NCBI RefSeq assembly: GCF_000151315.2
Contig: NW_011887292.1
Coordinates: forward strand, 537,534-601,533
From: Capsaspora owczarzaki ATCC 30864
Lineage: Eukaryota; Opisthokonta; Filasterea
Length of the DNA: 64,000 nt
Direction of reading: 5' to 3'
Under the pieces are notes generated by a model. It was not told where the DNA came from, made no database searches, and saw only the letters and a program-made list of their open reading frames with translations. Positions 1 to 64,000 of this stretch are shown one piece after another. The number at the start of each line of letters is the position of its first letter. Positions within the stretch are counted from its first letter, which is position 1. The translations under genes were made by a program, and so were the position numbers.

Positions 1-25
1 TTTTCATTTTTGCCACAAAGTCACA

Positions 26-3000
26 ATGTCTGACAAGTTCACCCCACAGCAGATCGCTGAGTTCAAGGAGACCTTCTCCCAGGTGCGTATCCATCAGTTG
101 TCCTGATTCATGCCCATCATGATCATGATCACGGCACCGAGCTCTCTGTCTGCGTGCTCGGCTGAACACAAAAAAAAAAGAAGAAAAAAAAAGCCGTTTT
201 ATTTTTTATTATTCTTTTGTATTTTTTGAACTTTTTCGTTTTTCCTCTTCTTTTTGAATGCGGAGCTCTTGTCGCGTCTCCCGCTTTGTGGTTGGTTGGT
301 TCCTCTTTGTCATGCTGTGTCTGAGCTCAGAGCGAAGGAAGCAGCCAGCAGCGCGCCCTCCAACAGCACAGTGTCAAGCCAACATGGAAAGCAGCTTCAG
401 TGTTGTGCGACCTGCCGCAATTGGAAGGAGTTCTTTTTTTTTTTTGAGCGACTTTTTTTTTTTTTTTTTGTTATGGTTATCCTCCCCCTTCGCGGCTGAG
501 TTTAGACAGCTGGGCCGATGCGGAGAGGTGCACACGAGAGTCGTAATGTGACGATGCTCACATTTCACGTTGCCTTTCAGCACGTCTTCGAATGCGTGTG
601 CGACCGATGAATAAATTTCGAGATCGCGTTCCTTTTTATTCTTTTAGCTATTTTTTTTTTCAATTTATTTCCATCATTTTTCTCTTCTTCCCTTTCTTCT
701 CTTGTTTCTCTGCCCTTCTTGCGCTTTGCTCCTCTGCCAGTGCGTTGCGCTGTGACGCTGTCACTCTGCTCAAAGTGCGACTCGTCAGTTGGATTGGCAA
801 CGTTGTATCGCTGTTCGTCTAGCATTTTTGATCTCCTGCAACGGAATGAGGGCAAATTTTGTTTGCAAAACCACCATTTTTTATTATTTTATTATTGTAT
901 TATTTATTATTATTATGATTATTATTTTATTATTATTTTTTATTTCTGGCTATTCTTTTTTCGTCTTCATGTCCGGGATGGAGCTGCAGTATGTTCGGAT
1001 GGCTTGATGTCGCTTGAGCTGTCTCCGAGTTGCTATTCACACCCAATCGCATCCGCAATCGCGTGATCGTCTTCATATTGTCACTCACTGTGAATACTTT
1101 TCAAATTGTCTTTTTTTTTTTTTTTTTGTTTTGTTTTTGATTGTTTTGTTCGTTCCTCCTTCTAGTTCGATCAAGACGGCAACGGCAGCATCACTGTGAG
1201 CGAGCTCGGCATTGTCATGAAGCAGCTCGGCGAGGATGTTCCCGGATTCAAGCTGCGCGAGATGATTGCTGAAATCGACAAGGACAACAACGGCACTGTC
1301 GAGTTCAACGAGTTCCTTGTGGTAAAGCGCAAATTTCACAGAAATCGAAGAAAAACCCATTGCCAATGTACGTTTGTCTCACCGTCTGTCTTTGCTGTAC
1401 TGTTTTTTTTTTCTCTCTAAAATTTGTAGATGATGGCCGACCTGAAGGGCGCCAAGCAGCCCGGTTTTGCCACGGTCGTCAAGAAGGTCGAGGCCGTCAA
1501 CCGCCTCGGTGGCCGCTCGGACGCTTCTGCCGCTGGCACCACCCACTCGTACTCTGACGAAGAGAAGGTTGCCTTCGTCGACTGGATCAACCACGTTCTT
1601 GGCTCGGATGCCGACCTCAAGTCGCGCCTGCCCTTGAACGAGAACGACGACTCTCTCTTCAAGGCTGTCGGCGACGGTATTCTGCTGTGCAAGCTTGTCA
1701 ACTCGGCCGTCAAGGAGACGATCGACGAGCGCGCCATCAACAAGACCAAGCTCTCCGTCTACAAGACGCACGAGAACCAGACTCTGGCCCTCAACTCGGC
1801 CAAGGCTATTGGCTGCAACATTGTCAACATTGGCGCCACCGACATGTGCGAGGGCATCCCCACCCTTGTTCTCGGTCTGATGTGGCAAGTCATTCGCATT
1901 GGTCTGTTCGCTCAGATCAACCTTGCCAACTGCCCCGGCCTTGTCCGCCTGCTCGAGCCCGGCGAGACCCTCGAGGACCTGATGGCTCTCCCCGCCGACC
2001 AGATTCTGCTCCGCTGGTTCAACTACCACCTGCGCGAGGCTGGCCACCCCCGCCGTGTCACCAACTTCTCTGGCGACATCAAGGACTCTGAGTGCTACAC
2101 TATTCTGCTCAAGCAGATCGCTCCCCGCCAGCTTGGCATTGACACGTCCGCCCTCAACGAGCGCGACCTCGAGAAGCGCGCCGGCAAGGTCCTCGACAAC
2201 GCCGAGAAGATGGACTGCCGCAAGTTCGTCCGCGCTCGCGACATTACCTCTGGCAACCCCAAGCTCAACTTGGCCTTCGTTGCCAACCTTTTCAACATGT
2301 ACCCCGCCCTCGACCCCATCGAGGACATGCCCCAGGAGATTATTGAGGAGACTCGTGAGGAGCGCACCTTCCGCAACTGGATGAACTCGCTCGGTGTCAA
2401 GCCGTTCGTCAACAACCTGTACCAGGATCTGCGCGACGGCCTCGTCCTCATCTATCTGTTCGACCAGGTCGACCCCGGCTGCGTCGACTGGGCCAACAAG
2501 GTCAACCAACCCCCGTACAAGAAGATTGGCGGCAACATGAAGAAGCTCGAGAACTGCAACTATGCTCTCCAGCTTGGCAAGGAGCACCAGTTCTCGCTCG
2601 TCGGCATTGACGGCAAGGACGTCTTTGACGGCAACAAGACGCTCACTCTTGCCATTGTCTGGCAGCTCATGCGTGCCTACACGCTGTCCATTCTCAACCG
2701 TCTGTCGGGCTCCAAGACCCCCATCACCGACCAGGAGATTGTTGACTGGGCCAACACCACCCTTGCCAACGGCGGCAAGTCCTCGTCCATCCAGTCGTTC
2801 AAGGACAAGGCCATCTCGACCTCGCTCCCCGTCATCGACCTCGTCGACGTCATCCGCCCCGGCGCCATCGACTACAACAACGTCACTGCCGGCACTTCGG
2901 ACGCTGACGCTCTGTCAAACGCCAAGTACGCCGTTTCGATGGCACGCAAGATTGGCGCCAACGTTTATGCCCTCCCCGAGGATCTTGTTGAGGTCAAGCC

Positions 3001-3055
3001 CAAGCTTGTTCTCACCGTCTTTGCCTGCTTGATGGCTGCCTCCATGACCAAGTAA
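26..3055 (+). CDS. Fimbrin/plastin, actin-bundling protein
   Basis: Three exons join in frame (26-82, 1166-1321, 1430-3055) to give about 612 residues, the usual fimbrin length. The N-terminus holds two EF-hands with canonical calcium loops (DQDGNGSITVSE and DKDNNGTVEFNE, about residues 20-70). The long third exon encodes four calponin-homology domains arranged as two actin-binding domains. Fimbrins cross-link parallel actin filaments in filopodia, microvilli and cortical actin, and calcium binding to the EF-hands tunes this in some members. The ATG at 26 is preceded by an A-rich context (tcacaATG) and reads straight into the first EF-hand. The first intron (83-1165) is unusually long for this window and very T-rich. 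The gene is convergent with CDC45. The assignment is very secure; only the exact UTRs are unknown. Confidence 0.95.
83..1165 (+). other. Long first intron of the fimbrin gene
   Basis: The intron begins GTGCGT and ends TTCTAG. At about 1.08 kb it is roughly ten times the local norm. It is rich in T tracts (for example 434-445 and 455-471) and in ATT runs near 890-950. Small ORFs within it look like low-complexity noise. Long first introns often carry regulatory sequence, but I see no recognisable motif. Confidence 0.8.
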
Positions 3056-3107
3056 ATCAGCCTGTTTTTGTTGCTTGATTTTTTCTTAGTTTTCAGTTCC
3101 AAGAAAA

Positions 3108-3138
<31 letters not shown>

Positions 3139-3438
3139 TGGCTGTTGTATTGTGTGCAGTGCTTTTCGTTTTTTTTTTTCACGTCTTGCTTCCTCCCACT
3201 TCCCTTTGGTTGCTCAACAAGACAACAAAACAATTTTGTGAATGGAAATATTAATAAACAAAAAAATTGAAAAAAAAAAAAGAGACAGATTCGAACGCGC
3301 CTTTGAAGTGCAGCAAAACAAAACAGACATATGGAGAAATTGTTTATGAACGAGACTGAACAAGAAGAAGAAATCTTTGACAAAAGAGTAAACAAAAACG
3401 AGGGCGTTAACATGGAGGAGGGGCAAACTGAAGCACAA
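3056..3438. other. Intergenic: two facing 3' ends
   Basis: This is the spacer between the convergent fimbrin and CDC45 stops. It holds A/T homopolymers and an AATAAA-like hexamer near 3251 (attAATAAAca), a candidate poly(A) signal for fimbrin. No gene is visible. Confidence 0.6.
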
Positions 3439-6362
3439 TTATCGCAAATGCAAGTGCAGCAGATTCTCGAGGAAATTCGGATAGTCCTCACGCTTGATCT
3501 CGACAAAGTTTGAGTCGAAAGAGTCATTTCGGCATCGAAGCATTTGATCGGCCTTCAAGATTTCACGGAAGCTCGTGCCGAGATGACTGAATGATTTGGG
3601 TTGTAATAGTTCATGGATGAGCGCAAATGATGGACAGGATTGCCAAGCCAACGAAACAACAACAACAAAAACAAAATGACAAACAAATCTTACTTTTTTT
3701 GGATTTCACCGGAAGTGTCGCCCAGTGTCAGCCCAAGCACGCTATACATGTCGGCATCGCTATTGCAAACAGCAATCAGCAGTGGCTTGTTGACAAAGGA
3801 TCCTCGCGTGTTCATGGCTTGGTGCTGTTCAAAGTTACGACACAACAACAACAACAACAACAACAAGTTAAAACATTGAACAAGTCGCTCCATCAATCCG
3901 AATCCAGGGCGCCACACATACCCGCAAAGCTTCGGTAAGATGAATTGCCAGCTTGGTCAATGACGCCGGGTGCCAAAAGTGCCGCAAGTCGGCCGAATCC
4001 GAGAGTGTAACGTGGCGAATTGGACCAGCAGTGACCATGCCAGTTTCGATAATCACAGTCAGCAGACGCGCCAGCGCCTGGTGGAATTGGCGACTGGCAT
4101 CAACGCCGCACGACAGCATGCTCGTGCTTTCGAGCCGGGGTCTAAGTTGGAGGAGGGCCAAATGCACAAATGAGTCTCAGCCATCCAGCGCGTTCGCATT
4201 CAGCCGGCTGCAGCGACATACTTTCGAAGGGAATCAATAGCTCGGTGGAAGTTTTCTTCCCGGGCATTGCTTGATTCCAAAATGGCCGTGGCCGCATAGA
4301 CGGCATCACTAGCAGAAACTGTGGGTTACAAAGAACACACAAACAAAAAAACGACCCAAACCGATTTCAAGCAAAAGCATTTGAGCAACCATTCACAGTG
4401 GTACAGACGACGACACGCGCCTCCAGTCATTTGGATCGACAATCCCCCCAACGCCCACTTGCACCAACGCTTACTTTCTGGGCGATACCCATGCCGCATG
4501 GTAAAGGTTGCAAAGCGAACATCGGGCAGCTGGTAGTTGGCAGCGTGCGACTCGACTTGCTCGAGGAGGCGCGAGCGAAAGGCTTGGTCAACAACGGACA
4601 CCTTCTGCTTGCATTGACTGAGCGGCAGCCCCATGGTGGCAAGCATTGTGTTGAGCTTTTGCTTGCCCTTGGAGGTCCACACTTGCAACCGCGCACCGAC
4701 ATGGCTCGAGTGCACCATGCTCTCATAAAGAGACCAGTGCCGATACAGGAGGAAACGAAAGTCCACATCGAAGCGCAGCTGCATACGGTCAATCGCCAGC
4801 TTTTCTGTCAAGCCCTCGTCGGCCTGTGCATCGGACTGCTCCTCGTCATAGGTTCCCAATCGCATGGCTGCGTCGTTCAATTGGTTAATTTCGGCAGCGT
4901 ACTTGGCAGAATCGATGCGCTCGTGCACAAACTGGTCGGTCAGGCCGACAATCGCCCACCACAGCAACTCGGTCGATTCCTTGTTTAAGCTTTCCGCCAG
5001 CATGAACATCTGAATGGCAACAGATGTTCCAAAGAACGTCTTGGAGTAGTAATTGTCGCGAATAGAGCGTTGCCGAGCGTGCCGTTCTCGGCGGGTGAGC
5101 GGAATCGGGGCATTGGGATTTTCCTGAAAAAAAAAAAAAAAACGCCCGTCGAGATTGTGAGCACCAATCCAGGGAGAGGGGGGGGGGTTGCATCTTGCGG
5201 GTTGTCGACAGAAAACTCCCAATGACTCTTCCCTTTTCACCCAAGTCTTCCACGACAACAACAAACTTGCACGTACACGTCTTTGCTGGCGCGCCAAAGC
5301 AAATTCCTCATCCTCATCTAGTTCGTCTGCATCCTCATCCTCGTTGTACTCAGTCATGTCAAACACCTCGTCCGGGCGCGGAATGCGGCCCATGTCACCA
5401 TCGTCAAACACTTGAATCTGCGAGCGAGAAAGCGAGCGCTCGAATGAGACACGCAAACGGGAAACAAAACAACATTCAGAAGCAAACCCATGGCCTTCCC
5501 AAGTACTCACCCATTCCGATGAATAAATGTTGTGTAGATGCATAGGACGGTGGCTATCGACCACGTAGAAGGTGGATGTGGCGTGTTCCTCGACCATGAA
5601 CTTGGCAATGTTCACAAAGGCTCCGCAGTTGATCAAGAAGATGGACTTTTTCGGCCGGTCCTATAACACAAGCGAGTGATACACGAACACAAACACGCAT
5701 TTTGTTAGAGGTGCTTTGAACCGTGCGGGCCACTATCGCCTGGAACGCATCGAGTCCAAGTTTGCGCGGGAATCTGGCCTTTTTTTTTTTGGTTTTGGTT
5801 TTGGTTTGGGCTTTCCTTACCTCATCGTCCAGGTCTGTCTCGCTGCGCATAGCAATCTCGGAGGAGCCATTGACGCCTATTTGCTGGTATCCAATCATAT
5901 CCGCTTGGAGAAGGGACTACAGGCAAAGCAGCAGCAGCAGAGTGAGATCAAAGAAAAAACCATCCAAGAAAAAAAAAATCACTTCGTTTTGGCGCCAAAA
6001 ACTTTGCCAATGTCCTTTTCCACGATTGCCAGCCAAACGGGAGTTTGACGAGCGCGAGAAAGCAGAGGGGCACGACAACTAGCACTGCAGCTACTCTAGA
6101 TGCAGATGCAGGCAAAAAGGACACACTCTCGCAAGCACAGCTGGAGCTGCGCGACCCCAAATCCATGGAAAGCGGGCTTGACGATTTCGCGCCTGAACGC
6201 GCCGCGCGTCTTATTGTTCATTTCGCGATGGCTTACCGTCAAGATGCAGCAAGCCGCGAGCGCGTCAACGTCCTGGGCCACGAAAATCGTCACCGACATC
6301 CCAGATTGCAGGGCGTCGCGTTTGACCTGCTCGTAGGCATCGCGGAAGTTGGCGATGAGCAT
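3439..6362 (-). CDS. CDC45: CDC45, replicative helicase subunit
   Basis: Nine exons on the minus strand close in frame: 6237-6362, 5821-5916, 5511-5660, 5277-5417, 4475-5123, 4222-4318, 3922-4141, 3694-3824 and 3439-3586. They give about 585 residues (human about 566). CDC45 is part of the CMG helicase (CDC45-MCM-GINS) at replication forks. Family landmarks are the N-terminal FVAQDVDALAACCIL (RecJ/DHH-like fold), LINCGAFV, VVDSHRP, an acidic loop (EDEDADELDEDEE), LWWAIVGLTDQ, YRHWSLYESM and MGLPLSQCKQK, and a C-terminal LLH end after NFLENL. The DHH catalytic metal-binding residues are degenerate in eukaryotic CDC45, as here. Splice donors are mostly GTAAG or GTATGT. The gene is divergent from the LRR receptor. 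Very confident. Confidence 0.94.
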
Positions 6363-7441
6363 GGTTGAGACAAAAAAAGCTCAAAAAAAAAAAAAAAGAA
6401 AAAAAAAAAAAGGGAAAAAGCTGTCAAATAAGAAGAGCACAGAAAAAAAAAGACAAAGAGAGAGAGAAAACAAAGAATGCCCTCTGTCTGAAAATGATCG
6501 GATGACATTCACAACGTCGGTCCCAATGCAATGATTTCAATTCCACCCCCATCGACCTTGATGTTGTTTACAATGATTGGAGCTCATTCACTGTTTTTGC
6601 CCCTGTTCTCCCTTTTCTCCCTTTTTCTCCTTTGTAAGCTTGCTTGAATGCCCAAATGTTTCCATTTCCCAGCTCCATCTGTGCATTCGACCATCGGCGT
6701 GAAATGGGTCTGAATAACACCAGCATGCGCTTGGTGGCACTGACACTGGCCGGACCGGACGAGGGGTTGTTGTTGTTGTTTTGTTGTTTTGTTGTTTGTT
6801 GTGGGGGACGCAACGTGGACTGCTTTGAACTGAATCCCTCCTTGTCGTACTGCTCCAGCCGCTGCAGCATTAGCAGTCTTGTCAGCCTCAGGAACAGCTT
6901 TAAGAGTCGCTGTCACAGCTTCAGGGGCCCGCGGGGAGAAGGCAGTGATGCAGTCGAGAGTGTCGCAATGCCTGCAGCAGAACAAAATGAACAAAACAAG
7001 GCAAAAACCCAACTTCAGGCAGCTGATACAGCGCTGCTGCTGCCCTGCATGAAAGAACTGACTGGTGCTGCCCTGCATGAAAGAACTGAATGGATACGTG
7101 AGCGCGTGAGTGCATGAATGAATGAGTGTGTGTGTGTGTGCGATGGTGTGTGCGAGTGAGTGAGTGAATGAGGCACCAGCACAGACAAAGCAAAAAAAAC
7201 AAAGAAAAAACAAAAAGCCCAACAAAAAAAAAAAAAAAAAAAAAACACATTCCGTTTTGGAACAAAATGCTGTCGCGATCTGCCCCTGATTTCCATTTTG
7301 CAAGCACCTTCAACCACCACGGTTTCACGCGAGAGCCCGAGCAAGAACAGCGTCAGAGACGAGGGATGGGACGCGATGGGAGGCATGCCTGTTTTTGTTG
7401 TGCTCACGGTTGCTGGTTTTGGGTGACAGACGCTTTTCGCA
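6363..7441. other. Intergenic between divergent CDC45 and LRR receptor
   Basis: About 1.08 kb. It contains A-rich tracts (6376-6416, 7219-7245), a short tandem repeat of an 'actgg/tgctgccctgcatgaaagaactga' unit (7046-7091), and a GT/GA-rich stretch (7120-7170). Open frames on both strands look like low-complexity noise and have no recognisable domain. It should hold both promoters. Confidence 0.5.
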
Positions 7442-10400
7442 ATGCGGCGTCGATCGTCTGCCATTGCGCTGATTCCCATCCTACTGGTGGTGCTCTCTTG
7501 CTTTGAGCGAGCAGCTGCCCAGTCCGCCTGCACCATGTGCCAGTGCCAGGCGGGAAACGTTGTGTTTTGCTATGGCGTTTCCGCGGTTCCCAGCGACTTC
7601 CCGATCGACACGACTTACATCTTTTTCTCCGTTTCGCCGCTGACGAGTGTTCCCTCCAATGCGTTTGATGGCCTGAACCAGTTGACGAGACTGACATTTT
7701 TGCAGACCGGACTCACTGCGATTCCATTCAATGCGATAAGCTCGATTACCACCCTTCAGAGTTTGTAAGAGGTCGCAACATGCACTTTTTTTTTGGGACA
7801 CGGCCGTTGAGCTCATGTGCCATTCATTGAACGATGCAGGACCTTTTCTCCGGCAACGTATCTGGCCGCTGATCTCACCGGCAACCAATTTACTGGGTTC
7901 CCGAGTCTTACCTATTTGTATGCACACCCGCGGCGCAGTTGTTTTGCTGCAGCTTGTTCCTAATTTCCACTCGCATGCTGACGGCTCAGAGATCTGAAAA
8001 ACGTCGAGTTTTCGAATTTTGCCGCCAACGCCTTCAATGGCCTGTCGCAATTAACGTCCTTGTAAGTCAGGGTCTGACGTTAAGAGTCTGATGCGGCCGG
8101 TGAAAGTCAATCATGCCAAGGTTTGACGCGACCATGAACCCTTCTCGACTCTTACGCAGATCCTTGACAATGACTGGCACTGCCACTGCTACTGCCACCT
8201 CCTTTCCCGTCTTTTCGGCTCTCACATATTTGTAAGGAGTCGCTTGTTTTTTCATTCGAGCTGTCGTGCGTACGGTTGTCTTCCTCAACCACGTCAATCC
8301 TGCTTACTTTTGGTTTTCTTCAGCTACCTGGATACTCCTGCAGTCGGGTCTTCTGCTTCAACTGAGCTCTTTGCAAAGATGCCAGCCTTGTCAACTCTGT
8401 AAGTTAGTTGAACCACAAAGTTGCTTTTTGAGTCATCATCGCTCACCATGCTTTGCGACGACCGGATCGAAAGATACATGGCACAAACTCGCGTGACATC
8501 GCTCGCGCCCAACGCATTTGCAGGCCTGAGCAATTTGACAACTCTGTACGGAATATCGTTGCACAATGCTAACTTGCGACTGCATATGCGAAATAACTGA
8601 TTCTGGTTGTTTAGCGCTCTATGGGGCACTGGCATCACGAGTTTTCCTGACCACGCATTTGCCCAACTTTCGTCCCTCCAAAGCTTGTAATGACCTCAGC
8701 ATGGCATGAATCAATGCCAGCGTAGTCGTTTCCTTTTGACACTAACTTTTCGTCGGCGGTAGGTCGCTTCATTCTGTACCCGTTACAACGATTGCTGCCT
8801 CAGCGTTCAGTGGGTTGACCAGCCTGACCTCGCTGTAAGCCATCTTGTTGACGCGTGCTTGGAAAAGTGACCTGCATTTTGACGGTTTCAATCCCTCTTG
8901 TACACATCAGCACGCTGGACGTCCACCTATTGACAAGCCTACCAACTAATGTATTTCAAGACTTGACCTCGCTGCGGGACCTGTACGGTGCTGCAGTCTG
9001 CTGGCATTTTACAGCCCGCTATGTTCGCTTCTGACTGTTTGGTGGATTTCCGCAGAGACATGAGCAGAGGGCCCTACGGCGTAGGCATATGTTTCACTGG
9101 AGTATTCCAGTCGCTCACCGAACTGAGCACTCTGCACATGAATTGGGGGGAGCCTTGTGCGCTACACACTCACGCCTTCACCGGCCTCTCTGCTCTTGAG
9201 ACGCTGTAAGTGAGGCCGATCGCGTTCACTCAGGTTCCATTGCATTCTCAACTGGCTTGTCGGATCATACCTTTTTCACCGCAGGAATTTGTACGGTCCC
9301 GTGGACAGCATCGCAGACAACGTGTTTGAGCCATTGCCATCCTTGAAGTCATTGTGCGTTACTGCATTGTGGGTTTTCATAATTATTTGACGCCAACCAT
9401 GCAACTCACAAACTTGTCACCGTCAGAAATTTGATTGTGCTTCCGAATCTCACCCTTGCTTCCAACGCGTACTCTGGGCTCCAGGAGTTGCCAACGTTGT
9501 ATGCCGCTGACGAAAGCGACGAAAGGCTGCGTGGAAAGCATGCGTCTTTTGTTGTTCTCACTTTCAGCATTTCTGATCTTGAAGATCTCTGAAGCTGACG
9601 CAGCTCAACGCTCCGATTTTTGAAATGTTCTCGGCTCTTCATGCGCTAACCACACTGTATGGTTGAAAAATCTATTGAGCTGTTGTTGGTTGTTGCTTGG
9701 ACCTCACAATGCTGCGAATTTGTGGTTCAGAGACTTGAGCGCATCGCAATTTTCCGTCCTTCCCAGTCATGCTTTCGCCGCACTCCCGCAGCTGACAAAC
9801 TTGTACAGTTGGATTTACCTCGGCTGGTTTTTGATTGGATTATACGTCTCACATTTCCTGTTTGATTGAGCAGATACCTGGGCAACGGAGCTTGGGACCC
9901 GGTAATTTCAAGCGTTGCATCCGATGCATTCTCAGATCTTTTGCAACTGGAATTCCTGTGAGGGCTGAGTGTGAAGCGTTGCTCAGCTGGACTATTTCGT
10001 GTTCTCAGTCTCTTCAAAACCAACCCGATAACGTTTTTGTTTGAATCTGTGCGAATGTTTTCGATAGGTCGATGGGTGGAAACTACGAAACCTTGACAAC
10101 CCTCCCTCCCGGCTTGTTCTATGGGCTCACAAAACTGCGTACAGCGGATCTGAGTGGTAACGCGTTTCCCGGTCCAAGCGCCCCGCCGAGCACCTATGGC
10201 AGCCCCAGTAATCCAACTCGTGAGTTTCTTCCACGCGGAGATGTGATGCAGCCAAAATGGATGAGCGGCTGTGTTGACTTGACTTTTTCTCCTTTTTGCT
10301 TGTACTTTTGTTCTTCGTGTCTTTACTCTCTCCTCGACAGCGTGCAACGCATCATGCGTGACCTGCTTTGCCGCTGGAGCCGAGTCGTGTTGCAGCGCCA

Positions 10401-12550
10401 ACTGTTTGACGTGCACTTCAACCAGCGTGTGCACCGCATGCTACAATGGGTTTGTGCTGGCGAATGGCCGGTGCTGGGCTCCGACGGATGCGTGTGCCGT
10501 TTGTACCTGCACTGGCACGGATGTCCAGCTTTGCAGCAGCTCGCTGACCGCCATTCCGACGAACATCCCCGTCACTACGACCTACTTGTACGTGTTATGC
10601 GTCTGTGTGTTTTTTTTTTCATTTGTTTGTTTTTGAGCTGTGCTTGCGAGATCAAGCTGACCGAGAAAACTTTCATTGTCCCGTGATTCGCCAGAAACCT
10701 CTGGGAGACCAAAATTTCGAGTTTGTCAAGCAATGCTTTTGCTGGACTGACGGCGCTGACAAGTCTGTAAGCATATACGTCCTCTTATTTTCGATCCTGG
10801 CCACGTCTCTCATCGTGAAATGTGTGATCAGGTACGTACCTTACACCGCCGATTCACCTCTACGCAACATCGAGAGCAATGCATTCTCGGGTTTGCCGAG
10901 TCTCCGTACCTTGTGAGTTTCGTTTGTGGCGATTCGCCTCAAGCTGCCTCGTCCTCAAATTTACCTCTCGTCTGCACGCTGGTCTTTGACCCCATTGTTA
11001 GGTACATTTCTTATCAACCGAATGCTACTGTGGCGGCAAGCGCTTTCGCTGGTCTCGAGCTCGTGAGAGAGGTGTAAGAATTCCGACACACAAGATTTGT
11101 CCACGTGAGAGCTATTGGACACTCATTGGTTTGCATTAGTGGTCTGCAAGTGCCTCAGCTCAACCACATTTCGAGTCAACTCTTTGCGTCGCTGCCAGGG
11201 GTCACCGCGCTGTATGCTATTTGAAGCAGATGCGTTTTTCGTTGCGCGAACAGCTCGTGCGACTCATCTACATACTCCTTTTTCTTCAACTTGGTTTGTT
11301 TGTTGTCGAAATGCAGGATTACCGTTGACAGTATGCTCTCTGTGATTCCCGCGAACGCTTTCGTCGGCCTTACGAATGTTCAACACTTGTGAGGAATGCT
11401 CTGCTTTCCCCCCCCCCTCCTGCTTCACATTGCCGCCACCACTCACTGACAAACATCGCTGTTGTTTGTAGGATTGTGACTGACATTGCTGGCTCGCCGA
11501 TGGTGACCAGCGTTTCCAGTCGCGCTTTCGCCGGACTTGTGAACGTTCAATCAATGTAAGAGCTGAAAGAGAACTTTGTGATTCGCCGACTATATTGCAA
11601 TTCTCATGATTGAGTGGGACATTGTAGCACTCTCGCCGACAATCCTGGTCTGACAACCCTGCCGCCGGGCCTCTTCCAAGGCCTGACTTCTCTGCAGTCT
11701 CCAAGCAACTCCTTGAGGGGCAACGGGTTTGCCGGTCCAAACGCCCCACCGAGCACATATGGCGACTATTTGGCTCCAATTCGTGAGTTTCTTCCGCAGC
11801 CAAAATGGATGAGCGGCTGTGTTGATGTGACTTTTTCTCCTTTTTGCTTATGCCTTTGTTCTTCGTGTCTTTACTCTCTCCTCGACAGCGTGCAACGCAT
11901 CATGCGCGACCTGCTTTGCCGCCGGAGCCGAGTCGTGTTGCAGCGCCAACTGCTTGACGTGCACCTCGGCAACCAACTGCACGGCATGCTACGGTGGCCG
12001 GATTTTGCAGCAGGGTGTTTGCATCAGTCCCGCCAACGACTCAGCCAGTACTTCTCCGCTTCCTGTTATTGTCGGTGCGACTATTGGAGGAATCGTTGCC
12101 GTGTTTGCGCTGCTATTGCTGCTGGTCGTGCTCCGCCGCCGCCGTTCACATAAGCCGGGCCAACCGCAGCAGGTTCACAACGTTGTCGCGACTGTGGGCA
12201 GCCGCAACTCTGTTTTCAGATCATCCAAGAAAGCTGAAGCAGAGGGACATGGCACCAACGCGTACGAAGCAGCAATGGCGCATGATTCCAACACTCACAA
12301 TCCTTTGTACGAGGCGCTTTCCGACCATCCCGAATCGTTTTATGCATCGACCGATATGTACGCAAGTGTTAGCCCCACGTACATGAATGCTGGAGCCACA
12401 GCCCAGTCCACGCCAAACCAGGAGCTTCACTATGTTGGGCCGGATCTTGCCACTGGTTCGACTCGTCCGGAGCTTGCCGCCTCTACGAGCAATTATGCAG
12501 TGATTGCAGGGACTGCTTCCTCCGATCCGACGTACGCCAATCTTCATTGA
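7442..12550 (+). CDS. LRR transmembrane receptor with tyrosine-rich tail
   Basis: Twenty-five exons join in frame to about 1,031 residues: 7442-7764, 7840-7917, 7990-8061, 8160-8231, 8324-8398, 8474-8545, 8615-8686, 8763-8834, 8911-8982, 9056-9205, 9285-9353, 9427-9498, 9585-9656, 9731-9802, 9874-9957, 10068-10219, 10341-10587, 10695-10766, 10832-10912, 11002-11073, 11140-11211, 11317-11388, 11472-11555, 11628-11782, 11889-12550. It has a signal peptide, a Cys-bearing N-cap, about 16 LRRs, a Cys-rich module, a second N-cap with 7 more LRRs, a second Cys-rich module, one membrane span (about residues 870-893) followed by RRRR, and a 138-residue tail. Most repeats are a single 72-nt exon with phase-2 introns. 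The tail holds NPLY, YASV, YMNA, YVGP, SNYAVI and YANL, resembling PTB, GRB2-SH2 (YxN), CRK-SH2 (YxxP) and ITIM-like sites. Ligand unknown. The exon 13 acceptor (gaag) is the least certain join. Confidence 0.88.
10068..12000 (+). repeat. Intragenic duplication, Cys-rich module with its intron
   Basis: The C-cap exon, following intron and Cys-rich exon at about 10090-10450 recur at about 11650-12000. The introns (10220-10340 and 11783-11888) are nearly identical, sharing for example the blocks gccaaaatggatgagcggct and gtctttactctctcctcgac. They differ by one short indel and scattered substitutions. The exons are as similar as the introns, so the copy is recent or has been homogenised by gene conversion. 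Confidence 0.9.
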
Positions 12551-13155
12551 GCCTCCTGTACTTTGGCGTTGTCTCTGGTGCTTTCAGCGCGAGCTGCGAC
12601 GAGTTTTCTGTGCCTTGCCCGAGATTCTAGGACATTCCACAAGGTGTTTTTGACAAAGTGTTCTGCTTTTGCGTTTGACTCGAGCGCTTGTATGTTTGTG
12701 TTGGAGTTATACGACCTTCTTGGTCGTCCGTGTTCGAGTTACGTGGCCTTCAAGGTCGCTGGTGTTCATTTGAGTTCTTTCATGTTATGGTGTTTGGTAA
12801 ACATGTTTCACCTGGTGTTTCTTGAAGTTCTCAAGTGGTTTGGTTTCTTCAATAAAAATCCGTCTGATGAACCAGTGGTTCTCCGAAGCCTATTTCGTGC
12901 CTTCCGTACTCGCCGACACCACGTCCGTCCTGGAAGTCCGTCCGTCATTTCCAAAGTCAACTCCTCCTCCTCCTCCTCCTCCTCCTCCTCCTCCTCCTCC
13001 TCCTCCTCCTCCTCCTCCTCCTCCTCCTCCTCCTCCTTGCAAATTATGTCAACAGACGGAATCTCACTTGATTAACAGTGATGAGCAAAAAAAAAATTGG
13101 TTCAATACTTTGCGTTTATTTTGCCTGGTCAAATCGAGCGTTTAGCGCGCATCGC
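12551..13155. other. Intergenic with a (TCC)n microsatellite
   Basis: Spacer between convergent 3' ends. It contains an AATAAA hexamer near 12851 (ttcAATAAAaat), a candidate poly(A) site for the LRR receptor. A near-perfect TCC/CCT trinucleotide array lies at about 12961-13037, a potential polypurine-polypyrimidine triplex tract. No gene is visible. Confidence 0.7.
12961..13037 (+). repeat. (TCC)n microsatellite, about 25 units
   Basis: Pure CCT/TCC repeats of about 77 nt. In translation it gives poly-Ser, poly-Pro or poly-Leu, so the long frames through it are artefacts. Confidence 0.95.
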
Positions 13156-14823
13156 TCAATCATCATTGGCAACCCAGGCATACGCTTGTTGCTCTCGAAT
13201 CACCTTGCTGTTTGCGACAGAAACGATACGGCGTTCAAACCCGTTCGACCGATCAACACCGTCCCAGCGATAACCTGGGGGAATATTGAAGCGATTTGGC
13301 GGAGGTGGCGGTCCTCTGTACTTGGGCTTTGTGACCCCAGCAGCACCGCCTGACTCTGCTTTCCCTTGTGGCCGGGAGTTCAAAAAAGCGGCCATGGGGT
13401 CACCCTCGCGGTCTTGCGCTCGCAGATGTGCCTCCAAGTCAGCGTCACCAGCGTAACGGGCGAGCGGCTTGGACATTTGTGCAAGCTCTTCTTCGCGCCG
13501 TTCGATGGCTTGCTGCTTTTGCACGGCACCCTTGCCCCAGGCAAGTCGCCGCTCGATGGCTTCCGCTTGCTTGGCTTCCTTCTCGCGCTGGGCCAGTCGC
13601 TCCTGCCTCATGTCAATACGCTTGCCTGTCGCCTTGTCGCGGTAGACGGTTTCGCCATCGCCATCAGCGGTCTGTGCGTCTTCGGAAGAAGGTGGGAACT
13701 GTGCATCGGCTGGAATGTGACGTGAAATGATCATTGCGACGGGATTATGAGCAGTCCCCGTCGCGTTGTTGCTGCTGCTGCAGCTGCTGCGTCGCACGGG
13801 CGAGAAATCGGCATGCTGAACGCGCCGAGGTGGGGACAGGTCGCCCTCGCTGTCATGGCGAACTCGCCGCCGAGGTGGAGACAAGTCTTGCGGAGCACGT
13901 ATGGGCGATGGCGAATCGTGGCGGGCGCGACGACGAGGAGGTGAGAGATCCGCGGCAGCAGCCCTGTCGGGCGAAGGAGAGTCATGTCGCGCTCTTCGAC
14001 GGGGCGGAGAAAGGTCTCGCTGTGGTGGTCGTCGCTCAGGAGATGGCGAGTCATGACGCACACGCGCTTGAGGATGCGGCGGCGGGGGTGACGAGGAATC
14101 ATGCCTTGTGCGCTGTCGTCGACCGGGTGACGGCGACGGCGACCTGTGGCGCGCATGTGCTTGCACCGTGCGTTCAGGCGAGCGTCCTCGTTCGTTCGGG
14201 ACCACTTCGGGCCTCGTGGGTGAGGTAGAGTCGTGCCGTTGCCTTGCTGGTGCTTGTCGTCGCCTTCGATCCGGAGACAAATCCCGCTGCGCAGCGTCCC
14301 GCCTCGGATCCAGCCCGACGATCGCCGGGGCGTCGTCAGCATCGTCGTCGTCATCATCGTGATGATGGTGATTGTGACCATCGTCGTTGTCGTTGTCGTC
14401 ATGGGCAGACGCAGCGACGGGCTTCCATCGCGACGCCGCGTTGACGTCCGTCACGATCGTCGCTCCGTCGTGCTCTGCTCGGCCAGCCAGCAACCCGACG
14501 CCGCCGCTGCGACTTGCATGGACACTGTCATCATCATCGCTGAACTCGTCGCCGCGCTTGCGTTGGAAGTCGTCCAGCTGCTCGTCGACGTCAATCATTC
14601 TCATCCCACCGCCGCCGCTCGTGCCGGTGCTCCTCCTCGACGACGACGACGACGACAACGACGACGACTTGCTCTTGCTATGGGACGATGAGCGGTGCTT
14701 GGATGACTTTTTGTGCTTGGATGATGCTGGGTCTGCGTCCGCCATGCTCGACGACGACGACGACGACGCCGCCGGTCCGCTCATGTAGCGCTTGAGATAG
14801 TCCAGCTTGGACAGTTCCGACAT
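13156..14823 (-). CDS. BUD13: BUD13, RES complex splicing factor
   Basis: A single exon of 555 residues. The N-terminus starts MSELSKLDYLKRYM, close to the BUD13 family start. The middle holds tandem RHDSPSP and DLSPPRRR units, the same kind of repeats as in animal BUD13. The conserved C-terminal third has DKATGKRIDMRQERL, LAWGKGAVQ, KPKYRGPPPPPNRFNIPPGY and RWDGVDRSNGFE. BUD13 is a subunit of the RES (retention and splicing) complex with SNU17/RBMX2 and PML1/SNIP1, and joins the activated spliceosome. The N-terminal half is Ser/Asp/His-rich low complexity (poly-Ser, and D/H runs near residues 130-170). It is divergent from the mS41-like gene with about 270 bp between starts. Very confident. 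Confidence 0.95.
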   Translation of the reverse strand: MSELSKLDYLKRYMSGPAASSSSSSSMADADPASSKHKKSSKHRSSSHSKSKSSSLSSSSSSRRSTGTSGGGGMRMIDVDEQLDDFQRKRGDEFSDDDDSVHASRSGGVGLLAGRAEHDGATIVTDVNAASRWKPVAASAHDDNDNDDGHNHHHHDDDDDDADDAPAIVGLDPRRDAAQRDLSPDRRRRQAPARQRHDSTSPTRPEVVPNERGRSPERTVQAHARHRSPSPSPGRRQRTRHDSSSPPPPHPQARVRHDSPSPERRPPQRDLSPPRRRARHDSPSPDRAAAADLSPPRRRARHDSPSPIRAPQDLSPPRRRVRHDSEGDLSPPRRVQHADFSPVRRSSCSSSNNATGTAHNPVAMIISRHIPADAQFPPSSEDAQTADGDGETVYRDKATGKRIDMRQERLAQREKEAKQAEAIERRLAWGKGAVQKQQAIERREEELAQMSKPLARYAGDADLEAHLRAQDREGDPMAAFLNSRPQGKAESGGAAGVTKPKYRGPPPPPNRFNIPPGYRWDGVDRSNGFERRIVSVANSKVIREQQAYAWVANDD

Positions 14824-15090
14824 TTGGCTGTTTTTGGTTGTTGCTCGGTTTGTTGGTAATGCACTCTGTCAGGGTTGTATTTGTTTGAGTGTGCTAGGAT
14901 CAAATAGACAAAGGAAAAGGATTGAGCTTTGTGATTTTGGGGAAACTCAGAGTACAGTACTGTAGATCTAAAATGTCTAAACAGAAAAAAAGCTCAATAA
15001 AGAATGGCAAAAAAAACACAAAAGGTAAAAGTTGTTTAGGTCTGAGACGCTCAGTCTCAGTCTTTGTTTTCAATCCTCCTTAACCACAAA

Positions 15091-16645
15091 ATGCTGCAGG
15101 CGTCGACAGCGCTTGTTCGTGCTGCTGTTCCATGGAAGCAGACCGCGCTGCTTCTATCATCAACCTCAGTAGCAGCATCAGGAGCAGCAGCATCAGGAGC
15201 AGCATCAGCAATAGCAGTGCGATCGTGCCCAATGGCGAGATCTCACTCTTCACTGACTGCTCGTCGCTCTGCTGCCATCACTGCGACCGCTGCTTCTGCT
15301 GCTGCTACTGCTGCTACTGCTACATCTGCTACTGTCAGCACAGCCACAGTGGCATCGTCGCCGTCGTTGTCGTCGTCGTCGTCGTCCAGCCGCATGTTTG
15401 GCTCGCTCGCCACGCTCCGTCCGCGTGCTGCTGCCCCTGCCGCTGGCTCTGCTGCGTCGCTCGCCTCGGCCAGCTCCCAGCGGTATACACGCCGCAATGC
15501 TCTCGCACGGGCAGTCGAGCGCGACCCAAGTCCCGCCAATGCCAGCGCCAATGCCAGTGCCAGTCTCACTCAGCCACCGCAGTCCTCACAGCAAGCCACA
15601 AGGAGCGCTGATGCATCCCCATCTGCCGCGTCATCTGACTCGGAGGCCGCCTTCCAGTCAGAGGGGTATGATCAAGCAGAGGACGAGCTCGAGGAAGTGT
15701 ACAAGGTGGACGAGACCGACCTTTGGGACGAGCTCGACGAGGAAGTCCAGGCCGAGCTGCTGTTCAAGTTCCAAACCTCGATCGACGAACTCACGCCTGC
15801 TGAGCGTATTGTGCTGCTCCGTCGGTTTGGCCCATCCCTTTGGGACGAAGGCGACGACAGGCAAGTCTACCAGCCGCACACTTGGACGCACATTGCTGCG
15901 ACCGAGCGTCGTCCCGCCCAAATCGGCCTGCCAGGCGTCCTTCCCGTCAACCCCAACGGTGCAACTGGTTTCTACACGGAAGACAAGTCCTTCAAGGAAG
16001 CTGTGCGCAAGTCCACCTTCACCAAGCGCATTCCATTGCCTCGCGGTACGAGTGACACTTTTTTTTTTTTTGTTTGTTTGCAGCAATTTTTGTTTTTCGT
16101 TTTTTCGAGTGGCTGTGAGTTTGCATTGCTCACGTTACACAACGATCATTCCATTTGCCATCCACACTCTTTTTGCTTTTCTTTTCGTTGACAGGCGACA
16201 TGACGGTCGAGCTCTTTTTGACTCGCATCGGAAACGAGGCTGTGTCTCACCTCGCCAAATTCCCGTCGTGGTTTGCCCTGATGGGCTACTCGTCCCGCCA
16301 AATGAACGCTCTGGGCATCCCAATCGCAACCCGGCGATACATTTGCGAGTGGCGCGATCGATACAGGTATGGCGCACCACCAGGCAATGCTTGTACTTTG
16401 GTGCGTTGACCATGACTAACGTTTTATCATTCTATGCTCGTACTTGCCCTTCCCCCCCCCCTCCCTTTGATCATGGTGATGCACTCAAAAACAGTCGAGG
16501 GGTCGAGCCGTACGTGATCAAGCGCACACCCTGGAAGAAGCTCAAGGATCGCAAGGCGCAACGCATCGAGCGCCGTGCCAACGCTCGTCGTGTTGCTCAA
16601 GGTCTTGCACCAAACAAGCCCAAGGCGGCTGCAGCCAAGAAGTAA
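15091..16645 (+). CDS. Mitochondrial ribosomal mS41-like IGR protein
   Basis: Three exons (15091-16045, 16195-16366, 16495-16645) close in frame to about 425 residues. The second exon encodes an IGR-motif domain: VELFLTRIG, KFPSWFALM, LGIPIATRRYI and CEWRDRYR match the signature of fungal FYV4/mS41, a small-subunit mitoribosomal protein. The first 150 residues are Ala/Ser-rich with few acidic residues and several Arg, consistent with a mitochondrial presequence and a disordered region. A basic C-tail (LKDRKAQRIERRANARR) fits RNA binding. Many family members are much shorter, so the long N-terminal half (including the acidic stretch EDELEEVYKVDETDLWDELDE) is an addition. Start chosen at the first ATG after the T-rich leader. 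The IGR assignment is good; mitochondrial location is inferred. Confidence 0.8.
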
Positions 16646-16658
16646 CCACCTACAAGTA

Positions 16659-16697
<39 letters not shown>

Positions 16698-16933
16698 AAA
16701 AAAGGCGGTTGCAGCAGCCTCGATGCTGCCAAAGCTGTCTTGTCTCACTTCTCTTGTTCTAATACATAATTTCACTCTCCCGCTCTCCATTTCAGAACAA
16801 CTGTTGCACGAATGGAACACTCTAAGCAGCAAAGCGTTTACGCACACTACAACGAAATGGATGGCACAGAGCAGCGGGCATAACCAGAGAAAAGTACACA
16901 CACACACTCTCACAAAAAAACCAAAAAAAAAAA
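16646..16933. other. Intergenic with an (AAC)n tract
   Basis: Spacer between convergent stops. A CAA/AAC array runs from about 16660 to 16696, directly downstream of the mS41-like stop. No gene is visible. Confidence 0.6.
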
Positions 16934-19900
16934 TCATCCCGAACTGCTGTACTTGCTTGACTTGTCTTCTTCGGGCGCTGCGGCAACATAGTCGGGATTT
17001 TTGCGAAGAATAACAAGACCTTCCATCAAACTGGAAAGCGGAATATCTGTGTTCACAAACATAGGGACGGACGGTGAGTGCAAGAGTTCGAATCAAACAA
17101 CAAACAGTGCAAAGGTGTAGCCGTTGCCATACATTCTTCAGTGGCAACCTCAGCACGCTCGCCATAAGCAAGCAATACGGGTGTGGTGTGAGTTTGGAAA
17201 CCGGTGATGGTCTTTGGCTTGCCAGCTTGCCCAACCACATCAACAGCCTAAGCGTTAAAACCACAAAGCGGTGTCGCGTCAGTCTCCGATGGCACCAAGC
17301 ATTGCCAAGAAATAGACATGCACAAACAAAAAACAAAATCGCTGTACCTGGCCGACGCGCACAGTGACGGGCAGGGGCTTCATGTTTTCGTCAAAGGTCA
17401 TGAGCATTCGGGGATGCATGGCGGTGACCAGGTAATAGAGGAAGTAGTGCGACTTGCCAAGAAGCACTGCACACACAAGCAAACAACAAGCACAAATACC
17501 AAAGGATGAAAGTCAGACGACTGCGCGTTGTTGCCGATGAAAAAGAAAAAAAAAAAAACACCACCACACCAAACAGAAAGTCGGCAAACGTACCGTTGGT
17601 GGCATCCAGGCACGAAACAAGAACGGCAATCAGACCACCGGCAGCAACAGGGGACAGGGCGGAGCGATCGGAATGATACGGGCTCAGTGACATGGTGCCC
17701 TTGCCAAAGTGCAAAAGACCTTGTGCGATGCGCACCATGAACAACTGGTTGGGCTCCTTTTGGTAGAAGGAGGCAAGACCGCGAAGCATGGCTGCAATGC
17801 GAGAGTTGTTCGTGCCCGCGCCAACAAGACCCATGCCAAAGATGGAGCTTGCCGCGACCTCGAGGTCGTTGTCGTGCGAAAGCTTGGAGAGCGTGTCGAG
17901 AACCGTCAGCTTGGGGTTGGACACGCACAATAGCGCAAGAGCAACAGGCACGGATCGACGAATGACGGGTTCGCCGTATTGCAACTAATGGTTCAAAAAG
18001 AAAGGGGGTGGATATGCACATTTGAAGCCAAGCGTTAGTGTCGTGAAAGTGCAACCTTTGCCCCCCCCCCCTCACAACACACACAGACACACAAAGCAAA
18101 AAAACCCCTACAAGATGGTTCATTGTTTGCAGGGCCATTTCCGAGCCAATATCCTCGCCCATGGCAATCAAAGCAATGGCCAACACGGCAATGGACTGGT
18201 GCGTGTCGTCCTGCTTCTTCTCCTTGTCAAAGTGCTCGCTGCAAATGTGGAGCATGCTCTGAACCTTGAGAACGTTGCCGGTGCCAGTGTACGCGCAAGC
18301 TTCGACGAGGACTTGGGCGAGGCGGCCAAACGGCGGCGGGACGGCCTGCAAGGCAGCCAGAGTCGCGTCGGCAGCCTCCTGCTTGCCGAGGCAGGTGAGA
18401 CCCAAACCGACAGCAAGGAAGCGCGCATACGTGTCTTGGAGCTGGGCATCGGTGCGCTCCATCATGGTCTGGAGAATGGCCGAGGTGACCTCGCCGTCGC
18501 AGGTGCCGACGAAAATCAGGCCCAGCGCAAGAGCTGCCACGCCAACCACTTCCATGGACGACTGGGTGTCGTTCAGAGCCGGGGTGAGCAGGTCGACAAA
18601 CTCGGCGCGAGCCGAGCCAGCATACGCAAGGCCAAAGCCCATGATTGCGCCGGTGCGAACAATGTTCTTCTTGTCGGTCAGGTAGTCGCTCAACAGGGCG
18701 AGTGCGGGATCGGCCTCGTTGCGCACACCAGTGTTGACAATACCGCATGCCAGCAGCGCACCAGCCTTAATGTACTCGTCCTCCGTGTAGAGATACTTGT
18801 CAATCTGTGCAAGACCGCCATCAACATCCCATGCGTACAGCATGCCGAGAGACGCGGCAGCCGACATCATGCCGTGCTCCTTGTTCTTGTAAATCCACTT
18901 GTGGCCGTCATCGGTCAACAGCTTGTCGACTCCAAAGCCAGCATTGACAAACGCGTTGACAAAGGTGGAAGCGAGATTTTGGCGAGCCGAATCCACGCCC
19001 GCGCCAAAGCCAGCGCCACCTAAGAGGGAAAAAAAAAACAAAGAGCAGCGAGTTGAGTGAAAGGGCGCGTGCAACATCACAGCAAAAAGAGCAACAAAAG
19101 CAGCAACAACAAAAACAACAAAAACAACAACAGTAAAAGACCAAATACTCACGCGAAGGCTCAAGATGAGACTTGTAAATATCTTCGGGGGTCTTGGGAT
19201 CCATAATATCGAGCTCGCGTGCCAGCGAGAGGAAGTGGCTGCTCAGGTTGGTGTTTGAAATAAGATCGTTCAGCTCAATTGAGCCACCCTCGATGAAAAT
19301 GTGATGGCGACCAAGAATGAGAGCCAGCTGCTTCTTGACAGCGCTGCAATGATGGTAAAGGGGGTTGGCAGTCAAAAGTGAGAGCAGGAGAAAAAAAAAG
19401 CAACAAAAAAGCAAAAAAAAAGCAAAAAAAAAACAGCGTCTCATGGCAATGCGCGTTACCTATCGGGGCAGGATTCATACACCTCCTTAATCAACGCCAG
19501 ATCATTCAGCTGTGCCGCGAGACGAAGAGCAGCAGGATAGCGCTCAAACTTGCGGAAAATTTCAAGCGCAGTGCGCAGGAGCGCAGCGTCCTCGGGCTCG
19601 GGAACATAGGTGACGCAGCTCACAAGGTACAAGCAAACGCGTTGGTAGGCTTGTTCGTCGACGTACTGCGAGAGCAAGTCGAGGCGCTCAATTTCCTGCA
19701 GGCGTGGAAAACCAAATCAAAGTGAGCATCACATTGAACCGAGAAAAAGGCATCTCGGATTCGTGCTCCTCCTCCTCCTCTCACCATGAGCAAATCGCAC
19801 GCTTCAGCTTCAGCGTTGTGCTTCATGTTGAACGGCACAATCTCCTTGGCGAGCGCAACAAGATCGTCCGTGGACTCGTCTGCATCGTTGCGAGCCTCGT

Positions 19901-20569
19901 ACTCGACGCCAATCTCGCCGGCAAGGTGGCGCACGTACTCGTGGCCCCACGAGCCCAACTCCTCGCCAGAGCCAATCAGCTTGAAGTGGAGCGAATCACG
20001 AGAGCCTTCCTCGGACGAGGTCATTGCGAGCACCGAGATGATGTCTGCGAGCACGCGCTTGTTGGCCGATTCGGCGGTGGCCGTGTGGATGGACTTGAGC
20101 TCTGCGTAATGGTCGCGCAGGAATTTGAGCGGCTTGGGCACAGAGGTCATGGACGAGGTCGCCGAGCGAATCTGCGTTCGCAGGGCTTCGAGAGCGGGAC
20201 CGTGCAATGCCGTGTCTGGGTCCTGTTTCCCCCCGGGCCGAACATCAGTGCCAATCCAAGCTGTTACAAATGACAAGAGCAACGTCTCTCTCTCTCTCTC
20301 TCCGCCCCCCCCCCCAACCAAGTCCGAACGATCAGAAGAAGAGTGAGTGAACTGACCTTGAGACGCTGAACGAGCATTTCGAGCTCCTCCTTGAGCTGCT
20401 TGTCCTCCTCGGACTGCACGAACAAACAAGAACAAACACAACGTCAACAACAACAACAACAACAACGTCAACGTCAATAGTCGCAGCACACAAACAGCCA
20501 ACAAACACGGCAAACGCAACTGAAAACTCAAAAAACACAATCATCGAGAAAAACAATTCGAGATCGCGA

Positions 20570-20602
<33 letters not shown>

Positions 20603-21118
20603 CTCTCTTCGCAGTTTCGCTGCTGTTTTTGCTTTGTTTTGTTGCGTTTATCTTCCATTCGGCGTTTTTTTGCAATCCCACCTCACTCGTTTGTTCAGCT
20701 GCATCCAAATCGTCATCTCCAGCGTGCCTTGCCATCGACGCGATCAGAAGCCCAGTGAGCGGTCAAACTGTGACAGCATCATTTTTTTTTTTTTTCGTTT
20801 TCCGTTTTCCGTCACTTCTTTTTCGGCCGTCCAATTGTCTGTCTGCCTTTCAACATCGCGTCTGAACTCAGTCTGAGCGTGCGTTTTGGTCTGAAGAGAG
20901 ATTTGTGACGTCTTTCGCTTTGTGGCTGGTGGGCGGAGAGCGGGGGAGAGGCGAAAGGGGAAGAGGGAGCGAGAGAAAGGACGAGTCGTGCAAAGCTTTG
21001 CGTTGAAACTGACCAGCTCGACCGGCGCTGGCTTGGCGGGCGCCTTCTTGCTGGCAGCAGGATCGTCCGAGCTGACGGGGTTCACGGCCACTTCCTTCTT
21101 GTCCACTGGCGCGACCAT
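16934..21118 (-). CDS. 26S proteasome subunit RPN1 (PSMD2)
   Basis: Ten exons close in frame: 21014-21118, 20357-20413, 19785-20222, 19460-19695, 19153-19343, 18112-19019, 17594-17984, 17348-17466, 17133-17247 and 16934-17046. They give about 890 residues (human about 908). RPN1 is the large scaffold of the 19S base that binds ubiquitin, UBL shuttles and UBP6/USP14. Diagnostic stretches include [74 protein letters not shown]-like PC repeats, [31 protein letters not shown] and [20 protein letters not shown]. The C-terminus extends slightly past KNPDY with an acidic, Ser-rich tail. The intron between exons 1 and 2 (20414-21013) holds a 27-nt T tract near 20574. Very confident. Confidence 0.95.
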
Positions 21119-21420
21119 GTTGGCTTGTAAGTGTGTGAACGAAAAACTAGAAAACAAGAAAAAGAGGAATGAGCTTGAAACAAAGTTGAAATGGAAACCA
21201 AGTCACAAAGAGTCACAAAGAGTCACAAAGAGTCAAACGAAGGGTGATCATTGACAGGAACGGGGTTGATTATTCGAGCTCAAATGACAATAGATTGTAG
21301 CTCTATCAAAAATGAGACAGGCGGCATTAGACCGGGGTTTGAATCCAACTAAATGTCAGCGTTCGTTCAGCCTCGCTCAGTCCTCGCTTCTTCTCCTCGA
21401 CCGATCTCTGTTTGGAATCG
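21119..21420. other. Divergent promoter region, RPN1 and membrane protein
   Basis: About 300 bp between the two start codons. It contains a short tandem repeat (agtcacaa units, 21201-21233). A tRNA-like T-loop (gggtttgaatcc) occurs near 21333 but has no accompanying tRNA fold. Presumed bidirectional promoter. Confidence 0.45.
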
Positions 21421-22542
21421 ATGGCATCCCTGCGACGAACAGCGGCGGGAAATGCGTCACAACAGCACCAAGAGCCTGTGGAACTGCTAGACGAAGCAGG
21501 TACGATGGACGCTTTGTTGCTGAGGCAGGTCATCGTGGTGCTGAAACGGTGTGCTGCTCGTCATCATCTTCCTTGTCATCCTTACAGAGCAAGAGTCCAT
21601 TCTCGAGACGCTCGCAGAGGCAGGAAATCGCGTGGATCGTCTGTCTCGGGTAAATCGTCGACCGTATTTTGTTCATGATGACGCGGGGCTGTAGGCTGTT
21701 GTCGATCATTCGGGCTGTGATGACAGCGAACGAATGCGTTTCCTGTTTCACGACCTGCTTTGGCTGACACCAAACGCTCGCTGACTGACTGACTCGCCGT
21801 ATTCTGACTCTCTGCTTTGCCATCGTGGCAACTCCAACAATGCTTAACAGACTGCGATCGCTGCGGGCGCAGGAGTGGCGGCTGCACTCTTCATTGCTCG
21901 ACTGCTTGTGATGCCTGGCGCGGCAGAACTGACGACGGATGCGCTGATCGGTGAGCTCCTGTGTGGAAACGTCGAATCGCTTGTTGCTCCTCGTCTGTCT
22001 TCGCAACTACTGTTCTCACTTTGGGTGGGTGATGTCGATTTGCACTTGAATCAACTTTGTTCTCCACCGTTCTACCAGTCGAATTTCTGGCAGCCGTTTC
22101 CAATAGCCTCACATGTCTACGCTTGATATGTGATCTCAAGGGCGCTGATCCAAGCATCCCTTGGTTTCGGTATGGTTTGGACCGTTGTTGTTTGAGACTT
22201 TCGTCTCAAAACCCCTCAAGCCCTCAAGTTCTCGTTGCTGAATTTTCCACCCTTTCGTTGACAATGCGCAGCTTCAAGTACATTGCTCCGTTCGGCCATC
22301 TGGTCGGCCTTGCCACACTTTACGTACACATGTACGGCAGACCCGCTGTAGAGCAAGCGTTGGATACACGCGACCTACCAGAGCAGAGCAACTCGATGAT
22401 CACGCTGATGCGACACTTTTGGGTTCCTCTGGTGTCGTTGATTGTCTCGCTGCTCTGGATTTTCACCGAATACGACGTGCGACGGACCACCACGGATTTG
22501 CAAGAGCTGCGCCGCGCGCGCTACAAGTACAAGAAAATTTAA
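21421..22542 (+). CDS. Unknown small membrane protein, about 200 residues
   Basis: Five exons join in frame: 21421-21499, 21588-21649, 21851-21950, 22079-22169 and 22272-22542. I do not recognise the family. The order is a short polar N-terminus, a predicted amphipathic or coiled stretch (EQESILETLAEAGNRVDRLS), a Gly/Ala-rich hydrophobic segment (AIAAGAGVAAALFIARLLV), a central region, two more hydrophobic stretches (KYIAPFGHLVGLATLYVHMY and HFWVPLVSLIVSLLWIF), and a basic C-terminal tail (RRARYKYKKI). A polytopic endomembrane or organelle protein is plausible. The consistent splice phases and the charged C-terminus argue for a real gene. The donor of exon 1 (GTACGA) was chosen because it keeps the amphipathic segment in frame; a later CAG/GTCATC donor would break it. 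Confidence 0.6.
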
Positions 22543-22891
22543 TCTGGTTGTTGCTTTCTTGTTCTGGTTTGTTTTCTATCAATACCGTCACCTTGAAAAT
22601 GTGCGCTGTTCCCCTTCACAAAACCCGTTGGCAAGTCAAACAAAATTTACATGGGTAAAATTACAAGAGACAGGGAGGAGATGGCCATCAAGGCACCTCA
22701 TAAAGCAACCAAGCGAAAGTGACATCCAGCGAAACAGAATGCGAAAAAACAAAAACCAAAACAAAACAAAAACCAAAACAAAACAAAAACAAAAACAACA
22801 CAAACAAAACAAGGAAACCATGGACAAACAAGCATGTACAATAATCAAGCAAGACAGAAATGAAAAGATGCAAAAAAAACCCCAACCAGAC
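22543..22891. other. Intergenic: facing 3' ends, A-rich
   Basis: Spacer between convergent stops. It carries repeated ACAAAACAAAA(CC) units from about 22745 to 22812. No gene is visible. Confidence 0.55.
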
Positions 22892-24886
22892 TCAGTTGCC
22901 TGCCTGGGCCGAGCGCAGTGTAATCCTGGTAATCTCGGACGTGCTTAACAATCGCATCGGTGGACCCCAATGGCCCGTGCCAGAATTGACGTAGGCGTAC
23001 ATGGTGTGCTCAATGTCTTGTCCAAACGTGCGAGCAGATTTGGTGCCGAGCTTGGCGACCTTGTGCCCCTCGATTCCTTCCTCCACAATCTCCCCGACGA
23101 CCGTGTCGGGCGTGCCGTCCATGTCCGTGTCCGTGTCCGGCTGCGGGATGCGTCCCTTCACCTCGTACAAGCCCGCGACATAGCCCCAGTTGGCAATGTA
23201 GGTGGGGATGAAGAAGGGAGCAAACTGCCCGTTGCCGTGGCAGTGTCCATTCAGAATGAGGCCGACGCCGAGGTCGGCGGCAGGGAAGATGGACCGCGGC
23301 TGGTGCGCAATCATCACCACTTCCTTGGACGGGTTGATGCCGCGCAGTGCTTTGATCATGTCGTGGCCGTGGCTTTCGAGGCCGTACGCGCCGCTGGAAA
23401 TGTCGTCCACACCAGCAACGTACAGGTACTCGCCAGAGCCTGCCGGATCAAAGATTTGAGCGCGGTCATTGCGCAAAATGTGCACACCGGTGGAGGCGAG
23501 CTGGGCAAGCGTGTCGTCTACATCGCCATGCACGTACTCGTGGTTGCCGGTTGAATAGTACGTTCCAATCCGTGGGCGAAGACGCGTAAGTGGCAGAGTC
23601 GCGTCGCGAATCAAGGAAATGTGCGCATCGACAAGATCGCCACTAATCAAGACAATGTCCGGATCGAGGGCGTTCACACGGTCGACGACGCTGTTCAAAA
23701 ACGACTTGCCGATGGTCGGACCGAGGTGGATGTCGCTGATCTGCACCAACACGAGGCCGTCAAACACTGGCGGAAGCCGCTGGAGCGTGAGTTCGAGCTC
23801 TACCAGAATTGGCGGCTGCATGGCCGTATACAGCGAATAGCTGCTCAAGCTCAGAGCGAGCAGAACAGACACTGCGGCCTTGACACGCGCCGTGGCCACT
23901 CGCGAGCCCTCAAGCATTTTCTTGACCGTGTGTGTGGTGCCGGCAAAGCGCCGTCGTCGTCCCACAACAGAATTCAATGTCGCAGAGCCACCGCTCCGAC
24001 TCGAGCTATTAGCAGCAGCAGCGTGGGCCGAGTTTGACGCGCCGGATTCTTCGCCGCTGAGCGAGCCATTTGTCGCGGAGGCAGCCGCAGCAGCAGCCGC
24101 ATCCAGGTAGCTACCAGGGCCGTAGCTGTGGCCAAACTCGTCCGCAGCAGAGGCAGCAGCAGACTGTTTGGCCAAAGTTCCGCTCGCGTTCGAGTCGGCG
24201 GTGGTGGCTGCAGCGCCATTCAAAAGGCCTGCTGCTTGTTGGTGCCCGTTGCCCAGCAGTGGCGGAGAGATGGCAGCGCCGGGAGTGTCTGACAGGTCGA
24301 TGGCGCTCAGGTCGGACGGCGAGCGGATGTGCGTGTTGATGGGCCGGACGGCGAGCGCGACGAGGAAGACGAGGTCGGTGAGCGCGACCGACGTGAGGAG
24401 CAAGAAGAAGGTGCCGAGACACGAGTAGGCGACAAGGGTGAGCAAGCCCGGCTCCGAGTACACATGGATGCGGCCGAGCGGGAAGGACAGGACGACCAGG
24501 ACGGAGAAGACGCCGAGCAGGACGCGGGCAAAGGCAAACTTGGTGGCGGCCAAGCGGGTGTCGAGGATGAGCCGCCGCCAGATGTACCGGTTGACCAGCA
24601 GCAGGATGGCGACGATGAAGACGAGCAGCTGCACCTGGAAGGCGAACCGGCGCTGCGGCGGCGGCAGCGAGTACAGATAGAGCTCAAATGCGCCAATGCC
24701 CATCCCAATCACAATCCACTCAAACCAAGGCAGCCCCTGGCGTGTGATGCGGGTGATGCGCAGTCGCAGCTTGCGTGGCGCCGACTGGATGGCCGCAGCG
24801 GCGTCGTTCAGCAGCTGTGCGCGCGGCTGTGTCGCGACCACCGCAGCAGCAGCCGCGGCCGATGCGGAGCTTTGTGGATCGCTCAT
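22892..24886 (-). CDS. Membrane metallophosphoesterase, TMPPE-like
   Basis: A single exon of 664 residues. The N-terminal 180 residues hold about four or five hydrophobic segments (for example VQLLVFIVAILLLVNRYIW and VYSEPGLLTLVAYSCLGTFF). A Ser/Ala-rich loop and one more span (AVSVLLALSLSSYSLYTA) lead into a calcineurin-like phosphoesterase domain at about residues 370-610. All core metal motifs are present: ISDIHLG, SGDLVD, TGNHEY, IAHQPR and NGHCHGNGQ. It resembles animal TMPPE and bacterial YkuE-type membrane phosphoesterases; the substrate is unknown. It is divergent from the glycogen synthase gene. The domain call is very secure; orthology to TMPPE is probable. Confidence 0.88.
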   Translation of the reverse strand: MSDPQSSASAAAAAAVVATQPRAQLLNDAAAAIQSAPRKLRLRITRITRQGLPWFEWIVIGMGIGAFELYLYSLPPPQRRFAFQVQLLVFIVAILLLVNRYIWRRLILDTRLAATKFAFARVLLGVFSVLVVLSFPLGRIHVYSEPGLLTLVAYSCLGTFFLLLTSVALTDLVFLVALAVRPINTHIRSPSDLSAIDLSDTPGAAISPPLLGNGHQQAAGLLNGAAATTADSNASGTLAKQSAAASAADEFGHSYGPGSYLDAAAAAAASATNGSLSGEESGASNSAHAAAANSSSRSGGSATLNSVVGRRRRFAGTTHTVKKMLEGSRVATARVKAAVSVLLALSLSSYSLYTAMQPPILVELELTLQRLPPVFDGLVLVQISDIHLGPTIGKSFLNSVVDRVNALDPDIVLISGDLVDAHISLIRDATLPLTRLRPRIGTYYSTGNHEYVHGDVDDTLAQLASTGVHILRNDRAQIFDPAGSGEYLYVAGVDDISSGAYGLESHGHDMIKALRGINPSKEVVMIAHQPRSIFPAADLGVGLILNGHCHGNGQFAPFFIPTYIANWGYVAGLYEVKGRIPQPDTDTDMDGTPDTVVGEIVEEGIEGHKVAKLGTKSARTFGQDIEHTMYAYVNSGTGHWGPPMRLLSTSEITRITLRSAQAGN

Positions 24887-25082
24887 TCAGAAACAACAGA
24901 ACTGAACAACTGAACGGCTCAGACAACACACTGAAAAACAGGAATATTGTAATAATAACGAATAATAATAACAAGCATACAAAAGACAAAAGGACGCGGG
25001 TTTCATGCAACGGTGCAAAGAGTTGTCACGACCACTCAAGTCAGCAATTGAGAATCAGAACGACGCACAGAGGGATGCAGGA

Positions 25083-25142
<60 letters not shown>

Positions 25143-25486
25143 ATCGGTTTTGTTGCATTCAGAAAATGAGCCTTTCATTTATTTGCACTCGTTGTGGGGT
25201 CAGATTAAGGAGCAGCTTTGGGGCAGCAACGAGCGCGATGGTTGGGTGACTGCACGCTCAAAGCAAAGTAGATTGTCAACCCATCCCATGAGAAGGGGCT
25301 CAGCTTCACTTCCTGTTGGATTACTTGACTTTGTTTTTGTTGTTACTTCTCTACTATAATCAACTGGCTGACCCTTTTCCTCTGCCTTCCTCCGTTGGTC
25401 CGTTGAATCGCGTTTGGGGTTGAAATCCAAATCAATGGAAATCCCAGTCAACTTTTTTTTTTTTTTTTTTTTGGATTTGTTGAATC
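24887..25486. other. Divergent promoter region with (GT)n microsatellite
   Basis: About 600 bp between the phosphoesterase and glycogen synthase start codons. It contains a (GT)n array (25084-25139) and a T tract (25452-25472) immediately upstream of the glycogen synthase ATG. No gene is visible. Confidence 0.6.
25084..25139 (+). repeat. (GT)n microsatellite, about 28 units
   Basis: A pure GT dinucleotide array inside the divergent promoter region. Long alternating purine-pyrimidine tracts can adopt Z-DNA, but a role here is only a possibility. Confidence 0.95.
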
Positions 25487-28400
25487 ATGTCCATCTCGGC
25501 GTCTGATGCGTCGACCACCAGCTCGCGTCCCAAGCCATACGTGTTTGAGATTGCATGGGAGGTCGCCAACAAGGGTGAGTCAGGATTTTTTGTGGCGATC
25601 GGAGGCGGGAGAAAAGGGGCAAACAGGGACTGGGAGTGAATCGCAAGCAGCACACGAGACAGAGAGACAAGCGTGCATGTACGAGTGGAGTGAGTGAGTT
25701 GGCGCAAAGAACGCAACAGGCGAGCATGCATGGCGAGTGAGTGAGCGGGGTTGTGAGCAAAGAGCGAGAATCACAGGTTGGTTGGGACAAGGCGATGATC
25801 TCTCTCTCACTCACTCTCTCACTCACTCTCACTCACTCACTCCCACTCTCTCTTTCACTCGAGCATTGCACTGACGAGCGAAACGACCTTCCGTGCGTTC
25901 CCAGAGTGCTTTTGTGCCTGGATTGAGCCATCATCGACGAAAACAACAGCAGATAGCAGTTTTATTGGGGTTGTTTTTAAAAGTGTGATTTTTCGAAAGT
26001 GATGATGACGACGACGACGAGTGCGATTCACAATCATCATCATCAACATCATCAACAGTATCAGTGATTCAATTGCCTCAATCTCATCCGAATCGCACAG
26101 CAGCGCGGAACCGAACAAAAAAAAAAAAAAAACAAAAAAAAAAAAAAAAGACGCGCGCACATCTAATCTCGAGCACGCACAGCTTCGTTGATCGACCATC
26201 GACTCTGCGTCTCGCCTTGTTGCATCAATGTTGTGCAGTCGTCATCCGATTATGATCCAGAGAGAAAGAGAGAGGAAAGAGAGTCGATGGCGCCCAATCT
26301 GCCAAATCTGCCAAATCTGCCAAAATTTTGTCGCTCACTTTGATCATATTGATCACAGTTGGAGGCATCTACACAGTCATCAAGACCAAGGCCGCCATCA
26401 CGTCCAAGGAGCTGGGCGAGAATTTCTGCCTGATGGGCCCGTACAACACGGGATCGGCACGCACCGAAGTCGAATTCGTTCAGCCGGAGGCTGGAGTCTT
26501 CCGACGCACTCTGGATGCAATGCGTGCCCAAGGCGCCGTTGTCCACTATGGTCGCTGGCTGATTGACGGTTATCCCAAGGTACGGCGATGGCACTCAAAA
26601 ACGATCCACACGCGCAATCAATGCTCACTTTTTTCCCCTCCCCCTCTCCTTTTTGATGTTGTTGTTTCCGTTGCTCGTCAGGTGCTGATGTTTGACATTG
26701 CTGCCTCGGCGCACCGTCTGGCCGAGTGGAAGGCCGACCTCTGGGAAACGACGAGGATTGGCACGCCTGCGGACGACCGCGAGACCAACGATGCCGTTCT
26801 GTTTGGTTACTTGGTCTCGTGGTTCCTTGGCGAGGTGCGTGCAGATGGACCGACACTTGGAGTCCCGTGCCGTTGTGCCTGCTTGCTTGATGCTAAGCCT
26901 GCATTCCTTTTTTTGTTCTGTTTTGGCTCTCTCCCCCCCCAAACGTAGTTCCGCAACCAGCTCGACGAAAGTGCAACCGTTTTGGCCCATTTCCATGAAT
27001 GGCTCGTGGGCGTGGCTCTGGTGCTGCTGCGTGTTCGTCAGGTACGTATCGTGTTGAACCAGCAGCGTTTGTCAACGGGCGCAACTCGCGTTTCCATCGA
27101 GCTCTCAATGCCAATTCTTCGCCATGTAGATTCGTGTCGCTACCGTCTTCACCACGCATGCCACACTTCTCGGGCGCTATCTCTGCGCTGGAAATGTCGA
27201 CTTTTACAACAACCTGTCCAAGTTTGATGTTGACGCCGAGGCAGGACAGCGTGGCATCTACCACCGCTACTGCATCGAGCGCGCGGCCGCCCACAGCGCA
27301 CACGTCTTTACCACCGTCTCCCAGATCACTGGCGATGAAGCAGAGTTCCTGCTCAAGCGTCGCCCCGACATAATACTTCCCAACGGCCTGAACGTGGTCA
27401 AGTTCAGGTTCGCAGTTGCTCAGATTGAACAGAAAAAAAAGATCTGCAGCTCGCAAAATTGACTTGTTTTTTTTTTTCATTTGGTCTTTGCTTTTGCCCA
27501 GCGCCTTGCACGAATTCCAAAACCTTCACGCTCAACACAAGGAGAAGATCAACGCCTTTGTGCGTGGTCATTTTTACGGGTACGACGCAGTGTTATGTTG
27601 TGAAACTCCCCGCAACAGCGAGTGCTTTTGGCGCTCATGCCGTTATTTGTTTCTTGACGTTTTGTCACACCGCAGCCACTATGACTTTGATCTGGACAAC
27701 ACGCTGTACTTTTTCATCGCCGGCCGCTACGAGTACTCGAACAAGGGCGCGGATGTGTTCATTGAATCGCTTGCACGCCTCAACCACCGCCTCAAGGCTG
27801 CTGGAAGCAAGATGACGGTCGTTGCGTTCCTGATCATGCCGGCACCGACCAACAACTTTAACGTTGAAGCGCTGCGTGGCCAAGCCGTCACCAAGCAACT
27901 TAGCGACTCTGTCGCCGACATTCAGAAGGCTGTCGGCAAGAGGATTTTCGAAGCCGCCTTGCGGTACGTGGTTTTTGGTGTTGCTCTCCCCTCTTTGAAA
28001 GCTCGAAATCTCATCCCCCCCCTTCAACTCAATGCTTGTCATGCTTCCTCTGTTCAGTGGTACCATGCCTGACGGCAAGTTGCTCTTGTCCGAGCAAGAC
28101 ATTGTGCAGCTGAAGCGCTGCATGTTTGCGTTGCAAAACCCTCGCCTGCCTCCCGTCGTCACGCACAACATGGTGGACGATGGCAAAGATCCGATTCTCA
28201 ACCACATTCGACGAGTGCGTCTCTTCAACGACGACAGCGGTAAGTTTGTCGCCCGTTGCAAGGCAGAAAGAAGAAAAACAAAAACAAAAAAGCCATCACA
28301 TGCTAAAATCCCGGTTGCACCATTTCACCCCCACACACCCCCTCCCTCAGACCGCGTCAAGGTCATCTTCCACCCCGAGTTCCTCAGCTCCACAAACCCG

Positions 28401-28973
28401 CTCATTCCTATGGACTACGAGGACTTTGTTCGCGGATGCCATCTGGGTGTCTTCCCATCGTACTACGAGCCGTGGGGCTACACCCCAGCGGAGTGCACCG
28501 TGCTCGGCATTCCATCGGTGACGTCCAACCTGAGTGGCTTTGGCTCGTTTGTGCACGAGCATGTGGAAGACCCGCACTCGTACGGCCTGTACATTGTCGA
28601 CCGTCGCTTCAAGTCGGCGAACGAATCCATCGACCAGCTCGCAGGAATCATGTTTGACTTTTGCCAATTCTCACGTCGTCAGCGCATCAACCTGCGCAAC
28701 CGCTGCGAGCGTCTGTCAGAGTTGCTGGATTGGAAGCGACTCGGACTGTACTACAAGAAGGCTCGCGTTCTTGCCTTGAAGCGCACCTACCCCGAAGTGT
28801 ACGGCATGACGGCGCACCACGACGACGGCACGGACGAAGAGGACGAGGAAGTCGCGCTGTTCAAGGTGCCGCGCGCCTCCGCCCCTGCTTCGCCGCGCTT
28901 CCCTGTTCTCCACCTCAACGACGAGGACGAAGATGATGCAGATGCGCTCAATCCCGAGGCCTTCCAAGTGTAA
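25487..28973 (+). CDS. Glycogen synthase, GT3 family
   Basis: Nine exons join in frame to about 667 residues: 25487-25574, 26359-26579, 26682-26834, 26949-27041, 27130-27407, 27502-27579, 27676-27963, 28058-28239, 28351-28973. It transfers glucose from UDP-glucose to glycogen in the cytosol. Family features are the N-terminal [21 protein letters not shown] (UDP-glucose loop), [62 protein letters not shown], and the C-lobe [20 protein letters not shown], which contains the catalytic glutamate. The Arg cluster ([20 protein letters not shown]) matches the glucose-6-phosphate sensor of animal and fungal enzymes. The C-tail is acidic with few Ser sites. The first intron (25575-26358) is long and contains CT and CACT repeats near 25800-25860. 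Very confident. Confidence 0.95.
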
Positions 28974-29245
28974 CTTCTTGGTTCCGTGCAAGGGTGTTGT
29001 TTCTTTTCATTGTGTGGTGGTGGTTTGGTCTTTTACTTCTTCTTTTTTTGGCGTGTTGTGGTTTGTTCGTTGTTCGCAATGAGAAAAAAGAACAAAGCAT
29101 CAAAAATTCCGACCATGAGTGAGTGGTGTGTATGCCCTAACCATTTAATCTTCAACAACAACAAACATAAAACAACATCGATCACAACGACAATATCAAA
29201 ACTGCACACTCTACAGTAGCAACCAAAACAGACGCTTCGGCGCGG

Positions 29246-30391
29246 TTACTGCCGCAAAGGTGACCGCGCGGGATCTGCTCCGTCAACTGGCGTTGCAGAA
29301 GAGGACGGACTGCGGGCAGGAACGAAGGGCTGCGCGTGCGGGGACAGGGTTGAAACCGGAGGGCTGGGTGCCTGGTACGGTGGCGCATCGTCGCGCTCGA
29401 CCGGCGCCTCTTGCCCTTCATGAGAAAATTCCGCCCAGTGCTGGGGATTCTTCCTGTAGCAGTTTGGGGCGAACGAGCACGGCTTGCGGCCGTCGGCGCT
29501 CCAGTTAATCCAGCCGTGCTGGCCAATGATGCGATTAAAGTGCTTGCGAGCATCGTCCTCCGAGTACCCCGTGCGCGGCTGGGGCCCAAACATGGCGTCG
29601 AAATCGATGCGGCCCGGACCAACGCCCGCTGCCGGGTTGTCCGAGACGAGATTGATGATGACCATCCAGAGGAGCGACTCCATGACGTAGCGGGACTTGT
29701 AGCCCGCGGCCGTGTGCGTGTTGACGAGGACCTCGAGGCAGACCGACCCGCCGACCGAGACGTGGCCCGTGTGCCACTTGAATCGCGGCGACACCACCCG
29801 GAAGAAGGGCGGCTCGGTCGGGTACTGCGCGGGGAAGTTGACCTGCAAGTGGATGTGGTCTTGGCCGTTGCGCTTGATCAGCTCGTCCAGGTCTGCCGCC
29901 AGCCCGGAGTCCTGCGGCAGGTTTTTCTTGTACAGCTTGATATTCCAGATGTCGAGCGCGTCTGTCGTGCATTATATTCAGAGAAGAGAAGAGAGGGTTA
30001 GCAAATAGAGTAGGCGAGCTGAGGAACATGACACAGCTAAAGATTTGCTTTTGCAAGCCAAGTCGCAACGCGCTTGCTCGTTCCACTCCTGAGCTTTCCT
30101 CCACACTCCACTCCACTCCACTCCATAGCATCTGGGGGGAATGAGTACGTGTACGTGTCGTGGCTTGAACTCACCTCCAGTGTCACCGCCGAGGTCAATG
30201 TCGTACTCGCCGCTCTTTACGAGGCTTCGGAGTTCGAGCTGCAGCCGCTTTGTTCGTTGAAGCTCGTTGCCAATCTCAGTCGACTGCGCCTGCTGCTGCT
30301 GTTGCTGCTGCTGCTGCATTGTTGAAAATAAAGACTGGAGACTGAGTTTGAAACCATCCATTGAATTCACTCTTGAAATATCGTTCTTCAT
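29246..30391 (-). CDS. UBE2Q-like E2 fused to a PBZ zinc finger
   Basis: Two exons (30175-30391 and 29246-29961) join in frame to about 310 residues. The UBC domain covers about residues 70-200: KLYKKNLPQDS, VNFPAQYPTEPPFFRVVSPRF, HTGHVSVGGSVCLEVL (presumed active-site Cys147) and YVMESLLWMVIINLV, most like the UBE2Q branch. Residues 231-253 form a poly(ADP-ribose)-binding zinc finger: CSFAPNCYRKNPQHWAEFSH, with Cys234, Cys240, His246 and His253 in the PBZ spacing and the CYRKNP core seen in APLF/CHFR. The tail is Pro/Ser-rich. The N-terminus has a short poly-Gln run (MQQQQ). An E2 with its own PAR reader suggests ubiquitin transfer at PARylated sites; this is inference. The start is taken as the furthest upstream ATG in frame; ATGs at 30357 or 30319 are alternatives. 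Confidence 0.85.
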
Positions 30392-30448
30392 AGAGTGGAC
30401 AACACAGCTGTGTGTGCGTGTGTGTGCAGAGTTGCTGAGAAACAAAGC
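30392..30448. promoter_or_regulatory. 57-bp gap between divergent start codons
   Basis: The E2-PBZ and BTBD10-like ATGs point away from each other with only 57 bp between them. The gap is GT-rich (tgtgtgcgtgtgtgtgcaga). Either the two transcripts overlap at their 5' ends with transcription starting inside each other's coding region, or the start choices are too far upstream by one ATG. No TATA box is visible. Confidence 0.5.
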
Positions 30449-32728
<2,280 letters not shown>

Positions 32729-33002
32729 AGCCCCAGCCCGCAGCCATTGGTTTTTTTTTGTGTGTTTTCTTGCTCGATATATTTACGCATGTTATTGTCT
32801 ACTTTGCTTTGTGTACATTGCTGTATGACTACTGTACAAACAATCCCCTTCTTAACTTTTTCACAAAGCGTCCGAATCGGACTCATTTTCCCTGACGATA
32901 TGAAAGTTCTTTTCAATCAAACTCCTACAGTACTTCGATTCAACCGCCTCCGAATCCCGGACATTCAGTCTCAGTTTTCTCATTCTTTGGGTTTCCTCAA
33001 TC

Positions 33003-35743
33003 ATGAATTCCAGACTGGCTCGACGCATGGCGGTTTTCGCTGTCGTGGCTGTTGTGGCAGTTCTCGGCATTGCTCGCATGCGAGACGGTACGGCACTTTG
33101 TTGCGTTTGCACATTGGCTTGACTGCTCGTCATTAACGCGAGAGCGCTGCGTGGTCGTGTGTCTGGGTGGCGTTCTGCGTTTTGGTGGCATCGGCGTTTG
33201 TGGGTTCGGCAGCTAAATCGAACATTGTCCAAAAAAAAAAAAAAAAAAATCCAAAACGGCTGGTGTTGCGGTTCTCCTGCCCTCCCTCCTCGCCGCTGGG
33301 CGCCGCTCCGTCACCCAAGGCCCATCAGAGCTGCACCTCCTCATCATCGAGAGGTGGGGGTTGACGAGGGCGGCTTGCATTAGAAACCGGGGGATATGCC
33401 ATCGGCCGATCGAAAAACTGACAACCTGTCAAATTCATCACACTCAGTTGGTTCCACCATTTTTTATATTATTTTTTTTCTTTCCACGGCTTGGCTGAAG
33501 CGATGCGTCTCCGTGTACCCCTTGCAACGTAGTCAACGCTGGTCGTCTTCTTTGAGTGGGGGGAGGGTGTGGATCTCGGTTGGCGGAGGACGCTGAGCGC
33601 GCACCCAGACTGACCCCATGCCGTCAAACCGTTTTCGAGATGGGCGGGCTGGATTCCGATTTCCGTCGTTTTTTATTTTGAGTCTTGGTCATTTTGTTTT
33701 CTCAATCTGCTGTTGATTGAATCGCACCTGGAGAGCGAGAGAGAGATTGTGTGAGAGAGATTGAGATTGTGTGAGAGAGGTTGTTTGCCTCTTTGAAACT
33801 GTCAAGCAGCAAAGAACGGACGCTTCTTTGTCAACCCTTTTTTTTTGTAATTTCTATTTGCCAACCCCGCCTCCCCTGCCTTGACAACTCAAACCATGCA
33901 CCAAAAAACTTCCACATCCGCTTGCTGCTTGCAGAAGCCATGGCCGAGCGAAACAAGGTGCCGCCGTTCTTGACACGGAGCGCGGAATCCGCGAGCGACG
34001 AGCAGGCGCTTCGACAACTCCAGCTGGCCCAGGCTGAGGCCGTCCGACGCCAGGCTGCCTTCGACCAGACTGCGGACAGGCAGGACAGTCAGCTGCAAGA
34101 GCTCAGGCAGCGGCATGCACAGGAGCTGGCTGCACTGCAGACGCGCAACGACGCTGCCAGCATGCTCCTCAACAGCATCCAGACGGCGACCACGTACTTT
34201 GCCTCGGCCAAGCAGCGCCGCGACAGCACGGGCTCGCAGCAGTCTCCTCCTCCGGCTGGCGATGCTGCTGCTCAATGGGACGGCGCCACCCTGGTGCGGG
34301 AAATCCGCAACGCCGCCATGTCGCCCCGCGCCGCCACCTGCGAGACCATCCACATTGTGGTTGTGTGCGCTGGCTTCCGGTCGGTGCGCATGATGGTCCC
34401 GCTGCTCAAGTCCATTCTGTTCTACCGCACCAACCCCTTGCACCTCCACTTTGTCGTCGACGAGGCGTCGCGCGAGCCGATCGGCACCTTGATTGAGACG
34501 TGGAACTTGAGCCGCGTCGAGCTGTCGCTGTACGACCTGGCGCCGTTCGAGAGCAAGGTGGCGTCCATCCCGACCGTGCACTACTCGGGCAAGTTTGGCC
34601 TCATCAAGCTGGTCTTGGCCAACATTCTGCCAGAGTCGGTCACGCATGTGCTCAGCCTCGATACGGACTTGCTCTTCATGCGGGACGTGGCACACCTGTG
34701 GGGCCACTTTTCAGAGTTCACCGAGGACCAAATGTTTGGCCTGGTGGAAAACCAGTCAGAGTGGTACATTGAGCAGGAGGCGCGCAGCAGCAAGACCACC
34801 TCTGCCTCCAAGCTGTTGCCGAGCCTGCCGTGGCCCGCGCTGAGCCACGGTTTCAACACTGGCGTCATGCTTCTCCGCCTTGACCGCCTTCGCCTTCGTG
34901 CATGGGACGAGACTTGGCTGAGCGTGGCCATGAAGGAGTTGGCTCTCCGACCCGCTGGCAAGCAGACCACACAGCTCGCCGACCAGGACGTTATCAACGC
35001 GGTGGCTCTCACCCAGTCTTCGATCGTGTACCGCCTCCCGTGCACATGGAACCTCCAGCTGAGCGACAACTCGTTGGCGGCTCCTTGCGTGATTGCAGCG
35101 TTGAACGGCCACGACAGCGTCAAAAACTGGCAGGTTTCCACGTTTGCCCCCGAGGGCAACCCCAGCGACCCCAAGACGGTCATCTCCAAGCTCAAGAACG
35201 CGCCGGAAGCCGTCGGCATTGTCCACTTCAACTCACCCCGCAAGATGAAGGTGCAAAACGCCTTCACCGAGTACTACCGCCATCTCCACGCCACCTTTTC
35301 GCAGCTGGACGGCTCGACGCTCCGCCGCGAGCTCATCTCGTGTCGCCCCGAACTTCTCGACCCCGCAACGAGCTCGCACGCCATGCATTCAGAGGCCGAG
35401 GTCGAAAGCGACGATCCGTGCATCGAGTACCGTCTTGCAGCCAGCACCAAGCCGCGCACACACGTTTACTACTTTGACTACATTCCTCCCACAGCCAAGG
35501 AGACGGGCCAGGAGGTGACGTGGATTTCCCAAATGTCGTGGGATCGTCTGGGCATGCTCGAGCAGATTGCAGAGCGATGGAGCGGTCCGCTGTCGATTTC
35601 TCTCTACCTCAATGACTATGACGTTGATGATCTTGTTGACCATTTCGAGACCTCTGATATTCTCCGCACACGCAAGAACATTGCGTTGCATCTCGTGTTC
35701 AAGGAAGGAGTAAGTGGGAGGTTTTTTTGATTCAATTTTTTTT

Positions 35744-35782
<39 letters not shown>

Positions 35783-36802
35783 TGTTTTGTGTTGCCTTGG
35801 TTTGGTGTTTCACTGACTGCCAAATGCAATTCTGCGTACAGACCCTCTTCCCTGTCAACTACTTGCGAAATGTGGCGCTGGACCATGCCACCACCCCGTA
35901 TGTGTTCTTGGCCGACATCGACTTTTTGCCAAGCGCGCAGATGGCAACCTATTTGGCGTAAGTTGCCCCTTTCATCCCCACGCGCACCATGAACAACACG
36001 GCGATCTATAACGCGACCTTGCTCACCTCGCATTCATCTGTTTTTGCTTTGAACGCTGTGGCTTCTTCTTCTTCTTCTTCTTCTTCGGACCAGCTCCATG
36101 GCTGCAAGCCTCGACTTGGACAACAAGAACCTCCCGAAAGCTTTGGTTGTGCCAGCCTTCGAAACCTTCCACTACAAGTTTGCCTTCCCTGCCAACAAGA
36201 ACAAGCTGAACTCGATGCTCGACGCCGAGTCGATTGTTTCCTTCCGCGCCAACGAGTGGCCGCGAGGGCACTCGCCGACCGATTTCAACAAGTTCCGACT
36301 GGCCACGGCGCCCTATGTTATTCAATGGCAAGAAGACTTTGAGCCGTACATTCTCGTTCGTCGAGATGTGCCCCGGTATGTGCACGCCGTTGTGTGGTTA
36401 TTTTTTTTTTTTTTTGTCGTCTGTGTGTCTTGCCCTGCGCTCATTTTTGACGAGATAACGTGCTGTTTGATTGCGACTCCTCCACAGATACGACCCTCGC
36501 TTCCTGGGCTTTGGCTGGAACAAGGTCTCGCACATTTACGAGTTGATGAAGCGCGGCTACCAGTTCATTGTGGTGCCCGACGCCTTCTTGATTCACTTGC
36601 CACACAGCCCTTCGCCCGACATTCGCAAGTACCGCCGCGACGCCACATATCGGGTAAGGCCCACGATTTCAGAAGCTGGCTGCAGTGCTGGTCGGAAGCA
36701 AGCGCTCACTTGTTTGTCTTCTTGACGCTTTGATGCTTTGACTGTATTGTACAGACATGTCTTGCCAGGCTGAAGGAAGAATTCCAGCAACAATTCTCAT
36801 AG
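33003..36802 (+). CDS. LARGE-type bifunctional glycosyltransferase (GT8+GT49)
   Basis: Six exons close in frame (33003-33087, 33935-35709, 35842-35957, 36094-36375, 36488-36653, 36755-36802) to about 823 residues (human LARGE1 756). The first exon is a signal anchor ([16 protein letters not shown]), followed by a coiled stem ([15 protein letters not shown]). The GT8 domain has [28 protein letters not shown], the DxD motif in [30 protein letters not shown] and [10 protein letters not shown]. The GT49 domain has FLADIDFLP (second DxD), [36 protein letters not shown] and [12 protein letters not shown]. In animals LARGE adds alternating xylose and glucuronate to dystroglycan in the Golgi. Both catalytic modules look intact. 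The link of exon 1 across an 847-nt intron is supported by phase and by the need for an anchor, but is inferred. Confidence 0.93.
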
Positions 36803-37020
36803 TTGACACGTTTTAAGATTTGTGTATTGTTTTCTTTTGTATGATACGCTCAAGTTGGAGCATTATTAAATTCTTCTTGGTTGACGTAGTGTATTGCTCC
36901 TACTACCTATCGCAGCCGCGCAGTATACTGTACCTCGGTGTGGGCGCGGAGAGGGGCAGTCGTTGTTTCTCTCGCTCTGCGTTGACGCGTTCTGAGTTGG
37001 TTTGCCTTTGACTTGCAAGA

Positions 37021-38931
37021 ATGGCAAACTACACACCCTCGGCAGCCATCCTGGCCATGATTCCACAGACACCCCCGCTTGCCAGCCAGGACTCTGATGT
37101 CAATCTCTTTGTGCGCTCGGCTCTTTTCCGTAAGCATGGGTCGGGGATGTTTTTGACAGTTTTGCCTTTTTTTTTTTTCTTTTTTTTTTTTCTTGGGACG
37201 CCACCTTTGGATCTTTTGTTTTCTTGCCTGCGCGACTCTTTACTTGTCATCTTGGTCACTGATCGTGGGCTTGCAAAACGACAAAGAATTCGTGCTCGAG
37301 TTCGGAGAGGCCTTCAATCTGTCGGATGACGTCCGCTTCCGAGCGCTTGAGCTGTTCAATGCATTCATGGACAGTGTTGTCAATGAAGTGATTGAGCTGT
37401 CAACTAAGCAACTCGAGCAGTCCAGCAGCTCGAGCAGCGCACCTCCGCCGGGGTCATCCATGCCAGATCGGACCACAAGGCAGACCAACGGTTCCATGGG
37501 CGCCCGGTAGGTGGTCAGATGATGCGTGGTTGTGCTCGTGCGTGGTAGCGGCCAGGAGCGAATGTGGGTGGGCTGCAGCGCACGATCACCGAGCTCACTG
37601 GACGAACGGAGCGCGATCCGCTTTCGGCGTCTTTGGAAGTTGCATGAGCGGGTATGAATGTCTCATCCTGCGCCACACGATCCGGAACGCGCGACGCTGG
37701 TTTGCAGCGAAGACGCGACAGTCGCGTGCGTGGTTTTGCTTTGAAGATTTTTTTTTTTTTTTTTTTTTTTGCTGTATCGGAGCGTATTGTATCTCGTTTT
37801 ATTGTCATTTCCTACTTTTTGGTCTCACGGACCCGACCCTGTCCACAACAAAACAAAAAAACCAAAAAGCGTCGAGCCAGCAACAGGATTAACGCTGGAC
37901 GCTCAAAACCTCCTCCAAACCCATTTAATGAGCGCACGATTGCGAATCATTACATGCATCTCGCTGGCTACAAAGGTATGGAATTCGGCGAAATAAATTG
38001 ACTTTGGGCTGTCAACTTACGTCCATATGCTTGGACCATCCCCGCTCGCACCAGCTTGATTCTTCGGCGAGACAGTTGTCCATCTACGAGTATGCAATGC
38101 TGCTCGAGTTCCAATACACGCCGCAGCAAATTATTCAGGTCAGCGATCAGCCTCTCTGATTTTTGCCCCCTGCTGCCTCGACGTGCTGTCTCACTGGCAG
38201 TCACGCCACCGTCTGAGCAGAGCGAGCTTGATGTCTGCTGCCGTCTCAAGTTTGAGCTCCGCGTTCCGACAGTGTACAACCACATGCAGGACTTGTGCCA
38301 ACAAGTCGTGCAATTGTAAGTCCTGGCACTTCCGCATCGCTCTGGATTCTGAATGGCACGCGCTGACGAGTTGGTTTCTACGGTTCTGAATGACGCGTAG
38401 TATTCACGACACGGAACTCGTCCCGGTGACGTTTCCACCAGATTTCGAGGAACAGCTTCGCGAGGAGTCTGTGCGCGTTCTTGAAGAGAGCTACATGGTG
38501 CTGAAAGCAACCGGAAGTCAGAGCGACACGACCTATCTCCAGCTCTTTGAGCGACGCCGAGCACACGCCGCTAGCGTGGTGCTGGCCACTGGCATCCATC
38601 TGATCGACGAGGAGCACGGCGACATTCGCGCCGCGTTTGTTGATTTTCGTAAGGCGAAATGTTTGTTGACCCTTTTTTTGGCCGTGTTGAGCCTTTTCGC
38701 GGCACGTTGAGAATGTGACAAATTGTCTGAGTCTGACAATTTTTTTTTTTGTTTGTTTCTTCTTTTCCTTGCGTTCTTTTCGTTTTTCTCTGCGTTTGCC
38801 GCTGTACCAAAATAGTTGCCGCTGTCTCCAGCCAAGTTATTGACATGTCCTTGACTTTGTGCGAGCGCGTGGTGACCACACATGTCGAGGATGAACCAGA
38901 CACCGGCCGTACGTTGCTGAGCATGGAGTAG
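37021..38931 (+). CDS. CNTD1-like cyclin, probable meiotic crossover factor
   Basis: Seven exons: 37021-37129, 37287-about 37508, about 37888-37975, 38055-38138, 38221-38315, 38401-38648 and 38816-38931. Conserved pieces align in order with animal CNTD1: EFGEAFNLSDDVRFRALELF (cyclin-box helix), LRIITCISLATK (matching LRLVSCVQLASK), IYEYAMLLEFQYTPQQII, SELDVCCRLKFELRVPTVY (matching ESELDVLKSLNFRINLPTPL), and SVRVLEESYMVLKATG with AASVVLATGIHLI. CNTD1 and its worm counterpart COSA-1 act with HEI10/RNF212-type proteins to designate meiotic crossovers. The join between exons 2 and 3 is uncertain: the natural donor after MGAR (GTAGGT) and the nearest acceptors do not share a phase, so I give approximate ends. 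The family call rests on patchy but ordered similarity. Confidence 0.72.
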
Positions 38932-39401
38932 CGCCATATTTCGAGCTCTTGTTTTGCTCGAGTTTTGCTTGAGTTTGTTGTTGTCTGGCGACATTGGCTT
39001 CGATTGCACGGTTTTGAATGGATCGCGTGCACGTTTCGTTGGTCTCTTTCTTCTGTGGTGGCGCGTACTGGTGGCGTGCATCTGAAAGCACCAGACTCGC
39101 TTTCGTCCTCCGAGCTCCCCGAACTCGCAGGGTTTTTTAAGTTTGTGTTTTTATCAATGTCATGCTTTTGTTTTCGATGAGTAGAACTATTGTTTGCGCT
39201 CGTTTTGGTTGGTGTTGAAATACCGACATGCGTAGAAAACGGATTTCGAAAATGGCTTAAAACGGAATTCACAATTTCGAAACAGTCTTTTTTTTTTTCG
39301 AGTTTTCGTTAACTTTTTCTTAGTTTTTTTTTTTTTTTTTGTCTCTCCTTCTTCGCTTTGAGAAGCTTCCTCCCTGTTTCCTTGTTGGTGTTATTTTGGC
39401 C
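38932..39401. other. Intergenic, T tracts upstream of G-alpha
   Basis: About 470 bp between same-strand genes. T tracts occur at about 39287-39298 and 39326-39340, ahead of the G-alpha start. No gene is visible. Confidence 0.5.
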
Positions 39402-42400
39402 ATGAGCTGCTGCATCAGTCCTCCACCTGACGAGGACACCCCCAGGACACCCAAGCAACAAAACCGCGCGATCGAGCGAGCGCTTGCGGTGGAGCGCCGC
39501 GTCGCCAAGCGAACCGTCAAAGTGCTGTTGCTCGGTATGGCGCCCACTGCACTCACACGCCACCAGCACCAGGCACTCGAGTGGCTCATTCTGAGACCAA
39601 AGCCCCCCGCTGCCCCGTTTCCAGCCAGAGCCACGAAGCGGCAGTTGCAGCGAGCGCGGGGAGGTGGAAGAGCGAAATGAGAGGGCGCTTTTTTTTAGCA
39701 TAGCAATTGCGATTACCATACAACCGACGCTCGGGCAGTGCCTGGGCCCCCTATGATAGGGAGGGGGAGGGGGGAGGCCGCGCGTGTGCATCCAGACACT
39801 GTTGAGCACTCTGGGGACGACGGAGTCTTCTGTGAGCTCGACTCCTCGGACGCTGCTGGAACGCGGAAAAAGCACTGGCAAAAAAAAAAAAAAAAAAAAA
39901 AGCACAAATGGCTTTTTTCTTTCATTCTCATTGTCAGCTTTTTTTTTTTCTTTTCTTTTCGAACTGCTGATAATATCCGTTTTGCGCTCCTCCTCAGTCG
40001 ACGACTCGTGTCCTTCTCGGTGCGTCCGTGGACGGTATTCTCGTTGACGGGATGCGCCGAAGAGGGCGAAACGGCAGGCGAGTCTGTGTGCTTTGGGATC
40101 ATGACGGATGATTTTTTTTTTTTTTTTTGTCTTTGTGAATGGCGTATCTCGCTCGCTCTCTCTCGCTCTGAGACGTTTCCAGATGGCGGGTTGCAAAACT
40201 GGGAGGAGGAGAGACTAGGCATTGTCATGTCGGACACTGGGAGACGCTGAGCATGCAGGCACGAGTGCACCAGACGGAAAACGAACCACCAGAATCGAAA
40301 TAGGTGTGAAAAAAAGCCGAGCTTGTGGTGAATCTCAGCTCAGCACGGTTGTCGACACAGAGAGCAAGGGGGTGTGGGGGCTGGCGTGGCGTCTGGGCCC
40401 TCGTCGTGGCCTGGGGCTGGTCGCTCATTCAGGCGATTCTATGCACTGCAAGCAACAGCAGTTCGCCCGATATCGGCCAACAACCAAAAAAAAAAAAAAA
40501 AAATGAAAAACAAAAAAACGATGAAAAAAAAAAACCCAAACAACTGGTCCCCGACCCGAGCGACCCTTGCAGTTGCGTTGCCAACAGTGACGCTGTTGCA
40601 CGAATGGAGGGCGCCTCTTGAGCCATGCTTCATTTGGCAATCATGATCCGTGATGATGCCAGAACGGTCTGCACACAAGCATCGCCCGACTCTTTTTTTT
40701 TTTTTCTTGTTTTTCTGTATTTTTTGCCTTCTTTTGTTTTCGAGGCTCCGTTTGATACGCGCTTGAGTCAAGGCGAAAGTGGGGATGCAGAGCGAGCGAT
40801 GTGCAAACCACGCATAAAATAGAGATCGTGTGCAACGTGCCATTGCTGGTGCTGGTGGTGCAATGACGGAGGACACGCAGAGCACACAACAACAGTATTT
40901 CACTCGGCAACGAGAGCAAACAGCGGTATGCTTTTTTGACTCGACCGAAATAACAAAATAACAAAATAACAAAAAAAAAAAAAAAAAGCAAGATTCAATC
41001 CAAACAAAGCGCGTTTTTTTCCATACCAGCATGGACTCTATCCGCAATGACACACACTCGCCCATCCCCCATCGACCTCTCTCTCCTCCGAAATCGACAG
41101 CATCGAGCTCCACCTTGATTCAAAAAAAATTGCCGCGAAAGGAACGAGAGCGACCGATTTGCAGATTTCGCCTCGATTTCCGGCGAGATCATGAATGCAC
41201 TCATTCGTGGTCTGAAACGGAGGATATTGCCATTCCGAGCGACGCGCAAATTGGAAACAAAATCTCGGCATCGCTCACGTTTCAACAAACAAGCACAACA
41301 ATAACAACGCATTTTTAACTGCAATAACAACAGCAATAACAACAGCAACAATAGCAACAACAACAAAGAAACGCAAATAGCCTCCTCCACGCCTGGCTCT
41401 CTCCGCTGCGTTGGCAACAGCCAAGAGTTCTCGCGTTGCGGAATTCGAGATGTGGCTGACCAACTTCGGGACGCCAGGTCGGCTGGGCTTTGGTGGTTGT
41501 TCGGGATTTTGTTTTGTTTTTGTTTTTATGCTTTTGTTGTTTTGTTTATGTTTTGAACAAGCCGAGGTTCCCGGTGGTTTGTCATTCAGATCTTCTTGAT
41601 CACTCCCGAGTGTTGATATCGACAGAACGCACGCACACACTCACACACACACACACACACTTGTGCATACAGTATTTTCTTTCGGGGGCGTTGACTCATT
41701 TTGCTCGGATCTCACCCTCGTTTTTTGTTTTTCTCCGTCCTTTAGGCGCGGGCGAATCAGGAAAGAGCACCGTCCAACGTGCCATGAAGGCAGTCCACTC
41801 ACCCGAGGGATTGACTGCCGAGGAATGCGAACGACGAATGGAAGCCATCTTTCTGCACGTCTGCGATAGCGCTCGAACGATCGCAACTGCCATGACGGCG
41901 ATGCGGATACCATTCACCGATCCTGAGAACTGCCAGCCGTGCGTCGCGCTCCTGGAAGCAGCTGCTGGACAGCACCCTGTTGAGTGGGACAACTCCCTGC
42001 TGATGGCGTGCCGCACACTCTGGGCCGATCAAGGCTTCCGACTGTGCTTTTCCCGATCCCGCGAATACCAGCTCAACGATAACACAGACTAGTGCGTGTG
42101 TTGTGCTGTGCCTGCGTGAGAGCGAGAGAGAGAGAGAGAGCACGAGAGCGAGAGCACGAAATTCTGACCTTTTTGTGCGCCAATGCTTCCTTGTAGTTTT
42201 TTCAATGCGCTCGATCGATTGACCAGTCTCAACTACGTCCCGACCCCACTCGATGTCTTTCGCAGCCGAGCCAAGACCGTTGGCATCTACGAGACGAGAA
42301 TTAACTTTCCGAACAATATCTTGTGCACGTAAGTGATGTTTTTGTACGAGCGCTGCATGCACACTTTGGTCACACCTTGGTGGCGTGCTGTCTCTCGCTG

Positions 42401-43107
42401 ACTTCTCGCTGCTTTGGTTTTTTTTTTCGGATGCTCCCAGGGTTACAGATGTTGGTGGGCAGCAGTCTGAGCGCAGGAAATGGGCGCAGTGCTTTGCCGG
42501 AGTGACAGCCATCATTTTCGTTGTAGCGACAAGCGAATACGACCAACTTTTGCGCGAAGACGGACGAACTGTACGCACTCCTCCCTCGCTTTTTTTTTTG
42601 AAAACCCCGACGGTGTTTCTTTTTATGATTGTCTCTGACTGCCCGTGCCTCACAGAATCGACTGCGAGAGGCGTTCAGAGTCTTTCGAGAGGTGTGGGAG
42701 GACCGCTTTCTCGCGACGACCCCAATTATCTTGTTTCTCAACAAAACGGACTTGCTGGCAGCCAAGCTGCCCATTTCGGACTTTCGAGTCCACTTCCCCG
42801 AGTACAACCAAGGTACGTGTTGGTTTCATGGATTGGATGGGAGTTGGATGTGTTGATTTACATTCGCTGACTTTGCATTCCTCCCATTGGGTGCATTGCC
42901 ATTTGCAGAGGTCGCCGATTACGAGAGCGTGACCCAGTATTTGATTCGGCGCTTGCACAAACTGGGCGCCAGGCCAACGTCAATCTGAAACGACAACTGT
43001 ACCCGCACTTGACTTGTGCAGTCGATCCCGACCTGATGCGGCGTATCTTTCTCACGGTGAAAGACATCATTGTCGGCTCAATGCTTGACAACCAGGGTCT
43101 GGTATGA
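39402..43107 (+). CDS. Heterotrimeric G-protein alpha subunit, frame break near C-end
   Basis: Exons 39402-39534, 41746-42091, 42197-42328, 42441-42570, 42656-42812 and 42909 onward. Features in order: [14 protein letters not shown] (P-loop split by the first intron), a helical domain, RSRAKTVGI (switch I), [13 protein letters not shown] (switch II), FLNKTDLL (NKxD), and a C-terminal block [11 protein letters not shown]...[16 protein letters not shown]. The last exon does not stay open: read from its splice site it meets TGA at 42986, while the TCAV block continues in another frame to TGA at 43107. The protein would be about 365 residues if the frames are joined, which is normal for the family. 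A sequence error, a real disabling indel or a very short intron (GTGACC...CCAG, about 47 nt) are all possible. Residue 2 is Ser, not the Gly needed for myristoylation; Cys3 and Cys4 could be palmitoylated. Confidence 0.88.
39535..41745 (+). other. 2.2-kb first intron of the G-alpha gene
   Basis: It begins GTATGG and ends CTTTAG, splitting the P-loop glycine codon. It is about twenty times longer than typical introns here. It holds many A or T homopolymers (39891-39911, 40103-40118, 40484-40502, 40968-40987), a CA repeat (41637-41660) and a CAATAA/CAACAA tract (41320-41370). Open frames on both strands are simple-sequence artefacts. I see no nested gene or mobile element. Confidence 0.75.
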
Positions 43108-43497
43108 CAAGCCTCCAAGCCCCCACCAAGCCCAGCCAAAGTATTGTTTCTGTTCGTTAACTGCTTCTTGTTGTTATTTCTATTTGGTTGTCCTGTCCGT
43201 TTCATTGTTAAGTGCCCATACCCTCCACTCCCCTCCCCTCATAATACATTAGTTCAATTTTCCAATGTTTGGAGCTCGCTTGTGTCCGATTGCTGCTCTC
43301 TCATGGGATGAGCAACTCAGAAAATGCCTTTTGAATCTCACGTCATGCCGTGTTGCCTTTCGCCTTGTTCGACGCCGTGGATTTTTAAGACTACATTGTC
43401 TCACCACTACTTCTCAACCAACTGAATTGAACTCAGCTACGATACGATACGGTCCAGTCCACTCACACATTTTACATCGTTTCGGACTAACGTAAAA
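43108..43497. other. Intergenic between G-alpha and MFAP1
   Basis: About 390 bp between same-strand genes. No repeat or gene is visible. A run of C/T (cctccactcccctcccctc) lies near 43221-43239. Confidence 0.5.
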
Positions 43498-46135
43498 ATG
43501 TCGAGTCGAGCGCCGTCTGCAGCGGTTCCCGTGGTGAACGCCCAGGGCAAAGTCAGCATGCAAATGGTACTGCATCAGCTGCTTTTCCATCCCAATGACG
43601 ATTGCATTTTGAGCTATGCGCCCCCAGAGCCGGATCATTGTCGTGCACAGTGTTGGAACAGTCGTGGATTTGCATTGAGTTTGGCTCACTGGCTGATGAA
43701 CATGCATGCATTTGGTCCGGGGGGCCCTTCCTCAGGTCAAAGTGCAACGGTACACTGCAGGCAAGCGACCAGAGTATGCAGGCGAGGCTGCGCGGGACTA
43801 TGCGAGCTCGGACGACGACGCGGACGACGACGCGGACGACTTTAGCACACGACGAGCAGCGAAGGCATCGCAGCCATCGACCAAGGCAGGACCCTCTGCT
43901 GCGACAGTCACTCATGTATGGCGACGATCAATGGGGGGAACATGGAGGTCGCCGCGGGGGTGGGGGTGAAAAGCGAATGTGTGATCTTGCCTCAGTGAGC
44001 TCGATTTCTCATTCTGTTCCGGGTTCTGGCGGTGTGGCAATGACAATGGATGAATGGCGTCTGGATTCGTATTGCAGGCTCCTGTTGATGACCGGAGGCT
44101 CAGGCGGTTGGAGCAGTACAGTCACGGCGATGGCGATGGCGCCGCTCCAAGCAGACAGCGCCAAGTGTTTCAAGCAGAAGTGATTTCGTCGAGCGCTCCC
44201 CGGCGCGACCGTGGCAGTGATCACGATGATGACGACGACGATGACGACGAGGCAGACGCTCGGCGGAGTCGAGTTTTGCAAAGAGGTGTTGCAATGGTAA
44301 TACTTTCGTTCCGTTTGTTTGTTTGTTTGTTTGTTTGATGGTTTGAGGTCCTCCCCTCACTTGTCTGCTGATTGACAGGTGATCACTCGTGATACAGCAA
44401 AAGCAGAACATCCTTCGGAGTCTCGCAATGTTGAAGCAGACCGGGATGATGATGGCGACGAGGACGACGACGAAATGGAGCAGCGGCGCGCTCGGATGCG
44501 GGAGCGGGCTCGCAACCGTCGAGAAGAGGACGACGAGAGAGAAGATGAGGAACGGCGTCAAGCACGGCAGCGTCACGATCAACAGGCTGTGCAAAGCTCG
44601 TCAGCACCTGTGCACGCCGCGTTGCGAGGTAGGTTTTCAACTCGAAGCTGTTGAAAGATGCGCTCGTTTGCACCCTCACATGTGCGATGGTTTCTCTTCT
44701 TTTGATTACTTTGGTGTTTGAGCAGATGCGCGTTCACAACCACCTCGTAGACGTCACGACAGTGGGTCGGAATCTGGCAGCGGCGGCGAAAGTGGCAGTG
44801 AATCAGGCTCAGAGTCAGGCTCGGGCTCGGGCTCGGGCTCGGGCTCTGGGAGCGACTCGTACTCTGACTCTTCATCCGAGGAGGAGGAGGATGTGCCCTT
44901 GTTCAAGCCAGTCTTTGTCAAAAAGAGCATGCGCACAACTGTCAAGGATGCTGAAACCGAAGAAGCCGAATACGCTCGTCTCGAAGAGGAGGAAATTGCC
45001 AAGGCCGCAGAGCGCAAAAAGGAAGCTGCCGAGCTGCTGGAAGCCATATCGCGCAGAGAAGCAGAGAGTAAAGGTAAGAAGGTCTCAAGCGCAATGGTGT
45101 GGCTTTCCGATTTTGGCTCAACAATCTCATCAACTTTGTTTTTTGTTTTCTTTTTTGGTTTGGCTGGGGCAGCTGCCGCGTCAAAGGTCGACTCTGCCTT
45201 CGATGTGGACGACGAAGACAAGGAAAACGACGAAGTCGAAATTGAACTTTGGCGTGTCCGGGAGTTGCTTCGCATCAAACGCGACCGAGATGAGCGTGAT
45301 GCGTACGTAGAACTTTTGAAACTTTTTGTTTGCATTTGAGCCCCGTTTTGAGGTTTGATCTGCTCTGCGCTAACTTGCTGGTTTCGGGTGCTACACTGAA
45401 CGCAGACTCATTGCTGAACGGGAGGAAGCGGAGCGTTGGCGCAACATGACGGAAGAAGAGCGCGCCGCGGAGCGTGCAAAGTTTGGCAAGCCAGAGTCTG
45501 GAGACAAGGACGAGCCGAAGAGCAAAATGCGATTCATGCAACGCTACTATCATAAGGGTGCCTTCTCTGTGGTACGTGGGCAGGGTGTGCGATGAGTAGC
45601 GTAATGCTTTGGCTCTTGTTGTTTTCTGACTTGAATGTCGAACAAACAAACAACAGGATGAAAACGATCCGCTGTTCAAGCGCGACTTTACTGTTCCGAC
45701 GGGCGAGGATTTGATAGACAAGTCCACTCTTCCCAAGGCCATGCAGGTTTGTCGCGCGGCTTTGCAACGTCTTGGGAGTGCGGTCTTTGAGTTTCCAAAC
45801 TGACTCACTTTTTTTTTTGTTTTCTTCGTTCTTGGGTGCAGGTCAAGAACTTTGGCAAGATTGGCCGCTCAAAGTACACACATTTGGCCGACCAGGATAC
45901 TTCTAAGGTGGGTTTGGTGCCGGAGGGGGGGGGTCGGTGTGTTTACGGCGGTTTTCAACATGAGCCTGATTTTTTTCTCGCTGTCTGTCTCTCTCACACA
46001 CACGTCTTATTATTGCGATAGGATTCAATGTGGAATGACAAGCGCAATCCGTTGAATATGCAGGTGCTGAGCAGGCAAGGAGGCTTGAAGGACCCAAGCC
46101 AGCATCCGCACAAACGGCGACGAGATGAAATGTAG
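43498..46135 (+). CDS. MFAP1: MFAP1, spliceosomal B-complex protein
   Basis: Ten exons close in frame: 43498-43566, 43736-43915, 44078-44296, 44379-44628, 44726-45073, 45173-45302, 45406-45571, 45657-45746, 45842-45907 and 46022-46135. They give about 543 residues. The N-terminus (AVPVVNAQGKVSM, then VKVQRYTAGKRPEYA) and APVDDRRLRRLE match animal MFAP1. The C-terminal half has EEDVPLFKPVFVKKSMR, ELWRVRELLRIKRDRDE, ERWRNMTEEER, KSKMRFMQRYYHKGAF, VKNFGKIGRSKYTHLADQDT and a basic end (HKRRRDEM). MFAP1 stabilises the pre-catalytic spliceosome with PRP38. The middle is low-complexity acidic and Gly/Ser-rich (GSESGSGSGSG). Despite its historic name it is nuclear. Very confident. Confidence 0.95.
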
Positions 46136-46726
46136 AAACGCGCGCCCTTGAGAGTTGTTGCACAAACAGCGAAAAGCCTCTTTGTATCGTTCTGTGAATG
46201 TTAACAAGCGCTTCACCGACCGTACTCCAGACTTCCATTTTTGTTGTTGTTGTTTGTTTTGTTGCTTGTGTCGTACCCAACACCCAAAGACCTTCCATTC
46301 TTGGTTGGTTTCATTTTTTTTTTTTTTTTTTTGTTCTACTTTTTCCTTTGTTCATTTTTTTTTTCTTTCATTTTCTTTGCTTCTTTGCTTCTTTGCTTTT
46401 GTTTCTCTTCTTCTTTTCTTCTTTGCTTTTCTCGTCTTTGATTTGTGTTTCTTGGTTGTTTTTTTCCATTCAGTTTTACTTTTCTTTTTTTTTACAAGCC
46501 TTGTGTTTGTTTCCTTTTCCATTTTTTCAAAACTTCACCGCAAAACAAGTCTATTTTTTTTTTTTTTTTTTTTTATTACACTTTCGCTTTTTGCTTTGAG
46601 TTTTAGGTTTTTTTTTTTTTTTTTTTTTTATTGTTGCTTTTGCTCTGTTTTTTTTTTTTTTTTTTTTTTTTTTGTTTTGTTTGGTTTTTTCATCCAACGA
46701 CGTGCGGGGAGGTGGAAAGTGGGAAC
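46136..46726. other. T-rich leader upstream of ZCCHC14-like gene
   Basis: From about 46230 to 46695 the plus strand is extremely T-rich, with at least five T runs of 12 or more (46316-46332, 46555-46574, 46608-46629 and 46650-46673 among them). It ends about 30 bp before the ATG at 46727. Frames through it give only poly-Phe/Leu. It probably serves as promoter or 5' UTR. Confidence 0.65.
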
Positions 46727-49474
46727 ATGCCAGCGGATATCGAGGCGTTCAACCGGCAGGCGGCCGAGATTGACGAGTGGTTTGGCCTGCTTGAGCCGAG
46801 CGAGCGAACCACCATTCTGTGCTCGCTGCTGCAGCACTGCAACCCGCTCGAGGTCCGCTTCCTGTCGACCGTGCTCGACGAGATTGCATCCCGCGACTAC
46901 TACCACCTCCGCTCGCTCGAGACCTGGGCGAACAGCGTCGAGTACCTCGTCGAGCTCGATGTCCAGACAACCAGGCAGCTCAATGCCGCGCACGCCGCGT
47001 TTGCCGCCGCGCCACCAAGCACTGCTACCACGACTGCTGCTGCTGCTGCTACTTTTGCGAATGGCAAGCACCCGCCAGGCACCGGTGGCGGTGGCGGTGG
47101 CGCTGGCGCTGGCGGATCACCATCATCATCATCGTCCTTGTCCTCGTCGAACTCGTCCTCAGCTTCCTCCTCGTCGTCGTCCACAGTCCACAGAATTCTG
47201 TCCAAATTGGCCCAGCGATTGCTCGAGTTGCTGCCGCTGCTGCACGTTCGCAACTACCAGGCGTCGTCGCGGTACTTCCCGCTCATCCAGCGCGTGTTTG
47301 ACCACTCGATCGACGCGTCCAACGCCGGGATACAGCAGCACCAGGACGAGCAGCCATATGAGTTTGCCAACCACTGCCGCACCATTCTCACGCTTGCACT
47401 GACCCACCCGTCCTTTACGTTTCACCAAAAGGAAACAGTCATGGGCCTGCTACAGCGTCTTCTCTTCCTCAGCGGCCTGCGCGAGGGCGAAGAAGACGAA
47501 GAAGACGAGTCCAACCGCCAACCCGACACGACGACCGGAGCGGTTGCTGGCGGCGAAGCGCAGTCCAAGGATCCCGTGGAAGGAGCGTCAGCATCATCAT
47601 TGTCGTTAGTAGACACTGCCTCCACCGATGGAGCTGGTGCCAACAGCGCTGCTCTTCCTTCCGTGCCGCCTTCCGCGACGCCGTCCGCCGAGAGCAATGC
47701 GCGACGAGGAACCGTGCGGCACTCCCATCCAGCTGCCGTCAAGCGGCCCCACTCGTTCATGGACCATCCGCAGTCCATGCTGGGCTTTTTGCAGTTCCTC
47801 AAACCTGACTTTACCACTTCGTTCTCCTCGCTCGAAGCGCAGAATCACGAAGTCGCAACCACAGCACAAGTGTCGCCAAACATATCGCGCGGCAATTCGT
47901 CCGACCGTGTGCTAGAGCACTTGCACGACAAGCAACAATCCGCGGACGCGCCACCTCCTCGAAGAAACGGCGCAGGACAACACTTTGCATCCAATCACAT
48001 CCAAACAGGCGGATCTGCATTTGGACCGACCTCCTTTTTCGCCCACAGCGCCAACCCGCAGACATCCGTCCCAGCCGTGCAACTCGCTGCGCGTCCTGCA
48101 TCCTATGCGTCGCCCGCTGGCGAGCTCAAACCAGTGCGCCAGGCCCCGCCTCCCCCAGTCGCTGCAGCAGCCGCACAATCGTCGCATGCTTTGCAGCAAT
48201 CCCACTCCACGCCGGCTGCGCCACTACATCACAATCATCAACAACAACAGCATCATCATCATGTCTCTCATCACACCCCCGCTTCTACTCCAGCACTCCA
48301 CATGCAACAGACACCGCCATCTGCATCCCAACAATTCCATTTGCAGCAATATCGGCAACACCACCAGCAATCTGAGCCGTCCATCGCATCTCCCGCGCCT
48401 GCCGCGTCAAAGGCGGCGCAGTCTCCACCCAAAGGGCAGACATCGTATCAAAATATCGACATTCCTTTGTGGCTGAGAGGCTTGCGATTGCACAAGTACG
48501 CGCCCCTGTTTGAGACCATGACCATCGAAGACATGCTGCAGCTCACAGAGTCGCAGTTGCTCGGCTGGGGCATGACTGCGGGTGCCAGCAAAAAGCTGTT
48601 AGTGCAGCTGGATGAACTGCGTCGCACCAACCTTCCCTCGGCGGATCGCCGGTCGCGGGGATCGGTCAACTCGAATGAGGACGATGCATCAGGCACTGCT
48701 GGTGTCGGCAAGTCCAGCAAGGCTGCGCGCCTTGCAGAGGCCGCCGAGGAGCACATTTACGATGAGATTTACACTGACGGCGGCGATATCGTTCCCAAGC
48801 CCAACAAGGCGGCTTCGGCAAGGCCACCCATGCCTGCACCAACAGCCGAGCGTCCAGTATCTCAGATCCACCCCATTCGAACTGCGCCGAGTAAGCCGGC
48901 ACCAGCGGCCGCCCACGCTTCGCCAGTGCCAATCCGTTCCGACACTACGCAACCGCATTCGCCTCGCCCCGTCCCTGCTCAGCGCGAGCGTAAGACCAGT
49001 AGCTCCAGCAATGTTGCCGCCAACACCGCCAGTGGCACTCCGGCGTCGGAAGCTCGGCCTGCAATGCCGCTACCTCAGAATCAGAACGGACCAAGTGCGC
49101 CAGTGACGTTACCCACTACTGCTGCTGCTGCTGCCGCTGCCCCGACCAAGGAAAAACCTCAAATCAAGCAACGAGCGAGCTCCTCGACGTCATTGGCTGT
49201 ATCGACTCACTCATCGGGCTCGGCAACGCCCGTCACTCCTGGGCCAGCTTCCCCTCGCGCCGCCCCCATCAACCCTGGACCCACGTCCCCTCGTCTCAAC
49301 AACGCTGGTGTCGTTCCTGCCTCGGGCCCTTCTGGTACTCTTCCAGTCGCCGCCGCGGCAGTATCTCTCCCTTTCTGCTTCAACTGCGGGGAGGAAGGAC
49401 ATGTTGGTCATGAATGCCCAGTGCGCAATATTGATGCCGATGTGCACGAGTCGCTTGCACACAGCTTTGCATGA
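46727..49474 (+). CDS. ZCCHC14-like SAM and CCHC zinc-knuckle protein
   Basis: One uninterrupted exon of 915 residues. The N-terminal 60 residues (EWFGLLEPSERTTILCSLL, CNPLEVRFLSTVLDEIA, RDYYHLRSLE) match the N-terminal domain of animal ZCCHC14/ZCCHC2. A SAM domain lies at about residues 576-636 (IPLWLRGLRLHKYAPLFETM, LGWGMTAGASKKLL), of the Smaug/VTS1-like RNA-binding kind. A CCHC knuckle lies near residue 883 (CFNCGEEGHVGHEC). The remainder is Gln/His, Ser/Ala and Pro low complexity. In human cells ZCCHC14 binds CNGG-type RNA loops through its SAM domain and recruits TENT4 poly(A) polymerases; a similar RNA-stability role is inferred. Confident on domains and family. Confidence 0.88.
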   Translation: MPADIEAFNRQAAEIDEWFGLLEPSERTTILCSLLQHCNPLEVRFLSTVLDEIASRDYYHLRSLETWANSVEYLVELDVQTTRQLNAAHAAFAAAPPSTATTTAAAAATFANGKHPPGTGGGGGGAGAGGSPSSSSSLSSSNSSSASSSSSSTVHRILSKLAQRLLELLPLLHVRNYQASSRYFPLIQRVFDHSIDASNAGIQQHQDEQPYEFANHCRTILTLALTHPSFTFHQKETVMGLLQRLLFLSGLREGEEDEEDESNRQPDTTTGAVAGGEAQSKDPVEGASASSLSLVDTASTDGAGANSAALPSVPPSATPSAESNARRGTVRHSHPAAVKRPHSFMDHPQSMLGFLQFLKPDFTTSFSSLEAQNHEVATTAQVSPNISRGNSSDRVLEHLHDKQQSADAPPPRRNGAGQHFASNHIQTGGSAFGPTSFFAHSANPQTSVPAVQLAARPASYASPAGELKPVRQAPPPPVAAAAAQSSHALQQSHSTPAAPLHHNHQQQQHHHHVSHHTPASTPALHMQQTPPSASQQFHLQQYRQHHQQSEPSIASPAPAASKAAQSPPKGQTSYQNIDIPLWLRGLRLHKYAPLFETMTIEDMLQLTESQLLGWGMTAGASKKLLVQLDELRRTNLPSADRRSRGSVNSNEDDASGTAGVGKSSKAARLAEAAEEHIYDEIYTDGGDIVPKPNKAASARPPMPAPTAERPVSQIHPIRTAPSKPAPAAAHASPVPIRSDTTQPHSPRPVPAQRERKTSSSSNVAANTASGTPASEARPAMPLPQNQNGPSAPVTLPTTAAAAAAAPTKEKPQIKQRASSSTSLAVSTHSSGSATPVTPGPASPRAAPINPGPTSPRLNNAGVVPASGPSGTLPVAAAAVSLPFCFNCGEEGHVGHECPVRNIDADVHESLAHSFA

Positions 49475-49832
49475 GCGTTTGGCGGTTGAGGACAACAACA
49501 GCAACAACATTTATGAAAAGGTTGTCCATGGTTTAGGCGTTTATCATTCTTTGTAAAAACAAAACAAAACAAAACTAAAAGTCAAGGCCAAAACAACATT
49601 GTCGCAGACTAACCGAATCGAAAAAAAAAAACAAAGGTAGCAGACAAACGAGAAGGAGGAGAACCTGCTTCATGGTTTGAGGCAAAGAAGAAACTTGGAA
49701 AGAACAATGAAGCAGAAACGAACAGGGAAAACAATAGGGCCGATTTGGTCATCAAACATCGGGACACGAAGCCTAGAAAGACGAGTGAACAAGGGAAGGA
49801 GAGAGACAAAGAGCAAGGATAAAATGCCATCA
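49475..49832. other. Intergenic: facing 3' ends
   Basis: About 360 bp between convergent stops, with A-rich runs (aaaacaaaacaaaac near 49556 and an A tract near 49621). No gene is visible. Confidence 0.5.
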
Positions 49833-52770
49833 TTAATAGGCAGGCTTGAGCAGACTCGACAAGAACGAAACCCAATTCTTGACTTCCGAGTCCGAGTCTC
49901 CAGCGAGAACGTAGGTGCGGGCAGGCGTCTTGATCTCAAACGCAAACTGACGGTTGTGCTTCTCCTTCGGGACAACGTAAACGGCGTCGTCATTCTGGCG
50001 CTCGCCCAGAATAATTTGGCCGAGCGGCTCCTTCTCCTTGTCGTTCTTGTAGTACCGAATTTCTTTGAGCTCTTCCTTGAACACAAACCAGCGCTTGCGC
50101 CAGCCCTTGTTGGAGCCCCCTTGCTTGACGAGGTAGCCCTTAACAATCTTGGGCGGCCGCGTTTCGGGGTTTTTGCCGCGCGAGTTCATTTCGCGCACCA
50201 GGCAAGTCACCCACTACATCGAATGGAAGAAGTCATGGGGGAAAAAAAGTTAATGCAATGGCCACAATGAGTCATTCGGCGTTGGCAACAGGAGGGCAAA
50301 AAGGATTGGAGGAACATACCGCCTTGCTGCCGGCCTCTGTATCGTCGTACAGATAGAAGGTGCGACCTTCCGTCACAATCTCAAAGCAAAAGTCCTTCTT
50401 GGCGGTGTGGTTGTCGCGGATGGCAGTGCATGTGCTGAGATCGATGGTTCCAGCTGGCGCAGCGTCCTGAGTATGTTTTTGCAAAGCACCAACGCATGCC
50501 GCAAGGGTCAGGACACCAGCACAAAAACACCACTTGTTTGTTTGCGAGCAAAGAAGGCCCTTTGCGTCGTCCACAAATCAAAACGACGACCAACAACTCA
50601 CCATGACCTTCTTGTAGTAGTGCAGGGACAAATCGCGCAGAACAAACCAACGCTTCTTCCAGTTCTTGTTGTGGCCACCCTGCTTTGTGAGGAAGCCCTC
50701 AAATGTGGCGGGACGCGCAGTCGAGCTCGAGGCAGCAGCGTCAGGGGAAGCGCCGTCCACGGACGCGGGTGCAGCAGATGGAGCAGACGACGACGCCTCG
50801 GCGGTCGGGATGCGGCTGCCCTCAAAAGAGACGTCCTCGTACTCGCTCGTTGAGGCGGGGCGCTGGGTTGCCGTTGTGTTGTGGCGCGGGTTGAACACCG
50901 ACGTGGCATCGACCTGGGCAATAGCCTCGGGCTTGGCACGGGCGTCCGTCATGGCATCAGTGTTCTTTCGGGAGCCGATGGACGACAGTGACGAAGAACG
51001 ATCGGAAGAAGAGTGCTTGTTCAGAATAATCACACCAGCGGGTTGCGGCTGAACGACCTGGGCGGCGATCGAGCGGAGCATGTCTGGGTCGACATCGTCG
51101 TAAGCCTCGCCGTCACTAACGTCGCTGTCGTTCACAGTCGGGGAAAACACGGATGCGCGCACGCTCGAACGGGCGGGGGAAGATGTCGAGCTGGTTGCTG
51201 TCGCAGCAGCTGCTGCTGCTGCTGCAGCGACCGGCTGTTTCTCAGCACCTTCGGTCTTGGCGTCACTCGTGATGTCAACCGGATCCACATCGTCGTAGAG
51301 GTCACCGTCATCGGCATCGGCATCCGCCTTTGCCTGTGCCGGAGCGGCATCCGCCTTGACAGCGTCCTCCGTCGCTGCAGCCGTCTGGAGAGCAGCGATG
51401 CGAGCAACCGTCGCTTCGGAGGGCTTCTCGGTGAAGTCAATGTCAATGTAGTTGGCAGCCGCGTCGCTTTCTGCACTGGCAGTCCGGTCCCGCGTCACTT
51501 CCGAGTACGTCTCCTTGATCAGCGAGTAGGTGGTTGGCGGATCGCTCGACACCACATGCAGAGGCAAGTCTGACACCGTTGCCACAACCATGCCAACAAT
51601 CATGTCGTCAATGTCGCCCAGCGTCTGTCAGAGAAACAAGAATGATTACGTTCGTTATTTTAGTACGTGAGCAACGTCAGTCCAAGTCCGACGAGGACCG
51701 CAAATGCAGATCTGGGTGCTTACATTGGGACGAGATGATTCTTCGGCAGCAGCGGGCGCGGCGACGGGATCGGCCGCGGGAGCCTCGGCGACGGGCTCGG
51801 CAGCTTCGGTAACAGGTTCAGTAACAGGCTCGGCCACAGCCTCGGTTACAGCCTCGGTTACAGCCTCGGTTACAGCCTCGGTTACAGCCTCGGTTACAGG
51901 CGCAACTGCAGCTTCGACAACAGCTTCGACGACAGCTGCAATGACAGCTTCAGCAACAGCCTCAACCACCTGCTCATCCGCCGACTCCACCGAGTTGGAC
52001 TCGGGGACAGCGTCCGCTGGGTCTGCGACAGTGCCGACGTCTTCGTACAGGTCCTCGGCAGCATCGTTGAGCTGAGCAGACGCGAACGAGTTGACCTCTG
52101 GAGCAGCAGCAACAATTGATGCAGCCTGGTGTTGAGGGTGGCTCTGCGGGTTGTTGTTGTTGTTGTTGTTGTTGACGTTGGGTCCGCCAAGCTGAGCCTG
52201 AAGCTCAGTGATTTGGATTTCCAGCTCGTTCTGCTTGACAGCTGCGGCGGCCATTGCGGTTGCGGTCGCAGCCTCAGCGCTCTGGATGCGGATGAGCAGC
52301 CTCGAGGCCTCCCGCTGCAGCGTAGCCTCGCGCTCCTGCGCCAGATGCAGCTGCTGGCTGAGCTCTAGCTCGCGCTGGCGGGTGCCGACGTCCTTGTCCT
52401 TGGCAGAGCGAGCGGCCTGCGCTTCGAGCTCGGCGACCTTGGCACGGAGCGCGGCATTCTCGGCCTCCTTCTCACGGAGCCGCGCCTGGGTCTGCTCACT
52501 GACCGCCGCCGCCTGCTGCTGCTCGGATGCAGTCGTGGGTGTGGACGGGCCGACCATGGACACGACGCGGCTGTTTGGGCGAGTCGAGCGCGGATTGATG
52601 GTGTTCATCTCGGCAGTCGCAACGGCCGTAACGTGCTCAAAGAACTGCTTGGCCTTGGACACTGGCAGCAGGCCGCCATTCGTGTCGTGGTGCTGCTCTG
52701 CTCCTCCAGTCGTCGCCTCGGCGAGTCCGTCTCTCGTCGTTGTCGTCGTCGTCGTCGCTGGCTGGCTCAT
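49833..52770 (-). CDS. Tandem-PH scaffold with repeated Y-[E/D]-D-V sites
   Basis: Four exons (51724-52770, 50602-51624, 50320-50466, 49833-50213) are all joined in phase 0 and give about 865 residues. The order is a coiled coil (about 85-190, LREKEAENAALRAKVAELEA), an Asn run, a VTEA/VAE repeat region (about 260-345), an acidic middle, then two PH domains at the C-terminus. PH1 begins FEGFLTKQGGHNKNWKKRWF and is split by two introns; PH2 begins VKGYLVKQGGSNKGWRKRWF and ends LKPAY. The acidic middle holds several tyrosines in similar context (DLYEDV, DLYDDVDP, EAYDDVDP, EYEDVSF, TYSEV), which look like SH2 ligands. Phosphoinositide binding by the KxGG...KxRWF motif and a role as membrane signalling scaffold are inferred. 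I cannot name an ortholog; AFAP1-like or SKAP-like adaptors are the nearest idea. Confidence 0.82.
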
Positions 52771-53500
52771 TGTTGTTGTTGTGCTGGTGTTTTTTGTGTT
52801 TTTTGTTTTTGTACTGTCGTCTTCTGTCTCTGATGGCTGCGATTCACCCCGCGAATCCGACGTGGCACTCGAATAGTGTCAAATGGCGACGTGTGCTTTT
52901 TGTAGTGGATTTCCGCGCGCGCGTCCCGCTTTTGCGTTTGGCAGTCGAACTTGTTGCTCAGACGAAAAGGCAAAAAGTCAAAATTCAAAACCAAAAAAGA
53001 GAAAAAATCGAAAAAATAATAATAATAATAAAAAATAAAATTGAAAAAAAAAAAGCAATGATGAACAGTTAAAACGGATTTGAGTTTGGACGTCAAGAAG
53101 AGCAGAAAGTGTGGAAAGGCATGGAGGAAGAAGAAACAGACAACAATAGATCTGTAAAGACATATTCAACCATCTCAGCAGCCACCAATCCACAGGGGGA
53201 AAAAGCTCTGCAGCTTCTGAGAAAGTGCCAAAAACTGCAACAACCAGAACGAAGCATGCATCCCTCCCGAACATCAACACCTCTGAGAAAAAGCCAAAGT
53301 ACAAGGAATAGCTTTAATACCAGAGCTAACATCACATCGAAATGCAATTAGCTTGGAGGTTTGGACGGCGCACGTCCGTGAACGGTAATCTTCAAACTGG
53401 TGCTTGCTCAAGACCAGCCGAGTGCTAGGCTCAAGACCAGACAGACGGCGCTTCCTCAAGAACAGAGCCAAAAACTCTCAAAACCCGACCAGATGCCTGC
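52771..53500. other. Intergenic, 730 bp, no gene seen
   Basis: Upstream of the PH-scaffold start and downstream of the thioredoxin-fold stop. It contains GTT and AAT repeats (52768-52810, 53018-53040). Just before 53500 lies an imperfect repeat around 'caagaccag'. Short frames are unconvincing. Confidence 0.5.
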
Positions 53501-54115
53501 TCAAAGCTCGTCGTTGCCGGGAAGGGCCAGCGTCGGCGGCTTAAACCGCTCGATGGCATCCCGCATGCCCGCAAGCAGCTCGTCGAGCGTGCCGTAGTAA
53601 TGGTTGTACACTCGCTCATGGCCGAACGTGTTGTGGATGTCGTCACGGACCTTGCCCGATGGATCGATGAAGAGCACGCGCGGAAAGTACGCGCCGTCCG
53701 GGGAGAGTTGGAGTGCCAGCTCGCCCTCGTGTGGCTCCTCGGCATCGTGCACGTTAATCATGACAAACTCGTTGCTCAGGTCGCGCGCGGCTTCCGAAGC
53801 AGCAAACTGGGGTGCGAGTCGGCGGGTGTTCTCGCTCGCCGTCTTGTGAATGACCACCATCGCTGGTCGGCCCGTCTGGCGTGCGTGTCGCATGCCTTCG
53901 CGCAATCGATACCACTTGATGTTGTCGCCCCAGCCGCGCGCCCAGCTGGAGCCCCTGCGGAGGTGCGGCAGCTTGTTCAGCGGCGTCTCGCTCGCCTCTG
54001 TCTCGAGCGCCTGCGTTCCCCACGCCGCCGCGCACAGCGTCACCAGCACAACAAGGGCCAGCGTGGCTATGCTGATCGAGTGGCGATTCTTGGTCTGTCG
54101 CTTGTTCGTGGTCAT
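53501..54115 (-). CDS. TXNDC12/AGR-like thioredoxin-fold ER protein, no CxxC
   Basis: Single exon of 204 residues. An N-terminal hydrophobic segment (SIATLALVVLVTLCAAAWG) serves as signal peptide and the protein ends NDEL, a KDEL-type ER retrieval signal. The fold matches TXNDC12/AGR2: ARGWGDNIKWYRLREGM, RPAMVVIHK, EFVMINVHDAEEP, LSPDGAYFPRVLFIDPSGK and YYGTLDELLAGM. The redox site, CGAC in TXNDC12 and a single-Cys CPHS in AGR2, is replaced by sequence reading HKTASENTRRLAP, with no cysteine at all. It should therefore act as a chaperone or binding factor rather than an oxidoreductase. The first in-frame ATG before the signal peptide (54115) was chosen; nothing supports the longer upstream frame. 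Confidence 0.88.
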   Translation of the reverse strand: MTTNKRQTKNRHSISIATLALVVLVTLCAAAWGTQALETEASETPLNKLPHLRRGSSWARGWGDNIKWYRLREGMRHARQTGRPAMVVIHKTASENTRRLAPQFAASEAARDLSNEFVMINVHDAEEPHEGELALQLSPDGAYFPRVLFIDPSGKVRDDIHNTFGHERVYNHYYGTLDELLAGMRDAIERFKPPTLALPGNDEL

Positions 54116-55918
54116 TCCTTCTTGCAAATCTGTCAGCAGCAATTCAGCAATTTGGTGAACAATCCTTAGCACAAAGGAAGGACTGCTCAATTTTTGTTGT
54201 GTTTCTTTTTTCCCGTGCTATGCTGCTTGTTCATGTGCTCGTGAATCACAGTATGAATGGTTGTCTGCGCTTGTTGTTGCTGCTCTGCGGGAGGAAGCCG
54301 ATCCGTTTGCCCCAATTGCTGCTGCACTCATAGTACTTTCTCTACTTCGTTCGTTTCGCAGATGGCACTCCAGCCCGGCGCTCTTGAAGCAAGACCCACT
54401 CTTTCTGGCAGACACCCTTTCTTTTGACCAGACTGAGTCTGAGTGTCGATCATTCGAGTTGGAAGGTGCTGAAATTGGGAATTTCTGCTTTTTCTTCCAA
54501 TTCGGTTTATTTTTATTATTTATGAAATTGATGTCACGTTCTAATGCAGATTGTGAGATGCACTGCAATGAATGCACCATCATCCGATCTTGACAGTCGG
54601 TGGACGGGTTGGTGGGGGTGGAGGGTCGTAGTAACAGCAACATCCAAAGGTGTGTTGTTGATATCTCGTGAGCAACCGTACGGGTTTTTTTTTTTTTTTT
54701 TTTTTTTCCGTCGTCTACAATTGTCTTTGCTTCATTCAGCTTGAACTGAGCGCTTCACCACCCAGAGTTCTCTTCGTGATCATCAACCCTCATCAACAGC
54801 AGCAAAATCAGGTTGTCAACTGATCATCATCATCATCATCATCACCAGATTGTAGAAACGGACTTTGGTTCATTCTTTTTTTTTTTCTTCTTCTTTTTCT
54901 TTTTTTCCAAAGGTACGTGCATTTTTTATTTTATTTTATTTTATTTTATTTTGCTCTGTTCTTCAGCCGTCAACAGCGAAGAACGCCCGTCGCCCTGCCG
55001 CTTGAAAGCCCTCCTTGCATCACTGATTGATTGCGCTCTAGTTCATGTGCTTGCGCTGGGGGGTGGCCGAGCGCGAGAGGGCTGCCAGCCGCAGAGGGAG
55101 AGAAAGACGATGACAAGTTAAAAAAAAAAAAAAAGGCGGTTTAAAAGCCAAAAGTCAGACCAGACCGCACAGCAGCGACCAAGTGAAGCGAGTGTGAGTG
55201 GTGGCACAACGGAGACGTGTGTCTGAACGACACCAATCCATCCAACAGCAGGACGGCAGCCTCGAAGCGAGTAGCAAACAGGCAAAAAAAAGAAAAAAAA
55301 AAAAAAAGAAAGCGGGGGGTTCAGCGCATTGGCGCGATAAGGACCGGTCTGGACTCGTCCTGTGAGTGCAGGGCAAAGCTCGCAGCAGCAGCAGCAGCAG
55401 CAGCAGCAAGCTGTGGTCTGCTAATACTGGCACTCGTTGTCGCTGGATGCTTCTGTGCGTTGGGAGTGGCAGGGGAGATTGTCGTGAAAGAACTGGGTAG
55501 CTCGGCTGTGGCCAAAGTGTGCATGGAGGCTGGCTTTGCTTTGCAGTGTGGGTCTATGTGTGCTTCTTGCTTCTTTGCCCTCCAGTGGTGGGCCATCCTG
55601 AGCGGGAGAGCGAGCGAGGCAGACAAGAGCCAAAAATTGCGCCTTTTCTCTTTTTTTTTTTTTTCTTTTTTTTTCTTGTCTTTTTTGTGGTTGTCGCTGC
55701 TCTTGTTGGATGCCTCAATGGTTGTACCCTGCACTCACTGTGAATGATTGTTGCTCTCCCTCGACTCCCCCTTGTTGGCGATTCGTGCTGTGCCCGCTGC
55801 TTGTCGCCGCGCGCGTTGCGTTCTGTGTGCTTTTTGGGCAGCGAGCACATCCTACAGAAAAAGCGTCCTTTCATTGCCCAGAGTGCCATTCCTCCGGTCT
55901 CACAACCACGCACCAAAC
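54116..55918. other. 1.8-kb intergenic region with no supported gene
   Basis: This lies between the divergent TXNDC12-like and CRK-like starts and is the longest gene-free interval flanked by genes here. It contains T tracts (54686-54708, 54877-54906), a TTTTA repeat (54925-54951), an ATC repeat (54824-54841), a GCA repeat (55384-55407) and A tracts. A frame near 54261-54593 reads partly like protein (ALVVAALREEADPFAPIAAALIVL) but has no ATG and no recognised domain. A missed small gene is possible. Confidence 0.4.
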
Positions 55919-56360
55919 ATGTCGAACGAAGTCGACGATCTCCTTGATCGTAAGTCGATGCGCCCTCCGCCGCTCGTGCGTTGTGTGAGAAGCCAGAAGC
56001 GCGATGGTTGGTTGGCTCATCATTTTTATCATTTTTGCTATTCTCCCCTGGCTGTGCAGACCTCGAGGGCAACCACACTGCCCTTTCGCAAAAGCCGCCA
56101 AAACCCGTGGGCAGCAACGGCATCAGCAGCCCATCCACGTCGCCCAACAGCTCCAACGTGGCCGTCCCGGACTTGAGTGGTCCCAAAGGGTAAGTTTTTG
56201 GCTCTTTTTTTTTTTTTTTTTTTCGCATGGTCCTTCCCCCCCCCCACTCCGCGTGTCCGAGCTTTCCTCCTCCTGCCCTTGTTCATCCACTTGACGCACA
56301 CCCTTTTTTCCCTTGCTCCTCAGCCAGCCGCAAGCGGGATTGCTTTCGTGTCCTTTTCGT

Positions 56361-56405
<45 letters not shown>

Positions 56406-58985
56406 CGCTTCACCCTTTTGTCGCACAGTGCTCGATTTGGCATTTTCATCCATCTGCGGTTGCGCCTGTGCCCGTCACATGGCACATTTGGGCCTTCTTT
56501 CTGCCAAACAACGCACGCCGCTTTTGACATTCCTCGCTTCATTGGAGCTTTCTCTCTGCCAAGCACGGCCCTGTACGGATTGGGGATTTGAGGCAATAGT
56601 GGGGAAGGGGGAAAGCTGGGAACACCAAAAAAAAAAAAAAAAAAAATCCTAGAAAAAAAATGTCAAGTCAGTTGACATCCTGTTGGTATTGGTTTGCTTC
56701 GCTACCACCGCGCAACATCACACAGATATGGCAAAATCATCGCATTGTTTGGGTGATTTGCTATTGGGGACCCTTGTGCTTTTTCCATTTGCTGTTGTCT
56801 TTTTGTGGGATGTTCTCCGACGGCAATTAGCACTTCCCACCACATGTCTTGCTCCTGCATTGCGGCTTGCGATTGATTGTACGATGCGTTCATTGGTGCA
56901 TATGAACGCTCGTCCTCCTTTGATTTTGGTGGTTGGCGCATGTTCGCGCGCATGCCTCGGGATCAAAAGTGTGCCTCGACTCACTTTCACCACCTCCACA
57001 GCTGGTACCATGGCAGACTCTCCCGTGGACAAACTGAAAGCTTGCTCCAGGGCAAACCCAACGGCTGCTTCCTCATTCGTGACAGCACCTCGTCACTGGG
57101 CGACTACGTCCTGTCCGTCAGCGAGAGTGGCCGAGCAAGCCATTACATTGTTGCCGCTCGAGGCAATAGCTACATCATTGGTGATCAACAGTTTCGCGAC
57201 CTGCCGCATGTCATTGAGTTTTACAAGAAGCAAGTGCTGGATACGACCATTCTTACACATGCAGTAGACGTGGTAAGTGTCTCTTTTTCTCGCTTTGGGG
57301 ATTTTTATGCCTTGTCCCTTGCTCAGGCCCTCACGCTGTTTGGGTGTGACTTTTGCTCGTTTTCAGGACAACCCGCACGGCACGTTCGGGGGCACTCCCA
57401 GTGGAGTCTTGGCCACCGTTCGTGCTACACACGATTTCCCTGGCACAGATCGCGAAGATTTGCCGTTTGCGCGCGGCGAAATTCTTCAGGTCTTGCGCAA
57501 AAACGACGAAAATTGGTGGCATGCGCAGAACGCTCAAGGCCGAACGGGTGCCATTCCTTGCACTTATGTGACCGTACGTCCAACGCGCGCATGCACACAA
57601 CACAACGAGGCGTATCTGAGGCGCTTTGCTGACCTGATGTTCTCGTCTTTGCTTGCTGCAGGTAATCCAATCATCGACTTCGTTTGCACCGCCAGTACCA
57701 GACACACCTCGCCCGGCTTCCAACAGTATTGGCTCCCGAGGATCCTCTCGTTTGGAGCGCTCTCAATCCACCATCGGTCCCCCGGACGGCTTGACTTTCG
57801 GCAGCCGCTTGGTCCGTTCGACCTCGGACGCGCCACCACCAGTACGTTGTGTCCCGTTTTTTATTTACACAATTTTTTCATGCGTCTCATTTTTTTGCAT
57901 TGGCACTTGCCTTCCTGTTGCCCCACCCCCCGGTATCTCGTACGCATCCAGGGATTTGACGCCAATATGAGTCGCACCGCCTCACTGCGCCGTGGCTCGA
58001 CTGCCACCGACGCAAACTACATCAAGAAAGTGGTCAAAGTTTACGACGAAAAGGGCCTGTTTAAGGCCATTACTGTTTCTCCCGCGCTCTATCTTTGCAA
58101 GGATGTGCGAGAAGCCGCCATGCAAAAGTTTGTTCTGACAGGCCCCAGGTGGATCTTGTACGAGCAGCTCAAGGACGGAGGTACGGGCTGCGCTGTTGTT
58201 TTTTTTTCTCGTCAAGTTGTCTTCCCTGTTTGTGGGTGCGTCGACTCACTGCCACCCGTGTGACATTTGGTGACAGAGCGCCTCTTGAATGACAATGATA
58301 ATATTTTGGAACTGGTCCTTGCGTGGGGCAATCAAGAATTCCGATTAATCATCCGGCAAGCCAAGGACAATGTTGCGAGCGGTCTTCGGTCGCCAAAGGT
58401 ATGATGCTATTCGGATCAGATTTCGAGGAGGGCCTTTTCCGATCGATGGTGATTCGTACCTCGTTTGTGGCTGACTCTGGCTGTTTCTGTTTCCTTTCCG
58501 TTTTCTGTTTTCTGTTTTCTATTTCCTTTCTGTTCTGGTCTTGTGCGTGCTTAGCTTCCCCAGCAGTCAGAGTTTACTCCATCAAAACCGCTCGACCCTC
58601 GCGTGGTTGCCCAGGCGGTTGCCATCATGAACCGAGTCCCCAATGCTTACGACACGTCGGCGCTCTCGTTCAGCGTACGGGGCTGCTTCCTCGTCGTTGT
58701 GTTGCTTTTTTTTTTGCTTTTTTTTTTCTTTTTTTTTTTTTTTTTTTTGCTCACGCCTCTCCTCCCCTTCTTCGCTTGTAGGTTGGCGATATTATTGACG
58801 TCATTGAAATGAGCGATACCGGCCTATGGAAGGGTATCGCACACGGAAGAACTGGGCATTTCCCCATGACGGCTGCAAGCCTGATTGAAGCTGGGCTCGG
58901 TGTGGGGCGGTTGCAAACATCGTCCTCCACTGGTGACATGAACGGGGAATTTGATTCAATGCTTGATCAGTTGAAGACGTTCTGA
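55919..58985 (+). CDS. CRK-like adaptor: SH2-SH3-RA-SH3
   Basis: Nine exons close in frame: 55919-55949, 56060-56189, 57002-57272, 57367-57573, 57662-57841, 57952-58180, 58277-58398, 58555-58674 and 58782-58985. They give about 497 residues (human CRK 304). SH2 at about 55-145 (WYHGRLSRGQTESLLQ, FLIRDS with the phosphate-binding Arg, GDYVLSVSESGRASHYI, LPHVIEFYKKQVLDTT). SH3N at about 158-212 (ATHDFPGTDREDLPFARGEI, WWHAQN). A Ser/Pro linker. RA domain at about 297-387 (KKVVKVYDEKGLFKAITVS, VREAAMQKFVLTGPRWILYE, FRLIIRQ). SH3C at about 407-467 (IMNRVPNAYDTSALSFSVGD, GRTGHFPMTA), which matches the CRK SH3C signature RVPNAYDKTAL. CRK links pYxxP sites to RasGEFs and DOCK proteins. The RA insertion is not part of animal CRK as I know it. 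Exon 2-3 spans an 812-nt intron. Confidence 0.9.
56190..57001 (+). other. Long second intron of the CRK-like gene
   Basis: It begins GTAAGT and ends CCACAG right before the SH2 tryptophan. It contains T runs (56206-56223 and 56370-56405) and an A run (56627-56646). No alternative exon is evident, although 56880-57001 stays open in the SH2 frame and could give a longer alternative N-terminus. Confidence 0.75.
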
Positions 58986-59571
58986 CGCTCGACTCCCATT
59001 TTCCTTATTATTGCAAGGGTCGGTCCTCTTGTGCGTCTCGCTGCTGCTTTATCGTGTTTCAAGAATGAACAGTTTTGCTGCTGCTTTATCGTGTATCAAG
59101 AATGAACAATGTTGCTGACTTGTGCTTGACTCGCACCCGCCATTCAGTCGAGACTTTTCGCCAAAAACTCTCCCCCCTGTTTCGATTGACTCAAAGCTAC
59201 GCCAATGGCACTGCTTGTCAGTTATAAAACGAGAAAGTACGAGCCATAAAATCTATTTGTTTTACGGGAAGGGAAAACAAGCACGCCAGTTGGGCAATAA
59301 AGGCACACACACGGCAACCAAATATACACGCAAGACTACAAACAAACAAACAAACAAAAAAAAGCAAAGGTAAATGGCAAAAATCAGGACGCGAAAACAC
59401 AACAACAACGAAGAGCCGGTGATGACAGAGTCACCACAGCCAAACAGACAAGGGGAATCAATCACGCACAAAAAAAATGCAAAACAGGTATCAAAAGAGT
59501 AAGGAGAGGGGGACCGATTTGGTCACGGAATCGGCAAAAGCCCTTGCTCGTGAGCAAAAAACATTGCCAAT
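58986..59571. other. Intergenic: facing 3' ends of CRK-like and RasGEF genes
   Basis: About 590 bp. A short direct repeat (ttgctgctgctttatcgtgt-like, near 59036-59060 and 59074-59096, each followed by caagaatgaaca) stands out. A CAAA repeat occurs at 59339-59357. No gene is visible. Confidence 0.5.
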
Positions 59572-62178
59572 TTACGACACTTGCATGGAAGGGCGGCGAA
59601 TGGGGTCTTCCGGTGCATTTTCGTAACTCTTCATTTGCTTGTTGAGCGTTGGCAAGTCACGAATAATGCGGGCATTCTGCAGGTAGTTCTGGACGTGGTG
59701 CTTTGGCTCGAGGGTCTTGTACTGGTCGCGGCCATAATCGTACATCTTGTAGATAATCTTGGAAATCATGCGAAGCTTGTCAAAGTTGACCATTTCGTTG
59801 ACGAGCCTGGGGTTGCCGTCGTTGATAAACACGAGATCTTTCAAGTAGACGGGGAGGAAAGGAAGCACTGGCTCGTTTGGCTTAATGTTCGCGATTGCCT
59901 CGCGGTAGGCACGCATGTTGCGGCTGGGGTTCATAATCTGCTCGATGCGCTCCTTGGCCTTGATCACCGCTGCTGGCAACAAGTCCCAAGCGGCCTTCAG
60001 CTTTCGGATGACTGGGAAGTGCAAGCCACCCATGACAGAGAAGACAGAGTAAAAGTTGTTGAGGGCGAGGCAGTGCTTGGCGACCATGATGAACTTGGCA
60101 ATCAGATCGGCTTGCGACTTGGCATCGCGACCGCCGTACACAATCTCCGAAGCCACCCAGAAGCTCTCAGTGTCAAAGCGGAGAATAAAGTTGCTGAGGA
60201 AGGGCGCATACTGCGTGCGCTCGCGGTCCTTGGGAGTCCATAGCTGGTGCACAAACTCGAGCGGATGAATGTTTTGATAGAGACCAGAGTCGAACAGCGT
60301 CATTTGCTCGGCCAAGTCCTTCGCCTCGAGTTGGGTGACAATCGAATCGAGGACCTTGACTTTGCGCTCCGTGTTGAGCGCCTCGGCAGAGGCCAGAGTT
60401 TTCTCCCAGTCGGCATCGTTCTTGTCGAGCGTGTCCTTGATGTACTTGTAGGCGATCGTGTAGCCGGAATGCAGAATTTCGGGGACAAAGTCGTGCAGCG
60501 CCTGGTACAGCCGAGTGTTGTCCTTGAAATCGGGCCAGTGGTGCTGCGTCCACTCCAAAAGCACCTTGAGCACCTTGGTTTGAATTGGACGCTTCCACTT
60601 TTGGTAGTACTGCATGTCTTCTGCGGTCGGATTTTCTTCGGGCAGAATGTTAAAGCGACCGACGAGCATGTCGAACAGGTCCATCGGCTCCATGTATTGG
60701 CGATAGGTCAGCAAGACGACGTCAACGTAGCCGGGCTCGAGCTCATTCTCATCGGCCAGACGCTCGACAAGGTTGGTGGGCAGACCGGCGAGAACGGTCG
60801 GGGCCAGAACAGATCCTTCGGTGGACTGGAGCACCATGACCTGCTTGCCGTTCTCGTAGACATAGACGGTGCGCACATTGGGATCTTGGGTTGCGGCAGC
60901 GAGGAACGGATCCGTGATTTGCGCCGCGAGCATTTCTTCGTCGACAGGGTTGACCTGGTCGCCAAAGATGACGCTGGCCTCCTGCTTCTTGTCGCGCATG
61001 CGCTTGGACATGGACATGTAGAAGGTCGAGCCACGGCGTCCCGATATTACTGCATGCGCGCCACCCGATGCTGGGGCTGCGGGGTCCTTGACAGTCGCGC
61101 CGTTGGCCGCGCGATACGTGACAAGGGTTGATTCGGAAAGGTGACGCTTGACGTTTTGGCGTTTCATGGTGTCGCTGCCAGATTCCTCCGACACATGGGG
61201 CTCGGGAGAGCCAGGTGCCGCCGATGCAGCCGCAGCGGCCGCGGCAGCCGCCGACGCAGCAAGGCTATTTGAGCTCGATTCGTTCGACAGGGCTGCATCC
61301 TCGGTGCTGTTGTGACGGCCAGACGCTGCGCTGGCAGCAGAGTTGGCAGCGGCCTCGGACATGGCCGCGGAAACGGCAGAGTAGACGCTCGATGACTCGA
61401 CGGACGAGTCACCTTCCGAGTGCTGGAAGCTCGAGAGGTCGGCGTCGGCCTCGGCGTCGCCTTCCGGGACCCACTTGGTCTTGGGGAAGGCCGTCTCTGC
61501 AACTCGGACCTCGGTGTGCTTCTTGCTGGGTGCAGAAAGCGTCCATCGGTAGACCGACTTGAGCCAGTCAACCACGCCAAAGATGGCTGCAATCCACTCC
61601 TTCTTGTCTGCTTCGGACGAGCACTTGAACGTGTAGTGGAAGGACTCGCCAAAGCGCACGTCAAACTTGAGTGCGTGGTCGTGAACGTTCGACGGCGTCT
61701 CTTGCAAGACCATGCTCTTGAGAAGAATCGGGAAGCCGACAGGGACGCCCTTCGGTGCGCCAGTCTTGGTCTTTGCGGGGCCCTTGCCGGCCTTGTAGCA
61801 GAACAGAATGTCGCTGAACAAGAGCAGCTGCACGCCGCCGCGATGCTTCTCGCCCTTGTTGAGGCCTGCGTCCTTGGACTCGCCCTTCGAGGACGGCGAC
61901 TGTGGGACTGGGATGTCCGGGGTGGCCGCAATGCCCTCAATGCTGTTCAAGTCCTTGAGCTTGGCAAGCGCCGAGTGGTACGGTGGCACGTCCACCGTGA
62001 CGGAACGCAGCTCGCCGTTTCGCAGCAAAAATCGTGCGCCCTGCGAGAGGTCAAAGTCCTCGAGGTTGGTAAAGTCGACCAGATCGCGCAGCTCGGCCTG
62101 GTCGATGGTGACTGCCTTGCCGCCCTTCTTGGGCGCTCCCAAGTTTGCGACAGACGCCTTCTTGGACAGGGAAGCCAT
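59572..62178 (-). CDS. Ras guanine-nucleotide exchange factor with PH-like domain
   Basis: Single exon, 868 residues from the ATG at 62178. The N-terminal 230 residues contain a PH-like region (RFLLRNGELRSVTV, GGVQLLLFSDILFCYKAG, FKCSSEADKKEWIAAIFGVV). An Ala/Ser-rich linker follows. The RasGEF N-terminal (REM) module starts near residue 430 (YVDVVLLTYRQYMEPMDLFD, KVLKVLLEWTQHHWPDF). The CDC25 catalytic domain covers about 610-850: LAEQMTLFDSGLYQNIHPLE, FILRFDTESFWVASEI, FIMVAKHCLALNNFYSVFSV, PVLPFLPVYLKDLVFINDGN and VNFDKLRMISKII. It should activate a Ras/Rap-type GTPase at membranes. No classic CRK-binding PxLPxK motif is visible. The frame is open for 230 codons upstream, but that part is T-rich simple sequence and is excluded. 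Confidence 0.92.
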   Translation of the reverse strand: MASLSKKASVANLGAPKKGGKAVTIDQAELRDLVDFTNLEDFDLSQGARFLLRNGELRSVTVDVPPYHSALAKLKDLNSIEGIAATPDIPVPQSPSSKGESKDAGLNKGEKHRGGVQLLLFSDILFCYKAGKGPAKTKTGAPKGVPVGFPILLKSMVLQETPSNVHDHALKFDVRFGESFHYTFKCSSEADKKEWIAAIFGVVDWLKSVYRWTLSAPSKKHTEVRVAETAFPKTKWVPEGDAEADADLSSFQHSEGDSSVESSSVYSAVSAAMSEAAANSAASAASGRHNSTEDAALSNESSSNSLAASAAAAAAAAASAAPGSPEPHVSEESGSDTMKRQNVKRHLSESTLVTYRAANGATVKDPAAPASGGAHAVISGRRGSTFYMSMSKRMRDKKQEASVIFGDQVNPVDEEMLAAQITDPFLAAATQDPNVRTVYVYENGKQVMVLQSTEGSVLAPTVLAGLPTNLVERLADENELEPGYVDVVLLTYRQYMEPMDLFDMLVGRFNILPEENPTAEDMQYYQKWKRPIQTKVLKVLLEWTQHHWPDFKDNTRLYQALHDFVPEILHSGYTIAYKYIKDTLDKNDADWEKTLASAEALNTERKVKVLDSIVTQLEAKDLAEQMTLFDSGLYQNIHPLEFVHQLWTPKDRERTQYAPFLSNFILRFDTESFWVASEIVYGGRDAKSQADLIAKFIMVAKHCLALNNFYSVFSVMGGLHFPVIRKLKAAWDLLPAAVIKAKERIEQIMNPSRNMRAYREAIANIKPNEPVLPFLPVYLKDLVFINDGNPRLVNEMVNFDKLRMISKIIYKMYDYGRDQYKTLEPKHHVQNYLQNARIIRDLPTLNKQMKSYENAPEDPIRRPSMQVS

Positions 62179-64000
62179 GTTTTGGGGGAGGGAGGGGGGG
62201 GGAAGTTGTTGAGCTATGAGAGAGAGAGGGAGACGGTGAAGTGAAGGGAGAAACAAAAAAAAAACAGTGAGCAAAGTTAACAGTGAATGGAAGTCATGTC
62301 CAAAGAAGAAGACAACCAAGTGTGAAAGGGGGAAAAACAAACGCTGTGTGTTAGGAAAGGAAAAGTGATGATGGGAGGCAGAGGGCGTCTGAGTGCGAAC
62401 AGAGTGCTCATCGTAGCCAGTCGAAGATTTAGACAGTTTAGACAGTGGAAGGGACACGCCAAAAAAAAAAAAAAAAAAAAAAATACCAATCTTAATGGAA
62501 AACAAAAGAAAAAAAAAACTCCAATAAATACAAAAAAATAGAAATAATAATAATTCGATTTTTTTTGTGTGTGTGTAGTTGCGGCTTTTTGTGTTTGGGT
62601 TTGTTGTTTGTTGTGTGAAGGGGGGGGTTGGAGCTGGGTGACAAAGAGGCAAGTACAAGGAAATGGAAGTGGGAGGAGCAGTGAGGGGGAGGGAGGAGAA
62701 GGCACAGAGGTTGAAGCGCGAGAGTGGGTAACAAACAAATAAGAATAGTAAAAATAATAAAAATAATAAAAATAATAATAAAAAATAATAGGGAAGATGG
62801 CGTTGACGCTCGCGACCGTGACAGATGCGTGCCAGGTGAGGAGGCGCCCACAGTGCTTGTTGCACCACTGATCAAGCTGGGTAACAGAGTAGCACAGTAA
62901 CACGGGGGGGGGACGGTCGAAAGGGCATCGGCATAGAGCCAGCAGATTTTTGACTCGCAAAAACAATAATGATCAAAAAAATAATAAGAGAAAAAAAAAG
63001 AGAAAAAAAATACATCAAATAAATAAAAGTGATGATGCGAAGCGTTCCGTTGACCAAGTGTGCGGCCAATGGCCAGAGCGAGCTCACACAGCCACCAACC
63101 CAGCAGGTTGCAAGACGCAAAGCCAGACACTGGATCAGTCGCGGTCGCAGGAGGCGGCAGACGCGTCGAGATGGCCAGCGAACAAGCTGATCCCGACTAT
63201 TGTGTGTTTTTTGTGTTTTTTTTTTTGTTTTTTTTTTTTGGTTTTTTTTTTTTTGGGCACAGAATTCTTCTCCCTGTTGTGAAGTGGAGAACTCGACCCC
63301 CCCCCCCCGCCCGCCCCTTCTGCACGCCCGTCTCCCATCTCTCCCATCTCCCTTCATCGATGATTCGCTTAGAGGCGTCGTCCTTCCACTCGCTCGGAAT
63401 TGTCAACAGAGGAGGAGAGCAAAACAACGACATGAAAAAAGCGAAAACTTACAAAAAAAAAAAAAAAAAAAAAGAGAAAAGAAACCAAAAAAAAAAAAAA
63501 AAAAGAATGAACTGATTGTCAAGTTGTGCAACACAAAGTGGCGAATGCCAGCTGTGTTGCTCGTGCACTGTGTCAGAGCACTTGTAGATTTTTACAGTCA
63601 AAAGTAAGATCTAGGCGAGGGCGCGAGGGGGGGGCGGGTGAATTGTTCAACCGAAAGCGAAATCTCCTGAAAAAAGCGCGCTTGCACCTTTTGGAACAGA
63701 TTTGGGATTCTGAGAGACAACATGAAAGCAACCAGTCATAGACTTCAGTAGAACAGCACCATGGCCTGAATACCACTACCGCCCTCGATGCACTGTTGGC
63801 CTTATGCTCGGCGTTCTGTGATTGTGAACTTTCTTCAGCCAGTTCAAAACAAACTGTGCACTGATTGTTCACGCTCTTCGCCATCCTCCCTCGATAAACA
63901 ACGATGAAGAAATCACGCAGTCATCAAGGCGGATGATGGTTCATTTACAAAACAGCGTGTGCCGGGGCATCAAAGGCAACTTCTTCATCGGTTCATCAGC
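62179..64000. other. Upstream of RasGEF to window end, no supported gene
   Basis: About 1.8 kb. It contains many homopolymers (A runs at 62461-62483, 63457-63473 and 63487-63504; G/C runs at 62905-62911 and 63298-63308; T runs at 63223-63254) and AAT repeats (62750-62789). Minus-strand frames at 63573-63884 have a good ATG (MAKSVNNQCTVCFELAEESS) but no recognised domain. The start of another gene may lie at the window edge. Confidence 0.4.

Follow-up and report, generated by a model that had tools for sequence, protein, structure and literature searches.

A leucine-rich-repeat gene of Capsaspora owczarzaki with mostly one repeat per phase-2 exon encodes a kinase-less receptor with a probable phosphotyrosine docking tail

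Genes in which single leucine-rich repeats (LRRs) are encoded by phase-2 exons have been described from distant lineages. In the brown-algal LRR-ROCO genes each LRR occupies a 72-bp phase-2 exon; these genes are reported to undergo exon shuffling and alternative splicing, with selection acting on concave sites (PMC11378527). The same source cites the vertebrate gonadotropin receptors, whose LRR exons are likewise in phase 2 and each cover roughly one repeat. In the ciliate Tetrahymena the LRR genes have uniform phase-2 exons of 90 bp, multiplied as exon+intron units, which was ascribed to ectopic recombination, and a single origin was suggested for this exon category (PMC6564038). As for the signalling side, kinase-less membrane proteins with repeated cytosolic YxxP motifs, proposed as CRK SH2 sites, occur in unicellular holozoans (PMC5043372). 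According to that article, a handful of choanoflagellate proteins of this type were proposed as CRK partners, A9V449 has a Cys-rich growth-factor-receptor-like ectodomain plus a YxxP-type tail, no such peptide match was obtained in Capsaspora, Capsaspora membrane proteins are mentioned via the supplement, and what FAK, SRC and ABL phosphorylate in pre-metazoan lineages is stated to be unknown. Both the 72-nt phase-2 LRR exon and the pre-metazoan kinase-less membrane protein with YxxP tail are already known.

In this article we describe an LRR receptor gene of the filasterean Capsaspora owczarzaki in a window of 64,000 nucleotides (contig NW_011887292.1); positions are those of the window and all features lie on the forward strand. 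The whole coding gene (7442..12550) was modelled by hand, and exon lengths and phases were computed from the model: 25 exons form a single open frame of 1031 residues, separated by 24 introns of 65-121 nt, all with GT-AG borders. The exon layout proposed in the earlier note, 25 exons of mostly 72 nt with phase-2 introns, was confirmed, since 13 of the 23 internal exons are exactly 72 nt long (20 are multiples of 3) and 22 of the 24 introns are in phase 2; in 13 of these 22 a stop is created by the donor. The two remaining introns, 16 (10220..10340) and 24 (11783..11888), are in phase 1, each sits directly before a Cys-rich module, and they are identical in 101 of 106 aligned bases, plus one 15-nt gap. 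The brown-algal LRR-ROCO genes, so far as described in PMC11378527, have the same 72-nt phase-2 exon per LRR but possess ROC-COR GTPases, where the Capsaspora gene has a membrane span and a tyrosine tail; the Tetrahymena genes resemble its family in exon phase and exon+intron multiplication, with 90-bp instead of 72-nt exons (PMC6564038). A non-functional copy or a wrong gene model is very improbable: the model was built from genomic sequence alone and 10 of the 23 internal exons deviate from 72 nt, nevertheless the frame stays open over all exons, every intron is canonical, the tail motifs are intact and an AATAAA, read from the sequence, follows about 300 nt past the stop (12851..12856). For three life stages, RNA-seq is described in PMC3870316.

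The encoded protein starts with a putative signal peptide of about 26 residues (7442..7519, by eye from the translation) and a first N-cap (C-x2-C-x-C ... C; 7529..7640), followed by the first LRR array (exons 1-16, mostly of the 72-nt phase-2 type; 7641..10219; gene model, Pfam and exon lengths) and Cys-rich module 1 (CNASCVTC...GRCW; 10343..10477). The order is then repeated with a second N-cap (CAVCTC...; 10493..10587), a second LRR array (exons 18-24, from gene model and exon lengths; 10695..11782) and module 2 (CNASCATC...GVCI; 11891..12025), after which comes a single membrane span, IVGATIGGIVAVFALLLLLV (12068..12127; mean hydropathy 2.8). The two N-caps (recognized by eye from the Cys pattern; neither gave a Pfam LRRNT match), the two modules (gene model and family alignment) and the one hydrophobic span are thus present as claimed before. 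Pfam at E up to 1 returned nine LRR models, several of them below their own cut-off, and two further matches under cut-off, DUF2970 (E 0.19) and TM_ErbB1 (E 0.86); at this threshold no kinase domain, no TIR domain as in Toll-like receptors and no ROC-COR tandem was matched in the protein. Gonadotropin receptors have seven membrane spans. Seven would be expected in an LGR or glycoprotein hormone receptor; the last exon of the Capsaspora gene encodes one hydrophobic span after the module. The Capsaspora gene shares with the vertebrate gonadotropin receptors the phase-2 LRR exon style (as cited in PMC11378527) and differs in span number. The module reads C-x3-C-x2-C-x7-CC-x3-C-x2-C-x5-C-x2-C, with 10 columns invariant across 16 chosen modules; its profile matched R-spondin-2 chains with a whole-sequence E of 5.8e-4 (best single stretch E 0.11), and Pfam Furin-like_2 matched 1 of 16 family members (E 0.065).

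The cytoplasmic tail (12128..12547) has 140 residues and eight tyrosines, in the contexts NAYEAA, NPLYEAL, FYAST, MYASV, TYMNA, HYVGP, SNYAVI and TYANL; NPLY, YMNA, YVGP, SNYAVI and YANL, which had been noted earlier as PTB, GRB2, CRK and ITIM consensus matches, are all present in the translation, and SNYAVI satisfies the ITIM consensus [SIVL]xYxx[ILV]. Behind its KK the tail runs for 105 residues that include just one R, itself preceding a P, so that a tryptic digest would leave a very long peptide which standard phosphoproteomics would probably overlook. Tail statistics were computed on 20 non-redundant kinase-less tails including that of this gene, with 2000 shuffles. Among 2507 residues there are 140 Tyr, 4 to 12 per tail. 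NPxY (17 vs 0.6 expected), Yxx[ILVM] (76 vs 20.9), YxN (20 vs 7.4) and [SIVLT]xYxx[ILV] (32 vs 7.4) are far above chance, as many being reached in none of the 2000 shuffles, whereas YxxP, the CRK motif, exceeds expectation only mildly (20 vs 11.6; reached by 19 of 2000), hence of the consensus matches the CRK one is weak. The proteins of PMC5043372 are likewise kinase-less membrane proteins with tyrosine-motif tails; they were identified by YxxP repeats, some have SH2-like domains, and the word 'leucine-rich' is absent from the text, whereas NPxY and Yxx[ILV] dominate in the Capsaspora tails. Among 10 aligned tails of one subfamily, to which the gene at 7442-12550 does not belong, the Tyr columns are 0.90 identical against 0.74 for other columns (115 of 10000 permutations as high). 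No kinase motif was found past the stop of 22 tails over 29-5099 nt scanned (1500 nt for our gene), and the same scan detected the kinase locus L071 as positive control.

From these data we propose, with a probability of roughly 0.6, that the gene encodes a kinase-less, single-pass receptor with a multi-site phosphotyrosine docking tail. The corresponding suggestion of the earlier note holds for the lack of a kinase, the single span and the non-random Tyr contexts; phosphorylation itself we infer. The main rival is uptake by NPxY/YxxΦ endocytosis: a receptor for prey material or lipid particles, without signalling, in which clathrin adaptors read the unphosphorylated motifs. It is rather unlikely, in our opinion. 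NPxY stands in 15 of the 20 tails and Yxx[ILV] in all 20, and, according to PMC13171883, Capsaspora has clathrin-dependent lipid uptake and membrane proteins with cytosolic NPXY, the receptor being unassigned. On the other hand, outside the 15 juxtamembrane residues, the tail tyrosines have an excess of acidic neighbours at -3, +1 and +2 and few basic ones (7 vs about 36 expected from -3 to +3); Tyr exceeds Phe by 140 to 18, as expected if the hydroxyl matters; and the number of tyrosines per tail is, in our judgement, more than uptake should need. The two roles can coexist in one receptor. It should be emphasized that several observations count against docking: NPxY and YxxΦ double as clathrin-adaptor motifs, PTB readers are few, the enrichment of YxxP is mild, and at -2 and +3 of the tail tyrosines there are fewer acidic residues than expected (4 and 2 vs about 13). 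An integrin-like adhesion receptor, whose NPxY would bind talin-type FERM domains and tie the LRR ectodomain to actin, is improbable: integrin-beta matches exist at 4 loci of the genome and human talin is recruited by Capsaspora integrin tails via NPXY/F (PMC6450878), nevertheless NPxY is outnumbered by the remaining motifs and is missing from 5 of the 20 tails.

The gene belongs to a large family whose ectodomain parts recur in receptor kinases of Capsaspora, a relationship that was absent from the earlier reading. With the last exon as query, the best 150 of 166 matches formed 108 clusters, 92 of which match over the Cys-rich module; 28 of these 92 have a kinase match nearby (PF07714 from 1.2 kb before to 2.5 kb after the module, same strand) and 64 do not, the latter figure being an overcount because just 134 of 545 kinase candidates were scored. 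Clusters are not genes: three on C5 are probably part of one kinase gene. Among the 134 scored candidates none is listed near our gene, which shows the features of the kinase-less branch, namely phase-2 LRR exons, one span, a Tyr-rich tail and no kinase. On the module tree the two kinds look mixed, the kinase label taking 8 changes, compared with 9.1 after shuffling (108 of 500 shuffles took no more), where 48 columns resolve little and give little support. The receptor kinases L011, L022, L034, L069 and L072 have the same module and a Tyr-containing juxtamembrane region, but differ by their kinase domain; phase-2 LRR exons were found in all of them except L069. In the literature listed for Capsaspora and filastereans, a scope outside which the kinome surveys Suga 2012/2014 lie, no report of a kinase-less tyrosine-tail LRR family was met, and the literature searched on Capsaspora, filastereans and LRR exons gave no prior report of LRR exon sharing with receptor kinases.

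The search for paralogues with the same exon layout was positive: 36 of 38 loci, kinase-bearing and kinase-less ones alike, have phase-2 LRR exons upstream of the module, where 38 loci are not 38 genes, because L009 and L012 are both the LRR receptor gene itself and L023 lies inside L076. In total 196 distinct exons were collected, 166 of exactly 72 nt and 13 from the receptor gene itself, and 34 of the 38 loci contributed an exon new relative to earlier loci. The antisense control gave 4 exons, or 6 under a slightly looser donor rule, thus the exon type is not due to chance; probably a few of the 196 are chance matches.

The idea that repeats were gained as exon+intron units found support in relatives of the gene, which carry tandem arrays of 137- and 138-nt units, and not in the gene itself, among whose own introns the sequence search did not find the shared array intron. 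For one array intron all 31 genome matches listed fall in nine family genes, four with kinase and five without. Genome-wide mobile introns were rejected at this sensitivity, all 31 listed copies being upstream of family modules (13 candidates scored). Within array units the introns are more alike than the exons. Selection was at first suspected from this, but synonymous sites have diverged as well (pS 0.36 vs intron divergence 0.05-0.07 in 6 to 10 pairs picked for low intron divergence), so that the pattern looks like intron homogenisation. A test that separated the five concave positions from the others gave, for the concave ones, a dN/dS of 0.91 (95% 0.45-2.17) among the 9 closest pairs, 1.54 (1.05-2.37) among 27 pairs, 1.46 (1.10-2.00) among 41 and 1.27 (0.97-1.65) among all 56, against 0.62, 0.39, 0.44 and 0.44 elsewhere, which is only suggestive of diversifying selection there.

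The docking receptor might work as follows. The two LRR arrays and the two possibly furin-like Cys-rich modules would recognise an extracellular ligand, and the tail would be phosphorylated in trans, most likely by those Capsaspora receptor kinases with which the gene has the module and the LRR exon type in common; Src-type kinases are the alternative. Once phosphorylated, the NPxY, YxN, YxxP and [SIVLT]xYxx[ILV] sites could bind adaptors with SH2 or PTB domains as well as an SHP-like phosphatase. Candidates for these roles are encoded in the genome: many PF07714 kinase matches were obtained by profile search (134 of 545 candidates scored), together with 34 SH2 and 16 PTP matches, two SH2 followed by one PTP on C13 having the SHP-like order. 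A CRK-like SH2-SH3 gene, recognized by its SH2 and SH3 matches, lies in the same window as the receptor, and its SH2 domain (57003..57224) is a candidate tail reader. The IRS-type PTB PF02174 has three matches; PF00640 and PF08416 had none in the genome, zero counts that are uninformative because the controls were equally silent. In animals ITIM receptors and ErbB3-type docking receptors, which lack an active kinase, signal through phosphotyrosine docking; their ectodomains are unrelated to that of the Capsaspora receptor, whose docking would be an analogy.

A wider and more speculative possibility, which we regard as doubtful, is a recognition repertoire that predates animals. Exon+intron cassettes would move between kinase and kinase-less members and form a common stock from which tens of receptors take their LRR exons, and diversifying selection would act on hypervariable, ligand-facing concave residues. 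The kinase members would activate, whereas the kinase-less ones would dock or inhibit, being read by SH2 adaptors and an SHP-like phosphatase, a division of labour like that of paired activating and inhibitory immune receptors.

The organisms with one LRR per phase-2 exon, brown algae and vertebrates among them, now gain a holozoan, and in Capsaspora one LRR exon type serves both kinase-bearing and kinase-less receptors. Unicellular relatives of animals possess many tyrosine kinases whose targets are largely open; this large family with regular tails provides a concrete, testable set of candidates.

The gene at 7442-12550 (+) of the window, which occupies G000:C1:537534-601533, yields, in a hand-built model, 1031 residues from 25 exons, and GT-AG borders were found in all 24 introns. 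The phase is 2 in 22 of them, and the two phase-1 introns each stand directly 5' of one Cys-rich module (10343-10477 and 11891-12025); 13 of the 23 internal exons measure exactly 72 nt, and 20 have a length divisible by three. The earlier note, made from the sequence only, had seen an LRR receptor built one exon per repeat, and this observation proved correct; a broken gene or a wrong gene model is very improbable. An exon layout of this kind was known before, and the gene adds a new instance: uniform phase-2 LRR exons are described for other organisms in PMC11378527 and PMC6564038. LRR models were the sole ones over the cut-off in the Pfam search, which detected no kinase in the protein.

Introns 16 and 24 agree at 101 of 106 aligned bases, which is 0.83 of the longer intron, with one 15-nt gap (runner-up pair 0.68, median 0.55), and the initial portions of exons 17 and 25 are identical at 114 of 129 positions; a recently copied or converted block is therefore common to both gene halves. 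Donors reading GTAA or GTGA create a stop codon by themselves in 13 of the 22 phase-2 introns, thus an unspliced transcript would stop at the repeat concerned. These stops are not a sign of regulation. Sections of PMC3870316 describe for Capsaspora regulated exon skipping, enriched among kinase genes, and intron retention specific to life stage. A CTC triplet repeat lies directly downstream of the gene, at about 12966-13036 (+).

When the last exon was compared with the genome (27.46 Mb, 29 contigs), 166 matching places were obtained, and the 150 among the matches listed formed 108 clusters. A PF07714 kinase match on the same strand, from 1.2 kb before to 2.5 kb after, accompanied 36 of these clusters and was lacking in 72. 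Among the 92 clusters in which the match spans the module, from query position 2 to position 45 or beyond, the numbers were 28 and 64, where 64 is an upper bound because only 134 of 545 kinase candidates were scored and clusters are not genes. The remaining 16 clusters match outside the module and may partly be chance hits. The gene is one member of a family, not a single gene. Sequence was read at 38 module loci and the loci overlapping them, where 25 open frames run from module through membrane span to stop with no kinase. No kinase motif was found 3' of the stop for 22 tails, over 29 to 5099 nt per tail, and the same check detected the kinase control L071, a family locus with a short tail upstream of a kinase. 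At L015, L019, L020, L031 and L032, on five contigs, the module frame has no clear membrane span, and some of their LRR exons and introns are identical or nearly so; these copies spread recently and may be secreted.

Phase-2 LRR exons precede the module at 36 of the 38 loci. Altogether 196 distinct ones were counted (antisense control 4 or 6), 166 of them exactly 72 nt and 13 from the gene described here, and they occur in the kinase loci L011, L022, L034 and L072 as well as in kinase-less loci. At L023 a 72-nt exon and a 65-nt intron form a tandem array (period 137, 8.9 copies, 85% matches), and the kinase locus L034 carries another (period 138, 7.6 copies, 76% matches). When the whole genome was searched with one array intron, 31 matches resulted, and every one lies 5' of a family module; they belong to nine genes, four with and five without kinase. 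Between contigs C9 (a kinase-less gene) and C14 (a gene with kinase) this intron is 97% alike. From the arrays and the shared intron it appears that exon-intron units moved within and between both kinds of receptor, and no recent array of this type was found in the gene itself. In the arrays of L034, L076, L016 and L033 the introns of some units are up to 97% alike and their exons diverge by about 0.36 at synonymous sites, so that introns, not exons, look homogenised.

Variability at 23 positions was compared across 128 different peptides encoded by 72-nt exons. The top five ranks all went to the x positions of the xxLxLxx strand, which we take to form the concave face; their mean entropy was 3.48 bits, compared with 1.94 for the other exposed positions and 0.97 for the buried ones. 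The 13 exons of this length in our gene keep this order more weakly (2.74, 2.22, 1.42), and selection at concave positions is suggestive at best.

Removal of three short tails and two near-duplicates from the 25 frames left 20 kinase-less tails, including that of our gene, which has 8 Tyr in 140 residues versus 23 in the first 868 residues. Together they hold 140 Tyr in 2507 residues (5.6%) and 18 Phe. In 2000 shuffles of each tail, with overlapping motif classes, expectation was exceeded for NPxY (17 versus 0.6), YxN (20 versus 7.4), Yxx[ILVM] (76 versus 20.9) and [SIVLT]xYxx[ILV] (32 versus 7.4), never reached by a shuffle, and for YxxP (20 versus 11.6; 19/2000 as high). With 15 juxtamembrane residues excluded, acidic residues around Tyr were enriched at -3, +1 and +2 (31, 47 and 31) and depleted at -2 and +3 (4 and 2), versus about 13 each; basic residues from -3 to +3 numbered 1, 3, 1, 0, 2, 0 versus about 6 each. 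Kinases, SH2 and PTB domains favour such contexts. In an aligned subfamily of 10 tails, not including our gene, identity averaged 0.90 in 7 Tyr columns and 0.74 in 128 others (115/10000 permutations as high).

Searches of the genome for possible readers of the tail gave 34 matches to SH2, among them fragments, 16 to PTP and three to IRS-type PTB; PF07714 matches are many. A CRK-like SH2-SH3 gene lies in the window itself, at about 57003-57561 (+), with SH2 at 57003-57224 (78 bits; SH3_1 52 bits). On contig C13 (G000:C13:292722-294496, +) two SH2 matches are followed by PTP, the domain order of SHP phosphatases, and this locus is a possible reader of ITIM-like tails. Integrin-beta matches occur at four loci, and an integrin-like adhesion receptor is an unlikely reading of our gene. 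Domain matches in the window further gave a Glyco_transf_8 and Glyco_transf_49 frame (33775-35730, +), whose order resembles that of animal LARGE, a ubiquitin-conjugating domain fused to a PBZ zinc finger (29249-29971, -), a RasGEF with RasGEF_N and PH domain (59575-62871, -) and a Vts1-like protein with SAM and CCHC zinc-knuckle (46607-49471, +).

NPXY membrane proteins of Capsaspora and its lipid uptake by clathrin, with a receptor not identified in that study, are reported in portions of PMC13171883; that our product is an uptake receptor is conceivable, at considerably lower odds than docking. The idea of kinase-less Tyr-tail membrane proteins predating animals is already published: extracts of PMC5043372 present membrane proteins of choanoflagellates, with YxxP in their tails, as candidate partners of CRK; two peptides of one such protein bound a CRK SH2 domain, and a second profile search also yielded Capsaspora membrane proteins. 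As far as the literature was searched, the new variant lies in this family of LRR receptors and in the cassettes that it shares with receptor kinases. The proposed kinase-less phosphotyrosine receptor holds in outline, its scope having been too narrow for a family that shares ectodomain parts with receptor kinases. We favour, with a probability of about 0.6, that the product is a phosphotyrosine docking receptor which would act alongside these kinases.
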